The translations under genes and the position numbers were made by a program. Under the pieces are notes generated by a model. The model saw only the letters and a list, made by a program, of their open reading frames with translations, was not told the DNA's origin and ran no database searches. Shown here piece after piece: positions 1 to 64,000 of a DNA stretch of 64,000 nucleotides. The DNA comes from Schistocephalus solidus (Eukaryota; Platyhelminthes; Cestoda; Diphyllobothriidea; Diphyllobothriidae), in the NCBI GenBank assembly GCA_017591395.1, contig WEDG01000703.1, forward strand, positions 1 to 64,000. Direction: 5' to 3'. How positions within the stretch are numbered: position 1 is the stretch's first letter; each line of letters starts with the position of its first letter.

Positions 1-560
1 TTCAATGTGAATTGTGTTTGAGCTATTTTATAACAATCCTAATATAATATTTTTATATTTTCTGTCCTCTTGACACATTTTTGGACATAGGTGACATAAT
101 TTCTTATTCATGTCTGCATTTTTAATACGTAAAAAGAACTACGTTTCAAGCTTGGTTTCCGTGGCAGTCTAAAAAGAACATTAAAGAGTTATAATAACGT
201 GTGATTTCCAGACTCATATATGTTTCCTTTCCCTGTCGAACTCTGAATTAATCGATAGCATCTCACTGACCATTGTAGTAACCGAAAACCTGTTGGTGCC
301 TATTTTAAACTCCTTAAATGAAATTTTTATCCATATTTTTTCACCCTTCAATGCCCCCTCGAACAATCTTTTGTTTTAGCCAAAATTTTATTTTCCATCA
401 TCATTGGCAAGAATGGAGAAAATGCTGAAATATTTCTTGGTTTAAACGCTGCTGGGCCTGATGTTGTCTAACGAATTATTTTCTCCTATTACTGCTCCCC
501 GACAAACCTTTCCAATTCTTTGGAGTAAAGACCCATTTTAAGATCTTTATCACCAATTAT
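1..560 (+). repeat. Dispersed repeat R, copy i (5' part)
   Basis: This stretch aligns by eye with 3,690-4,260 and 40,480-41,170. A shared landmark is CTTGGTTTCCGTGGCAGTCT at about 152 and 3,899, with a weaker match near 40,725. No coding frame is conserved between the copies, and I recognise no transposon protein. R recurs at least six times in the window and often flanks or hosts LINE insertions. It may be a non-coding mobile element or a fragment of an amplified gene unit. Confidence 0.6.
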
Positions 561-924
561 ATGTAAAGGAAGACTTTTTGAAAAATGAATATGCTTAATA
601 CCTTATTTATACTGACACATATCAGCGCAGATCTTTACATTTTGCAATATAGGCAGGTTAGAACCTTATTAAAATTTATTGTTGAATGTTTGCAATTAAA
701 GCTCATAATTATTTTTAATTTGTCGAATCCACGTCAGTGCAGAGACAAAAATTTGGGTCAGTTTAACGTTTTCAGCCTGATAAAACGGAAAATTTCCTTG
801 ATTACGAATGAGCTCTTGCCTCACCAAAGATTGGATGTTGTAGATTGCAGACCAATCCAGGACTTCTGTGTTCAAAATCCTGTCTTGCCATCTGAAATCA
901 ATATTCTGCAGAGGTAGCCCAGAT
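561..924. other. No recognisable feature
   Basis: A 110-codon open frame lies at 585-917 (+), but I see no domain, signal or conserved counterpart in the other R copies, so I treat it as chance. The other copies of R lack this stretch, so it belongs to an insertion spanning roughly 561-1,840 that also contains the LINE fragment at 925-1,575. Confidence 0.4.
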
Positions 925-1575
925 GGAAATGATTAAGCTTAACTTGATTCGACCGTCAAGGCCTCTGCTCTGTAAAGGAGTTTCGACAAGACAACGGCCT
1001 GGTACATCTTCAGTTTGGTGTAAGGACGAATACTGTGGCGGTTCCCTACGGAGGCCTGCAGCCGGTTGAGTGCTTTTCAGGCTTTGCGGATCAGTTGAGT
1101 GACCTCGCCGTCGATTCTCGTGTTGCTTGACAGTGTGCTTCCCATAGAAGCAAAGGTTTATATATTATTGATTTGAGTGCCGTTGTTATTGGTTCGGGAA
1201 ACATTTAATTCCCTTTTTGGTGGCAACTGGTGCATGACAACCGTTTTGGCTGGACTGATTGTTTATCTTACATTTTCGCAGCCTGCAGCGAAGAGGTCAA
1301 TGCTCCTTTGCATTTATCCTTCTGTCATGGTGTTAAGGGTGCCCACGTCCGCGAACAGCAAGTAATAGAGCAAGTCGCAGACAAATGCGTTCGGGTTTGC
1401 TTCAGCAGACCCTTGGGAAGTTAACAATTAGTTCTATATGCAATGCAGGGCCAAGCGTAAGTGTCCATCAACATAGGTCCAGTACGACGACCTGTTTCAC
1501 TTCTTTGGTCACTACGAATGCTTTGGATAGCGTTTCATTGTCAGTGACACGTGCCCTCCTCCAGTCATAAGGCGT
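925..1575 (-). mobile_element. RTE/L1-like LINE fragment (H'), C-terminal RT region
   Basis: Read on the minus strand, this matches the 3' half of the LINE at 62.5-64 kb. Shared pieces include the region after the FADD box (VMHQ), the NTRID stretch, RKA..ALNRLQASV and a degraded LLYGAE motif near 950. The reading frame is broken by stops and shifts, and both the 5' RT core and the 3' end are missing, so this is a dead fragment. It sits inside repeat R copy i. The family encodes an endonuclease plus reverse transcriptase that would act in target-primed reverse transcription; this copy cannot. Confidence 0.75.
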
Positions 1576-1839
1576 ACCTCTGTGTTTCAAACAATATCTT
1601 TCATACGTACTAAATGAAGACGTTTATTTGGCTGTGCGAGATAAACGGGAAAAAACAATAAACTTTTAGGAGAAAAGGAACGTCTAAACATCTGTATCAC
1701 ATATAACCTGTAATAAATGAAGTTCCTGAAATATAGCCTTTGCCATCGATCTAATGTATGGGCACGAGTTTCAACGAAGGACCTTCAATTTTAGAATTAA
1801 CGAAGTTCATTACTACACTCAAATCTATGGTCATAATTC

Positions 1840-3560
1840 TCAAAGTTTAGTTCGTTGTTTTCATCAGTGTCGACAGTATGAGAGGGCACTTAAAAAAATT
1901 AAGGATTTGTTGCGCGATATCAGTCTGCTATAACGGGGAATTCCCTAGACTACAAACGCGTTCCGCACCACAGGTTATACTGAAACTATGCACTATCCTA
2001 CCGTAATGGTGCTGCTTACACGGTGACAAAGCTATCAAGCTCAGCGCAGGTAGCATCTTGCGCTTCCTCACGTTTTGTTTTGCATCCACACCCATGTCGC
2101 TAAGCAGCCAGAAGCGGGAATTGAGGCTTTTTTATTTCATGAAATCTCCTAGATCACTTCTGCCAAATTGGCACTGAAAAAAAGTAATTTAACTGATCCC
2201 TACATCAATTGCAGATGAATAACTTAGGAATGCGTGAATAGGCAGTCATTCTGTTGGTTCAGATTGGGTGAGATTTCCTAGTTTGTAAGGCTTTGCGTCC
2301 AAATTTATCTGAAACATGGAATAATTCACGTCCCCATTCCAGATTTAATCAGCGCATGTAGATAGAGAAATGCACGACTGCAGAATTGCTTTGGCTGTCT
2401 TAGGTTCTAATGTTGACCGGTATGACCCACGTTTTCATATGTTTGTAGAACGTATATTTACAAAGGTAAACCGCGCCAAATGCCTAACCAAGCAGTTTCA
2501 TAAGAGTTTGGTTTCTTAAGAAATCATTCTGCGTAAATCGCCATATTTCATAAGCTTGATTGATATGTAATCTGTAATCAGTTGAAGTAATCGGAGTATA
2601 ACAATCATCAGTTAGTGACATAGGTGTTATTGACGGGGTTCTTCTTCAGCTTATACCTCTGCAAACGTGATTGATTTGTAGACTCGAAGCAGTGAAAGAA
2701 ATCGAAGCACTAAAATAATCATGTTTAATCCAAGTTTTTAAAAGACGGAAGACATAAGACTTAAAGGTAAATTGTGCAGAGTACACTGAGTGGCGCCCAA
2801 CAACCAGATATATATATATATAAATTGTAAAAATATTTTCTGGAATTATTAAGTGCAGAACATGGATTCAGGTGATTCGGACATGACGTTTTAGGGTAAG
2901 ACACTAAATTTCAATGAACATTTGGCTCGAAGACAATCAAACGCTGTGGAATAACCACATAATGCCCATTCTTCAAACAATTAGTACTACAAGTATTATG
3001 AATCATTTATGGCAAATACATTATACGGTACTTCCGACATAGGTACTAGTGCAAGCACCGACACGTGTTTCGCCAAAGTTTCTGCTGCTGCGTGTATTCA
3101 ACCGAAATGTTCATTGAACGAGTCTGAAACTACACGCTCCGTAGTTCAATGATGTAAGAGGTAGCATCTTCTTAAAAAGGATATCGAGCGTTCGTGTAAT
3201 TTATGGGTATCTGCTGTAGCTTACACATCCAAATGCTATTTTGCCATAAAAATTGACGTCAAAAAATTACCAAATCGCCTTTAAATCTGCTTTATTTTCG
3301 TTCAGGTGAATAAAGCTTAACTGTGCATAAAATGTCGAGTTGCCCTCGAGGATTCCTATGTTAATGAAATCAGCCATATCTGTCCCAATATTATAAAAAA
3401 ATGCAAATTTGAATTTGAGAGTATATAACTAATAAATGTTTTCCCAAAAGTATTCCGATGTTTACCTATCAATCTTTTAAGTTTTCCTGATTCGAATTTT
3501 AAAATTATACTTAGAGACTTTAAGGATTTTAAACGCCACAGTAGGTGTTGCGCGAACGCG
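1840..3560 (+). repeat. Dispersed repeat R, copy i (main part)
   Basis: Homologous along most of its length to 4,350-5,830. Shared landmarks are the GCGCTTCCTC stretch near 2,065 and 4,545, the run around CACATCCAAATGCTATTTT near 3,226 and 5,508, and the CGCCACAG.AGGTGT end near 3,535 and 5,812. A relic hammerhead repeat (2,803-3,097, minus) is inserted within it, because copy ii lacks that segment. A weaker match to 17,740-18,185 covers the stretch around 2,660-2,790. No protein is recognisable. Confidence 0.6.
2803..3097 (-). repeat. Relic of hammerhead-bearing repeat (retrozyme-like)
   Basis: On the minus strand this matches the 354-bp repeats at 53,457-54,146: the stretch near TATGTCGGAAGTAC, the ACTACAAGTA region (seen on plus) and the end next to a TA tract at 2,811-2,823. 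The 3' half of the ribozyme core, GAAACACGTGTC, is retained (complement at 3,060-3,071). The CTGANGA half and the 5' strand of stem II are missing, and the TGGG strand of stem I is changed, so it should not self-cleave. It interrupts repeat R copy i. Confidence 0.75.
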
Positions 3561-6290
3561 CAAGTTGATCACGTTTAGACAAACCAAGCTTTTCATTGTT
3601 TAGAGCAGAGCCCTCAAAAATGTATTGCTATGTTATGCAAGTGCAACGAAACAAAACCCGAAAATTAAATTAAGTTTAACGAAACGTCCCCACAAAACAT
3701 TACTTTTCTGCGGTTCTGTACATTGCACGCCATCCACTCTTTCACAATCAATTCCATGTAATAATGTGTTTCCGGTACCTTAGAACAATTCTAAGAGAAC
3801 ATTTTCTTATTTTATGTCCCCTTGATTTATTTTCGGTCAGATTTGATATAATTACTTCTTCCTGTCTTAATTTTTATACTTCAAAAACAATTCTACAAGC
3901 TTGGTTTCCGTGGCAGTCTAAAAAAACAATGAAGACTTTATAAAAAGGTGAGATTTCCAGACCTCATGATGCCTTTGATTTTCAGACATTTATCTCTCCG
4001 TACGCATTTTTTGCCTCCTTTCTCTGCCGAACTCTGGATAAATTTTAAGCATCATACTGACCAATTTAGTAACCTCACATTTATTCTGCCTCCAATCCCC
4101 CTCAAACAACCTTTCGTTTCTGCCAAAAGCTAATTCTCCAGCGTCATCGTCAACAGTGGATAAATTGCTAAAAAATGTCATTGATTTACCAGCTGCTGGT
4201 CCTGATGATGTCTCACGAATTAGTCTTTACAATGCTTTTCTCTGATAAACCACTCAATGCCGAAATTTAAATTTTACAATATATCAAGTCGAATACGTTA
4301 TTCCAATTAAATGTCGTTAGTTTGAAATTTTAGCTCGCTATCTTTTTCCAAGTTTCAAATCAACGAGAGTGCACTAAAAAAAATCGGGTTGGTTGCGCGA
4401 TAACAGTCTGATATAATGGGGAATTTACTTGACCACAAATGCGTTCCACACCACAACTTATGCAGAAAATACGCACCATCCTGCATTAATGGTGCTGCCA
4501 AAACGTTGACTCAGCAATCCAGCTCAGCGCAGGCAGCCCTTTGCGCTTCCTCGCGCTTTTATTGCATCCACATTATGTTGCTAATCAAACAGAATTGAGA
4601 ATAAGCCTACTCCACATTATCATCGTACACTTCCGCCAAATCGGCATCGAGTAAAGTGATCAAACTGATCCCTTCATCAATTGTAGATGCAAAACCTATG
4701 TATGCGTGAATAGGCAGTAATACTGCTTTTTCAGATTGTGTGAGATCCCTTAGTTGTCTTTCGCTCTGCGTCTACGTTTACCTAAAATAGGGAATATGTC
4801 AAGTCCCTTTGTGTTTAATCCCAGCAAATGTAGTTAGAGCAATGCACGAGTGCCGAAATGCCATTGTCGTAGTAGTATTTAGGGTAGCCACGAGTGGCCG
4901 ATCATGCATAGTATTGTTTAACGTATTATTACAAAGATTAACAACACCAATTTCTTATACCTATTAGTGCATAAGTTTAAGGTTTATAAAAAATATTTTT
5001 GCGGAAATTTCCTTCAAATATCAACTTTGATTGATATGTAGACTATAAGCAGTGGCAGCAATCAGAGCACTCCGATCATCAGGCCAAACCGGGGTTGTTG
5101 GAAAAGATGAATGGCACCTGAATAAGGGTTTAATTGTGATGAGAAGCCTGCTATACTAGACAGAAGTGGTGAATTCAGAGCTGGCGTTACATGTGTCGAG
5201 TCATGCCTGAAAGTAAGAAGGAGAGAGAGGAATCAGGGTTGCAGTTGTTTAAAAAGGTCTGTGGAGGAATTTACTTGTTTCCAGTCGTGGGTGTGTGATG
5301 CATTAACCAAAGAGTGTCATGTCATGGAACAATGGCCAGATTTGGTTGTTGCAGGGTTTCTTGGCAGCTGCGACACACTGGACGAACAAGCATAGCAGGT
5401 GAATGAGTCTGAACCTACTCGTTCCGTACTTCAATGATGTAAGAGGTAGCATCTTCTTAAAAAGGATATCGGGCGTACGTGTAATTTATGGGTATCTGAT
5501 GGAGCTTACACATCCAAATGCTATTTTCGCATGAAAAATAGACGTCAAAAAAAACCTAAATCGCCTTAACATCTGCTCTATTTTCGTTCAGGTGAATAAA
5601 GCTTTTGTTGTACATAACATTTCGAATTGCCCTCAAGGATTCCTAATTTAACGAAATCTGCCATATTTGTCCGAATATTGTAAAAAATGCAAATTTAGAG
5701 TACATGCTTATTAAATGTTTTCCCACAAGTATTTCGGTTTTAACCTATGAATCTTTAAGTTTATCCTGATTAAATTTTAAAATCTTACATAGAAACTGGT
5801 AGGATTTCATACGCCACAGAAGGTGTGGTTTATATATTTTCCGTCACATGAAACTTATTTTATTAATTCATTTATCTAAGCTCCAAATGAGAAAGCGGTT
5901 TCTTTACTTTAATAATTTGTGTGCTATTCTGCCATCTTATCGCGTTGCTATCACCAAAGTTTTCTTAAATATGTCACATTTGTATTCTAAATAAGATTAT
6001 ATAACAATAAATAAGATTAAACTCAGTGTACTCATTTGAATTGCATATTATTTGAATATAAAGTTTATGTTTTATATTTTCTGATCACCTGTTTATTCTT
6101 GCAGGCACTGAAATGAGCGCACCGTATATATTTTTAAGGAATTATTCAAATCTCTTTAAAATCAATCAATAAGGATTAAAAATTTTTATACATTTGATAT
6201 CAATACACCGCTTTCTATACCACATTACAAAATAACTCTGCATCAGCTTCTACGACGCACCTTGTCAACTACAAAAGTGCGAAAAGCAGT
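3561..6290 (+). repeat. Dispersed repeat R, copy ii (most complete)
   Basis: This is the longest uninterrupted R copy. Its first part (3,690-4,260) matches 1-560 and 40,480-41,170; its middle (4,350-5,830) matches 1,840-3,560, 28,283-28,745 and the reverse of 47,635-48,397; its last part (5,830-6,290) matches 39,000-39,520 and 60,200-60,330. The last part contains a candidate splice acceptor (TTCTTGCAG, ending 6,104) followed by 22 codons to a stop, a layout repeated at 39,343-39,413. Function is unknown. Confidence 0.6.
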
Positions 6291-7110
6291 CGTTGTTACG
6301 ATACGGGTCGAGTTTAATAAGGAGGTATAAATCATCTTTGACAACCAACAGTCCTACAAATTCATGGACTCCTGAATCTATTCGGGCTCACCACATGATA
6401 TTGCTAGATGAATGGCAACAGACGAAACCAAGGCATACAGCACTGGCCCTTTTTTATGGATTACCCAAACTCCACAAGCACAATGTTCTTATTTGTCCGC
6501 TCGTCACCTTCAAAGGCAGCCCTTTTTATAACCTATATAAATAGATGACTTAAAAAGTTATCTTTTTTCGATAGACTAGAATATCCCTCAATTTGGGCAG
6601 CAATTTGTCTAACCACCATCAGGGAAAAATAGTATTTTACCTGATCAAATCGTGGAGTCATATCACTTTGTTTCAGTATTCACGTCTTTCTGCCGGATCT
6701 ACCACAATATTTTGCACGGAAATGGCTGGAGGTTTAGGGTAGCGCAACAAGTGGCCACCTAAACCATATCCTTGTCTTCTGAAACTGAACATTTTCCACC
6801 TTTAATGAAACTGCATACGATCAAATCGAAGGCACTCCAACGGGCCCCGACGTATCATGTCTGATTGCAGAACTGGTTTTGCGCGAAAAGTATATCTAAA
6901 TGAATACTGGCCTAGAAAACCCAAGAGAAATGCGTAATTTTAAGCAACCATTTATTACAGAGATAAATAGCCAGATATCCTCCGTCGACAGCTCAAACCA
7001 TTACACCTACTATCCCAGTGATCGCGCGTTCTTCAGCTTGGTTAACCATTTATTATAAGGGATTTACCAAAAAAGTTCGGAAAAAACGCAGTTAACTTAA
7101 CTGAATATAT
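6240..7110 (+). pseudogene. Decayed Penelope-like element RT
   Basis: An 83-codon frame (6,293-6,544) ends with the PLE reverse-transcriptase signature FYGLPKLHKHN..CPLVTFKGSPFYNL, which aligns with the same region of the PLE at 42.8-42.95 kb. After shifts and stops, later blocks are still recognisable: a VSYHFVSVFTS-like block near 6,655 (the usual SFDVVSLFTS) and DQIEGTPTGPDVSCLIAEL near 6,820-6,880 (the usual YEQIQGSP..GLIAE). No catalytic YxDD or GIY-YIG domain survives. It overlaps the end of repeat R copy ii and lies just upstream of the FnIII gene, where it may have been inserted into the promoter-distal flank. Confidence 0.75.
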
Positions 7111-7333
7111 TTTTCAGACGGATTTATCAGCTCAAAAACAGAATATGGCTTGTGGAAAAACACGTTACAATACAACCGCGCCTATCAGTTAATTTCCGCA
7201 CCAACCTTACAAAGAGGCTTTTTTTGCAAGTTTCTCTCGTTGGCAAAATCTGCTGCATGATGCAACTTAATATTTCTGCATGATTACAATGAGAACGTGA
7301 GAATGCCACATGTTGACTGGCAAGAAATTTAAA

Positions 7334-7381
7334 CCAATCCGTTAATTTTATTCCACGCCAGTTGTCATATATATAAATATA
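7334..7381 (+). promoter_or_regulatory. Candidate CCAAT and TATA boxes for the FnIII gene
   Basis: CCAAT lies at 7,334-7,338 and TATATATAAATATA at 7,368-7,381. A TATA box here would place transcription start near 7,400, about 60 bases before the ATG at 7,463. The region is AT-rich, so a chance match is quite possible. Confidence 0.3.
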
Positions 7382-7462
7382 CTTATCTGTTTGAGCACCG
7401 GGAAGGATAAATCTTTACGAAACGTTTTGTCGGAATTGGTAGCTTTTAATCCTCTCCAAAGC

Positions 7463-7532
7463 ATGATCAAGTTGAAATTATTTTCTATTTTTGCTATTAT
7501 TGTTGTATGGTCTGAGGCTAAGAATGACACTG
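7463..7532 (+). CDS. Exon 1 of FnIII secreted protein gene: signal peptide
   Basis: The ATG at 7,463 opens a 23-codon exon with a classic signal peptide: a basic start (MIKLK), a hydrophobic core (LFSIFAIIVVW) and a likely cleavage after SEA, followed by KNDT. The exon ends at a GT donor (GTACGT at 7,533) after the first base of a codon (phase 1). An in-frame upstream ATG at 7,391 exists, but it would bury the signal peptide behind 24 polar residues, so I prefer 7,463. The phase matches the acceptors of both downstream FnIII exons. A signal-peptide exon joined in phase 1 to an FnIII exon is the layout of the taeniid host-protective oncosphere antigens (45W/EG95/TSOL18 type). That parallel is architectural, not a proven relation. 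Confidence 0.6.
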
Positions 7533-8250
7533 GTACGTTTGTTTCTTTTGCTCTCATATATGTTATCTATTTTTTAAATTAAACTTTATTTAGTATGCAT
7601 AGTACATTGTAAAAGGCGCTTGAATCTCAAAAAAACATTTAATTCAGAGCAGTCAAAAAATTAACTATAGAGCAGGATAATGACAAGATATTTTAATCTT
7701 GTAAGGCTGAACGATTTGACTGATAGTCTTTCTAACTACTAGTGAAATCCAGGTTTTTTAGAACGAATTTCTTGAATAAATCGAATGATTCCCACCGAAT
7801 CTAAAACTTCTTAACCATTTATTTACTACTAGGTTCATAAATTCAGAGAAATTCTATTTCATGCCTCTATTTTATCGAATATTTTATTTTCTTTAAATAT
7901 TGTTCTTGCTCAAAATAATTATTTCGTCCTTAACGGGGTATCTTTTTGAATGTCCTTTCAAGATTTCAAGATATCCATCGACTAGCGTTTATCAACGAAC
8001 CCGAACCGTATTTGTTGGTCTATTTCAAATTCCATTTCCATCTAATAGTTAGGCTTATTTTTCACTCAATAATGGAATATGAAAAACGTATAATTTTTGC
8101 ATCAACACAATTTTAATTCTTTAGTTCACCTCGTTAAGTATATACCTAATCTGAAATCGCCTTAGTAAACCTGAGGCAACGTAACAGACTAAATGCGCGC
8201 CTGAGGTTGTTGGTTTAAGATGCGTTAATTTCCCTTTTATGTGCGTGTAG

Positions 8251-8528
8251 ATGAGTTCAACCCAAAAAATCCCACCGCTAAGGTGCAAAGTGCCCGCTCT
8301 ATACGTTTGAGGTGGCAGGCCGCCGAGAAGTCTGACAGAAGTCCTACAATTTACGTGATTGCCTGTCCAGCTACAGATAAAAGTTACCCTTTTATACCAA
8401 ACGGACGTCGTACATCTTAGAAAATCTTCAGCCAGGAACAAAATATTGGTGTACTATTCGCTCGCTGTCACGCCTTGGAAAATGGTTTAAACCTGGCGTA
8501 GCCATAACTGTCAGAACCTGGGATTCAG
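8251..8528 (+). pseudogene. FnIII exon a, frameshifted
   Basis: Bounded by an acceptor (GTGCGTGTAG) and a donor (GTAAAG at 8,529). From the acceptor in phase 1 it reads NPKNPTAKV..IRLRWQAAEKSDRSP.IYVI, the A-B-C strands of an FnIII domain with the conserved tryptophan. That frame stops at TAG (8,418). The second half of the domain, YILENLQPGTKYWCTIRSLS and then KPGVAITVRTW, continues in another frame and ends at the donor. The exon is 278 bases, one short of a multiple of three, so a single-base deletion near the A-run at 8,377-8,382 explains the break. It is homologous to exon b (10,008-10,286). The break is either real loss of the exon or a sequencing error. If exon a is skipped, exon 1 still joins exon b in frame. 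Confidence 0.7.
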
Positions 8529-10007
8529 GTAAAGTTTTAATTTTCTTTCATGCATCCCTTTAAAAGTGCCTTCTTTACCAATGAGCTACCATTTTGCGCC
8601 TGGAGAGTGAGATTGGCTTACGTGCGATGACCAGATTTCTAAAGAAATTTGGTTATTGATGATGAGGTTGATTCGGTCACAAATACGATTGCGTTGACAG
8701 CCAAGGTCATAACCACTGCCCTTGAAGTGATGAGATTTGCACAGTGGAAATTTTAAAGAGGGGGAGATTTTTCATCGGGTTGTTAGCACATTATGATTAG
8801 ATTGTTAAGTTTTTGCAGTTTGTATCGTTGGATTTGATTCATGAAATATAGCCCTCTTGTAAAAATTGTTTCCTCATTGAAATATATTACACATATGTCC
8901 TTTCATTCGTGTAATTGCATGCCATTGTGCTCATGAATACCAGTTTTGTGCTATGAGTAAACGTCTTTACACACGTCCAAAAGGCAGATGTCATATCGAC
9001 TTTAGCATTTCACAATAGAGCTAAGAAATTGAATTTTAGAATATGTGATCAAAACTCCTCATCAATAATTGAGAACAGGTAGACTACCAAGCGCGAAAAG
9101 ACTGCATCATAATAATGAAACACAGTTTTGCCTATGTTGATAAAATTAAATAAGTTAAAACAATAAATGTCTCATAGGGCATAGGCAAAGAATATATAAT
9201 GGACGAATAACATGATATTTGAGGAGAGCAACCTGATGTATTGAGCAGCATTTTTCTCTAAATTTTGGGAACCGCAAAATAACTTGGTAACGATTATTTT
9301 ATTTCTTGAGATGTTTAAGAAACTTCTTTCTATAAATGCATTGCTTTGATTAAAGAATATGCTTGGTTTTTTGCGTAATAATTGAGAGTACTGTGTTTTT
9401 AGCAATCTTGTTTAATGTTGCGGTTAATGCAAACTCTGTGGGTTTTGATTGGGTTTCTGTTTAATTGTCCGACATTGGCAAAAAAAATCACCTATTAAGA
9501 ATTATGCTAAGAGGCAACTTTCCTGGTGTACCGGGGAGTTCCATTTTCCCATGTCCTGCTGAGGTGAACATACGTCATTCTTACAAATAATTCCAATACA
9601 CTCGGGTCCATTTGAGAATCCTTTATAAAGCAGTTTATTTGCAGTTTCTGTGTAATCTAGGATATTATTTAACTTTCTTTTATATTTTTTTTATTTTACT
9701 TTACCAATATGAAATCTAGTTGCGTTATTAGCTTTAAAGCAAATGACATTGCCGTAAGTGTTTTGGCAATCGTTTAAATAGGAAGGTGTCTGCTATTCAG
9801 AGAGCATAATGTTCCTTGTTCAGTCGTGTCCAGTTTCTTATTCATCAGTCGTAGTAGGTAGCATTAATAAAGCAGTTTGGATAATAACCTTAAGCAGACC
9901 CATTGCCCTAAAAATATTTTCGTAGAATTATGCAAGAAATACCTACAACGTGTTGATTATCTTAATTGATTCACCTCTGCAATATTTCGTGTTGTCGTCA
10001 CCTCTAG
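8529..10007. other. Intron between the two FnIII exons
   Basis: AT-rich non-coding sequence between the donor at 8,529 and the acceptor ending at 10,007. I see no further exon, transposon protein or tandem repeat. Open frames such as 9,172-9,405 (minus) show no domain. Confidence 0.5.
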
Positions 10008-10286
10008 TTGCAAGAAACCCAAGAAATCTCTGCGCTGTGGTTCAAAATGAAACTTGTCTTTTATTGACCTGGAAGGCCTCCAAGATTTCTGATCGCAAAC
10101 CTGCATTGTACACGATTGTAGTAAACTCTGATAAAGAAAAAAAAAACATTACAACTTTGGAGACGTCATATGCTGTAAAGAACCTTAATTCCTCAACCAC
10201 GTACAGATTTCAAGTATTTTCAACTACCTTAGCGGGCTCTTTATATCAGCCTGGAGTCGCAACTGATGTACCAGCCTGGAATAAAG
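10008..10286 (+). CDS. FnIII exon b, intact
   Basis: The exon starts after the acceptor CACCTCTAG and ends at GTACTT (10,287). At 279 bases it is phase 1 at both ends, so it can be skipped or duplicated without changing frame. It encodes about 93 residues of one FnIII domain: NPRNLCAVVQ (strand A), LLLTWKASKISDR (strands B/C with the core tryptophan), YTIVVNS, SYAVKNLNSSTTYRFQV (strands E/F with the conserved L and Y) and GVATDVPAW (strand G). Three N-glycosylation sequons (NET, NIT, NSS) fit a secreted protein. It aligns across its whole length with exon a. The following exon, which would supply the C-terminus, was not found with confidence; two hydrophobic candidates lie in the duplicated block at 13.43 and 17.34 kb. 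Confidence 0.7.
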
Positions 10287-13200
10287 GTACTTGCAAATGT
10301 CTCTGTTATGCATTATGTGAAACGCACTTTCACGTTTTTTTATTTTGGCAATTACGAGATGCGTTTGATCCCTGCCTTTGCAAAGACAAATCAAAAGCCT
10401 CAAGCTTACTCAAACAAGTGTGATGGATTGGGCTTTAGAAGAGCAGTTTATAAAGGAAAAACTCATAGTGATACTGGCGGCGCTAAATCAGTAACATGTG
10501 TGCAGTTCCTATCGAGGGCTTACCGGTGACCACAGCACTAGGTACAATAAAATGTGTGCAGTGAGGACATAATAGAGGAAGATTTTTAAGCATAAGAATG
10601 TAAAAATACACAATTTGTCTGCTATTGTTGTTAGATCTAGAACTTGCAGTATAATATCTTAGTTGTAAAATATTCGCCCTTTCATCACAGGCAACGTATA
10701 AATATTTTATCACTGTTACGCGGAGTAACTCTATATTTTTCTCTCTTTAAATTCATTAATTAGTCATTTATATATGCGATTGTCGCAAAATCCTTCATAC
10801 GATTTTGAATGTTTAAACAAACGTGCACTAAAAAACGATCGGCAAACACTACGATGGGAGAATAGGGAGGCGTCAGTATGACCAAATCTGTAAAAATCCA
10901 TGCTACAAAACCGAACAGATTCTGATGCATTTAAGAGAACTCAGTCAGTAAAAGGCGAAAACAATACAGACAGATAATTTTTTTAACTGAACGTACAGAG
11001 TGTCCAATGGCAGAGAGTCCAAGTCAAATATAGCCCTTGTCGGCTACGGCAGACACTTTTTTGTCAGGAAGCCGATGTTTTAGTGTTCTATAATTTTTGC
11101 AGTCTGATTAGCAATCTTATTGATATTTGTTTGCCTGTTAAATTGCATTGCATAAATGGTGCTTTTATTCATGCAATTGCACGCGTCTTCTCACTCTTGC
11201 ATTTTTACTTCGCACACATCTCTTTTTTGCACTCACAGCAACCAAAAAATTGAAGCGAAAACAAAACCCTCAAAATTCAAATTTACAAGGTGCTCTGCAA
11301 TGTTGTTCGACGGCATTTGCCTTTTCAGATGCAAATATCCCTTGGAGCTCCTGAAATTCGTTGCATTCCTCGTACCTAGTTGATACTTGCTTGATTTATT
11401 GTAATTACACAATAAATCATTTTAAAGTTTAAATTTACTTTTTATTCTGCTCAGGATTTGAATAAATATTTCAATATCTTCTTAAAACCTCTGTAGCTTA
11501 TACATTTTATTAGATTTACATTGGCAACATGGATCAAATCAGTTGATTCAAGCTTCATAGGCATGTCCACTTATTTTAAATATTAATATTTGGGTAGAAT
11601 TTCATCGGTCACTCTGAAATAACTGCGTTATATTCCAAGACTGCCAAGAGGCAGTCACTAAAATAAATTATTACGAAATTTACCATACTGCCAACAAATA
11701 TAAAAGCTTAAAGTTGAGACGCGTGTTTTGCCCCTGCATGGTACATCTGCGACGGGTGGTTTCTGGTTAATATACCACTTTTCCGATTTCAGCCTAGTAA
11801 TTTGTGCAGAAATTAATTTGAATATTTTATAAAATTTATATTAAAACTGGCACACTTAATGACACTCAAATGACCATCGAATTTTTAAATAAGGACCTCA
11901 GTGCTGGGATAAAGAGCGGTCTGAACCAATTATTGCAATACATGAAGCCTGCAAATACCGTCATGCGAGTACTGCAAACTATTAAAAAGGCGTTTATATC
12001 TGTTGTCAAAGGACCTCTTTTGGTAATGTCAAGGGCACATTCAATCGAACTCACCTATAATATAACATAAAGACGTCACGCCATGACAAGCAAAAGACAA
12101 ATGTATCTCGAGAATGTGGAACGTCGTGCGAAAACGTAAGTAAGTGCTCTGAAATACCACTCTTATATAGAGAGACTGGAATGCATTAATCTATTACATC
12201 TGTGTTACAGGCAGCGACTAGGAGATCACGTCTTATTTGACAGGATAGAAACGGCCTTGAGCAAGGGGTCCGTTTTGAGAACATGTTTTACTGGCACATC
12301 TTGCCTCATCTTCCTGGACAAGAAATAACTGCGCATGAAAATATTTTAGGCCTTACCTCCATTCTGAATTCATCACGCCACGGGTTGTATAAAACTGGAA
12401 TAACCTAATGCATTAAGTCAACGATGTGACGTGTCTACTGCTTTTTAAAATGTTTTTAGATTATTATGTGTCCTATGATTTCCTTTGACGATGTTAACCA
12501 GAAGTAATATCACTTATTGTCCAGAAATCATTAATTTGCAAAACCTGCTACGTATATTTTTTGAATACCATTTGTATATTGCCATTCTTAAGATTGCGGT
12601 CACATATGTACTTGACCTATCACATATTTGCGATTTGCGAGCCATGGCTGGCTGCAGAAGACGCGAAACCAAGCAATTATTTAGGTTGCCTTTTCTAGTT
12701 CTTTCCTCGGCCAGGAGGCAAGCAGTGCTATCTCGAAATAAAGCGGCTAGGACATCCCAGACGCTGGTCGACATCCATTATGGGTCTTGGTTTTGTTTTA
12801 GTTTAAGAGCAAACTAAGATAACCCTGGCCACCTATGGGTTTGCCTGGCCCCTAATGCAGGATTTTTTAAGAGAGGGAGATTGGGAATATCGGGAGTGAG
12901 ACATAAGGGATGTGAAGGCACAAACAGCACCGGAAACCCTCAACTAGTTCAGCCCACCGATCGTGATGGTTATCCGGGGTGTTCCAGGTGGGATGAGTCC
13001 AGCTACGTGAAGCCATTAATTGCAGTTGGGCACCAGTTTAAGGCGGCACCAGGAGCACTTGCAAGGCAAATGGAGCGACAATCACAAACTATAAGGTTTG
13101 GTCTAGGGTGTGCAATAACGTAAGAACATACGTATAAATATAGAAACGTCCGATTAAGCCCCATGTAGTTCAGTTTTGCCTTCAAAACATATCTGACATG

Positions 13201-13429
13201 AACTCTCCCAAACTAAACAGCATTATACGCATAAAGTTAGTACAAAATGCACAATAACTGAATTCAAATTAGTGACGTACTAACATTTTAAATTCCTGGT
13301 AAACCATTTAATGCGTAAGGTAATCTACTGTATGACGCACCGGCATGTAAACAAAAGAGGTTCTTAAATACTGAACTGAAATAAATTAAAATTAATTTAT
13401 TCAACGTGTGCATGCACAAGCTAAAATGC
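10287..13429. other. No confirmed gene; possible downstream intron
   Basis: Mostly AT-rich sequence. Several 60-110 codon open frames occur (for example 11,870-12,070 plus and 12,485-12,817 plus), but none shows a recognisable domain or a homologue in the window. The stretch 12,650-13,090 is richer in G+C than its surroundings and might be an old repeat, but I cannot assign it. Confidence 0.4.
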
Positions 13430-13720
13430 AATATGGATATTTTGGTCAAAATCAATCAGTCAGTGGGGAATGGCCATTTTATGCACAAGCTGCCGGCAGG
13501 CAAATCTGAAGTATATTTTTTTATGTAATTTAAAATACTGTTGGTACAGATACAAGCTTGAATCCCAGGTAAAGTGTTGCTGCCGCTGCACGACACAGCT
13601 GCATGTGGTTTTGTTCATCAGTGTGTCCCGCTGCATTACGTGTTTTTTAAGCTTTGAATTTCCTTAGAAATGAAGTTTTATTTTGAGAAAATCAGTTTAT
13701 TTATGTTCCATATCCACTGA
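13430..13720 (+). repeat. Duplicated block, copy 1, with hydrophobic ORF end
   Basis: Aligns with 17,338-17,640. The frame at 13,470-13,664 ends in a hydrophobic run (VVLFISVSRCITCFLSFEF) just before a stop; the same frame of copy 2 reads FQFSVSSSIFCVISAFDF at the matching place. A strong donor-like GTAAAG lies at 13,570. A hydrophobic C-terminal exon would suit a GPI-anchored or membrane-tethered partner of the FnIII exons, but no acceptor or phase decides this, and the block could be non-coding. Confidence 0.35.
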
Positions 13721-15880
13721 CCCTAATTTTAAATTATAAATTTCGAACCCTGACGTCAAGTACAGGGCTGCAATTTTACGATTAGCTCTGCAGAAAAACA
13801 ATTGTATAAATGCCCTTTCTATTGCAACAGCCTTTTTCATTCAACCAAATACTATCCTACGTAGTAATGGGTATCGCTTCTTTCGCCGTGTTACAGCTTT
13901 GGGGAAAACACTTGACTTCTACAGATTAAAGGACAGTCTTATGCTTCCTTGCACGTACAATATGTATTAAATGAAGTTGCTTTAAATATGAATTTTGCTG
14001 TACAGCTAAGATATGAGCAGAAATACCAAAGAAGAATTTTCAATTTAAGAATACACCCGATTAATTAAATTCAAATATTTTTTTGTAAGTTTAACATTTA
14101 AGCTCGCTTTTTTCTTCTTTTTATCGAAGCAACTAGTTTTATGAATAAAATAAACCTCAATTGCGTAATTTTCCAACTGTAATTTTAACGTCAGAACCAG
14201 ACCCCCGCTTTGTATTGAAATTTTTCGATACAATATGTACTAATAAATTAAGTCCATTGCCTCGCACATACTGAAGCATCCTAATTTAATATATGACATA
14301 CGTAATTAGCAGGTTTTGTGGCTGAAAATACCTAAGAACTGAAGTATTGCACTTGCAAAATTTCAGAAATTAAGAGACGCCACAATTAATTAAGGTTGAC
14401 GCATGTAATTGAACCACTAGACAGGCGTACAATGAGTACGTTATGAAATTGGTTATATATCACGGAAGGCAAGTGCATGTCTGAAAATAAAAATGCACCG
14501 AGAACTTTAAAGAAGTTCTTTTGATTGCGTTATAAATTACTTTTTATGTTAAGAAACGAAGTTAAAGGTGGCAAGAAAACACCTGTGGAAAACGGTTAAA
14601 GTTTTCTTAATATAAAATCATGGCAAATATATTCTTTTTGACGATGAGTATAAGTTTGATTTTTAATAAGATAAAGATTTCAAACTTGCAATACAGAAGC
14701 CATTCCAACGTTACCTGATGTAGAACAACCACTTATATTCCGGTTCAAGATACTACGCCTCAGTGAATAAACCATGCACAGCAACATGAACACGGGATTG
14801 AGCTATCGGTTTAGCTTGCAATCCCACCTCCATATTCTTTGTTTTTAACGAAATTCCGCTTTGATCACCAGTCAATCCGGGTAAACTGCTTTGGATCAAG
14901 AGTAAGCGTCGAAATACAATGGTTCTCGGGATTCTCGTAGTTGTTGGGTGTCCAATAAACAATGGGAGATCGGGCCTTCCGATGTCCTGCTATGACACAA
15001 AGGAGCTTATTGCGTATACAAAAGATAATATGACAAAAATTTCGGGCATATCAGTCATGCTCAGCTAGCCAAAACTAAACACAATTTGGCAGCCCTTCCT
15101 CCGCAAACCCGCATTACATTGTCACCAAGTCTTATGCATTTCCATGCACCGTCTGTCGAGTTCCAAGTGGCTTATAGAACCGGCCGCATTTTGAAGGATC
15201 ATCAAAGCGTTTATTCGGATTGTACAATTGGTAATGCCTTGCCATTCTGCCGTGGTTTTCAATTCGAAGCTCACATTTTCAGGAGCATAGCGAGCAGGAA
15301 CATGCACTGAAAGCTGACAGTGTGAAGATAAGGAAGACTCGGATAGGCGGTTCACGCTTACCCAGGTTAAACTTTGCAGAATTATATCCAAAGTCTTACG
15401 TCATTTCTAAATTGATCTTTCGAGAATACACCTCTAAACAAATTCTTACAGGCATCGTTTTACTCTCAAGTGTGGTCAGGACCACTTAACGTCTTTGAAG
15501 TGTAATTACGAATTATGTTGAAAAATGCTTTTTCCCGTCATGCTTTGAGTCTCGATAAATAGTACGATATGTGGATGCCCCGTGATCAGCATAAAAAAAC
15601 AATAAGATTTTCGATATAGGCGATGCAGATTATACTGTTTGTTATCATCCTAAAAAATTAAAACTTTTGCACGCTTTTTATAGGCCTCTTTTCATGTCCA
15701 TTTGCTGGCAATCCTGGGAGTGTTTTGAAATGCCATAAAGATATGCATGATGACGTTCGCGAGTATAATCCATACACTGTTAAAAATGGCGCCTTAAAAG
15801 AATGCATTTTTCTCTTAGGTTTTCTAAGCAGTTATTCGTTCAGCTATATTTACTCGAAAAAATACACGACATGCTTCATT
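13721..15880. other. No recognisable feature
   Basis: AT-rich sequence without a domain I recognise. A minus-strand frame at 15,122-15,391 contains PENVSFEL, reminiscent of an FnIII start, but lacks the core tryptophan and the later strands, so I do not call it an exon. Confidence 0.4.
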
Positions 15881-15899
15881 CTTTTTCAATCTTTGTGAG

Positions 15900-16400
15900 A
15901 ATGCTTTAACCTAGCTGCGTTTATGAGCTATTTGGGTCGTGGATGTGATAGCTAAGAACCTGGATTTCGTTCGTCGCATGTCTATACACCGTTGTACTAA
16001 TTGCTTCAAGGAAAGGCAAGTGTGTGGCATTCTCTTCTTCCCTGGTGAACTAAATGTCAGGGATGATTTCGTTTTGCAGATCATGGAAGTCTGCTTGCCT
16101 GCTTCATTCGAGGCTAAAGATGGTTCCGTTGACATTTCCTCGCAAAAGCGCTGTTTTATAATGATAAAAGTTAACCTGTTCCAGCATCTTTAAGACCAGT
16201 TCTGCGATCAGACAGGATATGAAGTGGCCCGTTGGTGTGCCTTTGGATTGCTGGTTTGTATTTTCATTATAAATTAAAAACGTTTTGTTCGGAAGAAGCC
16301 AAATAAGTTATTTTAGGGAATTAATTTTTAGAGCTTCGAGCCGTCTCAGTAGATCATCGTGTGCAAAAGCAAAGTACTTGTTTTAAAATAAGTTGATGCT
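15900..16400 (-). pseudogene. Penelope-like element RT fragment
   Basis: Read on the minus strand through several frameshifts, this gives DDLL, then LLPNKTFLIYNENTNQQSKG and TPTG..ISCLIAELVLKMLE, then FTREEENATHLPFLE and a degraded HKRS. These align in order with DDLLD, CLRTYFTFNNYVYEQIQGSP, GFLAEAILQELE, FTMEEEEDGMLPFLD and SHKRS of the PLE at 43.1-43.6 kb. The YxDD segment between the third and fourth blocks is missing or unrecognisable. It is a dead fragment of the RT palm and thumb. Confidence 0.7.
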
Positions 16401-17337
16401 AAAGCAGTAGAAGCTATGAAGTTAATACCAACAATTTAACCTCACCGTATACCAAAAGAATTTCAGAATCATAAATTCAAATGGATCATGGTTAGGAGAT
16501 AATTACAAAAACAGGTTTTCAAAATAATGTTTATTAATTTAAATCCTAAAGTTGCACACATTTTTATGCGCATTAAATTTTGTTGACGTTATTTGGATAA
16601 GAAGGTTTGTAAAGTGTATGTTTTCGAATCTGGTGCCCAAATTCGAATTCAGACAAATGAGAATGTACAGAAAACAAATAACCGTTAACAATGCCTTACA
16701 CAATATTCTATGGTTGGCTAACGTTTGAGCCAATAAACATCCAGGGTTTTAATTTAACCGGTCGATATTAGCTGTTTTCGCTTCCAATTGACCTTAAGAA
16801 ATGTGTACTTTGCAACCAATTCGATATGCCTTTTAATGCATGCCCTGTCTGAGTGCATTGCCTCCTGGCATTTGCGGCATTTTCTTGTTGGACAAGTGGC
16901 AAAGTTATGGGTATCCTCTCATGCAAATTGTTTGTTCTATATCCAGTGTGAGCATGGCTACTTTACACAAAATGTCTCGCCTCCTCACTGGCAATTAATA
17001 CTCATGTAAATGGATAGGTAGAGAAAACCTTAGCTGGCCAAAATAGACTATATCACAACTGGTACACTGTATTTTGTAGACAAATATTTTCTCTTAAAAA
17101 AGCCCACATTGTCCTTAGCGTGTACAAGCTAGGTGCGTACATTTTTTGCTCATTAGTGCGCTATTTGTGTAAACTGTTTCCTAAGCTGTCATTCGATGAC
17201 CTCAGATATATTCTTTACACCTGGAAGGGTCAGCCATTTTTTTCTTTTGATACCTTGCAGGCCTTGGCTCTGAAAATACTTTTTTTCGTTTAACTGTTGT
17301 CGTCACATGCATCGACAGACAAAGTCAGGAGGATATC
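16401..17337. other. No recognisable feature
   Basis: No domain, RNA gene or repeat recognised. The short frames here show no conserved motif. Confidence 0.4.
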
Positions 17338-17640
17338 ATTTTGGATATGGATATGATGTGGATACTTGAGCTGAAGTCCATAATTCAATCCGGAATAACC
17401 ACGGTATGTTCGCACCTGCAGAATATCAGTCATATAGCATATTAAATAATTTACCCTTATGTCAGCACGGATACTACCTAGAATCCAAGAAAAGAGTTTC
17501 AACCACTTCTCGGCTCAGCTGCAAGGTTTTTCAGTTCAGTGTGTCCAGCAGCATTTTCTGTGTCATTTCTGCATTTGATTTTTCCCTTACAATTGAATGG
17601 TATCTGAGAGCAACTGAGTTTATTAAAAGGTCAACAGTCA
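17338..17640 (+). repeat. Duplicated block, copy 2, with hydrophobic ORF
   Basis: Aligns with 13,430-13,720, including GGATAT near the start, the YYLES/YKLES codons, and the TCAGTGTGTCC run at 17,534 and 13,619. The matching hydrophobic stretch stays in the same frame in both copies, with a size difference of about one codon. Here the frame runs on to 17,657 without the early stop of copy 1. Possibly a terminal exon of a duplicated gene, possibly just an old repeat. Confidence 0.35.
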
Positions 17641-17739
17641 TAGAAACAAAGTTATAACGCCTATTTTGTCCACTTTAACTCTAAATGAGTTTAAAAACAA
17701 ATCAAAACCTTTAAACCGAAAATATAAATATGGCACGTC

Positions 17740-18185
17740 TACATCTGGATAATAACAGTGCATGTGGATACAGTGATGTGAAAATGTAGATATTTTTTTC
17801 AGTCGTAGGTTGTAAGGTTTCTGTGAGTACCTTATTAATCATTTATTGAATAGCGGAATATTACAAAAGTAAACGGCACACTTTTCTTAGGTTAGCAGGC
17901 GCATAAGTGTTTGGTTTGTTAAAAACATCATTCTAAGGAAATCGCCAACTTTTATCAGCTTTGATTAATAAGGAGAATGTTAGCAGTGATTGAAATCGGA
18001 GAACTTTGACCACCAGGCGAAATCAAAGGTAGTTTGAAAACACGGAAGGCACCTGACTAAGGGGTATCTTGTGCAGATAACTCTGAGTTGCTGTCCCAGG
18101 CATCCGTGGGTAATGGCAAAACCAGGGCTAGCTGTGTAAGTGTTCATTCATTGCTGAGAGGTCAGCTCAGTTCAGTGTAGTTTAG
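17740..18185 (+). repeat. Dispersed repeat R, copy iii (fragment)
   Basis: Shares with 5,020-5,210 the order TTTGATT..TA, GCAGTG, CCACCAGGC or CATCAGGCC, GGCACCTGA.TAAGGG. It abuts the 3' end of LINE C at about 18,186. Confidence 0.5.
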
Positions 18186-18312
18186 GAAAATAGGCTAGCG
18201 CCTTTTTAATCCCTATTTGTAACATAAAACAAGAAAGAATATGAAGCAAAGTAAAGAAGTTACTGTCAAGTGAATGCTGGCAGATTTAAGTGGTACACTG
18301 ATATTGTTAAGG

Positions 18313-19664
18313 TTAAGTAGTCACATAATCTTCGTGGTGTTGCGACAAATGTATGTCAAACCGATGTTTGAATGTACCCACAGACTGGGGCATTACAATC
18401 TCCTCAGGTTTCACGACACGATTGGTGAAAAAATAATTCCTCCCATCCAATCTTACCTGGGGCACATTAAGTATGAATGGATGACCTCGGTGATTATTCG
18501 TAGTGGCAAGTTTGAAAAGGTCATCACATAGGAGGGTGCAATCCATGCCATGCACGATACGGAAGGTTTGTATCAAGTCTCTGCGCAACTGCCTATAACT
18601 CAGAGGATAGAGCTTTAGGTTATTTAGACGAATCGTATGTGGCAGTTTCGCTTGACCTCTACCTAATGTTGTGGCTCGCCGCTGTACCCTTTCGAGCATG
18701 TTGTAGTCCTGTTGGGTCAACGGTCGTCAGGCTTGGATCGAAAATTCAAGAAGTGGCCTTACAAATGTACCAAAGACTTTAGAAAAGCAGTCTTCACCGG
18801 AAACTTTAAATGCCCACCTGATAGCGTTCAGTATTGAATTGGCAGATTTAGCTGCCTTTGAACATTGCGTAGAAGGCTTCAGGTTATCTTCATTCAAACT
18901 TCAAGATCCATCTGTGTGTGTGCTTCTCGGAGTGGCAAACCGTTCGAATAGTAGGGTCGCATATCAGTTACCTGATTTCGATTTCCCAGGCATAGCAAGG
19001 TGCATTATTTTAAGTTGAAGGACAAGAGCCATTTGCGGGACCACTCGTCCAGTCGACGAATATTTTCTTAGAAATCGTCAACATCGGTAGCATTATACAT
19101 AAATTTCCCTATTTTTATATCGTCCGCAAACACAGCAAAGTCACAATTCAATTCCTGTACACAATCATTAATAAACAAGAGAAATAAAAACGGCCCGATC
19201 ACTGAACCTTGTGGGAGTCAACTCTCGATGACTGTGCGCTTCGATCACGATCCGCCTACACAGATCACTCGGGAACGACCAACGAGAAAATTCTTAATCT
19301 ACGTAAGAAGTTTGCCTCCAATACCAAACATTCTTTACTTGTTAAGGAGACGCTGTTGTGGAACACTATCGAAGGCCTTTCGGAAATCACAGTAGGCCAC
19401 TTTTACAGTGTCTTTTGCATCGAGTTCTTTTGTCCAGCTTTGAATCGTATAAAGTAAGTTTTTAACACACGATCTTCCCCTAGGAAAGCCGTACTGTGCA
19501 GTTGATAAGAGGTTACGGGTTTCTTAATAAATCATCAATTCCTATTTTGACAACCTTCTCCATAACTTTGCAACAGATTGAGGTCTGGCTGACAGGCCTG
19601 TAGGTTGTAGCAACTGCACGACTACCACTTCTGTCAAGCGGTGCGATGTGGGTTGTTTTAAATA
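18313..19664 (-). pseudogene. LINE C reverse transcriptase, C-terminal half
   Basis: After the insertion, RT resumes at about 19,664 with SGSRA..TTYRPVSQTSICCK (the usual YRPISLTS..K). With shifts it continues through VIGPFLFLLFINDCVQELNC and the catalytic FADD box near 19,120 to a thumb and C-terminal region (18,720-18,313: LERVQRRATTL, YRQLRRDLIQTFRIV, TNNHRGHPF). The order matches LINE F 51.7-53.05 kb. At least four frame breaks are needed to read it. Confidence 0.75.
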
Positions 19665-19780
19665 AATAAATAAATTGTATATTTAAGGCCCAGAGGGCCC
19701 CATCATTAAAAACTTCGTTCAGTTGTTTAAATAAATACAAAGTGGATAATTGCTGCACTATGTGAGCATCCATATGAAGG
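19665..19780 (-). mobile_element. A-family LINE 3' terminus (D), distal part
   Basis: On the minus strand this matches the end of LINE A2 at 37,300-37,418: GCTCACATAG, AGCAATTATCCACTTTGTAT, CTCTGGGCCTTAAATATACA and a terminal (ATTT)n run. It was inserted into LINE C; its other part lies at 24,967-25,040, the two being separated by LINE A1. Confidence 0.75.
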
Positions 19781-20291
19781 CGGTCGGTTCAAATTTGAAG
19801 ATAAGTGAATTCTCGAATTTTCAACTGATTTCTTCGTTTCCTGTTGAAAATATTAGCTTAATTATTGACAATTAATTGTATTTCTACCTCATCATCAGCT
19901 GCACATACCTGCAGTTATTGCAACTGCAAAAGGGAGAAATATAGAGTTTCTAAACTTTTTCACCCTACATAGCCTCATTAAAGTTCTCGCAGATTTACGT
20001 CAAAACGATGGAATCTAAAGGCTTATTCAGAAAATAAAGTTGAAAATTGTAAGTTTACCTTATTTTCAGCGAAGAATAATTTGCAGTAACTGGTATACCA
20101 GTTGATATAATTTTTCATCCTGCATAGCCTCTTCGGTAATTCCATTTTTCAGTTTAAACTCGTTACCTAGCAGATATTTTGCTTGCAGTGACTTGCTTAA
20201 AATATTAAATCTTTTTATTCCGCAAAACGTTACTAGTAACAATTTTCCTTCGTATTATTGATTTTAAAAGTACTTATATTTTAAAACCAAT

Positions 20292-21441
20292 ATGAAACCC
20301 CAGTCAGTACTTAGACGCAAACATCCTCTTCGCGTAAAACTCCCAATAGAAATACCCACCTTAAGTCTGCAAAAATTAGACCTTGACGCCCTAAAAAACT
20401 TTAATACCTTTATGTCTAAATATGGTTCTCTCTTCACGATCCTTGGTACCATTTTTGAGGGAAAGTTGTCTTCGCTCTCTTCTCAACAATGCGTGAAACT
20501 AGAGCCTTTTCATAAATATGGTCAGTACTGAGTCACTTGACCCACATAAGAGAAGTTTCAATTTTCTTTTAAAAAACGTTCCCAAGAGTAAAATCCCCCT
20601 GGACGTTGCATTTCATTGCCTTTACTCGTGCGGCTTTAACTTTAATGTCGCTGAAGCTAAAAGGTTATCTTCCCGTAGTAAAATACCTCCTATTCTGGTC
20701 AAACTTTTTCAGCAATTGAAGTTGACCTTATTTTCTCTAGGCATGAGCTCTCAGCTCAATATTTGAGAAAAAAACAAGTGGTTTATCTGTAAGGATAAAA
20801 CCCCAATGGAACGTCGGGTTTCACCCTCATTAGCAAACAAGAAGCCTTGGTCTACACCTTCAATACCAAAAGTTGTCTCAGAGGTTTGTCCTGTAGCTAA
20901 AGCAAGCCCACGGCCCTCCGGATCGAGAGGATATTCGATTCCAGCTGAATCTTCACCCGTTAACCTTGTTTCTGGTTTGAGTGAAATTGTGTCAACTCCA
21001 CTTCTTTCTCATCCCAAGCAAACCATGCCTGCTATACCTGCCAAATCTACTAACCCTAAGAAAACTCCTAGTAAATCTTAATCTGTGGCTAATCCCGGCT
21101 TTGAAATCAGCAATGGCATTACCGATGGGAAACCTGCTAACCCCCTAGCATCTACAACAGCTGCGAACGCTAACGTTAGCATCTTTCCCAACCCAAAAAT
21201 TGTCCGAAATCCACAAATATTTAACGCTTCTTATTATGCTACCAGTTTTTCGAAATCATTTATTCCTTTTTCAAAGGCACGTTTTCCGCCAATTTTTGAT
21301 AACGTCCCTCAAAATCTCATTTCTATGCCAACCCCTATTTTTCAAACGCCACAATATAGCCTTTCCTTCCAAGGTTTTCATCCAAATATGCCTTTGTATA
21401 ATAATCTCAGTTCTCTTAACAGTAACATTTCGACAAATTGA
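20292..21441 (+). pseudogene. LINE A1 ORF1 (gag-like)
   Basis: Read through a frame shift near 20,520 and stops near 20,765 and 21,081, this gives a protein of about 380 residues. It has a basic, leucine-containing N-terminal part (MKPQSVLRRKHPLRVKLPIE...) and a long part rich in Pro, Ser, Asn and Phe (21,085-21,441). No zinc knuckle or RRM is visible. Position before the endonuclease ORF is the main reason for calling it ORF1; its usual role would be RNA binding in the retrotransposition particle. Confidence 0.55.
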
Positions 21442-22450
21442 AGACCAGATCAATTTTGTTTACCACCTTTCCTTTCTTCTTTCCAGTTTTCTTCTCCGCC
21501 ACCAAATTTTCCTTTTTTATAAATACTGATGAGCGTAACCATCCGCTCAGGAATACGCTCAGCTTAGTTTCACTCAATGCGAGGTCAGTTGTAAATAAGA
21601 TGGCTGAGCTTACAACAGTAGCCTTTGAGCTTGATCCAAACTCGACGCTTGCGATAGAAACTTTCAATTTGTACCGACAAGACCGTGCTGAAAAACGTGG
21701 CGGTGGTTGCCTCCTTTATATAAATTCATCCTTTGTACATTTCCCTTTTCATCTGAACATTTCGTCTTTTTCTGGAAATGTATGCTTTGCTTCAGTCATC
21801 CTCCCGCACAATAAAAAAGCGGTAATTGGCTTTGTCTATAATCCTCCGTGTTATTCTGGCAATGAAAGCGAGCTCTGTGAACTAGTTGAAAAAGTTGCAG
21901 ACACTCAGTTTGATGTCAAAATAATTGTAGGCGATTTAAATCTGCCAGACATTGACTGGCAGGCCAATTCCTCTCCGCCTCAACATCAGAAATTGGTCGA
22001 TACTATCAACTTTTCAAACATGTCCCAACTGGTCAGATAAGTAAATAGAAATGACAACATTTTAGATTTAATTTTTACAAATGATGTCCACCCTCTCTTT
22101 ATGAATTTTCATCATGATCTTTTCACAAGTGATCACACGATAATTCACTGTTGTTAACCAGTCCCCCTTCTTACGAAGCCAAAGGGTTAAATGCAATAAC
22201 CTCGACTTTGCTAACATAAACCATGAACCAGTAAATAATTTCGTTAGCACTCTAGATTGGCATAGCATATTCTCAATCAACGATCTTAACTTTTTCCGTG
22301 AGCTATTGCAGAGCCTCACAGAAAAAATCCAGGCTTTTATCCCGTTTAAGATTTTTAATTCAAATACAGCTTCTTCTACTGTTCCGCATTTTCTCCAGAA
22401 CACACTTAAAAAATTACGAAAGCAACTTAAAGTTTCATCTAAAAGCTCTT
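21438..22450 (+). pseudogene. LINE A1 ORF2 endonuclease domain
   Basis: The frame at 21,438-22,040 carries an apurinic-type endonuclease domain: SLNARSVVNKMAEL, then RQDRAEKRGGGCLLYI, IGFVYNPP and VGDLNLPDIDWQ. The stretch between TLAIET and FNLYRQDR looks too short; about a dozen residues normally hold the TWL..I.D segment there, so an internal deletion is likely. After a stop at 22,038 the downstream part (including the SDH histidine region near 22,130) is shifted. Nicking activity is therefore improbable. Confidence 0.7.
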
Positions 22451-22643
22451 TGTCAGTTCATTAAAGGATTGCACAAATATTTGAATTAGCATCGAGAATA
22501 AGGCTCGCGCGAGATAAGCGTAGGGAGTCTCGGGCACTAAGTGATGCCAATTCATCCAAATCTGTTGCTCAAATCTTTCATGTTCGGTCATCGGCTAAGC
22601 GTCTGAATGTAACTCCGCCCTAACTCGACTGTAACATAAAAAT

Positions 22644-23553
22644 TTGTTACAGATGATTTTGGGCAAAGCAGAATTGTTAAACTCGTTTTTTGCCAACCAC
22701 TTTACCACTGAAACTAGCCCCACTCCCACAATTCCTCTGCTTTTAAATTCGCTTCTAACAACTTTTAATTTCTCTACTTCATGTATTCAAAAAGAAAAAG
22801 CTCACCTAAAAAATTCACATTCAGTTGGAACTGATAACATTCCAAACTCACTTATTATACAGTTAAGGGATTTTCCACCTTTACTTAGCAAATTATTCTC
22901 AGAATTTCTCAAAAATGGTTTCTTCCCTGATTATTGGAAAACTTCTGTTATAATACCAGTTTTTAAATCTGGTTCCCGCTCGGACATTCATAACTATCGC
23001 GGTTTTCATAAAACGCCCTCTCTTGCTAAACTGTTCGAAAAACTAATTGCAAAAAAATTCACGGATTTTTGCATAAGCAATAAAATTATCAACCTTACCC
23101 AACATGGCTTCTTACCGGGCCGTTCTTGTGAAACCTGCCACATGTCTTTTCTTAATCTACTAACCTCTCTTCGTAATGATCATCTATCTGTAGTAGTTAT
23201 CTATTTTGATCATAGTAAGGCATTCGATAAGGTGCCTCATAAACGACTTCTAGCTAAACTAGAAGCTATAGGATTTCGTAGTCCCCTTACTGACTTTATT
23301 AGATCATACCTAAATGATCGAAAACAAAACGTTTTAGTAGGGTCCTCATACTCAAGTGCTACCCCGATTGTTAGTGGTGTCCTTCCAAGGTACCGTATTA
23401 GGTCCTTTGCTGTTCTTACTGTATATAAATGATATTTCATCGATAGTTAAACATTCTCAATCTTTTATTTATGCTGATGATATCAAATGCGTGTATTTTT
23501 TTCTCTATTTCTACAACCGAACGGTGCCTAGAACAAAATTCATTCAGACTTAG
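22644..23553 (+). pseudogene. LINE A1 reverse transcriptase core
   Basis: The 262-codon frame contains RT fingers and palm: LKNSHSVGTDNIPNSLI, FPDYWKTSVIIPVFKSGSRS, NYRGFHKTPSLAKLFEK, QHGFLPGRS and FDHSKAFDKVPHKRL (region A, with the aspartate intact). A frameshift near 23,385 disrupts the GTVLGPLLF region. The catalytic SFIYADD box lies in the next frame at about 23,464-23,484. LINE A2 is homologous throughout. Confidence 0.8.
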
Positions 23554-23585
23554 AGGCTCTTTCGGCCTGGAGCTCCACATGGCTA

Positions 23586-24197
23586 ATGGAGTTCTCACCT
23601 ACTAAGTGTCGCTACGTGAGTTTTGGGCCTGTAAGGCTGCCGCAACCTCTTATCTTTGATGGTTGCCATGTGATTGAATGTTCCTCCATCAAGGACTTGG
23701 GCTTAAGCTACACCAAAAAAATAGATCTTTCGCCTCATGCCGATAGAATTACGGCCAAAGCTGCTCAGATTTGCGGCTTTATTGCTTATAATTTCTACCT
23801 TCCTGAAATTAAATTAAGACTTTATCGTATGATTGTACTTCCCATTCTTGAATTTTGCTGTCCTTTCTTCGGTTTGATGAACGAATCTAGCCGTTCAAAA
23901 ATTGAAAATGTCCAAAGACATATCACAACAAAACTCCTATTTCCGACTCTTTCAACTACTTCCTACTCAACAAGATGCCAGCTAACGAAGCTAAAATTTC
24001 TTTGGGTCAGGAGACTTGAAGCAGGCTTTTGTCTCCTTTTTCGACTTAATAATAGTTCAACTCTCCCCAAGCTTTCTGTCATTACCCCCGTTAGTCTTCC
24101 TTATAACCTAAGAAATGCTGCACTGATTATACCTCCCCCTGCATCCTCCACGTGTAAACGCTCTCTCTTCTTTGCTTCTAGGTATAGTTTTCTTTGA
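23586..24197 (+). pseudogene. LINE A1 RT thumb and C-terminal region
   Basis: A 203-codon frame continuing the RT after the YADD box: KCRYVSFGP, IKDLGLSYTKKIDLSPHADR (the usual KDLGV block), YRMIVLPILEFCCPFFG and LWVRRLEAGFCLLFR. It aligns along its length with 35,860-36,480 of LINE A2. The remaining sequence to 24,966 is 3' UTR. Confidence 0.75.
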
Positions 24198-24966
24198 AAT
24201 AACTTGTCAATTGAAATTAGGTCGTTAACTAGTCTATCTGCATTCAAGCGAGGACTGCACATTTATCTTAACACTGATTCTAGTTACCTTTTATTTTCTT
24301 GTCTTTTCCCAGTAGCTTTCCCCATGACTCGGAGAAAGGACCATCGGAAATTTGAGTAACCCTCTTAAAACTATATTAACGCTACCTCGAGACGCACATG
24401 AACTATAATGTCTCCTTATAGCACCCGTCCTCCAAACGATGACGTCATTCGGACGTACAAATTCGGTGGTCCACAGTCTTAAATGCTGCGGTTTCTTTGG
24501 ATACTAACCATCATCAGAATTCAATTCTGGATCCTTTAATGCTGAGGACTTAAGTTCATTGACGCATTTTCGTGAGATTCTGTTTCATATGCCTAAGTGA
24601 TCAAGAACGAATCACCTTGACGTTTCATTATGTCATTCTGAAATGCTACTGCAGTTTTACCCTATTCTACCACCTGACCATTTTTTCCTAAGCAGTTTTT
24701 TTCTCCAACCTTCTATTCGATAATGAAGGCCTACTGAACTCTGCCTCCATTTTCATGGTAGAAGTTTTTTTCACTGCCTATTTTTTTCTAGTTCACCATT
24801 AATTTTAAAACATTGCTAACTGTTGACATAGCAGGACAAGTTATGAATTTGTACATCTTATCTGCACACATTGTCATAACTTTATTTCGTTACTAATGTT
24901 TGCTTAGACAGTACCTTGCCGGTGCTAACCAAATATAAATTCTACATTCTAAATAAAATTAAAAAA

Positions 24967-25040
24967 ACATGCAATAATTAGAAGTATGGTAAACATATCC
25001 GATTTAAAACGATTTGCCATTTTTAAAACAAAAGTAAACA
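24967..25040 (-). mobile_element. A-family LINE 3' terminus (D), proximal part
   Basis: On the minus strand this matches 37,232-37,300 of LINE A2: TTTTAAAAATGGCAAATCGT, then CGGATATG and ACCATA. With 19,665-19,780 it forms one 5'-truncated A-family insertion in LINE C, about 190 bases long before LINE A1 entered it. Confidence 0.7.
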
Positions 25041-25049
25041 ATCTTTGGC

Positions 25050-25544
25050 ATATACGGTGAACTGGAAGTCGGTAGGAAGAATTCCCGTATCGAACAATTG
25101 CTGGCACAGAAAGAATAGTGGTTTCGCCAGCTATCGAGCAAGTTCGAGGAGTAGATTTGCTGGAATCTCGTCGGGGCCAGGGTATTTGCATGCCTTTAGA
25201 CTTTTTAGTTCTTCAATGACCGCCCCTTCTTAAAAGAGCATATCCTAAATAATTGGCGCTCCATTTGTATGGTAACTAGATGGAATAAAAAGAGCTTCTC
25301 TGGTTAAAACCGACTGAAAGAACTGGGAAAAGTGTTCAGATTTGTTTTTATCTTCTGATATCTCAAAACCGTCATCGTTTCTCATAACGGGAATCGAGTT
25401 CCTGTTACGTGTGTTTTTGCTTACATAGCTGTAGAGCAATTTGGGTTTGTGAACTGTTCTCTGGAGCAAATCCCTCCGTAATCCCGTCGGATTTTTGAAG
25501 AAAAGCTTTTTACCTTGTTTCTTTTGAGTTTTGTTTGCTTGCAA
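25050..25544 (-). pseudogene. LINE C reverse transcriptase, N-terminal part
   Basis: The minus-strand frame 25,544-25,245 reads PTGLRRDLLQRTVHKPKLLY and NRNSIPVMR. In another frame follow EELKSLKACKYPGPDEIPA and a degraded LPTDF block. It matches LINE F 51,260-51,700 in order. The domain is cut by the nested insertion at about 25,040. Confidence 0.7.
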
Positions 25545-25779
25545 GGCTACATTTTCATTGGATCGGCAAAATTTCTTCCAAAGCCTTCCTTTCCTGTTAG
25601 TCTCTCTTTTTAGATCCCTTGTTAACCACTGTGGTTGTGATGGTGGCTAGTTGCATTTTATTAGATTCAACAAACACCTCTCAAAAAAATTCTAGTCATC
25701 AGTGACATTCCCGGAGAAGAGAAGATCCCAGTTTTTTTCGTGATGCCTCAGCTCTCATCTTGCAAAAGAATCCTTGCCA

Positions 25780-26500
25780 TAGATTGGGCCTGGTTTCATT
25801 TATTGCAGATGGCACAGAATATAAACCATACTCCCATGAAAGTACTGCATGATCACTTCGACCAAGGGGAGGAAGGAAGTGTACCTCGTCTATATTGTCA
25901 GGATCTTTAGTGAAGACCAAATCGAAAAAACTAGCATGTTGTCCTTCACGCGCTCTCGTTGAAACACATACATGTTGGGTGAAAAGAGCTTCACGTGTTT
26001 CTTTAGAAGACGATGATCGAACGAAAACTTTGAGCTCTTTGCCTGTAGATCGTTCCATCGAATGCTGGTTGCATTGAAGTCACCCATTAGAACAACATCA
26101 GGTCGACTGCTAATTTCCTTTATGTTCTCCAACAAACAAGTATTAGCGTCAGTGTATGTCTCCGGTGGTCGGTAGAGAGTCATGACTTCAAAGGACTACA
26201 ATCCCCACGTCTTTAATTTCAGCCAAATAGCCTGAATACCATTGCTTATCTTCTCCGTCATTTCACACACTGTGAAATTGCTTTAAACATGCATCACAAC
26301 TCCTCCACCGTAGCGTTGGGTGCGGTCTCTCCTGAACAGCTGTTACATGAATAAGGCTACTTCGCAATCACGGATGTTCTGTGACAGCCATGTTTTTTTG
26401 ATTGCTATAATATCGGGGGACAGACTGGCTACCTGAATTCTCAGTTCGTTGAGTTTCGAAAACAGACTTTGGGTGTTGGTATAAAGAAATTTCAGTATGC
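25780..26500 (-). pseudogene. LINE C endonuclease domain
   Basis: Minus-strand blocks in order are NTQSLFSKLNELRIQVASLS, a degraded KKTWLSQNI, LFRRDRTQRYGGGVV, YRPPETYTD, VVLMGDFNATSIRW and DLVFTKDPDNIDEV..LPPLGRSDHAVL. Asn/Asp of GDFN and His of SDH are present, but the N-terminal ET pair reads KT and frames change near 26,180 and 26,000. The same blocks occur in LINE F at 50.26-50.93 kb. Confidence 0.75.
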
Positions 26501-27307
26501 AGCAGTCAGCAGAATCAAATTGCGTTTGTCTTCAGTTTGTGAATGCTAATTTGCAAATGTCATCATGACCATTGGCTGGTTTCAGAGCAATGTTGCGGTT
26601 TTCATTATCACGCGTGCCCCTGTAAATCACCAGATTGTTCTCCCCAGCTGCAAGTATCCTCTTCATTTCTATCACTTATTCGCGGCGTTTAAGGCGTTTT
26701 ACTGGAGAATAGTCCGACTGAATAAAAACCTGCTTATGAGAGTTTCGAAGGTTTGTTTTTCTCGAGAAAGGTAGCTTCGCCTCTTCCTAGTTGTCCAAGA
26801 CAATTTTGACAGACCGTGGTCCACGTTTTGGGACTGATTAATATCCTTTTTTCCGGGCCTGAAGGCAGCATAAACGGTTATCGTCTCTCCTGAATGAAGT
26901 ATATCATTCAGCAGGTGCTAAAACAAAGCAAGATTAGTGGATATCCGTTCCTTCTGAGGTGTGGGCATTGGATTCACGTAAGCCCTGGATAGCTACGCAG
27001 TTCTCTCGGTCTAGGGCGTCTTTTGATTCACTGCCAACCATATTTCCTCTGAATGACCAGAGGGATTAATTTGGTCTGTTTTCAACTTTATAATCGTTTT
27101 ATGTTGTTTCCCAATGATAAGTTTTCATTCATTGGTATTTTCACTCTCAAACAAGGGCTCTTTAGAACTGCTGGGATAGCCGACAGAAGTTGTGTCTGAA
27201 GTCAGAACTGCCTTTGGAAGAGGCATTATTGAAGTTTTCCTGATATTATCGTTATACAATTTGTTCGTGTTGTGGTGTTTCCCCATTGCAGATTGCCACA
27301 CGTTTGT

Positions 27308-27824
27308 TTATTGGGATAAAACTACGGGCTTGTTAGAGCACACAAGATTGGAGGATGTGATTTTTGTTTCGCTCTGGTCATCGCCCATAGGATTCAAAGA
27401 CTGTTCTCCTGTTATCCGGTCCTTATGGGTATTCGCTTCCAAACATTTTGAGTTGTTACAACATGTAGGTTTTTGTTCTTTTTTTGCTTTGGTCACTGCC
27501 TTTTTAACTGTAATATGGCTAACCGTTTTTCGTCGAGTATTGTTATCTTGCAAGAGCTTCCTTAAGTTTGCAAGCTCATTTTTCTGTTTGTCAACTCTTT
27601 GTAATATATGAGAACATCCACACAAGATTCATCCCGTATCCGACGGATTTTGCTTTCGTAACGCTTTTTGCGCTCTTTGCTGGTCCTTGGTTGTATGTGT
27701 AAGCTGATCGAGGGCCAGTCTTTGATGCAGAAACAAGCTCAACAGGCTTTTCATTAAAGGAATTGTTATTACTGGTTATGCTGCTATCAAACACTTGCTT
27801 TGAGTCCATGAGTTTTAAAATCAC
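27308..27824 (-). pseudogene. LINE C ORF1 (coiled-coil)
   Basis: Two overlapping minus-strand frames with a shift near 27,610. The first reads MDSKQVFDSSITS..KPVELVSAS, the second ILQRVDKQKNELANLRKLLQ, a short heptad-like coiled coil. It aligns with LINE F 48,884-49,231. ORF1 proteins of this group are thought to bind element RNA; a conserved CxxC..C motif is partly visible (MCGCS). Confidence 0.65.
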
Positions 27825-28282
27825 TGCGTGTGCGTATGTTCTGTTTTGGGCGTATAACGAAAGATTTTGACTGGGTTTGGAGTATGGTGAGTATTTACAG
27901 CAATATGAGCAAAATTTGCTCCTTCTTGTTCAAAAACGCTTTAAAAAAACTGTAAATGGTAAATGGAAAGCAGGAACGACTCAGCCGGTCGGAGATGTTG
28001 AAGGTCTTGGATAAATTTAGATCTTCACGAGGTTGTACACATTTTGTTCATGTAGTGGTTATCCGTTTTTATTGGTGCAGAGGCTGCGTATTTAACTTGT
28101 ATAAGATGATAAACAAATTCCAGTTTGATGCCGTTTTATGACAAATTTCGGCACGATAAAAAATTCCAGATGAGCAGTTAGCAAGTACGTACGTGCAGTT
28201 AAAACAGTATTGTTCGAAACAGTCCTAATGAAGTGGTAACGAAATTCAAATTATCCAAGATGGAAACAAATATTTTGTGGTT

Positions 28283-28840
28283 CTTATAGGGTAAAAGAAA
28301 GATAATGGAACAAGGGTTGCATCTGCTTAAATAGGTATGTACGGGTAGTAATGTGTTTTCCAGTCGTGGGTATGTGATGCATTAAGCGCAGGGTGTCCTG
28401 TTTAGTGGCCTATGAAGCCTCGGCGAATGGGTGTTTTTCTCCAGTGATGCTTGGTAGCTGTGACCCTCGGGACGCACGTTCATGTCCAGATCGGCAGATT
28501 GAAAAGTCTGGAACCCCTCGCTCCATATTTGCATCATGTTAACGGAAGCGAACCCTTAGTAAGAATGACGGATATTTGTGTAATTTATGGGTTTCCGTTA
28601 GAGCCTTTGACATCCAACAGTTTATCTTTGCATAAAAATGGACCGCAAAATAATACCCAAATTGCCTGAATATCTGTTTAATTTTCGTCCAGATAAATGA
28701 AACTTTTTCTGTACTCAACATTTCTATTTGACCTCAAGGGTTCTAATCTTAATATAGACCTGAGGCGCATCGTTTGAAATTGCTTTCGAATTTCAGCTCC
28801 TTTCAGTTAACGAAGTTTAAGTCACTACCTTAGTGTAGAA
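28283..28840 (+). repeat. Dispersed repeat R, copy iv (5' side of LINE B1)
   Basis: Matches 5,210-5,650 and the reverse of 47,640-47,900: TTGCA.CTGCTTAAATAGGT, CCAGTCGTGGGTATGTGATG, GTAATTTATGGG and GCATAAAAATGGAC. The same repeat resumes at 38,861 after LINE B1, so B1 was inserted into R. Confidence 0.6.
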
Positions 28841-29243
28841 GAAACGTTGATTTGGAATAAATCTTGAGTGGATTGTCCAGTCTCTAAATTTGGGAAATAT
28901 TTACTTTGACTTGACGATTCTGCAGCGTTCCAAATATTTCTTCACTGATGATTATTCCACGTCCAGGAAATTATCCCTACGAGAAATACAAGCTCCAACG
29001 TTCACTTGCTTCCAAAATTAACGCCAGCGGTGTGCTGGTCAAACCTGCTTTCAATCAGGGAAGGAGAAGTCACAACAAAGGCTGAGTCGTTGCATGCTTA
29101 TAAGAAGTCTGACTGCTGAATACTATTGCAACCTAGCCCAGTTATTTAAGAGGATTTATAAATTAAATGCATTCGAATACAATCCTAAGAGGTATGGAAA
29201 ACGCAGACGCTCGGAATTCATTGTAGGGAGGGAAAATATTCGT

Positions 29244-29312
29244 TGCGCGGGCCTGGAACCCAGGTCGCAGATTAATGAGGCGACGCAAATTATCACAGTG
29301 CTACGTCCTCAC
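29244..29312 (-). other. tRNA-like sequence, antisense within LINE B1 5' region
   Basis: On the minus strand this is a degraded version of the tRNA-like stretch at 47,169-47,240 of LINE B' (GTGAGGACGTAGCA.TGTG..., a GCGACC middle and GGGTTCC). The box A and box B spacing is kept but several box positions are changed. It overlaps ORF1-like coding on the plus strand (LEPRSQINEAT). Confidence 0.45.
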
Positions 29313-29544
29313 TGCAATTTGGAAAACAAAATTGTAAGCAAATAAAAAATGATGACAAAGACAGATATTATGTTGCTACTTCTCCTCCTGCCAAGCGGGC
29401 AAAAAGCCTGGGAACACTAATGAATGTCACCAAAGAGAACGAGAAGTGCATGCGGTGTTTAAATCTCTTGCAGAAATTCTTATTGATTGAGAAAGAGATA
29501 AGTAACTTGAAACAAAAAAAGGCTGATCTTAAAGAGAAGGTTCA

Positions 29545-30560
29545 TTGTTCACCCGCAAAAAAACACCCGTAGCAACGAGAACTCCAGCCAAAGAAATTAC
29601 GTATACAAATATAACTTCCTCAAGAATACCTAATATAGAGCTTAAAGACATTGCGCCTACAGAGCTCTGTAAATCAGTAGGCATTTCGTTTCTTCGAAAG
29701 GGTGATCAAACCAGCTCACGCACCTTCATACTGTCATCCAGCTTAGACAGAAACAGAAATGTGCTGGATACACAAACATATGAGGCATCGTTGTTGGATG
29801 ACATAAAAAAGGGCGAAGCTGAAAAGCTCGTCCAATTTGAAGGACCGGAATTGAAGAATTCGAAGTCGAAAAGGGCCAAGTATCTTTTACAAAAAATGGG
29901 TTTGATCTCCAGAAAAAGCTCGTTCTTACCGATAGATGCTCTAGTGCAATCCTCTGTTGGTAATACAGGAGCAAGTGCAGGACAAATTGGCAAAGTTCCC
30001 AAAAGGGGTTTGCCATTAACTTTAGGAATAGTTGCTCATACTGATGCAAATTACATATTCGACCAAAGGAGAATTCTTCCTGAGACTGATGCAGTTTCAA
30101 CAAATCAGAACTCAAAGTCACCAAACTTAATTTCGACCAAAAACGAAATCTCGTCATTAAAGGGGTTCCAAGTCCAATTCTCTGATTGCAAAGGAAAGGG
30201 TAGAACATGACCTCAGTCGTTTTCCGAGAATACTCATATTCGATTCTTCGAGATGGCGAATGCGTTACAGTGCACAAAGCATTCCGTTAACGGAAATTGG
30301 ATGTTTTACATGAAATATCATCACCAAGATCTCTTAAAATCATTCTTGAAAATGATTTGCAGGCTTCACGCCTCCTAGAACGGAGAGCGGCTCTCCGTAG
30401 CTCACACAGGGATGTGTTTTTTTAGCCGGATTACGAACTCAAGGAAAGGCACAAAATGAGGATGCTGATAGCAGATCTGAAGAGGAGGACCTAGCAGGGG
30501 GATAAATGGCTTTAAATAACGGACGGGGAATAAAAGTGATAAAGAGGTCTTTCTTATGGC
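29545..30560 (+). pseudogene. LINE B1 ORF1
   Basis: The 221-codon frame (29,545-30,210) lacks a recognisable start domain. Its end, in the neighbouring frame, gives LVIKGVP, the opening of an RRM-like ORF1 domain seen in related LINEs. After more shifts come LHASRTE, the SSHRDVFF-like block and SFLWQTPY (SFLWQTPYIIKV in B2). A coiled-coil stretch (LQKFLLIEKEISNLKQ) lies just upstream at 29,465-29,540. Confidence 0.6.
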
Positions 30561-30779
30561 AGACCCCGTACATAATCAAGGTGGGTCCTTGCCGAGACGG
30601 AGGACACTAAATAAGATGTACCATACTGTACAGAGCTAAAATAATAAAAGGAAGGCGCTCCAGAATTCAGATGACGACCACTCATCAGAACTCAGCGTCG
30701 GTTGGATGGACACCAGTTCATCTCGGAAGGCAATGACAGACTCTAGTATTTAATCGCAAGAAATGCGCAGAAGTCTATA

Positions 30780-31400
30780 TAGAGGAGTTACTCAGTCCCT
30801 CCTCGATTTGCGCCAGGAAGATATAAGTCACCAAGAGGTGCTTATTGCTGGAGATTTCAATGCATCTATAGTAGACTAGGTAAATCTGACAGTTGATGGT
30901 GCACCAACTTCCTTCGGCCACTCTCTCACTCTTCACCAACCTCTGGTACAGAAGGTTAACATACAAACGAGATTAAAAGAGAACCAGAGAGCAAATTGCC
31001 TTGACCTAGGATTTACGAATAACTGCTCTAGCATTGATGAAGTGTATTCTATTGCACCCCTGATGTGGGATTACTCACTTTATTCTCAGCGCCGGAATTG
31101 AACGGAATGCAAGCGAAATATATGGAATGTTGATTTTAACGCGATAAGGAAAGAACTGATGTCTATGAGATGGGATTCTTTGCTTAAAGGGAATCCATAG
31201 GATGACTGGAGATAATTTAAGACCGTCTCACTCGATCTGATTGAACGCTTTTGTCCAGTTAAGTATCATAAAAAGAATAGTCACCCCGCCTGGTTAACAA
31301 CAGAACTTAACAGGCAGGGAAACGAGGTCAGCAGAGCATCTCAAAGAATTTCGTCATCAAGGAAACGCTGTAAAAAGAATGATTTGTCAGCCAAGGAAGA
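30780..31400 (+). pseudogene. LINE B1 endonuclease remnant
   Basis: The N-terminal half of the endonuclease present in B2 (RCLYTNA, ITETWL, RKDRENRKGGGVAVYV) is deleted here: ORF1 text at 30,780 passes directly to SLLDLRQEDISHQEVLIAGD. What follows is the C-terminal half, FNASIVD, QPLVQKVNIQTR, NCLDLGFTNNCSSIDEVY, and then a deletion removing the SDH block. It is clearly non-functional. Confidence 0.65.
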
Positions 31401-31403
31401 AGT

Positions 31404-31890
31404 ATGAATCAAGAATTATTCAACAGGCTGAATATAAACCAAAAACATTATTCCATTATGGATGGGAATGGTGTTGAAGTCGTTGAAAATTGCGACAAAG
31501 CCACGTACTTAGGTCGGTTTTTTGCCTCGGTATTCACTAGAGCACCGGAACTAAAGCTTGACCACGTCAACAGTGCTGTTATAGACGCCGGTCCAGTGCT
31601 TGAATATATACTCGTCCAGGAACCTTTCGTGGAACGAGAACTGCGAAATCTGAAAGAAGTGAAGTCATCTGGTCCGGACGAAATACCGGCCAAGTTCTTA
31701 AAAGAACTGGCAAGCGAACTGTCCAAACCACTAGCGCATATATTTAGTTCGTCATTTGAATGAGGGAAACTGTCATCCGAATGGAAGGCAGCAAATATAT
31801 ACCCCATATACAAGAGTGGTGCTCGATCTAATGTCAACAATTATCGGCCTGTCTGACTTACCTCCATTTGCTGTAAAATAATGGAATCAA
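31404..31890 (+). pseudogene. LINE B1 reverse transcriptase, N-terminal part
   Basis: The 119-codon frame holds ELRNLKEVKSSGPDEIPAKF and KELASELSKPLAHIFSSSFE. After a stop (31,761) comes a frame with WKAANIYPIYKSGARSNVNN and YRPV. It matches B2 58,380-58,690 almost base for base, then stops abruptly at the LINE A2 insertion. Confidence 0.75.
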
Positions 31891-32379
31891 GCAGTGAGGT
31901 CAAGGCGCGCAGGTCGATTTTTAAAAGCTAAGTGAAATCTAAAATTTGAACGTTTTTTTCGTTTATACTGTCGTTATTGGTTTTATTGCAGATAAATGTT
32001 TTGCATTTCTAGCCCTTAATCTTATATAATTACCTGTGGTCTTTGTCTTTAACATTAGGTTGAACTATACAGTGTCATATTATTTACCTGACATAGCCTC
32101 ATTTCTCGTTCTCAACTTTTACGGATTTATTTTTTTCCTGCTATCTTTATTGACTAAATTGCTGATAAAGTTTTGAATTTCTAGTCTTTAGACAACTTCA
32201 ACTTGCTATCCCTATAAATCCCTGTAGAAAACGTAGAATTATAAAGCGCTAAGATAGAATTAAGTTGAAATTTCATAAATTTATTTTTACCCTGCGTATC
32301 CTGCATAGATTTTTACTCTTATTTTCGACGAAAGATGAAACCAACAAGCTCAATTCGTCGTTAACTACATGCCTCGGGA

Positions 32380-33750
32380 CCAAAACGATGCTTGAATACA
32401 CCTAGCAGTTTCAACATTGACTCAAATGTACAACCCATAGTTAAAAGCTAAACAGCTAGATCTGTCCGCTTTACAGAACTGCAACGACTTCATTATGAAG
32501 TTTGGATCCATTTTTGTCTATACTCGGCAATCTGTTCGATGGTTACCTATCTGATGTTCCCTCTCAGGGATTGCAGGCGTCTCGATTCGCTTGTTCACTT
32601 GGTCGCCAGCGAGGCTTTTGATAGACAGAAACGCAATCACAATTTCTTCTAAAAATGCTCCCATACACAGACGCCCAGTTGACGTTGCTATGGACTTTTT
32701 GTACTCGGGTGGTTTCAACTACCAAAATAGTGGAAGCAAAAACGCCTCTCTTCGCGTAGCAAGAATCCTCCTATACTAGTTAAATTGTTGTCAACAGTTG
32801 AGGGTTGACTCAATCTTTGCTCAACGAGGTCGCACTTCTCGCTATTTGGAAATGACAAAATTGTTTCCTTTGTCGAGATCTTACACCAATGGAGCGAAGA
32901 AATGTGTCCTTCTTATCATCAATTTCTCAACCTAATATTCATAAGTCTGGTCGTGTTTCCACTAACGTCAATGCAACTGCTAATTCATCTTCTCAGATGT
33001 CTAGTTCTTCATCCCCTCCACTCAACCTTCTACTTCGTCTCCCTCGCGGCTGAATACTGCAATCTCCGGTGCTTTCAGCCTGCCTGTAATGTTTGCGACC
33101 CCGTCTAAAGCATTTATACCGTCTAACCCGTCTTAAGCACATAGACTGCCAGTTTCTTCTCTTAAACGCAACTCTCCAGGCCTCTCGGGGAAATTTCCCG
33201 AGCCAAATCGCATAAATAACCTTCTTCAAATACAAAATCCGCAATCATCTAAATTTAACTTATTTAACCCTCCACAAGCTAGCTCGTCTCATAACCCCAC
33301 GGGTCATCTTATACCCTCAATTATATCACCTAAGACAGGTTTTCCGAAGGACGTAAATCTAACCCAGACCCAAAAAGCAAGATAGCGCAGGTCTCAGTAA
33401 TCGCATACTGCCCTCTCCAAAAACTAAGCAAGCCTCTCCAACAGGCAAATTACCCTAACCATTTTAAACCGATATACAAGACCCGACATTCCAGCATTTT
33501 AATTCTTTTAACTGCTTGCCATCTCCCATCAGCCCTATATCCCATCAAACTTCCCGTCATTCCGTTTTTAACTACCAACAGGCATATCCCGGTCGTAACT
33601 CCTATGGTGGTTCGATACCGGAATGTTTTATTCCTACACCTTTCAGATATCCCTCTCAGCCTTTTTGGTAATGACGTTCTATATACCAATCGTTATGGCG
33701 CAGTTTGCAATTACCCTCAAGCCACAATAATTTCCAACAATTACCCACCG
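32380..33750 (+). pseudogene. LINE A2 ORF1, heavily decayed
   Basis: Broken frames equivalent to A1 20,290-21,440. Recognisable parts are the KNAPIHRRPVDVAMDFLYSG block (32,655; A1 KSKIPLDVAFHCLYSCGFNF) and a Pro/Ser-rich tract to 33,740. Multiple stops; no domain beyond that in A1. Confidence 0.5.
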
Positions 33751-33799
33751 CCAACTTAATTAATAACGATAACCCTATTTTTGGATACTCGAACTACCC

Positions 33800-34470
33800 T
33801 AGATGTCATATTACTTAATGCTAGATCTGTTATAAATAAGATGGCCCAACTTAGAGCCATTGCTTTCGAGTTAATGCCTGATGTTTTTATGTGCAACTGA
33901 ATCTTGGACCAATCCCTTAATTTCAGACTCTTTTGCTTGTCATAGACAAATACGATCTCTACCGTCAAGACCGCACTAGTAAGCGTGGTGGTGGTTGTCT
34001 TCTCTATATTAAAGCTTTATTTAAGCACTTCGCGTTTTGATCTAGACGTCACGTCATTCTCTGGTAATTTCTGCTTCGCATCCATTATCCTGTCGCCCTG
34101 GCAAAGGCTATTCTCGGATGTATTTACTACCCGCCTAATTTATCATCCGATGATGATGTGAAACTTTGTGCAATTTTTAAATTGGTTTTCGGAGTCCGAT
34201 TTTAACATTAAAGAATAATCGCTGGGGATTTTAATTTTCCAGAAATTGACTGGATTTCAAACTTTTGTCCACCCAGATTTCAGCCTTGCCTGGATACCAT
34301 TAATTTCTCTAATTGGTCACAGCTTGTCCGTTCTTCAACGAGAGACAAGCATATTTTTAGATCTGATTTTTCATAAATAACATTGCTCCCTTTTCGTTGA
34401 TTTTAAGCAGGGCCTCTTCCAAAGTGACCATACATTTAATTCACTGTTGCTTACCAATTGTCTCATCGAA
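33800..34470 (+). pseudogene. LINE A2 endonuclease remnant
   Basis: Starts with VILLNARSVINKMAQLRAIA near 33,808 (A1 SLNARSVVNKMAEL). In several frames follow YRQDRTSKRGGGCLLYI (33,960) and AGDFNFPEIDWIS (34,222). The catalytic blocks are in different frames, so no active enzyme can be read. Confidence 0.65.
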
Positions 34471-34571
34471 AAAAGCCTAGCGCCGTTCGTACCTATCATA
34501 ATTTTGACCTCGCAGATATGAGCTTAATTAACAACTTTTTGGACTCATTGGATTAGCAGCATCTCTCCTCC

Positions 34572-35801
34572 ATGAACGATGCAGCAAGTCTTTCTGACTT
34601 AATGTCAGTCGTTTCAAATAACATCCTGGAATTTGTGCCAATCAAAATTGTCAAGCCATACACTTTGGAATCCACCGTCCCCCACATTCTTTTGCCAAGA
34701 CTAACGAAATTGAGGAAGCAATTAAAAGATCAATATACTAGTTCGTTATCTGTACATCTAAGGATTACAGAGATTTTTGAATTAGCATCTAAGATTCGGC
34801 TTGCACGGGACAGACAGAGGGAATCACGCGCACTCAGCGACCTAAACTCTGCAAAATCTGTTGCTCAACTATTCCGCCGTCGATTTTGCTCTAAACGAGG
34901 TTATAAAATACCTCCATTACTTAATGAAACTATGAAATTCGTTCTCGAAGACTCTGAGAAGGCAGAATTGTTTAGTGCATTCTTTGCAAATCAGCTTACG
35001 ATGGAATCTGAACCGGTTCCGACGTTTCAGGCATCCTCATTTAATGTTATCAGTACCATTGATTTCTCCATAGAACTAATTCGTAAGCAAATAATGCGTC
35101 TGAAAAACTCGCACTCTTCGGGGACTTATGGTATTCCAAACTCAGTTATTAAGAGAGTGCCGAGCTTTCCCCGATTGCTTAGCCATGTATTCTCAGTTTA
35201 TCTTTTAAACGGATTCTTTCCTGACTCATGGAAGACATCTATTATTCTTCCTGTCTTCAAGTCGGGATCTCTTTCGGACGTGAAAAATTATCGAGGCGTT
35301 CACAAAACCCCGGCTCTTGCAAAACCTCTTGAAAAAATTATTTTTAATCAAATTCTCGACTTTTGCTTAGAAAATAAGCTCTTAAGCGACTCACAATATG
35401 GTTTTCTACCTGGGAGATCAGGCGAAGTGTGTCACTTAGCTTTTCGTAACCTCGTCACTTCCCTTCGTAATGAGCAGCAGACAGTGGTTGTGATCAACTT
35501 TGACCTGAGCAAAGCCTTTGACAAGGTACCGCACAAACGTCTTCTGGTGAAACTGGAAGCCCTCGGCATCCGGCCTCCTCTCCTTGACATCATTGGTTCC
35601 TACTTGTCTAACCGCAGCCAGAAGGTCTTAGTAGGAAATAGCAACTCGATGCCTCAACCGATCACGAGTGGCGTTTTTCAAGGCACGGTTCTAGGTCCCC
35701 TTCTCTTTATTCTGTACATAAACGAAATTTCAGCTTTACTCACAAATTCACCAAACTTTGTTTACGCTGACGATCTCAAGTGCATTTATTCATTTTTATA
35801 A
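34572..35801 (+). pseudogene. LINE A2 reverse transcriptase core
   Basis: The longest open frame in the window (409 codons). It includes RALSDLNSAKSVAQLFRRR, LKNSHSSGTYGIPNSVIK, FPDSWKTSIILPVFKSGSLS, NYRGVHKTPALAKPLEK, QYGFLPGRS, INFDLSKAFDKVPHKRLLVK (region A), TSGVFQGTVLGPLLFILYIN and the catalytic FVYADDLKC, so fingers and palm with all three carboxylates appear intact. It ends at a stop soon after the active site; the thumb continues in another frame. It starts at an internal Met because the endonuclease part upstream is broken. Confidence 0.85.
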
Positions 35802-36492
35802 AGACACTGCCAAAAGTTGCGTGGATAAAATCAACACTGATCTACTTATGCTCTCACGTTGGAGCTGTACTTGGCAGATGGAGTTTTCTTCATCCAAGAG
35901 TAGTTTTATGTGTTTTAGCCCCGCTAAGCTTCCTGGACCCCTCGTATTTCAAAATAGTACACTTTTAGAACGATCAACCATAAAAGACTTAGGTCTAAGT
36001 TACACGAACAAGCTAGCATTATCGCCTCATGCAGATCGAATTTCTGCAAAGGCTACACAGATATGTGGTTTTATATCGCACAATTTCTTCCTTCCGGAAA
36101 TAAAGTAAGACCTGTACCGAATGTTTGTTCTTCCTATTCTAGAATACTGCTGTCCCCTCTTTGGGCTGATGAATGCCTCTGACCGCAGTAAGATTGAAAA
36201 AGCTCAGAGGGTTTTTACTCGAAGACTATTTTCTCTTCCTGGATCCAGTATCTCTTATACGGATAGATGCCAGTTAGCAAACATTAAATTTCTGTGGGTT
36301 AGAAGACTCGAAGCCGGTCTCTGCTTCCTGTTTCGCGTTAACTCTAGCCCCATCTCCAGAATTAACGCTCTTACTCCGGTAGATCGACCCTATGCCACTC
36401 GTAATTCCTCCATGATCATTTCACCACCCCTTAGCTCCACAACTAACCGGTCTCAGTTTTTTTGCCTCCAAATATGCTTTCATCTGGAATAA
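35802..36492 (+). pseudogene. LINE A2 RT thumb and C-terminal region
   Basis: Two frames (35,758-36,108 and 36,121-36,492) separated by one stop codon at 36,106. Together they read SRWSCTWQMEFSSSKSSFMC, IKDLGLSYTNKLALSPHADR, FVLPILEYCCPLFG and LWVRRLEAGLCFLFR. They match A1 23,560-24,190. About 920 bases of 3' UTR follow. Confidence 0.75.
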
Positions 36493-37418
36493 TCTTCCAC
36501 TGTAATTAGGTTGTTGTCCACATTAGCTATTTTCAAAACAAAGTTACGCAAACATTTAATTCCGGAAGATATAAAGTCCTTATTGTCTGTTTCCTTCCCT
36601 AACTCGCAATTTTTGGATTTCGAAAAGGGTCCTCCTGGTATTTGAGGCAGTTTCCTTGATATTATAATGGTCTCTTATTATATATCCATCAGCCTCTGCA
36701 GAGTCCATCTTTGCATTCACTTTTTCGCCCCCTCCTTTTAAACTAGCATCGCCAAGTCTTGACAAACTTGGTACTTTCCTCCGCTTTTGCAACCCCGACG
36801 ATGGTCTCCAGGTTCAGTTGAGGATCAAGGCGGGTTCTGATAGTTTTGCTTCTTTGATTGGGGGACAATGCAGTCGGCAAGGTCGCATCTCAATGATGAT
36901 CTCCTGACCTCTACTGTTCCGTCTTCGTTTTGACCCTGGTGTCCACGATGAGTCCGTCCTCTCTCACCTCCACTGGTGGTTACAAACAGTAGCTCTGACT
37001 GCTATATTATCTCCCACACGACAAGGAGCGTTCCGAACCCTCATACGTTGTCATCATCATCACAGATCTATCCCATTGCATCTAGCTATTAATGTTTTAG
37101 TGAAGCAGTTTTTTTCTCCTATTTTTTTTAAAAATTGGCGGCTCGCCGAACTCCGCCTCCAATTTACCGTAGGAGTTTTTTTTACTGCTTCTTTTATAGT
37201 TCACGTTTATGTTAAAGATTGTTGTCTATTGTTTTAAAAATGGCAAATCGTTCTGAATCGGATATGCCTACCATAATGTTAATTTCTGCTGTTAATATGG
37301 CTGCTCACATAGAGCAGCAATTATCCACTTTGTATTTATTTATACCGCGATACTAAGTTTGAAATGACGGGGCTCTCTGGGCCTTAAATATACAATTTAT
37401 TTATTTATTTATTTAATA

Positions 37419-38860
37419 ATCAAGAAGGCAACCATGAAGTTCTTTGAGGTACACCAATTACTCTCAGATCTCCAGCATGGCTTCAGACAGAATCGTTCCT
37501 GTCTTTCTAGTTTTTTTACTCTCCACAGGGCAGTTGACTCGTGCACTGGACGAAAATGGTAGGGAAGATGTCATATACACTGATTTCAAGAAGGCGTTTG
37601 ACAGTGTCCCACACAAACGTCTACTCTACAAATTATCTGAAATTGGCATAAGAGGAATGCTGCTGACATGGATCGCAGACTTTCTTACAGGAAGATTGCA
37701 TACTGTGTGCGTCGATACCTCGAAGTCAACACCTACTTCGGTTCTAAGTGGTGTCCCTCGAGGTTCGGTATTAGGGCCGTTACTCTTCTTTGTTTACATG
37801 AACGACTGTGTCGACGACATGGATTGCAGCAGCATCATGTTTACAGATGATGTTTAATTGTGGAAGGTGATCAGAGCTGATTCCGATAGGCACGCACTTC
37901 AAGAGGATCTCAACCGTCTTAGCAGCTGGTCTGCTCGTTGTCTCTTAAAGTGTCACGTTGGGAAGTGTGTGGTCCTAAGATTGCATAATTGAAGGACCAG
38001 TGAGGAGGATGTTTCCTACCAATACATTCTCAATGAGCAGCCCCTTTCAATTGTTGAGGAACAGAAGGACCTTGGTGTTCTAATAAACTCCTCACGTAAA
38101 CCATCTTCACAGTGTTTAATGGCAGCTTAACGCGCTACACAGTTCTTATTTGCGCTCAGACTGGGATTTGTGAAGATTTATTAGGAACTCTTCCGAAAAA
38201 CTTATGGGGTATTTGTTCGATCTCACTTGGAATATGCCGTCTAGGCCTGGTGTCCATGGTTTAAGAAGGATTATCTGCAGCTGGAACGAGTGCAGGCGAG
38301 GGCTACGAAGATGGTCAAGAATCTTAGACATCTGTCTTACGAAGCCAGACTGGTTGAACTGGATTTGTTTCCTCTTAAATTACAGGCAACTATGCGGTGA
38401 CCTCATCCAAACCTACCGGATTGTCAGAGGCCGTGAGTGTGCCCTAGAATTTGCTGACTTCTTCGAATTGACTGGGACGGAATATCTGCGGGGTCATCCC
38501 TTTACACTGCAGAGGAAGTTTGTCCACACGGAAGTCCGTCGGTAGTCCGTTTTGCAGAGGGTCGTTGGAGCATGTAACGGACTCCCTGACGAGGTGGTCC
38601 TTTCAGAAACTGTTCACACATTTAAATTTAAACGAGATACTCATTTTCAGAGAAAATATTGTAAATATAATGAAGATTATGCAAACAGTGGCAGCTTGCA
38701 CCTGGCCCACACATATCGATGACCCTTTATTTTCATTTGTCCGATTTATCACTGTAAACGTTTGTACTATTGACATTTTTTGCATGTGAATAGGGAGCTC
38801 AAGGGCGAAAGCCTACTTCCCTCAATAAAGTGACTTAAAGTGACTTAACGAGGTCAGCCA
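37419..38860 (+). pseudogene. LINE B1 reverse transcriptase, C-terminal half and 3' end
   Basis: Resumes at TAATCAAGAAGG. The 137-codon frame 37,444-37,857 includes YTDFKKAFDSVPHKRLLYKL (region A), VLSGVPRGSVLGPLLFFVYM and the catalytic box, here FTDDV in place of the FADDV of B2. After a stop, degraded thumb blocks (QKDLGVLIN near 38,063; LERVQARATKMV near 38,280) and YRQLCGDLIQTYRIVRGREC follow to the 3' end. The FADD to FTDD change adds to the inactivating stops. Confidence 0.75.
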
Positions 38861-40030
38861 TTTTCTTCTGAATTCTATTTAAAAGGCAACTTTTTATTTA
38901 GGATTACCCCAATAGAAAATATTGGCCCATTTTTTATCCGATTAATACATATGAATGTTCTCTGAAATCCTGATTATAAAATTGCATTTTACTAACATAA
39001 TGGGTGGATTTCATACGTCACAGTAGGTGTTGTGGTTGTTTTTTTTACCGAAATATAAACAGCATGAATTATTAAGTTATTTTCTCTTATCTCCGTCTGA
39101 GAGAGCATTTTCTTTACATAAAACATGAGCGTGCTTCCCGCTTACAAATCGCGTCGAGTAACCCGACGTTTTCAATAATTCTATCAAAATGTTATTTCAA
39201 ATCAGATCAGAAAACAATAAATAAGGTTAGTCAGAGTGCATTCAGTTCAAATGTATATTATTTCATTAGTATATTTGTTGTTAAATTTGAAAGGTAAGAT
39301 AATTTTGTTCAAAGTCTATTAAGACATGCCTCTTTCTTACAGCCGCAGAAATGAAGGCACCGTCGGTATTTGAGAGCAATTTATTTAAATCTCCAGAAAG
39401 AACAATTAAATAATGACCAAACATTTAATACATGTGATTTTAATACACCGCTGTACATACGACATAACCAAATCTCTATTCATAAGGCCCTACTTTACAC
39501 CTGGTCACTCACATAAGTGCACATAACATATTTTTAACTGGCCCCTGTTTCTGAGAAGGAAGCACGATCCATGGCTCCTTCCTCATAGGGTGGGCTTCTG
39601 AATTTGAGCCCCCGCAAGTTTGTTTGCTCTCCATTTCACTGTCTTGCTTGTTTGAACTATGGTTTATGAGTTTATCCCTGCAGTAAACTGGCACCTTTTT
39701 AAATGCACTTAAACTGAAATATTTACGAAATAATTTTCACGATATTGCACTTCTTGGCCAATATGTCGGACATGTGATTCTCCGTGCTCACTTGATTACT
39801 TTTCATATAAACAAAGTCCTTTACATAGGAAAAAACACCGTTGCAGTTAACAAATGGCCGTAAACCATCACCGAAATACAAAATTTCAATGTTAGGCTTC
39901 CTGTTTTAAAAAATGGTGGTCGGTTGTCATAAAAACTCACGATAAGAGCTACTCTGGTAAAGAGCAAAGCACAGTAAGATTGCAATGCTTTGTCTTAAGA
40001 TACATGGTTTGAAAGGGTCATTGACTCACA
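38861..40030 (+). repeat. Dispersed repeat R, copy iv (3' side of LINE B1)
   Basis: Matches 5,800-6,290: GGATTTCATACG.CACAG.AGGTGT, AAACAATAAATAAG, and an acceptor plus short frame at 39,343-39,413 like that at 6,105-6,172. A minus-strand frame at 39,509-39,694 shows no domain. Confidence 0.55.
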
Positions 40031-40038
40031 ACTTATAA

Positions 40039-40454
40039 GCCCCTCGTTATTCTGTTCCTTTCGAGCTGATTGAATGTCTTCATCCTCCAGCTGCTGTGTC
40101 AGGTAAGGTTTTCAGTAAAAAAATAATGGATCTATTAACTGTTAGTCCTTTTTTTCTTTATTTTAATGATTTGCTAAAAGTTATCGCTTTCATACCTGAG
40201 TCTTGATTGCTTAAAAATTTTGACACCTTTCCCAAAAATCTGACTTATATTCCTTTTAGCATCTTATTTTATTTACTTATGCGAATATACGTCCGTTTTC
40301 GATTTTAGGCTTTGATGAATGTTCTTCCTCCAATACTATCACAAATGTTCCTATTGATTACGTTTTGACTAATCAACCCAAGTTTTTCCTTGATCAGATT
40401 AGGCCCTTATTGTCGGTTACGAGCATTCTGTGTTATTTGGCCGTCCAAACATGA
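40039..40454 (+). other. Candidate two-exon gene end inside repeat R
   Basis: A frame open from 40,039 reaches a good donor (GTGTCAG|GTAAGG, exon end 40,102) in phase 1. A T-rich acceptor ending ATTTTAG at 40,308 opens an exon in matching phase that reads DECSSSNTITNVPIDYVL and ends TSILCYLAVQT before TGA (40,452-40,454). The last 14 residues are hydrophobic, as in a GPI-signal or membrane tail. A degraded counterpart with shared DxV.TNQ is visible at 3,567-3,650. No start or upstream domain is seen; it may be a remnant of an amplified gene. Confidence 0.3.
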
Positions 40455-40479
40455 ATTTCTCTGCAATACGTGTGCTGCT

Positions 40480-41180
40480 TATCAAAACCGAACGGAGAAT
40501 TAAGGTATGCCACACGTCCCCACAAAACATTTGCCTTTTCCAGACTTGTATATCGTAAGCTATCCCTGCCTTTCTAAGCAATTCCAATGCTGTTTATTGT
40601 TCCAGCAACGCAATGACAATTCTAAAATAAATTTTTCAATGGTTTTTGTCCATCTGATGCAGTTTAAGAGAGACCTGATGGAAGAAATTCTTCCTGTTTA
40701 AAATCTTAAAAGCAAAATTGAAAAATCAAGGCCTCTGTGGCAGTCAAAGGGACGTTAACGTCTTAATAAAAATTGAGATTTTCAGTCTTAATGATTTTGT
40801 TGATAAGTCAGTGTTTTTGCTTCTCCGTTCATACAGTTTTGGCGCCTTCCTCTGTTGAATTTTGAAGGAAATCTTCAGCATCTTACTACCCAATGTTGTA
40901 AATTGACACGAAATGATGCTGATGTAAACTCTTTAAAAAAAAATTTATCCAAACTTCTACTCGTGCCAATTACCTCTCAAACGACCTTTCGCTTCTACCA
41001 AACGTTTATTCACCTCATTCGTTGGCAACAGTTGAGAAATACCTAAAATTATTCGTTGTTAACACGCTGTTGGGCTAGATGATTTCTCACCATTTATTCT
41101 AAATTATTGCTGCTCTTTGATTACCCCTATTTTGGCACTACTTAAAAACATGTCCTTTATGACTTCGGAGATTCATGACG
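40480..41180 (+). repeat. Dispersed repeat R, 5'-type part
   Basis: Matches 3,690-4,260 and 1-560: CGTCCCCACAAAACAT, TGTGGCAGTC and GAGATTTTCAG, plus degraded text to about 41,160. It ends at the TA tract at 41,182. Confidence 0.5.
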
Positions 41181-41181
41181 C

Positions 41182-41493
41182 ATATATATATATATATATA
41201 TATGAAAGTGTGGGACTCACCGATGTGTTTAAGGAACATGTATGTTCCGTTGTGCCCTGGAGCTCAGACTAGAGCTCTCGCAGGCGGTCGCATAGCGACG
41301 TGTAGCATTTGGTAAAATGGAACCAACAAAGACAAGGGAGACCGGAATGGCCATTTCTGGCTTATTACTCGTCATCGGCCAGCCATACCCATCCCCAAGT
41401 GTGGCACACCTGCGATTCGAACACGTCAGACTAGTATATCTTCTACCCCAGAGATCGCCTGATCTTCTCCTTCCATTTCAACACCTGGGGTCC
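41182..41493 (-). repeat. Single array unit beside PLE1
   Basis: After a TA tract, this follows the same text as the start of the array at 54,165: CACCGAT, AAGGAACATGTATGTTCC (a palindromic stretch) and GGAGCTCAGACTAGAGC, then GAATGGCCATTTCTGGC and a degraded tRNA-like core. It ends with TATCTTCTACCCCAGAGATC (41,438), which recurs at 44,388 beyond PLE1. This resembles the pseudo-LTR arrangement of Penelope elements. Confidence 0.55.
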
Positions 41494-41930
41494 GTATTTT
41501 TTTTTAGAATTTTTATTTGGTTAGCACCGGGAAGGTACTGTCTAAGCAAACATTAGTAACGAAATAAAGTGATGACAATGTGTGCAGATAAAATGTACAA
41601 ATTCATAACTTGTCCTGCTATGTCAACAATTAGCAATGTTTTAAAATTAATGGTGAACTAGAAAAAATATGCAGTGAAAAAAAAAACTCCTACCATGAAA
41701 ATGGAGGCAGAGTGCAATAGGCCTTCATTTTCGAATAGAAGGTAGGAGAAAAAAACTGCTTAGGAAAAAATAGTCAGGTGGTAGAATAGGGTAATACTGC
41801 AGTAGCATTTCAGAATGAGATAATTAAACGTCGAGGTGATTCGTTCTTGATCACTTAGGCGTTTGAAACAGAATCTCACGAAAATGCGTCCATGAACTTA
41901 AGTCCTCAGCATCATAGGATCATGGCATGA
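41494..41930 (-). mobile_element. 5'-truncated copy of LINE A1 3' UTR
   Basis: Minus-strand match to 24,530-24,955: AACTCTGCCTCCATTTTCAT-type text, the long run through GCAGGACAAGTTATGAATTT, and the end GGTGCTAACCAAAT with a T-rich boundary at 41,494. It lies between the array unit and PLE1. Confidence 0.8.
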
Positions 41931-41944
41931 GAATTTCGGGCGCG

Positions 41945-44360
41945 AAGCGCTTTGCCGAGCATGGCACTGGGAAATATTTTCCCGTAGACAAGGATCTACA
42001 TGGGCACAATTAGCCTTTCTGCACGAATGCCTGAGGTCGGACATCATGCCACGGAGTGTTTCTGTAAGACCACCAGCTAAAACGGATTTTGGTCGGGATG
42101 TCGCCAGGAGCTGCAGTCGCCGCCTTTTAAAGAACCCTCATCAATTAATGCCACATTCGTCTACAAAAATACGACAGGGAAATCGAACGGAAGAAAGCAG
42201 AATGTGCATCAATCCTGGAGATGACAACACTGCAAAACTTAGAGCGCTGGATAACGAAAAAGATGAATGAGGTCCGCGACAAGAAAAAGGGCCAACTACT
42301 GAACAAAATGTGTAGCCAAAAACAAGCACAGACACATGTACCTGCACAATCATCCTACCATAATCTGTCGTCTAAACAACTAACATCTGATCAGATTAAA
42401 GTGCTTCAGCACGAATCCGACTTCAACACAGGAGACGCACATACTGTGGATTGTATTGCCTTACTGGAAGCGACACTCTAAAAGACATAGACCACAGAAG
42501 ACGCCAAGAACGCGATACGCCAGCAAGTCGTTTCCCTCAGCATATCCCACAGGCCACACCGAACTATCCCTCCAGGCGAGGTAAAGGCCATTAGGTAATT
42601 TAAGAAGGACGAAGTAATTGTTATTGTTCCAGCGGACAAAGGACGGGCAACTGTAATCTTGGACAAGTCAGAATACGTGGCAAAAGCTCAGGAGCTACTA
42701 AAAGAGAGTCAGTCATATAAGGTCGTTGAATCTGACCCTATGAAAACACTGGTAGAAAACATCAATTAGAACCTGAATCTAATGAGGAGCCAAAAGGCAA
42801 TATCCTGAAAACGATTGGAGACAAATGAAACCACAGGATGCCGACGTAGCGCGGTTCTACGGTTTGCCAAAAATCCACAAGCCGAGTGTTCCCCTACGGC
42901 CCATCGTGGCGCTGAAAGGCACGCCTACCTACGGACTGGCTAAATGACTCGCTTAGCATTTAAAAAAGCTGGTAGAGGGCTCAGAACATACAGCCGTATC
43001 CTCAACGCACTTCATAGAAAAACTCCGAGGCATCACAATCGCCCCCGACGAGATAATGGTGTCCTTTGACGTCGTCTCCCTATTTACATCCATCCCAGAA
43101 GAATTGGCCATGAGAGTCATCGATGACCTTCTGGACTGAAGGTACAACGATGAAGGAAAACGTTTTAAAAGGGAACACGCAATGGAGTTACTGGACTACT
43201 GCCTTCGCACGTACTTCACGTTTAACAACTATGTTTATGAGCAAATCCAGGGAAGCCCGATGGAATCACCGATCTCCGGCTTCCTTGCGGAGGCCATCCT
43301 GCAGGAGCTGGAAACTCAGGTCTTCCAGATCTACAAGCCGAAATTCTAGATGCGCTACGTAGACGACACCTTTGATATCATACACCGAAAAGCCAAAGAG
43401 AACTTCAAAAGGGATTTGAACTCGATTTTCCCACAGATTCAATTCACAATGGAGGAAGAAGAGGATGGAATGCTTCCTTTTTCTCGATGTTCAGATATCA
43501 AGGCAGGAGGACGGAACTCTCCAGACTGGCGTGTTTCGAAAAGCGTCAAACACGGAGAAAAGTCTTCACTACAACAGCAATCACCCACTGTCGCATAAAC
43601 GCAGTTGTGTCCGATCGATTTTTTGCCGCATTCCGACACACTGCAGCACAGAGGCTGAGAAGCTGCGAGAACGTTAAACTCTATGGTGCCTCTTTCTGGC
43701 CAGTGGATATCCACGCAGCTTCATAAACAAATGCTTATACCAAAGGCATACAAAGACCGAAGGTGAGCCCGAAACAAAGACCTGAAACCTTCTATGTCTT
43801 GCCATATGTGAGGAACGTCTCAGAAGCCACTGAGCGCGTGTTAAGACCGCGAAACGTGGGCTTTGGACACCGACCGGAGGCCACCATCCATCGATTAGTC
43901 ATGCAACCAAAGGGCCGACTACCACCCGCAGACACCTTTAGGCGTTATTTACCGTGTCAACTGTCTAGACTGCCATGCCAACTACTGCAGCATGACCGAC
44001 AAACGACTGAGTGCGCGCATGCACGAGCACACTTTGGCCGTAAGGCGAAAAGATATTTGATCACACGTCGCCATGCACAGTCTGGAAAACAACCACCGGT
44101 TCGATGTTGACGGGGCTCAATTGCTCGGCCGAGCAGAAAACAGACTGGCGAGGGAAATCATCAAAGCTTGGCAGTCAGACGCCAACTCTATCAACCGCAG
44201 CATTGACCTACCAGTGCCCTATGAGGCCGTCAAGCACCATTGGCGCACGAGGGGAGGACCAATGAGAAACGAGGCTGCTAGACGCACCGCAAGTGAGCAC
44301 GAAAGACCCTTTTTAAACCATGTAGTTCCCCTTATGCTCTATCCCCGATGATGCGCTCGA
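41945..44360 (+). pseudogene. Penelope-like element PLE1 (RT plus GIY-YIG endonuclease)
   Basis: Nearly full coding length on plus, in several frames. In order: N-terminal LAFLHECLRSDIMPRSVSVR (about 42,009) and NLSSKQLTSDQIKVLQHESD; VPADKGRATVILDK (42,630); FYGLPKIHKPSVPLRPIVAL (42,860); DEIMVSFDVVSLFTSIPEEL (RT region A); YEQIQGSPMESPISGFLAEA; MRYVDDTFD (catalytic box, 43,350); LPFLDVQISR; and LPYVRNVSEATERVLR (43,803). Last comes a GIY-YIG-type region, here read as VIYRVNCLDCHANYC followed by LENNHRFD and LAREIIKAW. Stops include one just before MRYVDD (43,347) and one at 43,137; the GIY-YIG part is split over frames. It cannot encode a whole protein. Confidence 0.85.
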
Positions 44361-44405
44361 GTATGAGTGTGAAACGTCAGGCAAGTTTATCTTCTACCCC
44401 AGAGA

Positions 44406-44425
44406 TCGCCTTATCTTCTCCTTCC

Positions 44426-44478
<53 letters not shown>

Positions 44479-44480
44479 TA
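44406..44480. repeat. TA dinucleotide tract
   Basis: Imperfect (TA)n directly downstream of PLE1. Similar tracts sit at 41,182, 46,291, 53,352-53,443 and 54,147, always at an edge of a PLE-array or hammerhead-repeat segment. Confidence 0.9.
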
Positions 44481-46305
44481 ATAGTTGGGTGCTCAACGAT
44501 CGGTTGCAAAACTCACTTGTCCCTTTCTGCCTTGGGGCTAACTCTTAAGCCCCGCCATCAGCCGTAATGCAGCTAAGTATAAAGGCAGAATAACGTGACC
44601 GACAAGACAAGGGAGACTGGAATGGCCACTTCGGGCTTATTTGCCGTCATCAGCCAGCCATTACCAATCCAGGGAACTGCGGCGCCCGAGGCCCGAACTC
44701 GCGACCTTGTTGGGCAGAAGTCCAACGCTCTACCTTGTTGGTCAGAAGTCCATGGTGAGCAACCCATTACCATTGTCAATATTCCCGATCGAAACAGGCA
44801 AGACAACGAGCTCGTGGCGCAGTAGGTAGAGCGTTGGAATTCTGCCGAACAAGGTCGCGAGTTCGAGTCTCGGGCGCCGCAGCGCCTAATTGTGAATATG
44901 GCTGGCTGATGACGGCTAATAAGCCAGAAATGGACATTCCAGTCTCCCTTGTATTTGTCGGTCATGTTATTCTGCCTATATACTTAGCTGCCTTACGGCT
45001 GCTGGTATGGCTTGAAAGTTAGCCCAAGGCACAATGGGACGAGTCAATCCTGTAACCGATTGGTGAGCGCCCCCTTACCACTGTCAATATTCCCGATTGA
45101 AACCGGCAAGACAACGATCTCGTGGCGTAGTGGGAGGAGCGTTGGACTTCTGCCCAACAAGGTCAGGAGTTCGAGGCTCGGGCGCCGCAGCGCCTGGGTT
45201 TGGGTATGGCTGGCTGATGACGGCTAATAAGCCAGAACTGGCCATTCCAGTCTCCATTGTCTTTGTCGGTCATGTTATTCTGCCTATATACGTAGCTGCC
45301 TTACGGCTGCTGGCGGGGCGTGAGAGTTAGCCCAAGGCACAACGCGACGAGTGAGTCATGTAACCGATCGGTGAGCGCCCCATTACCATTGTCAAATATT
45401 CCCGATCGAAACCAGGCAAGACAACGAGCTCGTGGCGCGGTGGGTAGAGCGTTGGACTTCTGCCAAACAAGGTCGTGAGTTCGAGGCTTGGGCGCCGCAA
45501 CGCCTGGGTTTAGGTATGGTTGGCTGATGATGACTAATAAGCCAGAAATGGCCATTCCAGTCTCCCTTGTCTTTGTAGGTCATGTTATTCTGCCTATATA
45601 CTTAGCTGCCTTACGGCTGCTGGTGGGGCTTCAGAGTTAGCCCAAGGCACAACGCGACAAGTGAGTCATGTAACCGATCGGTGAGCGCCCCATTTTCATT
45701 GTCAATATTCCCGATCGAAACAGGCAAGACAACGAACTCGTGGCGCAGTGGGAAGAGCGTTGGACTTCTGCCCAACAAGGTCGCGAATTCGAGGCTCGGG
45801 CGCCTAAGCGCCTGGGTTTGGGTATGGCTGTCGTATGACGGCTAATAAGCCAGAAATGGCCGTTCTAGTCTCCCTTGTCTTTGTAGGTCATGTTATTCTG
45901 CCTATATACTTAGCTGCCTTACGGCTGCTGGCGGGGCTTGAGAGTTAGCCCAAGGCACAACGCGACGAGTGAGTCATGTAACCGATCGGTGAGTGCCCCA
46001 TTACCATTGTCAATATTCCCGATCGAAACCGGCAAGACAACGATCTCGTGGCGCAGTGGGTAGAGCGTTGGAATTCTGCCCAACAAGGTCGCGAGTTCAA
46101 TGGTAGGGCGCCGCAGCGCCTGGGTTTGGGTATGGCTGGCTATTTGACGGCTAATAAGCTAGAAATGGCCATTCCAGTCTCCCTCGTCTTTGTCGGTTAT
46201 GTTATTCTGCCTGCGAGGGCTCTAGTCTGAGCTCCAGCGCACAACGGAACATACATGTTCCTTAAGCAGATCGGTGAGCCCCACACTGTCATATATATAT
46301 ATATA
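44481..46305 (+). repeat. Tandem array of ~308-bp units with tRNA-like cores
   Basis: Five plus-strand units have tRNA-like cores starting at 44,814, 45,122, 45,432, 45,740 and 46,048 (spacings 308, 310, 308, 308). The array is preceded by one inverted unit (core about 44,670-44,740). Each unit also has CCGATCGAAAC upstream, GAATATGGCTGGCTGATGAC-like text and a CTGCCTTACGGCTGCTGG stretch. The array ends with an inverted-repeat stretch (GGAACATACATGTTCC, 46,244) and a TA tract. An inverted copy lies at 54,165-55,385. Confidence 0.85.
45740..45806 (+). other. tRNA-Arg-like core (representative array unit)
   Basis: Contains TGGCGCAGTGGGAAGAGCG (box A pattern), TTGGACTTCTGCCCAACAAG (anticodon-arm-like, TCT in the loop) and GGTCGCGAATTCGAGGCTCG (box B pattern). 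The box A and anticodon-arm text resembles eukaryotic tRNA-Arg(UCU) as I remember it. The acceptor stem does not close as in a functional tRNA, so I read it as a tRNA-derived promoter or SINE-like head. Equivalent cores lie at the other unit starts given for the array. Confidence 0.6.
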
Positions 46306-46307
46306 GG

Positions 46308-47634
46308 AGGAGGGACTCAGCAGCTGCGCTTGGAATGTTCGTTGGTGTGTAGATCGTCAAGAATTGTAGGTTCTGTGAACACTCCTTTTTAATATTTATC
46401 CAGATAAATTCATATTCAGGGAACATGGAGTGTGCTCGTTCGACTGCCGAGATTCCTGTCGTAACATATACGGCCACTCCTCCTCCCTTTCTATTTTCTC
46501 GGTCTTTTCGAAAAATTTGGTATCTATCAATCAAAACCTCGCTATCCGCGATTTCGGCTTTGAGCCACGTTTCCGTAATGGCAACGATATCGAGGGATTC
46601 GGTCTGATACTAATGCTTTGATGTCATCTTCTTTCGATAGGAGACTCTAAGCATTGGTATACAAACATCTCAATTTAGACTGAGTAACTCCTCCATAAAG
46701 ACTTCTGCGCATTTCGCGCGATTGAATACTAGAGTCTGTCATTGTTTTCCGAGATGAACTGTTGTCCAACCCGCCGACGCTGAGTTCTGATGAGTGGTCG
46801 TCATCCGAGTTCTTGAGCGCCTTCTTTGTACTGTTTAAGCTCTGTACAGTTGGGTACATCTTATTTAGTGTCCTCCGTCTCGCCGAGAATCCACCTTGAT
46901 TATGTACGGTGTCTGCCATAAGAAAGAACTCTTAATCACTTTTTTTTCGGGTGAACTTTGAACCTTCTCTTTGAGATCGGCCATTTCTTGTTTCAGGTTA
47001 CTTATCTCTTTCTCCATCAATAAGAATTTCTGCAAGAGATTTAAACATCCCATGCACTTTTCGTCCTCGTAGGTGACATTCATTAGTGTTCCCAGGCTTT
47101 TTGCCCGCTTGGCAGAATATCTTTGTCATCTTTTTTTGTGTGGATACAATTTTGTTTTCCAAATTGTCGTGGGGACATAGCGCAGTGGTTATGCTCGTCG
47201 CCATATGAATATGCGACCTGGGTTCGAAATCAGCCCGCACTGCGAATTTTTTTCTCAGCACAGATGAGTCCTGAGCGTCTGCGTTTTCCATACCTCTTAT
47301 GACTGTATTTGAATGCATTTTTATGTATATATCCTCTTAAATAACTGGGCTTGGATGGTATTGTATTCAGCAGTCAGACTTCTAATAAGCATGCAACGAC
47401 TCAGCCTTTGTTTCTCCCTCCCTAATGAAAGCAGATTAGAGCAGCACACCGCTGGCCTGAATTTGGAAGCAAGTGAACGCTGAAGCTTGTATTTCTCGTA
47501 GGGATAATGTCCTGGACGTGGAATAATCCTCAGTGATAGAATATTTGGATAGCCGCAGAATCGTTAAGTCCAAGAAAATAATATCCAAATTTAGAGACTG
47601 GACAATCCACTCAAGAGTTATTCCAAATCAACGT
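46308..47634 (-). mobile_element. CR1-superfamily LINE B', 5' part only
   Basis: Minus-strand leader, ORF1 and first part of the endonuclease (RKDRENRKGGGVAVYV and IYTP). It is nearly identical to B2 57,100-57,490, then stops at the array-side TA tract after the text CTCCTCC (B2 57,490). Its 5' end at about 47,634 abuts repeat R. ORF1 jumps from KEKVQSSPEKK to VIKSSFLWQTPY, so about 1 kb present in B1 is deleted at a run of A near 46,940. Confidence 0.8.
47169..47240 (+). other. tRNA-like sequence, antisense to LINE B'
   Basis: 72 bases with box A-like TAGCGCAGTGGTTATGC, a hairpin GTCGC...GCGAC in the anticodon-arm position, and box B-like GGGTTCGAAATC. The ends (GTGGGGAC and GCCCGCAC) pair partly as an acceptor stem. 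It is antisense to the element, overlapping its ORF1 leader. Anticodon-loop length is abnormal, so it is a tRNA relic rather than a working tRNA gene. Counterparts lie in B1 (29,244-29,312) and, independently diverged, in LINE G (60,816-60,887). Confidence 0.55.
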
Positions 47635-48397
47635 GTACACAACGGGTATTAGTTTGTGTCTATTTTTATGCAAAGAAAACTGTAGATGTAAAATCATAAG
47701 CAGAAAACCCATAAATAACACGTACGTCCGGCATTCTTTTTAAGGAGTCACTACCGCTAACCTCATTGACCAATAGAGAAGACACCCTTCGGTTCACGAA
47801 TCGCACGCCCACGACCCGAAAGCATTAAACTTCATCCACTTACCTATTTAAGCAGCTGCAACCATTATTTCACTCTCTTTCTCATTATCTCTCTGAAATG
47901 TGCAGGTATAAATAGACACTTTCACTGCCGCCTGATACTCAGTGTTCTGTGCAAAATTAACCCTAAACTCAGTGCCGTCTGTCTTACTGCCCGTTTACAC
48001 ATTCCTAAGTTTTAAATCTTCAATTAATGAAATTATTAGTTTTCTCACTTTATTCAATGCCTCTTTGGCAGATGTGATATAAGTGCCGGCAGAAAATAAA
48101 AAAACCCCTAAATTTTCGCTACGGACTGCCTAGCGATGTGGATGTGGATGCAAAAAAAGCGCAAAATACATCCTGCGCAGAGCTGGAATTCAGCGTCGTC
48201 GGGTTGGCAGCAACAATAGGGTAGGATGGTAAGTATTTTTGGCATAGCTTGTGGTGCCGAGTGCGTTTACAGTCAAGGAAATTAATATTTATATCAGACG
48301 GTTATCGCACTACTGACCCTCAATTTTTTTAAGTGCATACTGGTAGCTTTGTCACAAGGAAGAAAATAGGGAGCCAACATGTTCGTCAAGGTCGTGT
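47635..48397 (-). repeat. Dispersed repeat R, copy v
   Basis: Minus-strand match to 1,890-2,200 (GGCACTTAAAAAAATTAAGG-like start, GCATCCACATCCACATCGCT near 48,135) and to 28,320-28,660. LINE F abuts it on one side (48,398) and LINE B' on the other (47,634), the same neighbours in the same relative orientation as R copy iv. Confidence 0.6.
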
Positions 48398-48883
48398 GCA
48401 AATAACCACCAATTATTTGCTCTCCAAAACTTGGACAATTTGATCTTCGTTACCACTTCACTAGGACTGATCCGGACAATACTGTTTCAACTGCATGTAC
48501 TTACTTGCTTCCTGCTCATCTGGAATTCTTTTTTGTGCCGAAATTCGTCATAAAACGGATCAAATTAGAATTTGTTTATCATCTTATTCAAGTTGACTGC
48601 GCAGGCTCTGCACCAATCAAAACTGAGAACCACTCAGGGAACCAAACGTGTACAACCTCGTGAAGATCTGAAGATATCCAAGGAACTTCGATATCTCCGA
48701 ACGGCTGAGTCGTTCCTGAATATCCTTCATACCGTTTATAGTATTTTTAAAAAGCGTTTTTGAACAAGTATAAACATTTTTGCTCATATTGCATTAAATA
48801 CTCGCCATACTCCAAAAGCCAGTCGGAAATTTTTCGTTATACGCTCAAAGGAGAACATACTTTTTCGCAGTGTTTTAACATTT

Positions 48884-49990
48884 ATGGACTCAAAACAATT
48901 GTTTGTTAGCAACAGAACCAGTCACGGAACTTCCTTTACAGGAAAGCCTGTTGAGCTGGCTTCGAAATCCACGACTGGCACTCCATCAGTTTTTACTTGT
49001 TACCAAAAACCAGCAAAGCACGCAAAAAGCGTAATGGCAGCCAAATCCGTTGGCTACGAGGACGAATCTTGCGTTGGATGTTCTTATATTTTACTAAGAG
49101 TTCAAAAACTGGAAAATGAGCTTGCAGACTTAAGGAAGCTCTTGCAAGATAACATTACTCGACGAAATACGCTTAGCAATATTCCAGTTAAAAAGGCAGT
49201 GACTAAAAGCCCGAAAAGTATCAAAAACTAAAACTGGTTACAGCTCACAATGTTCGGACGCGATTACCCATAACGACCGGATAACGGGAACACAGTCTCT
49301 GAATCCTACGGACGACGACCAGAGCAAACCACAAATCTCATCCTGCTATCTTGGGTGTTATAAAGAGCCCGTAGTTGAATCCGAAGGAACAAACGCGTGA
49401 CAAGTTGCAATGGGGAAACACCAAAACAGGAGGACAAAGTCACAATCAACTCTGATGGATTCATTGAAGCCTTCAGATGAGAGTATGATCAGAGGTAGAC
49501 TAAATCCCAACGAGAGCTCTGTAAACCGTTCTCGTGCCCCTAAGGAGAACTTAGGGGGAAGCGAAAATTCCAAGCACCAGGATCGACAACAGTGTTTAGT
49601 TATTCAGGGTTTGCACGAGTCAACTGCAGTCCGACCAGAAGACCGTGTCACCGAAGACCTTGCTTCGTTTAATGGCCTCCTAAACCAGTTGCTCCCACCG
49701 GGCGTGGAAGTAAAAGTTATTAAAGCATTCCGGATCGGCAGAAAAGTCTGAAGACCGCCTAGGAACGCCGCGACCGCGACCGCTGAAAAATAATGCTAGA
49801 GAGCAAAGACCAAATCAAGGCGATCCTATCCAAAAAAACTAACCTACGTCACACGCATAAAGAGGTTTTTTTCAACCAGACTTCTCCCCTGCGAAAAGGC
49901 TGAAACGCCGGGAACCTGTCTTGGAACTACAATCAAGACTGAAGGCTGGCAAACACAATCTGGCTATTTTCAAGGGGAAAGGTAGTTCAA
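48884..49990 (+). pseudogene. LINE F ORF1
   Basis: The first frame (48,884-49,231) starts MDSKQLFVSN, has CVGCSYILLRVQKLENELAD (a coiled coil with CxxC) and LRKLLQDN. The second (49,410-49,751) carries QQCLVIQGLHEST..RPEDRV and LLPPGVEVKVIKAFRIGRKV, the RRM-like ORF1 domain of this LINE group. After further shifts come LESKDQIK, HKEVFFQPDFSP and LKRRELVLELQSRL. Likely an RNA-binding particle protein in intact copies; needs at least three frame changes here. Confidence 0.65.
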
Positions 49991-50239
49991 AAAGAATACG
50001 AATTTTCCATTGAACCAACCGATTGTTCTGAGGGACAACGGCAGCCACCTCACTAACGCCAAAACCATCAGGGAACCAATTGCCCAAAGAGATGTCAGAA
50101 CTGATTCCGTAACACCCAGTGTTCTCACTAAAGAAACCAGAGTTACCGAAAATACTCACGAAACGGAAAAGACATACGAACTTGACGTTAGAGGAGACGC
50201 AGTTGGGCCCATAAAATTGACAAACGCAACAGGAAATTT

Positions 50240-50945
50240 GGTTGGCGCAAAATTGAAGTGCTTGTATACAAATGCGCAAAGCCTTTTATCAAAACTTGAT
50301 GAGTTAAAAATTTGCCTTGCCGAAGTATCTCCGGATGTGATAGCAGTAACCGAAACCCTGGCTGTCGGGCAGTATTCTAGATAGCGAAATAACATTGTCT
50401 GGGTACCAACTATATCGGAGGGACAGAGAAAACCGACAGGGTGGTGGAATAATTGTGTATGTGAAAGACGTGCTAATAGTGTCTGACAAGACGAGCAAGT
50501 TTGCGTGCAACACTGAAGCCATATGGTTGAACATCAAGGCTCTTGGCTCTTCATGTCTAGATGTCCTCATTGTCTATCGGCCACCTAGGATAGACCGAGT
50601 CGCGGACACCCACTTGTTGGAACAATAAGAAAAGTTCTCCAGTAGACCTAATGTAATGATTATGGGTGACTTCAACGCACCAGGAATTAACTGGAGCACT
50701 GTTCAATCATCATGCCCGAAATCAACTTTTGATTATGTTTTTCTGCAAAAGACCTTGAATGCACTCCTCACACAGCATGTCCCTTTCCCCACCAGAACAC
50801 GTGAAGGACAAAGGGCTAACTGTCTTGACCTGGTTTTCACGAAAACATCAGGCAGCATTGACGAGATTATTTCAATGCCTCCGCTCGGTCGTAGTGATCA
50901 CGTGGTGCTTATTCTCCGTTGCCCCTGCTATAGACGAAAAACGGC
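50240..50945 (+). pseudogene. LINE F endonuclease domain
   Basis: Blocks over three frames: LKCLYTNAQSLLSKLDELKI, PDVIAVTETLA, then (after a stop at 50,382) YQLYRRDRENRQGGGIIVYV and VLIVYRPPRIDRVADTH, then (after a stop at 50,626) VMIMGDFNAPGINW, CLDLVFTKTSGSIDE and PPLGRSDHVVL. All usual catalytic blocks of an apurinic-type LINE endonuclease (N, E, GDFN, SDH) are present, so only stops and shifts inactivate it. Confidence 0.8.
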
Positions 50946-52300
50946 GTAACGTTTGGCGAGGAAATTTTCATCAGATGCGAGCAGATTTAACACACATCAA
51001 TTGGACCTCAATATTTTCGAGCACCGTAAACGAAGATTGGGAGTCTTTCAGAAATGTTCTTCTGCAACTTATTGACAACCACTGCCCGCTAACGAGTGTC
51101 CATCACACCAAGCGTCCTGGGTGGCTAGACAGCAACTTAAAAAGGGAAATAAACAGGAAGCACAAGTTGTGGAGAAAATATCGCGAGTCTAATCAAGTCG
51201 CCTATTTTAAATAAGTATAAAAGCACAGAGAAACAAAATGAGAAGCCTTATTCTTAAAAACGCGAAGAGAATTTGAGAAGACTTTTGCTGCAAAAGGCAA
51301 CGCAGAATCCAAAGTTAGTCTACAGTTACCTCCGTAGATGTACAAGGAATAAACATCAAATACCGCTGATTAAGCCTGCCGTGGGCGTCGAAATTTCTGA
51401 AAACAGGGAAAAAAAGCCGAGTACTTTTCACAGTTCTACCGCTCAGTCTTCACAAACGAGGCAAGGTTCCTTCGTCCCTCAGTGGATAACCCGCCGACTG
51501 CAAGCATAAGCCACATACTATTCTCAGAATTTCTGATCCAAAAGGAATTAAAAGAACTAAAAGAGTCAAAATCCCCAGGACCAGACGAGCTTCCACCCAA
51601 GCTTCTGAAAGAACTCGCCAATGAACTTTCCGCACCTTTGTCAGTGCTCTTTCAAAAGTCATTTGACTCCGGAACACTTCCTTTCGATTGGAAGCCGGCA
51701 TATATAACTCCCTTGTACAAAAGCGGTAGCCGGGCGTCAGTGACAAACTACAGGCCCATAAGCTTAACATGCATCCTTGGCAAGATTATGGAAAGGATCA
51801 TCAAGAGCGAATTGGTGAAATTCCTAGAGACTCATAATTTGTTATCAAGCTGTCAACACGGGTTCAGAAAAAGGAAGATCATGCACAACGAATTTGCTGT
51901 ATTCGATCCAGAGGTGGACCCAAGGACTTGAAGATAGACACGCGGTTCACATTGCCTTCATTGACTTTCAAAAAGGCCTTCGATACTGTGCCGCACGAGA
52001 GACTGCTTTTACAAGCTAGAAAGAATTGGAATCAGAGGTTACCTCCTCAAGTGGATCGAAAAACTTCCTCGTGGGTCGGCGCCAGGTGGTGTGCATCGGG
52101 CCAAGAGAGGTCAAGTTCTGCTGCGGTCGAGAGTGGGGTTCCTCAGGGTTCAGTACTAGGGCCAATACTGTTTTTAATATACGTGAACGATTGTGTCAGG
52201 AATCTCGACTGTGAAGCAGCAATGTTTGCCGACGACATTAAAAATCTGGAATGTAATCCAGAGCCCCTGCTGACGAAGATAAACTGCAGATCAACCTAAC
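50946..52300 (+). pseudogene. LINE F reverse transcriptase core
   Basis: Linker (HHTKRPGWLDSNLKREINRK), then RT: ELKESKSPGPDELPPKLLKE (51,553), FDWKPAYITPLYKSGSRASV, NYRPISLTCILGKIME, QHGFRKRK, a shift at 51,925, FKKAFDTVPHERLLLQ (region A), SGVPQGSVLGPILFLIYVND and the catalytic AAMFADDIK near 52,222. All RT carboxylates are present; frames change at 51,500, 51,925 and 52,295. Confidence 0.8.
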
Positions 52301-52304
52301 TCGG

Positions 52305-53052
52305 TTGGAGGAGTGGTCGAATCATTGGCTTTTGCGGTTCAACGTCGATAAGTGTACAATACTTCGCTTAGGCAACCCGTCTAGATCTGCCGAAAGTAGA
52401 AGTTACTTTCTCAACGCTGAAGCCTTAAAAGACGTGGAAACCCAAAAGGACCTTGGTTTGCTGATGACCACCACCTTAAAACCATCGTCTCACTGCTTAA
52501 AAGTGGCGAAGAGCGCAATTTCGGTGTTGCATGCCATCAGACGAGCCTTTTTGGATTTCGATGAAGATCTTTTTGCTAAGACCTTTGGAAAATTCATTAG
52601 GCCACATTTGGAATATGCTATGCACGCCTGGAAACCCTGGACAGTTCAAGATCAGAACTGCCTCGAAAGAGTCCAGAGGAAAGCCACCAAAATGGTTAGA
52701 AGTCAAAGCTCCTTGCCATATCCAACCCGCCTAATGAATCTTAATCTGTTCCCTTTTGAGTTATAGGCAAATGCGTGGTGATCTCCTGCAGACATTCCGC
52801 ATTGTGAAGGGATTGGATTGTTGCCTGGAATTCTCGGACTTCTTTGAATTTGCCACCACGACCCATCTCCGAGGTCACCCATTGAAACTGCGTGTCCAGC
52901 AGGCGAGACTGGATGTGCGCAAGTTCTCCTTCTCTGTCAGAGTGGTTAAACCATGGAATGCCCTCCCTGAAGACGTTGTGATGTCACCATCGCTGAAAAG
53001 CTTTAAAAGGAACCTTGACAGTTTTATGTTCCGCAACGAGCCTGAGCGATGA
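52305..53052 (+). pseudogene. LINE F RT thumb and C-terminal region
   Basis: Two overlapping frames (52,305-52,766 and 52,756-53,052) with one stop between them: WLLRFNVDKCTILRLGNPSR, TQKDLGLLMT, GKFIRPHLEYAMHAWKPW, LERVQRKATKMVRSQ, then YRQMRGDLLQTFRIVKGLDC and TTHLRGHPLKLRVQQARLDV. It ends at 53,050, 155 bases before the (GAATT)n end. Confidence 0.75.
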
Positions 53053-53351
53053 GGCATTTATCTTAACCCTCGAGAGTCGTGCACCACTTGTCAAATTTTA
53101 TGACCGCCTTTTGTACCTTGGCAACCCACACGGTTTCTCTGTATACCGCACTTAATTTTACGTTACAAATAGGGTACTCAAAGGCCCATGCCTATTTCCC
53201 TCAATAAATTGAATTGAATTGAATTGAACTAACCCTAATAAATTAGAATAAAGTAATGATTCTGGGTATATTCTAAAATTTAAACTTCTTCGATGATATT
53301 AAGGCTCAAATCTTCGCTCTTTCGCATAGGGCATCATTCAGCAACGCCATA

Positions 53352-53380
53352 TTATATATATATATATATATATATTTGTG

Positions 53381-53443
<63 letters not shown>
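53352..53443. repeat. TA dinucleotide tracts
   Basis: Two (TA)n runs of about 20 and 60 bases between LINE F and the hammerhead repeats. Long open frames here (Ile-Tyr repeats) are low-complexity artefacts. Confidence 0.95.
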
Positions 53444-53447
<4 letters not shown>

Positions 53448-53468
53448 ATAAACCGAGTATACCAGAAA

Positions 53469-53585
53469 CCGCATAGAGAACGCTGGGGACCCACTGAGGA
53501 GCCGAACCCCTCGTTTGCTGTGTCACACAGCAGCAGAAACATCGGCGAAACACGTGTCTGGGCTTTTAACTAGTATCTATGTCGG
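53469..53585 (+). ncRNA. Type I hammerhead ribozyme, unit 1
   Basis: All core positions are present. CTGAGGA (53,494-53,500) fits CUGANGA; GAA is at 53,547-53,549 and A15.1 at 53,550. Stem II is GCCGA (53,501-505) with TCGGC (53,542-546), its loop holding a further self-paired GCTGTGT/ACACAGC. Stem III is ACAC/GTGT (53,550-553 with 53,554-557), a minimal palindromic stem. The cleavage base is C at 53,558 (GTC). Stem I is CCCA (53,490-493) with TGGG (53,559-562), then beyond an internal loop CATAGA (53,472-477) with TCTATG (53,576-581) and CCG with CGG. The short self-complementary stem III suggests cleavage mainly as a dimer, as proposed for retrozymes. Confidence 0.88.
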
Positions 53586-53822
53586 AAGTACGGTATAACG
53601 TCTTTGCCATATAAGATTCATACTACTTGTAGTACTAATTGTTTGTAGAATGGGCATTACGTGGTTATTTAACAGTGGTTGATTGTCTTCGACCCAAATG
53701 TTCATTGAAATTTCGAGTCTGACCCTAAAAAGTCATGTCCGAATGACCTGACTCCATGTCCTGCACTTAATAATTTCAGAAATTATTTACCCGATTATTC
53801 TCTGGAGTCCATATACCAGAAA

Positions 53823-53939
53823 CCGCATAGAGAACGCTGGGGGACCCACTGAGGAGCCGAACCCCTCGTTGCTGTGTCACACAGCACCAGAAACATCGGC
53901 GAAACACGTGTCTGGGCTTTTAGCTAGTATCTATGTCGG
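53823..53939 (+). ncRNA. Type I hammerhead ribozyme, unit 2
   Basis: Same structure as unit 1: CTGAGGA at 53,849-855, stem II GCCGA (53,856-860) with TCGGC (53,896-900), GAAA at 53,901-904, stem III ACAC/GTGT (53,904-911), cleavage after C 53,912, stem I CCCA (53,845-848) with TGGG (53,913-916), distal CATAGA/TCTATG. The few differences from unit 1 fall in loops (one more G before ACCCA, one fewer T and a G to C change in the stem II loop). All core bases and paired stem bases are unchanged. Confidence 0.88.
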
Positions 53940-54164
53940 AAGTACGGTATAACGTCTTTGCCATATAAGATTCATACTACTTGTAGTACTACTTGTTTGT
54001 AGAATGGGCATTGCGTGGTTATTCCACAGTGGTTGATTGTTTTGCGACCCAAATGTTAATTCAAATTTCGGGTCTGACCCTAAAAAGTCATGTCCAAATC
54101 ACCTGACTCCATCTACTGCAATTAATAATTTCAGAAATTATTTACCGATATATATATATATATA

Positions 54165-55385
54165 TGACAGTGTGGGGCTCACCGATCTGCTTAAGGAACT
54201 TGTATGTTCCGTTGTGCGCTGGAGCTCAGACTAGAGCCCTCGCAGGCAGAATAACATAACCGACAAAGACGAGGGAGACTGGAATGGCCATTTCTAGCTT
54301 ATTAGCCGTCAATAGCCAGCCATACCCAAACCCAGGCGCTGCGGCGCCCTACCATTGAACTCGCGACCTTGTTGGGCAGAATTCCAACGCTCTACCCACT
54401 GCGCCACGAGATCGTTGTCTTGCCGGTTTCGATCGGGAATATTGACAATGGTAATGGGGCGCTCACCGATCGGTTACATGACTCACTCGTCGCGTTGTGC
54501 CTTGGGCTAACTCTCAAGCCTCGCCAGCAGCCGTAAGGCAGCTAAGTACGTAGGCAGAATAACATGACCTACAAAGACAAGGGAGACTAGAACGGCCATT
54601 TCTGGCTTATTAGCCGTCATACGCCAGCCATACCCAAACCCAGGCGCTGCGGCGCCCGAGCCTCGAACTCGCGAACTTGTTGGTCAGAAGTCCAACGCTC
54701 TTCCCACTGCGCCACGAGTTCGTTGTCTTGCCTGTTTCAATCGGGAATATTGACAATGAAAATGGGGCGCTCACCGATCGGTTACATGACTCACTTGTCG
54801 CGTTGTGCCTTGGGCTAACTCTGAAGCCCCACCAGCAGCCGTAAGGCAGCTAAGTATATAGGCAGAATAACATGACCTACAAAGACAAGGGAGACTGGAA
54901 TGGCCATTTCTGGCTTATTAGTCATCAACAGCCAGCCATACCTAAACCCAGGCGTTGCGGCCCCCAAGCCTTGAACTCACGACCTTGTTTGGCAGAAGTC
55001 CAACGCTCTACCCAACGCGCCACGAGCTCGTTGTCTTGCCGGTTTCGATCGGGAATATTGACAATGGTAATGGGGCGCTCACCGATCGGTTACATGACTC
55101 ACTCGTCGCGTTGTGCCTGGGCTAACTCTCAAGCCTCGCCAGCAGCCGTAAGGCAGCTAAGTACGTAGGCAGAATAACATGACCTACAAAGACAAGGGAG
55201 ACTAGAACGGCCATTTCTGGCTTATTAGCCGTCATACGCCAGCCATACCCAAACCCAGGCGCTGCGGCGCCCGAGCCTCGAACTCCTGACCTTGTTGGGC
55301 AGAAGTCCAACGCTCCTCCCACTACGCCACGAGATCGTTGTCTTGCCGGTTTCAATTGGGAATATTGACAGTGGTAAGGGGGCGC
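54165..55385 (-). repeat. Inverted copy of the 308-bp tRNA-like array
   Basis: Minus-strand units with tRNA-like cores at 54,341-54,407, 54,649-54,715, 54,957-55,023 and 55,264-55,330 (spacing 307-308). Same palindromic start as the left array (here with GGAACTTGTATGTTCC). It joins PLE2 at 55,385 inside the GIY-YIG region; left-arm sequence equivalent to 44,030-45,065 is missing at that join. Confidence 0.85.
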
Positions 55386-56667
55386 TCGTGCATGCGCGCA
55401 CTCAGTCGTTTGTCGGTCATGCTGCAGTAGTTGGCATGGCAGTCTAGACAGTTGACACGGTAAATAACGCCTAAAGGTGTCTGCGGGTGGTAGTCGGCCC
55501 TTTGGTTGCATGACTAATCGATGGATGGTGGCCTCCGGTCGGTGTCCAACGCCCACGTTTCGCGGTCTTAACACGCGCTCAGTGGCTTCTGAGACGTTCC
55601 CCACATATGCCAAGACATGGAAGGTTTCAGGTCTTTGTTACGGGCTCACCTTCGGTCTTTGTATGCCTTTGGTATAAGCATTTGTTTATGAAGCTGCGTG
55701 GATATCCACTGGCCAGAAAGAGGCGCCATAGAGTTTAACGTTCTCGCAGCTTCTCAGCCTCTGTGCTGCAGTGTGTCGGAATGCGGCAAAAAATCGATTC
55801 GACACAACTGCGTTTATGCGACAGTGGGTGATTGCTGTTGTAGTGAAGACTTTTCTCCGTGTTTGACGCTTTTCGAAAAACGCCAGCCTGGAGAGTTTCG
55901 TCCTTCTGCCTTGATATCTGAACATCGAGAAAAAGGAAGCATTTCATCCTCTTCTTCCTCCATTGTGAATTGAATCTGTGGGAAAATCGAGTTCAAATCC
56001 CTTTTGAAGTTCTCTTTGGCTTCTCGGTGTATGATATCAAAGGTGTCGTCTTCGTAGCGCATCTAGAATTTCGGCTTGTAGATCTGGAAGACCTGAGTTT
56101 CCAGCTCCTGCAGGATGGCCTCCGCAAGGAAGCCGGAGATCGGTGATTCCATCGGGCTTCCCTGGATTTGCTCATAAACATAGTTGTTAAACGTGAAGTA
56201 CGTGCGAAGGCAGTAGTCCAGTAACTCCATTGCGTGTTCCCTTTTAAAACGTTTTCCTTCATCGTTGTACTTTCAGTCCAGAAGGTCATCGATGACTCTC
56301 ATGGCCAATTCTTCTGGGATGGATGTAAATAGGGAGACGACGTCAAAGGACACCATTATCTCGTCGGGGGCGATTGTGATACCTCGGAGTTTTTCTATGA
56401 AGTGCGTTGAGGATACGGCTGTATGTTCTGAGCCCTCTACTAGCTTCTTCAAATGCTAAGCGAGCCATTTAGCCAGTCCGTAGGTAGGCGTGCCTTTTAG
56501 CGCCACGATGGGCCGTAGAGGAACATTCGGCTTGTGGATTTTTGGCAAACCGTAGAACCGCGCTACGTCGGCATCCTGTGGTTTCATTTGTCTCCAATCG
56601 TTTTCGGATATTGCCTTTTGGCTCCGCATTAGATTCAGGTTCTAATTGATTTTTTCTACCAGTGTTT
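55386..56667 (-). pseudogene. Penelope-like element PLE2, truncated at both ends
   Basis: Minus-strand copy of PLE1 from the block at 42,749 (LVEN) to mid GIY-YIG at 44,028. It keeps FYGLPKIHK, DEIMVSFDVVSLFTSIPEEL, the LPFLDVQISR block and GNVSEATERVLRPRNV, and shares with PLE1 the stop before MRY and the stop after DDLLD. The catalytic box is MRYEDD instead of MRYVDD. Shared stops show that it was copied as DNA with PLE1 already dead. Confidence 0.85.
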
Positions 56668-56935
56668 CTTGAAAATGATGTTCAGGCTTCACGCCTGCTA
56701 GAACGGAGAACGGCTCTCTGTAGCTCACACAGAGATGTGTTTTTTCAGCTGGATAACGAACCCAAGGAAAGGTACAAAATGAGGATGCTGAAAGCAGAAC
56801 TGAAGAGGAGCACCGAGCAGGTGGAAAAATGGCTCCAAATAAAGGACGGGGAAATAAAAGTGATTAAGAGTTCTTTCTTATGGCAGACACCGTACATAAT
56901 CAAGGTGGATTCTCGGCGAGACGGAGGACACTAAA
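56668..56935 (+). pseudogene. LINE B2 ORF1, C-terminal part
   Basis: ENDVQASRLLERRTALCSSH, RDVFFQLDNEPKERYKMRML, LQIKDGE and SFLWQTPYIIKVDSRRDGGH. This is the C-terminal region of the RRM-type ORF1 (compare LINE F 49,795-49,975). The N-terminal parts are absent because PLE2 adjoins here. Confidence 0.65.
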
Positions 56936-57119
56936 TACGATGTAACCCAACTGTACAGAGCTTTAACAGTACAAAGAAGGCGCTCAAGAACTCGGATGAC
57001 GACCACTCATCAGAACTCAGCGTCGGCGGGTTGAACAACAGTTCATCTCGGAAAACAATGACAGACTCTAGTATTCAATCGCGCGAAATGCGCAGAAGTC
57101 TTTATGGAGGAGTTACTCA

Positions 57120-57810
57120 GTCTAAATTGAGATGTTTGTATACCAATGCTTAGAGTCTCCTATCGAAAGAAGATGACATCAAAGCATTAGTATCAGACCG
57201 AATCCCCGATATCGTTGCCATTACGGAAACGTGGCTCAAAGCCGAAATTGCGGATAGCGAGGTTTTGATTGATAGATACCAAATCTTTCGAAAAGACCGA
57301 GAAAATAGAAAGGGCGGAGGAGTGGCCGTATATGTTACGACAGGAATCTCGGCAGTCGAACGAGCACACTCCATGTTCCCTGAATATGAATTTATCTGGA
57401 TAAATATTAAAAAGGAGTGTTCACAGAACCTTCAATTCTTGACGATCTACACACCACCGAACATTCCAAGTGCAGCTGCTGAGTCACTCCTCCATTTGCT
57501 TAAGGAAGTAGCAAGTCACCAGGAAGTGCTTAGTGCTGGAGATTTCAATGCACCTATAGTAGACTGGGTTAATCTGACAGTTGATGGTGCACCAACTTCC
57601 TTTGGCAACAAGCTAATGTATCTCACTCTCGACCAACCTCTGGTACAGAAGGTTAACATTCCAACGAGATTTTAGAGAGAACCAGATAGCAAATTGCCTG
57701 GATTTTGTATTTACGAAGGACTTCTCTAGCATTGATGAAGTGTATTCTATTGGACCCCTCGGTAAGAGTGACCATAGTACGCTGATGTGGGATTACTCAC
57801 TTTATTCTCA
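57120..57810 (+). pseudogene. LINE B2 endonuclease domain
   Basis: LRCLYTNA then a stop, IPDIVAITETWLKAEIADSE, YQIFRKDRENRKGGGVAVYV, LTIYTPPNIPSA, VLSAGDFNAPIVDW, LVQKVNIPTR, DFVFTKDFSSIDEVY and PLGKSDHSTL. All blocks are present in order. The frame is open for 136 codons (57,265-57,675), then shifts. Confidence 0.8.
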
Positions 57811-59295
57811 GCGCCAGAATGGAATGGAATGCAAGCGAAATATATGGAAGGCTGATTTTAACGCGATGAGGAAAAAACTGATGTCTATGATATGGGATTG
57901 TTTGCTTAAAGGGAATCCAGAGGATGTCTGGCGATCATTTAAGACAGTCTCTTTCGATCTGATTGAACGCTTTTCTCCAGTGAAGGTGCAAAAAAAGAAT
58001 AGTCACCCCGCCTGGTTAACAAGAGAACTTAACAGGCAGCTTAAGAAGAATAATAAAAAATGGAAGGTATTTAGGCAAACAGTGTCAGCAGAGCATATCA
58101 AAGAATTTCGTCAACAAAGAAACGCTGTAAAAAGAATGATCCGTCAGGCAAGGAAGAACTATTAATCAAGAATTATTCAACAGGCTGAAAAATAAAGCAA
58201 AACTTTTATTCCATTATATCAATAGCCGACTAAAAAAACAAGGACCCAGTAGCAGTACTAATGGATGTGAATGGTGTTGAAGTCGTTGAACATTGCGACA
58301 AAGCCGAGTACTAAGGTCAGTTTTTGCCTCGGTTTTCACCAGAGAAACCGGAACTTCAGCTTGACCACGTCAACAGTGCTGTTATAGACGCCGGTCCAGT
58401 GCTTGAATATATACTCGTCCTGGAACCTTTCGTGGAACGAGAACTGCGAAATCTGAAAGAAGCGAAGTCATCTGGTCCGGACGATATACCGGCCAAGTTC
58501 TTAAAAGAACTGGCCAGCGAATTGTCAAAACCACTAGCGCATATATTTAATTCGTCATTTGAATCAGGAAAACTGCCATCCGAATGGAAGGCAGCAAATA
58601 TATACCCCATATACAAGAGTGGTGCTCGATCTAATGTCAACAATTATCGGCCTGTCAGCCTAACCTCCATTTGCTGTAAAATAATGGAATCAATAATCAA
58701 GAAGGCAACCATAAAGTTCCTTGAGGAAAACCAATTACTCTCAGTTCTCCAGCATGGCTTCAGACAGAATCGCTACAGTCTTTCTAGTTTATTTCTCTCC
58801 ACAGACCAGTGGACTCGTGCACTGGATGAAAATGGTAGGGTTGACGTCATATACACTGATTTCAAGAAGGCGTTTGGCAGTGTCCCACACAAACTTCTCA
58901 TCTACAAATTATCTGAAATTGGCATAAGAGGAATGCTGCTGACATGGATCGCAGACTTTCGTACAGATAGATTGCAAACTGTGTGCGTCGATACCTCGAA
59001 GTCAACACCTACTCCGGTTCTAAGTGGTGTCCTCCAAGGCTCGGTATTAGGGCAGTTACTCTTCTAAGTGTACATCAACGACTGTGTCGACGACCTGGAT
59101 TGCAGCGCCATCATGTTTGCAGATGATGTTAAATTGTGGAGGGTCATCAGATGTGATTTCGATAGGCACGCACTTCAAGAGGATCTCAACCGTCTTAGCA
59201 GCTGGTCTGCTCGTTGGCTCTTAAATTTTAACGTTGGGAAGTGTGTGGTCCTAAGACTACGTACAAGAAGGACCAGTGAGGAGGATGATTCCTAG
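57740..59295 (+). pseudogene. LINE B2 reverse transcriptase
   Basis: Linker frame 57,740-58,165 (KKNSHPAWLTRELNRQLKKN), then the 247-codon RT frame 58,324-59,067: ELRNLKEAKSSGPDDIPAKF, WKAANIYPIYKSGARSNVNN, YRPVSLTSICCK, QHGFRQNR, YTDFKKAFGSVPHKLLIYKL (region A; the usual FDSVP is FGSVP) and VLSGVLQGSVLGQLLF. A TAA (59,065) interrupts before VYINDCVDDLDCSAIMFADD (catalytic box intact) in the frame 59,068-59,295. Confidence 0.85.
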
Positions 59296-59960
59296 CAATA
59301 CATTCTCAATGGGCAGCCCCTTTTAATTGTTGAGGAACAGAAGGACCTCGGTGTTCTAATAAATGCCTCACTTAAACCATCTTCACAGTGTCTAAAGGCA
59401 GCTAAACGTGCTAAACAGGTCTTATTTGCGCTCAGACATGGATTTGTGCAGATTGATAAGGAACTCTTCCGAAAAACCTACGGGTATTTGTTCGATCTCA
59501 CTTGGAATATGCCATCCAGGCTTGGCGTTCGTGGTTTAAGAAGGATTATCTACAGCTGGAACGAGTGCAGGCGAGGGCTACGAATATGGTCAATAATCTA
59601 AGTCATCTGCCTTACGAAGCCAGACTGGTTGAACTTGATTTGTTGACTCTAAATTACAGGCAACTACGCGGTGACCTCATCCAAACCTTCCGGATTTTCA
59701 GAGGCCGCGATTGTGCCCTAGAATTTGCTGACTTCTTCTAATTGGCTGGGACGGAACATCTGCGGGGTCATCCCTTTAAACTGCAGAGGAAGTTTGTCCA
59801 CACGGAAGTCCGTCGGAACTCGTTTTCGCAGAGGGTCGTTGGAGCATGGAATGAACTCCTGACGAGGTGGTCTGTTCAGAAACTGTTGACACATTTAAAT
59901 TCAAACTAGATACTCATTTTCAGAGAAACTATTGTCAATATAATGAAGATTGTGTAAACA
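59296..59960 (+). pseudogene. LINE B2 C-terminal region
   Basis: KDLGVLINASLKPS (59,345), LEYAIQAWRSWFKKDYLQLE, RVQARATNMV and YRQLRGDLIQTFRIFRGRDC, then after a stop (59,739) LRGHPFKLQRKF. Equivalent to 38,060-38,640 of LINE B1. Confidence 0.7.
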
Positions 59961-60119
59961 GTGGCAGGTTGCGCCTGGCCCACACATATCGATGACCCTA
60001 CATTTTCATTTGTCAGATATATCACTGTAAACGTTTGTACTATTTAAATTTTTGCATGTGAATAGGGAGCTCAAGGGCAAAAGCCTACTTCCCTCAATAA
60101 AGTGACTAAAGTGACTTAA

Positions 60120-60330
60120 GGTGACTTAGTTATCCAATTTCTTCAGATTAATGTTTTCGGAAATTCTGATTTAAATTTTACATCTTTCTAACAGACTGGG
60201 TGAATTTCATAGGTCATAGTAGGTTTGGTGAATATCTTTTACTGAAATATGAATAAAATGTTTAATTTAATTAATTCTCTTATCCGATTGATAGCACGGT
60301 TTCTTAACATAAACACCGCTGTGTGCGTTT
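60120..60330 (+). repeat. Dispersed repeat R, copy vi (3' part)
   Basis: Matches 38,960-39,150 and 5,790-5,930: GAATTTCATA.GTCATAGTAG and ACTGAAATAT.AA.A, then TTCTCTTAT. It is placed directly after the 3' end of LINE B2, as copy iv is after LINE B1. Confidence 0.5.
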
Positions 60331-60799
60331 CGAATTAAGTTTCACATTTCTGACCTCTGAGGAATTTATTTTCTTCAAGAATGTTAACCTACTGTTCGCT
60401 CTTTTAGCTTTTCCATACCCGAAACTGGATAACACCAAACGATAACTTCGTCCTCAAAATGTTTTTATGGATTGTCGCAAAACACGGACTTCCATCGACT
60501 GGGCTATCCCTCGTGTCGGCTGTTAACGAACCTTGAAAAGAGACTTCTTAAACGGCTGAGTAACCCTTCTTAACTTATTTGTTAAATGCCTCATATTTCG
60601 AACATACTTGATATAGATCTTTCTTCTGAATTCATCAACCACCGTAAACGGACGAAAATATCAAGCCTATAAAGTCACTTTCTAATAGGAGAACGCAGTA
60701 GATAGGTATTTTCCCTCGAACATAGGAGCTTAAATTTATATCTGACGTTTTTTTCTTGTTGCTATACTATATGTGTGCAAAATTGTAAAAGCCTAATTT
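60331..60799. other. No recognisable feature
   Basis: AT-rich sequence with no domain or repeat that I can place. Confidence 0.4.
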
Positions 60800-62527
60800 G
60801 AAGTGCAATATGTTAAGCGTGGCGGGATTGAACCGGCAACCCCACTCCCTACAAGATCGCAATTACATGACTGTGCCGACAAAGGCATGCTCGTAGGGGC
60901 ACTCTTAAAGACATATAATTTGCTAACGGCCAACATACGAGGAAAACTATTGTGGTGGTTGTCAAACGCTTTCCTCCAAGTTAAACAAACTGGAGGAAGA
61001 AATCAGGATTATAAAGAATTTCATACAGCAGACCCTTGATTTAAAGGATCGATTGCCAGCATCAACGCATAGTATAGCACGGAGTAGAGCACGAGGCAAC
61101 CTACACAACAAATACCCAGATATTGACAATGTGGTATCTTAGATACCAGCCAAGAGTAGTGACGCATAACCTACCGGTAACACTGAAGAATAATAAAAAG
61201 GCGAAGGGTAAGACCACAGGTAACGATCCCACAAACCTGATGGAGATGATGTTAAACACGCCAGAAAAACAATCAAAGGTACAAAATGAAATTGATCAAA
61301 ATATGTCAATGCACAAGCTTAACTTAAACATGGCAGATAACGATTAACAAAAACAATCTCCAAACCACATGCGCTTCATCAGAGGCAAATATAGAGGAGC
61401 TGTTGCCCACCGAAAGGATGACACAAAGTGGACCCATAGCAGTAGCACCTCCCCTTACGACATCCCAAGCTTAAAGATATTGAAGCAAGTATTAGGGAAG
61501 CCCCAACATCAGACAGACAAATTATTCAACAGACCCCCCTGGATAGAGGTGTAGTGGACAGGTCACAATGCATAATCGTTCTAGAGCTTCGTTAATCAAC
61601 AAAGTGTAGAAAAAATGATAATATGATGGCCCTGCAGGAGTTTTTGAGTGAAATAATAAGAGAGAAGGAAAAAAATAGGATTTTTTAATTTTTCCGACTG
61701 AACAGTAAAGAGGACGCAAACTTTCGAAGAAATAAATCAAGACCATTAAAACTTATTTTGGAAAACAAACTTCAAAGTGACCTTCTTATCCAGCAAACAG
61801 CAGGGGAGTCCTCGGCCACAGAGGTATTTTTTTTCCACCGTCCTACACTTTACAAGAGAAAATGAAATGGAATGCGCTTAAAGCGGAATTACAGAACTTG
61901 AAGGGACAGGGAGAGAAGGGACTGGTAATAAAAATGGAGTGATTGTTCGAGGACAAAGACCTTTTCTCTGGAGGTCGCTCGTCATTCTGACACAAGTTTT
62001 AACGGTTGGGCAAATAAGCATATGCAAACATCTACACAAATCAAGTTCTTGTAGAAATATGCAAAGTCTCTTGAATATAGACACATCCAGTGCGTATCTC
62101 GGTCCAGCTGCTGCAAATGCAGAAGTCGGCGGCATAGCCGGCTTGCAACACACAAATAAACTAAAAGGTCCAAAACTCACTCCGTAAATAAGATAAACTT
62201 AAGATATACGTTTGCCAAACTTCACTAAATATCATCTCGATAACTGAAACGTGGCTGACCGCGAAGTTGATCGATTGTTACGTTTCATCACCTGTTTTCA
62301 ATTATTCAGAAATGATATAGCAGGACGTCATGGTTGGGGTGTACTGACTTATGTCACAAATGGCCTGCATGTGTCAGAAAAAAAGGAAAAGCTCGTGTGC
62401 AAAACTGAAGTCATCTGGCTCACCATCAGAACGCCGGGGTGCCATGCACTTGAGATCCTTGCGGTCTCCTGACCACCGAGAAACGAGCCGCAGTCAGACA
62501 CTTGTCTGAATGATGCTTTAGTATCGG
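60800..62527 (+). mobile_element. Decayed CR1-superfamily LINE G
   Basis: ORF1-like frames (60,803-62,187) without firm domains, then an endonuclease N-terminal part: SLNIISITETWLTAKLID (62,220), GWGVLTYVTNGLHVSEKKEK (62,335) and CKTEVIWLTIRTPGCHALEI, followed by a PPRN block (62,472). This parallels LINE F 50,330-50,610 (GGGIIVYVKDVLIVSDKTSK). It ends abruptly at about 62,527 where LINE H begins; no RT remains. Confidence 0.65.
60816..60887 (-). other. tRNA-like sequence, antisense at LINE G 5' end
   Basis: On the minus strand a box A-like GTCGGCACAGTCATG is followed about 45 bases later by a perfect box B, GGTTCAATCCC, and the end GCCACGC. It overlaps the plus-strand frame containing GGIEPATPLPT. 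It has the same position and orientation as the tRNA-like stretches in LINEs B1 and B'. Confidence 0.5.
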
Positions 62528-64000
62528 AAAGGGAACTGGCAACTCTGTGATAATCACAGAGGCATCTCGTTGCTCAACATCGCCGTAAAGAATTTCACCC
62601 GTATCCTTCTCAATCGTTTTAACGGTCACCTCGAGCAGGGCCTGCTCCCGGAAAGCCAATGTGGCTTCCGCCGACACCGCGGAACAACCGATATGATCTT
62701 CGCAGCCCTGCCAGCTACAAGAGAAGTGTCAGGAGATGCGAACTCACCCATACACTACCTTCGTGGATCTTACGAAAGCCTTTGACACGTTGAATCGTGA
62801 CGGACTGTGGAAAGTAATGCAGAAATTTGGTTATCCTGAGCGGTTCACGCACATGGTGCGTCAGCTTCATGAAGGGATGACGGCGCGCGTCTCTGACAAC
62901 GGGACGGTATCCTAAGCATTCGCAGTGACAAACGGAGTGAAGCAGGGCTGCGAACTGGCCCCCACCCTCTTCATTCTCATGTTCTTGGCTATGCTGATGG
63001 ACGCCTACCGTGATAAGCAGCCTGGTATCCGCATCGCCTACAGAACTGACGGGCACCTTCTCAACAGTCGGCGTATGTAGGCTTTAACGCGCGTGTCTAC
63101 ATATACAGTCCATGACTTGCTCTTCGCGGACGACTGCGTCCTTAACACAGTGACGAAGGAGGGCATGCAATGGAGCATGGACGTCTTCGCCGAGGGGCTG
63201 CGTCGATTTTGGATTAACTATCAATACAGCCAAAACGGTTGTCATGCACCAGCCGCCACCCAGCGCGGAATACAATGCTTCTGGAATCAATGTCAACGGT
63301 GCTCAACTCAAAAACGTGGAAACCGTCGCTTATCACGGAAGTACGATGTCGCGCAACACGAGAATCGATGACGAGGATGCCCAACGGATCTCCAAAGCTA
63401 GTCAGGCTTTCGGCTGGCTGCAGGCCTCCGTATGGAATCGCCACTGTATTCACTTGAACACCAAACTGAATATGTACAGGGCCGTCGTCTTGTCGACACT
63501 TCTTTATGGAGCGGAAACCTAAACCGTCTACTCGAACCAAGTTCGGAAGCTGAATCACTTTCATCTCAGCTGCCTCCGCAGATTACTGAAGCTGAGATGG
63601 CAAGACAGGATCCCAGACACGGAAGTCCTGGAGCGGACCGGAATCTTTAGCATGCATGCCATGCTGAGGCAAGTGCAACTGCGAAGGAGCGGCCACCTGG
63701 TAAGAATAGACGACGAGCGACTACCCAAACGACTTTTCTACGAAGATGTCACTACGGGTTCTCGCCGGCAGGGAGGTCAAATACGACGCTACAAGGACAC
63801 TTTGAATAAATCGCTGAAGCAACTGCAAATCAACTCGGCGACCTGAGAGGACCTCGCCCAGGATAGACCGGTATGGAGAAGTTCAGTGAAGACTGATTCA
63901 GCAATCTATGAGGCCAACCCGATCGCCGCCGCCAAGGCCAAAAGAACAGCACGAAAGTAAACCGCGCCCCGGACCAACACTGCCAATGCCCAGGCCCTGC
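62528..64000 (+). mobile_element. RTE/L1-like LINE H, runs off window
   Basis: RT and C-terminal region: NHRGISLLNIAVKNFTRILL (62,549), LPESQCGFRRHRGTTDMIFA, TTFVDLTKAFDTLNRDGLWK (region A, 62,758), GVKQGCELAPTLFILMFLAM, TVHDLLFADDCVLNT (catalytic box, 63,106), then [45 protein letters not shown] text, and [20 protein letters not shown] (63,682) to the C-terminus at 63,844. Frames change at about 62,745, 63,080 and 63,230, and stops lie at 62,914 and 63,521. The 5' endonuclease part is absent. The same family as the fragment at 925-1,575. Confidence 0.8.

Follow-up and report, generated by a model that had tools for sequence, protein, structure and literature searches.

In the stretch of Schistocephalus solidus DNA analysed here (the window; 64,000 nt), two direct repeats with the sequence of a hammerhead ribozyme lie between tracts of TA. 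This locus raises the question of whether the pair is a copy of a flatworm retrozyme and, if so, which machinery brought it into the TA repeats. Direct-repeat comparison of the region 53458-54149 identified two head-to-tail units, repeated every 354-355 nt and sharing about 94% identity (mutual difference, 5.6%), with starts at 53458 and 53812 (Table 1). The tandem pair of the original prediction, with a complete type I hammerhead in each unit and TA tracts on both sides, was confirmed by sequence. With its length of 354 nt and G+C content of 42-43%, the unit fits the range given for retrozymes (150-450 bp, G+C under 50%, multiple copies). No open reading frame of at least 120 amino acids was found in 53457-54146, indicating that the 354-nt element is not in itself an autonomous Penelope element. 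No tRNA match was detected by Rfam in 53400-54180 up to an E-value of 10, and the 64-kb window contained no tRNA gene. The second, older copy in the window is followed beyond its 3' end by a TA tract (2808-2822), and its head bears a short inverted piece (unit 227-270).

Table 1. Positions in the window of the retrozyme units, their hammerheads and start sites, the TA tracts and the neighbouring 308-nt arrays
Feature	Position	Strand	Remark
Retrozyme unit a	53458..53811	+	354 nt; direct-repeat comparison
Retrozyme unit b	53812..54149	+	338-type 3' end, CCGAT then ATATAT
Type I hammerhead, unit a, with distal stem I	53458..53597	+	predicted cleavage after 53558
Type I hammerhead, unit b	53812..53951	+	predicted cleavage after 53912
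Unit positions 149-156 (GCCATATA)	53606..53613	+	start site 156 elsewhere, internal here
Unit positions 329-338 (start site 338)	53786..53795	+	internal in unit a; 3' end of unit b
Left TA tracts, two runs	53353..53443	.	14 bases between tract and unit a
Right TA tract	54148..54165	.	at 3' end of pair
Second, older copy	2831..3094	-	unit positions 67/68-331, 88% identical
308-nt tandem arrays	44480-46290	+	weakly tRNA-like
308-nt tandem arrays	54166-55387	-	weakly tRNA-like

All parts of the claimed ribozyme were present in the sequence of each unit: the proximal stem I (CCCA/UGGG), the core CUGAGGA, a stem II of five pairs (GCCGA/UCGGC), GAA and C17, together with the palindrome ACAC/GUGU as stem III and a distal stem I, in which CCG-CAUAG pairs with CUAUG-U-CGG and then UAUACC with GGUAUA. 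The stem-II loop of unit a is 36 nt long and contains its own 7-bp hairpin. C17 was located at 53558 in unit a and at 53912 in unit b, in agreement with the claimed spacing of 354 bases, and cleavage is predicted at 53558/53559 and 53912/53913. The proposed check against the type I covariance model gave a divided result: RF00163 aligned both units in register, but its scores, 22.7 and 22.8 bits (E 0.007), stayed below the cut-off of 34, and nothing across the 64-kb window reached the curated cut-offs of Rfam. A hammerhead descriptor gave three matches in the window, i.e. units a and b and one copy within a 308-nt array; 40 dinucleotide-shuffled versions of the window, scanned on both strands, yielded no match. 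The genome-wide search with RF00163 yielded no match at E<=1e-3 among the 73 of 91,055 candidates scored; control genomes were equally empty, and thus no inference was drawn from this search. The exact hammerhead pattern was found in none of the viral contigs.

Folding of the single units gave z-scores of -1.6 and -2.8. For unit a, distal stem I and stem II were strongly predicted (0.78-1.0), proximal stem I was weak (0.34-0.53) and stem III was nearly never formed (0.01), the full hammerhead being 11 kcal/mol above the minimum. Since the four pairs of the palindromic stem III are impossible within one molecule without a loop, the predicted self-cleavage may require two units side by side. In amphibian retrozymes, cleavage was reported with two units in this arrangement (PMC7229834, in part).

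The genome search that the original prediction had called for (604 Mb in 8,019 contigs) identified a high-copy family: the 24-base catalytic strand was detected in 7,895 copies with up to two mismatches (none for the reversed control), and the exact unit junction occurred 5,677 times (control, 0). The 168 full units from 40 loci deviated on average by 2.9% from the majority sequence, and pairwise differences were 3.7% within arrays and 5.4% between arrays. Sequence conservation of the ribozyme was determined for 334 hammerhead regions of 78 loci, 280 of them distinct. Among these 280, the core was intact in 224, and the core together with proximal stem I, stem II and stem III in 157. The level of substitution was 2.4% for the core, 1.4-2.9% for the stems, 2.7% for unpaired positions and 5.3% for the extra hairpin in the stem-II loop; the copies look like decaying insertions. 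As to selection on the fold, broken pairs over the 280 copies were about as frequent as in column shuffles for all the hammerhead stems (37 versus 38.6 for distal stem I, and equal or higher for the others). The stem-II-loop hairpin alone showed fewer broken pairs than the shuffles (48 versus 64.9), mainly through one pair with 31 double changes, which may represent a single event through G-U. The claim that differences between units fall in loops was thus valid for the ribozyme of the window pair, where all four places of difference lie outside the named stems and core, but over the 280 copies of the family it did not extend to a sign of selection on the fold. Taken with the type I hammerhead sequence, the short tandem units, the lack of a long open reading frame and the tapeworm host, the dispersed high-copy arrays support the original reading, and the 354-nt repeat family is best regarded as a flatworm retrozyme.

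The ends of the arrays were then compared in two sets of loci. Set 1 consisted of 39 places around the best matches plus the window pair (40 loci), selected without TA in the query, three of the places being taken in the longer version only. Set 2 comprised the older window copy itself and 37 places around matches to it (38 loci); the query for this set held a TA tract, so that the set-2 counts of TA and of 338-type ends are biased. Boundaries were counted only for loci with at least 60 nt of flank, giving 59 left and 59 right ends from the 78 loci. The 3' boundaries were found to be fixed: 43 of 59 fell exactly at unit position 156 (15 ends) or 338 (28 ends, with the set-2 bias), and those within 10 nt of either position amounted to 18/26 in set 1 (p=1e-11) and 30/32 in the biased set 2. 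The 5' starts of plus-oriented arrays were scattered, with only 1 of 40 near 156 or 338; seven of the starts coincided with unit position 1, which may partly reflect the beginning of the reference unit.

A TA run of at least 8 bases was observed within 40 nt of 49 of the 59 3' ends (with the set-2 bias) and 31 of the 59 left ends, the remaining 28 left ends being free of TA; the background was 69/2,600 for outer flank positions and 18/5,000 for window positions. For the 49 loci with both ends visible, TA was present on both sides in 23, on the 3' side only in 18, on the left only in 4 and on neither side in 4. Genome-wide, exact 156-type ends followed by TA were detected 782 times (control, 2) and exact 338-type ends followed by TA 555 times (control, 0). 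Target duplications, which in retrozymes exceed 4 bp when present, were detected as long duplications extending into the TA tract in two of the 49 loci (190 nt at 93% and 133 nt at 98%); the other loci had none outside TA or were not decidable. The combination of variable 5' ends with 3' ends that are fixed at a single type of target is the hallmark of target-primed reverse transcription.

Complete inserts reached 5,729 nt, or about 16 units, and continued through the predicted cleavage site; one further array consisted of 20 matched pieces, with its left end outside the sequence seen. The length of these inserts indicates that the template would be circular or an uncut multimer. A linear cleaved monomer was rejected as the template, as only 1 of 40 5' starts lay within 5 nt of the cleavage site and the inserts cross it.

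The choice of the start sites was examined with the heptamer CCATATA, of which each unit has two copies, one at 150-156 and one spanning the unit junction; the junction copy belongs to distal stem I of the hammerhead. Genome-wide, heptamers with a TA run directly behind them numbered 782 at 150-156 versus 3 at the junction (junction background, 2). Microhomology as the sole cause of the start sites was therefore rejected, and the unequal usage of an identical heptamer indicates that start-site choice needs more than complementarity to a TA primer. RNA structure or a bound protein would then decide the start site.

Copies in both orientations were present at 23 of the 78 loci (5/40 in set 1 and 18/38 in set 2). 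Mostly, an inverted partial copy on the left was joined head to head, and the 21 such joins showed overlaps or gaps between -24 and +44 nt. In 14 of 19 cases, the inverted part had its outer end no more than 10 nt away from 156 or 338. Among the fetched loci typed at both ends, 8 of 11 carried one end of each type (156 and 338), and at the three loci with like ends (L062, L077, L078) the left outer sequence was non-canonical. The pairing of ends was also tested for outward-facing neighbours within 6 kb, using the first 100 places per end type on contigs C5-C667 (182 of 1,337 ends). Among the ends listed, 19 of 19 pairs were unlike (expected, 49.5%; p=1.6e-6), with no equal case in 20,000 label shuffles; two of these pairs (C31 and C116) are also among the fetched loci (L027 and L082). 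For this compared part of the genome (C5-C667), the one-of-each rule holds. Beyond C667, where only 338 ends were listed, there were two outward 338/338 pairs, one on C679 (1,286 nt apart) and one on C682 (642 nt apart), and with these included 19 of 21 pairs were unlike among the ends listed (p=9e-5). An AT-rich target and head-to-head copies with different end points, the features looked for in a Penelope-like element, were thus both observed. Snap-back self-priming of one cDNA would be expected to give like ends, and was rejected because mostly unlike ends were found; the unlike-end tendency fits dual-strand priming better than self-priming.

Altogether these observations are best explained by a retrozyme copied, probably from RNA circles, into TA repeats by Penelope-like machinery, a reading to which we assign a probability of roughly 70%. 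The family would be a non-autonomous retroelement of about 354 nt, of the metazoan retrozyme kind. Its tandem-copy transcripts would cut themselves at each hammerhead and then be closed into circles, as documented for retrozymes in other animals (PMC7229834, in part). A reverse transcriptase, most likely supplied by Penelope-like elements, would cut (TA)n DNA, and the cut ends would prime on the RNA at the two fixed internal sites, 156 and 338. Copying would cross the cleavage site repeatedly and halt at variable points, leaving 5'-truncated tandem arrays. Where both target strands were used, one strand would as a rule prime at 156 and its partner at 338, and the resulting cDNAs would join head to head.

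The Penelope machinery is favoured because the Penelope-style AT target, the internal starts and the head-to-head ends all match. The Penelope enzyme of Anolis cleaves both strands of AT-rich DNA, extends each of them and initiates at internal sites, the 'tail' being the stretch between two start sites (PMC11167929). For the head-to-head arrangement of Penelope copies in Adineta, which in one case includes a tail at one of the inverted ends, the authors proposed self-priming, and Penelope is said to prefer simple AT-rich targets (PMC3846280, in part). Penelope elements are abundant in related tapeworms (PMC8166898, in part). A GIY-YIG profile search of the S. solidus genome gave at least five matches over the cut-off among the 150 of 1,471 candidates scored, all weak (28.5-30.1 bits) and two with stops. 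In the Anolis study the two strands showed no difference in start site (PMC11167929), and therefore the one-of-each rule is not simply the Anolis behaviour. We tentatively suggest, at somewhat less than even odds, which the two 338/338 pairs on C679 and C682 have lowered, a circle with two dedicated primer sites, one for each strand of the cut TA tract, on which a Penelope ribonucleoprotein would carry out an ordered, asymmetric dual-strand target-primed reverse transcription.

The same retrozyme could have been moved by a LINE enzyme of the CR1, RTE or L1-like type with preference for TA tracts, the inverted heads then being the product of ordinary twin priming, which is known to generate such heads. 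LINE reverse transcriptases with an apurinic-type endonuclease are indeed present in the window, and AT-rich microsatellites are common near LINE 3' ends (PMC8969392, in part). Twin priming by a LINE predicts no dedicated outer end of the inverted part, and the clustering of 14 of 19 such ends at 156 or 338, together with an unlike-ends rule resembling the Penelope tail, makes this origin unlikely. The pseudo-LTRs of Penelope elements, too, bear type I hammerheads and are arranged in tandem (PMC7761336, in part; PMC11167929), and the ends of the retrozyme copies are of the same kind as Penelope ends; the 354-nt unit might accordingly be an internally deleted Penelope element reduced to its pseudo-LTR, rather than an independent family. 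The absence of any coding trace in the unit, as judged by open reading frames of at least 120 amino acids, argues against this derivation, which we hold to be rather improbable. Spread as satellite DNA via unequal exchange and extrachromosomal circles, with the hammerhead as a relic, would account for the tandem arrays, for the smaller difference within than between arrays and for a fold energy not in favour of the hammerhead. It is contradicted by the many dispersed small arrays with fixed 3' ends and scattered 5' starts, by the TA targets and by the head-to-head copies, and we consider it most improbable.

The neighbouring arrays of 308 nt, described in the original prediction as Penelope-derived, gave no support to that description; they are weakly tRNA-like, with scores of 15.8 and 20.3 bits for the tRNA model, whose cut-off is 29. 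Read in the tRNA sense, the majority sequence of the 308-nt unit contains a core resembling that of a hammerhead, CUGAUGA ... GAA, together with three short stems, and the copy accepted by the descriptor is located at 44906; no hammerhead was reported by Rfam in these arrays, and a competing hairpin, CUGGCU/AGCCAG, is possible. Matches to the 3' motif of this unit ran into TA repeats in 10 of 33 cases. The array at 44480-46290 is flanked by TA on either side, and its head carries a piece in inverted orientation. The 308-nt array may be a second, Sm-alpha-like retrozyme using the same machinery. At 44699-44860, sub-threshold microRNA matches (mir-927 and mir-2513) stem from the place where two 308-nt copies meet in inverted orientation; Rfam matches to microRNA and pestivirus families were set aside as TA-rich or palindromic sequence. 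Elsewhere in the window, LINE remnants with domains of reverse transcriptase and apurinic-type endonuclease were found at 21000-24200, 34500-36500, 50700-52800 and 57100-59100, and the one searched was close to tapeworm proteins. An exon-like open reading frame of fibronectin type at 9926-10423 matched a receptor tyrosine phosphatase of Schistocephalus solidus (98% over 28% of the query for one record, and 70% over 55% for another). Over its first 24 kb the window has a G+C content of 36-39%; for the last 24 kb, which are rich in repeats, the value is 43-48%.

Penelope-like elements have been called a strong candidate for moving animal retrozymes (PMC7229834, in part). Within one genome, hundreds of insertions of the present family have their exact start sites and their target in common and tend strongly to one end of each type, and the question of the mobilising enzyme is thereby turned into a defined test, with two RNA positions, one DNA target and one expected product. 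If true, the reading with two landing sites on the RNA would identify the enzyme that mobilises an animal retrozyme, and would make dual-strand priming, rather than self-priming, the favoured origin of head-to-head copies in the Penelope style. Among titles and abstract openings of the open-licence literature, we found no Schistocephalus hammerhead, no targeting of TA tracts by retrozymes and no unlike ends. The integration rule, with its fixed ends, TA target and unlike head-to-head ends, is a new observation in a known kind of element.

The classical flatworm hammerhead is that of Sm-alpha (PMC2770079, in part). The present family resembles Sm-alpha and Sj-alpha of schistosomes in being a high-copy flatworm element with a hammerhead; Sm-alpha is tRNA-related (PMC2770079, in part), whereas the region 53400-54180 is without a tRNA match, and it is the 308-nt arrays that stand closer to Sm-alpha. 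With the metazoan non-LTR retrozymes (PMC7229834, in part) it shares the type I hammerhead, short low-GC tandem units, varied array lengths and high copy number, and differs in the stem-II loop of about 36 nt with its 7-bp hairpin and in the long distal stem I. Platyhelminth retrozymes are treated in one sentence of the text consulted from that source, and the fixed start sites, the TA target and the unlike head-to-head ends of the tapeworm family are absent from the same text (PMC7229834, in part). The likeness to Penelope-like elements (PMC11167929; PMC3846280, in part) includes the type I hammerhead, tandem or partial-tandem copies, the AT-rich target, two internal start sites and head-to-head inverted ends with a tail on one. 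Unlike Penelope, the tapeworm unit carries no open reading frame, and the spacing of its start sites is 182 nt (172 when measured along the other arc of the circle), compared with a tail of 30-40 nt.
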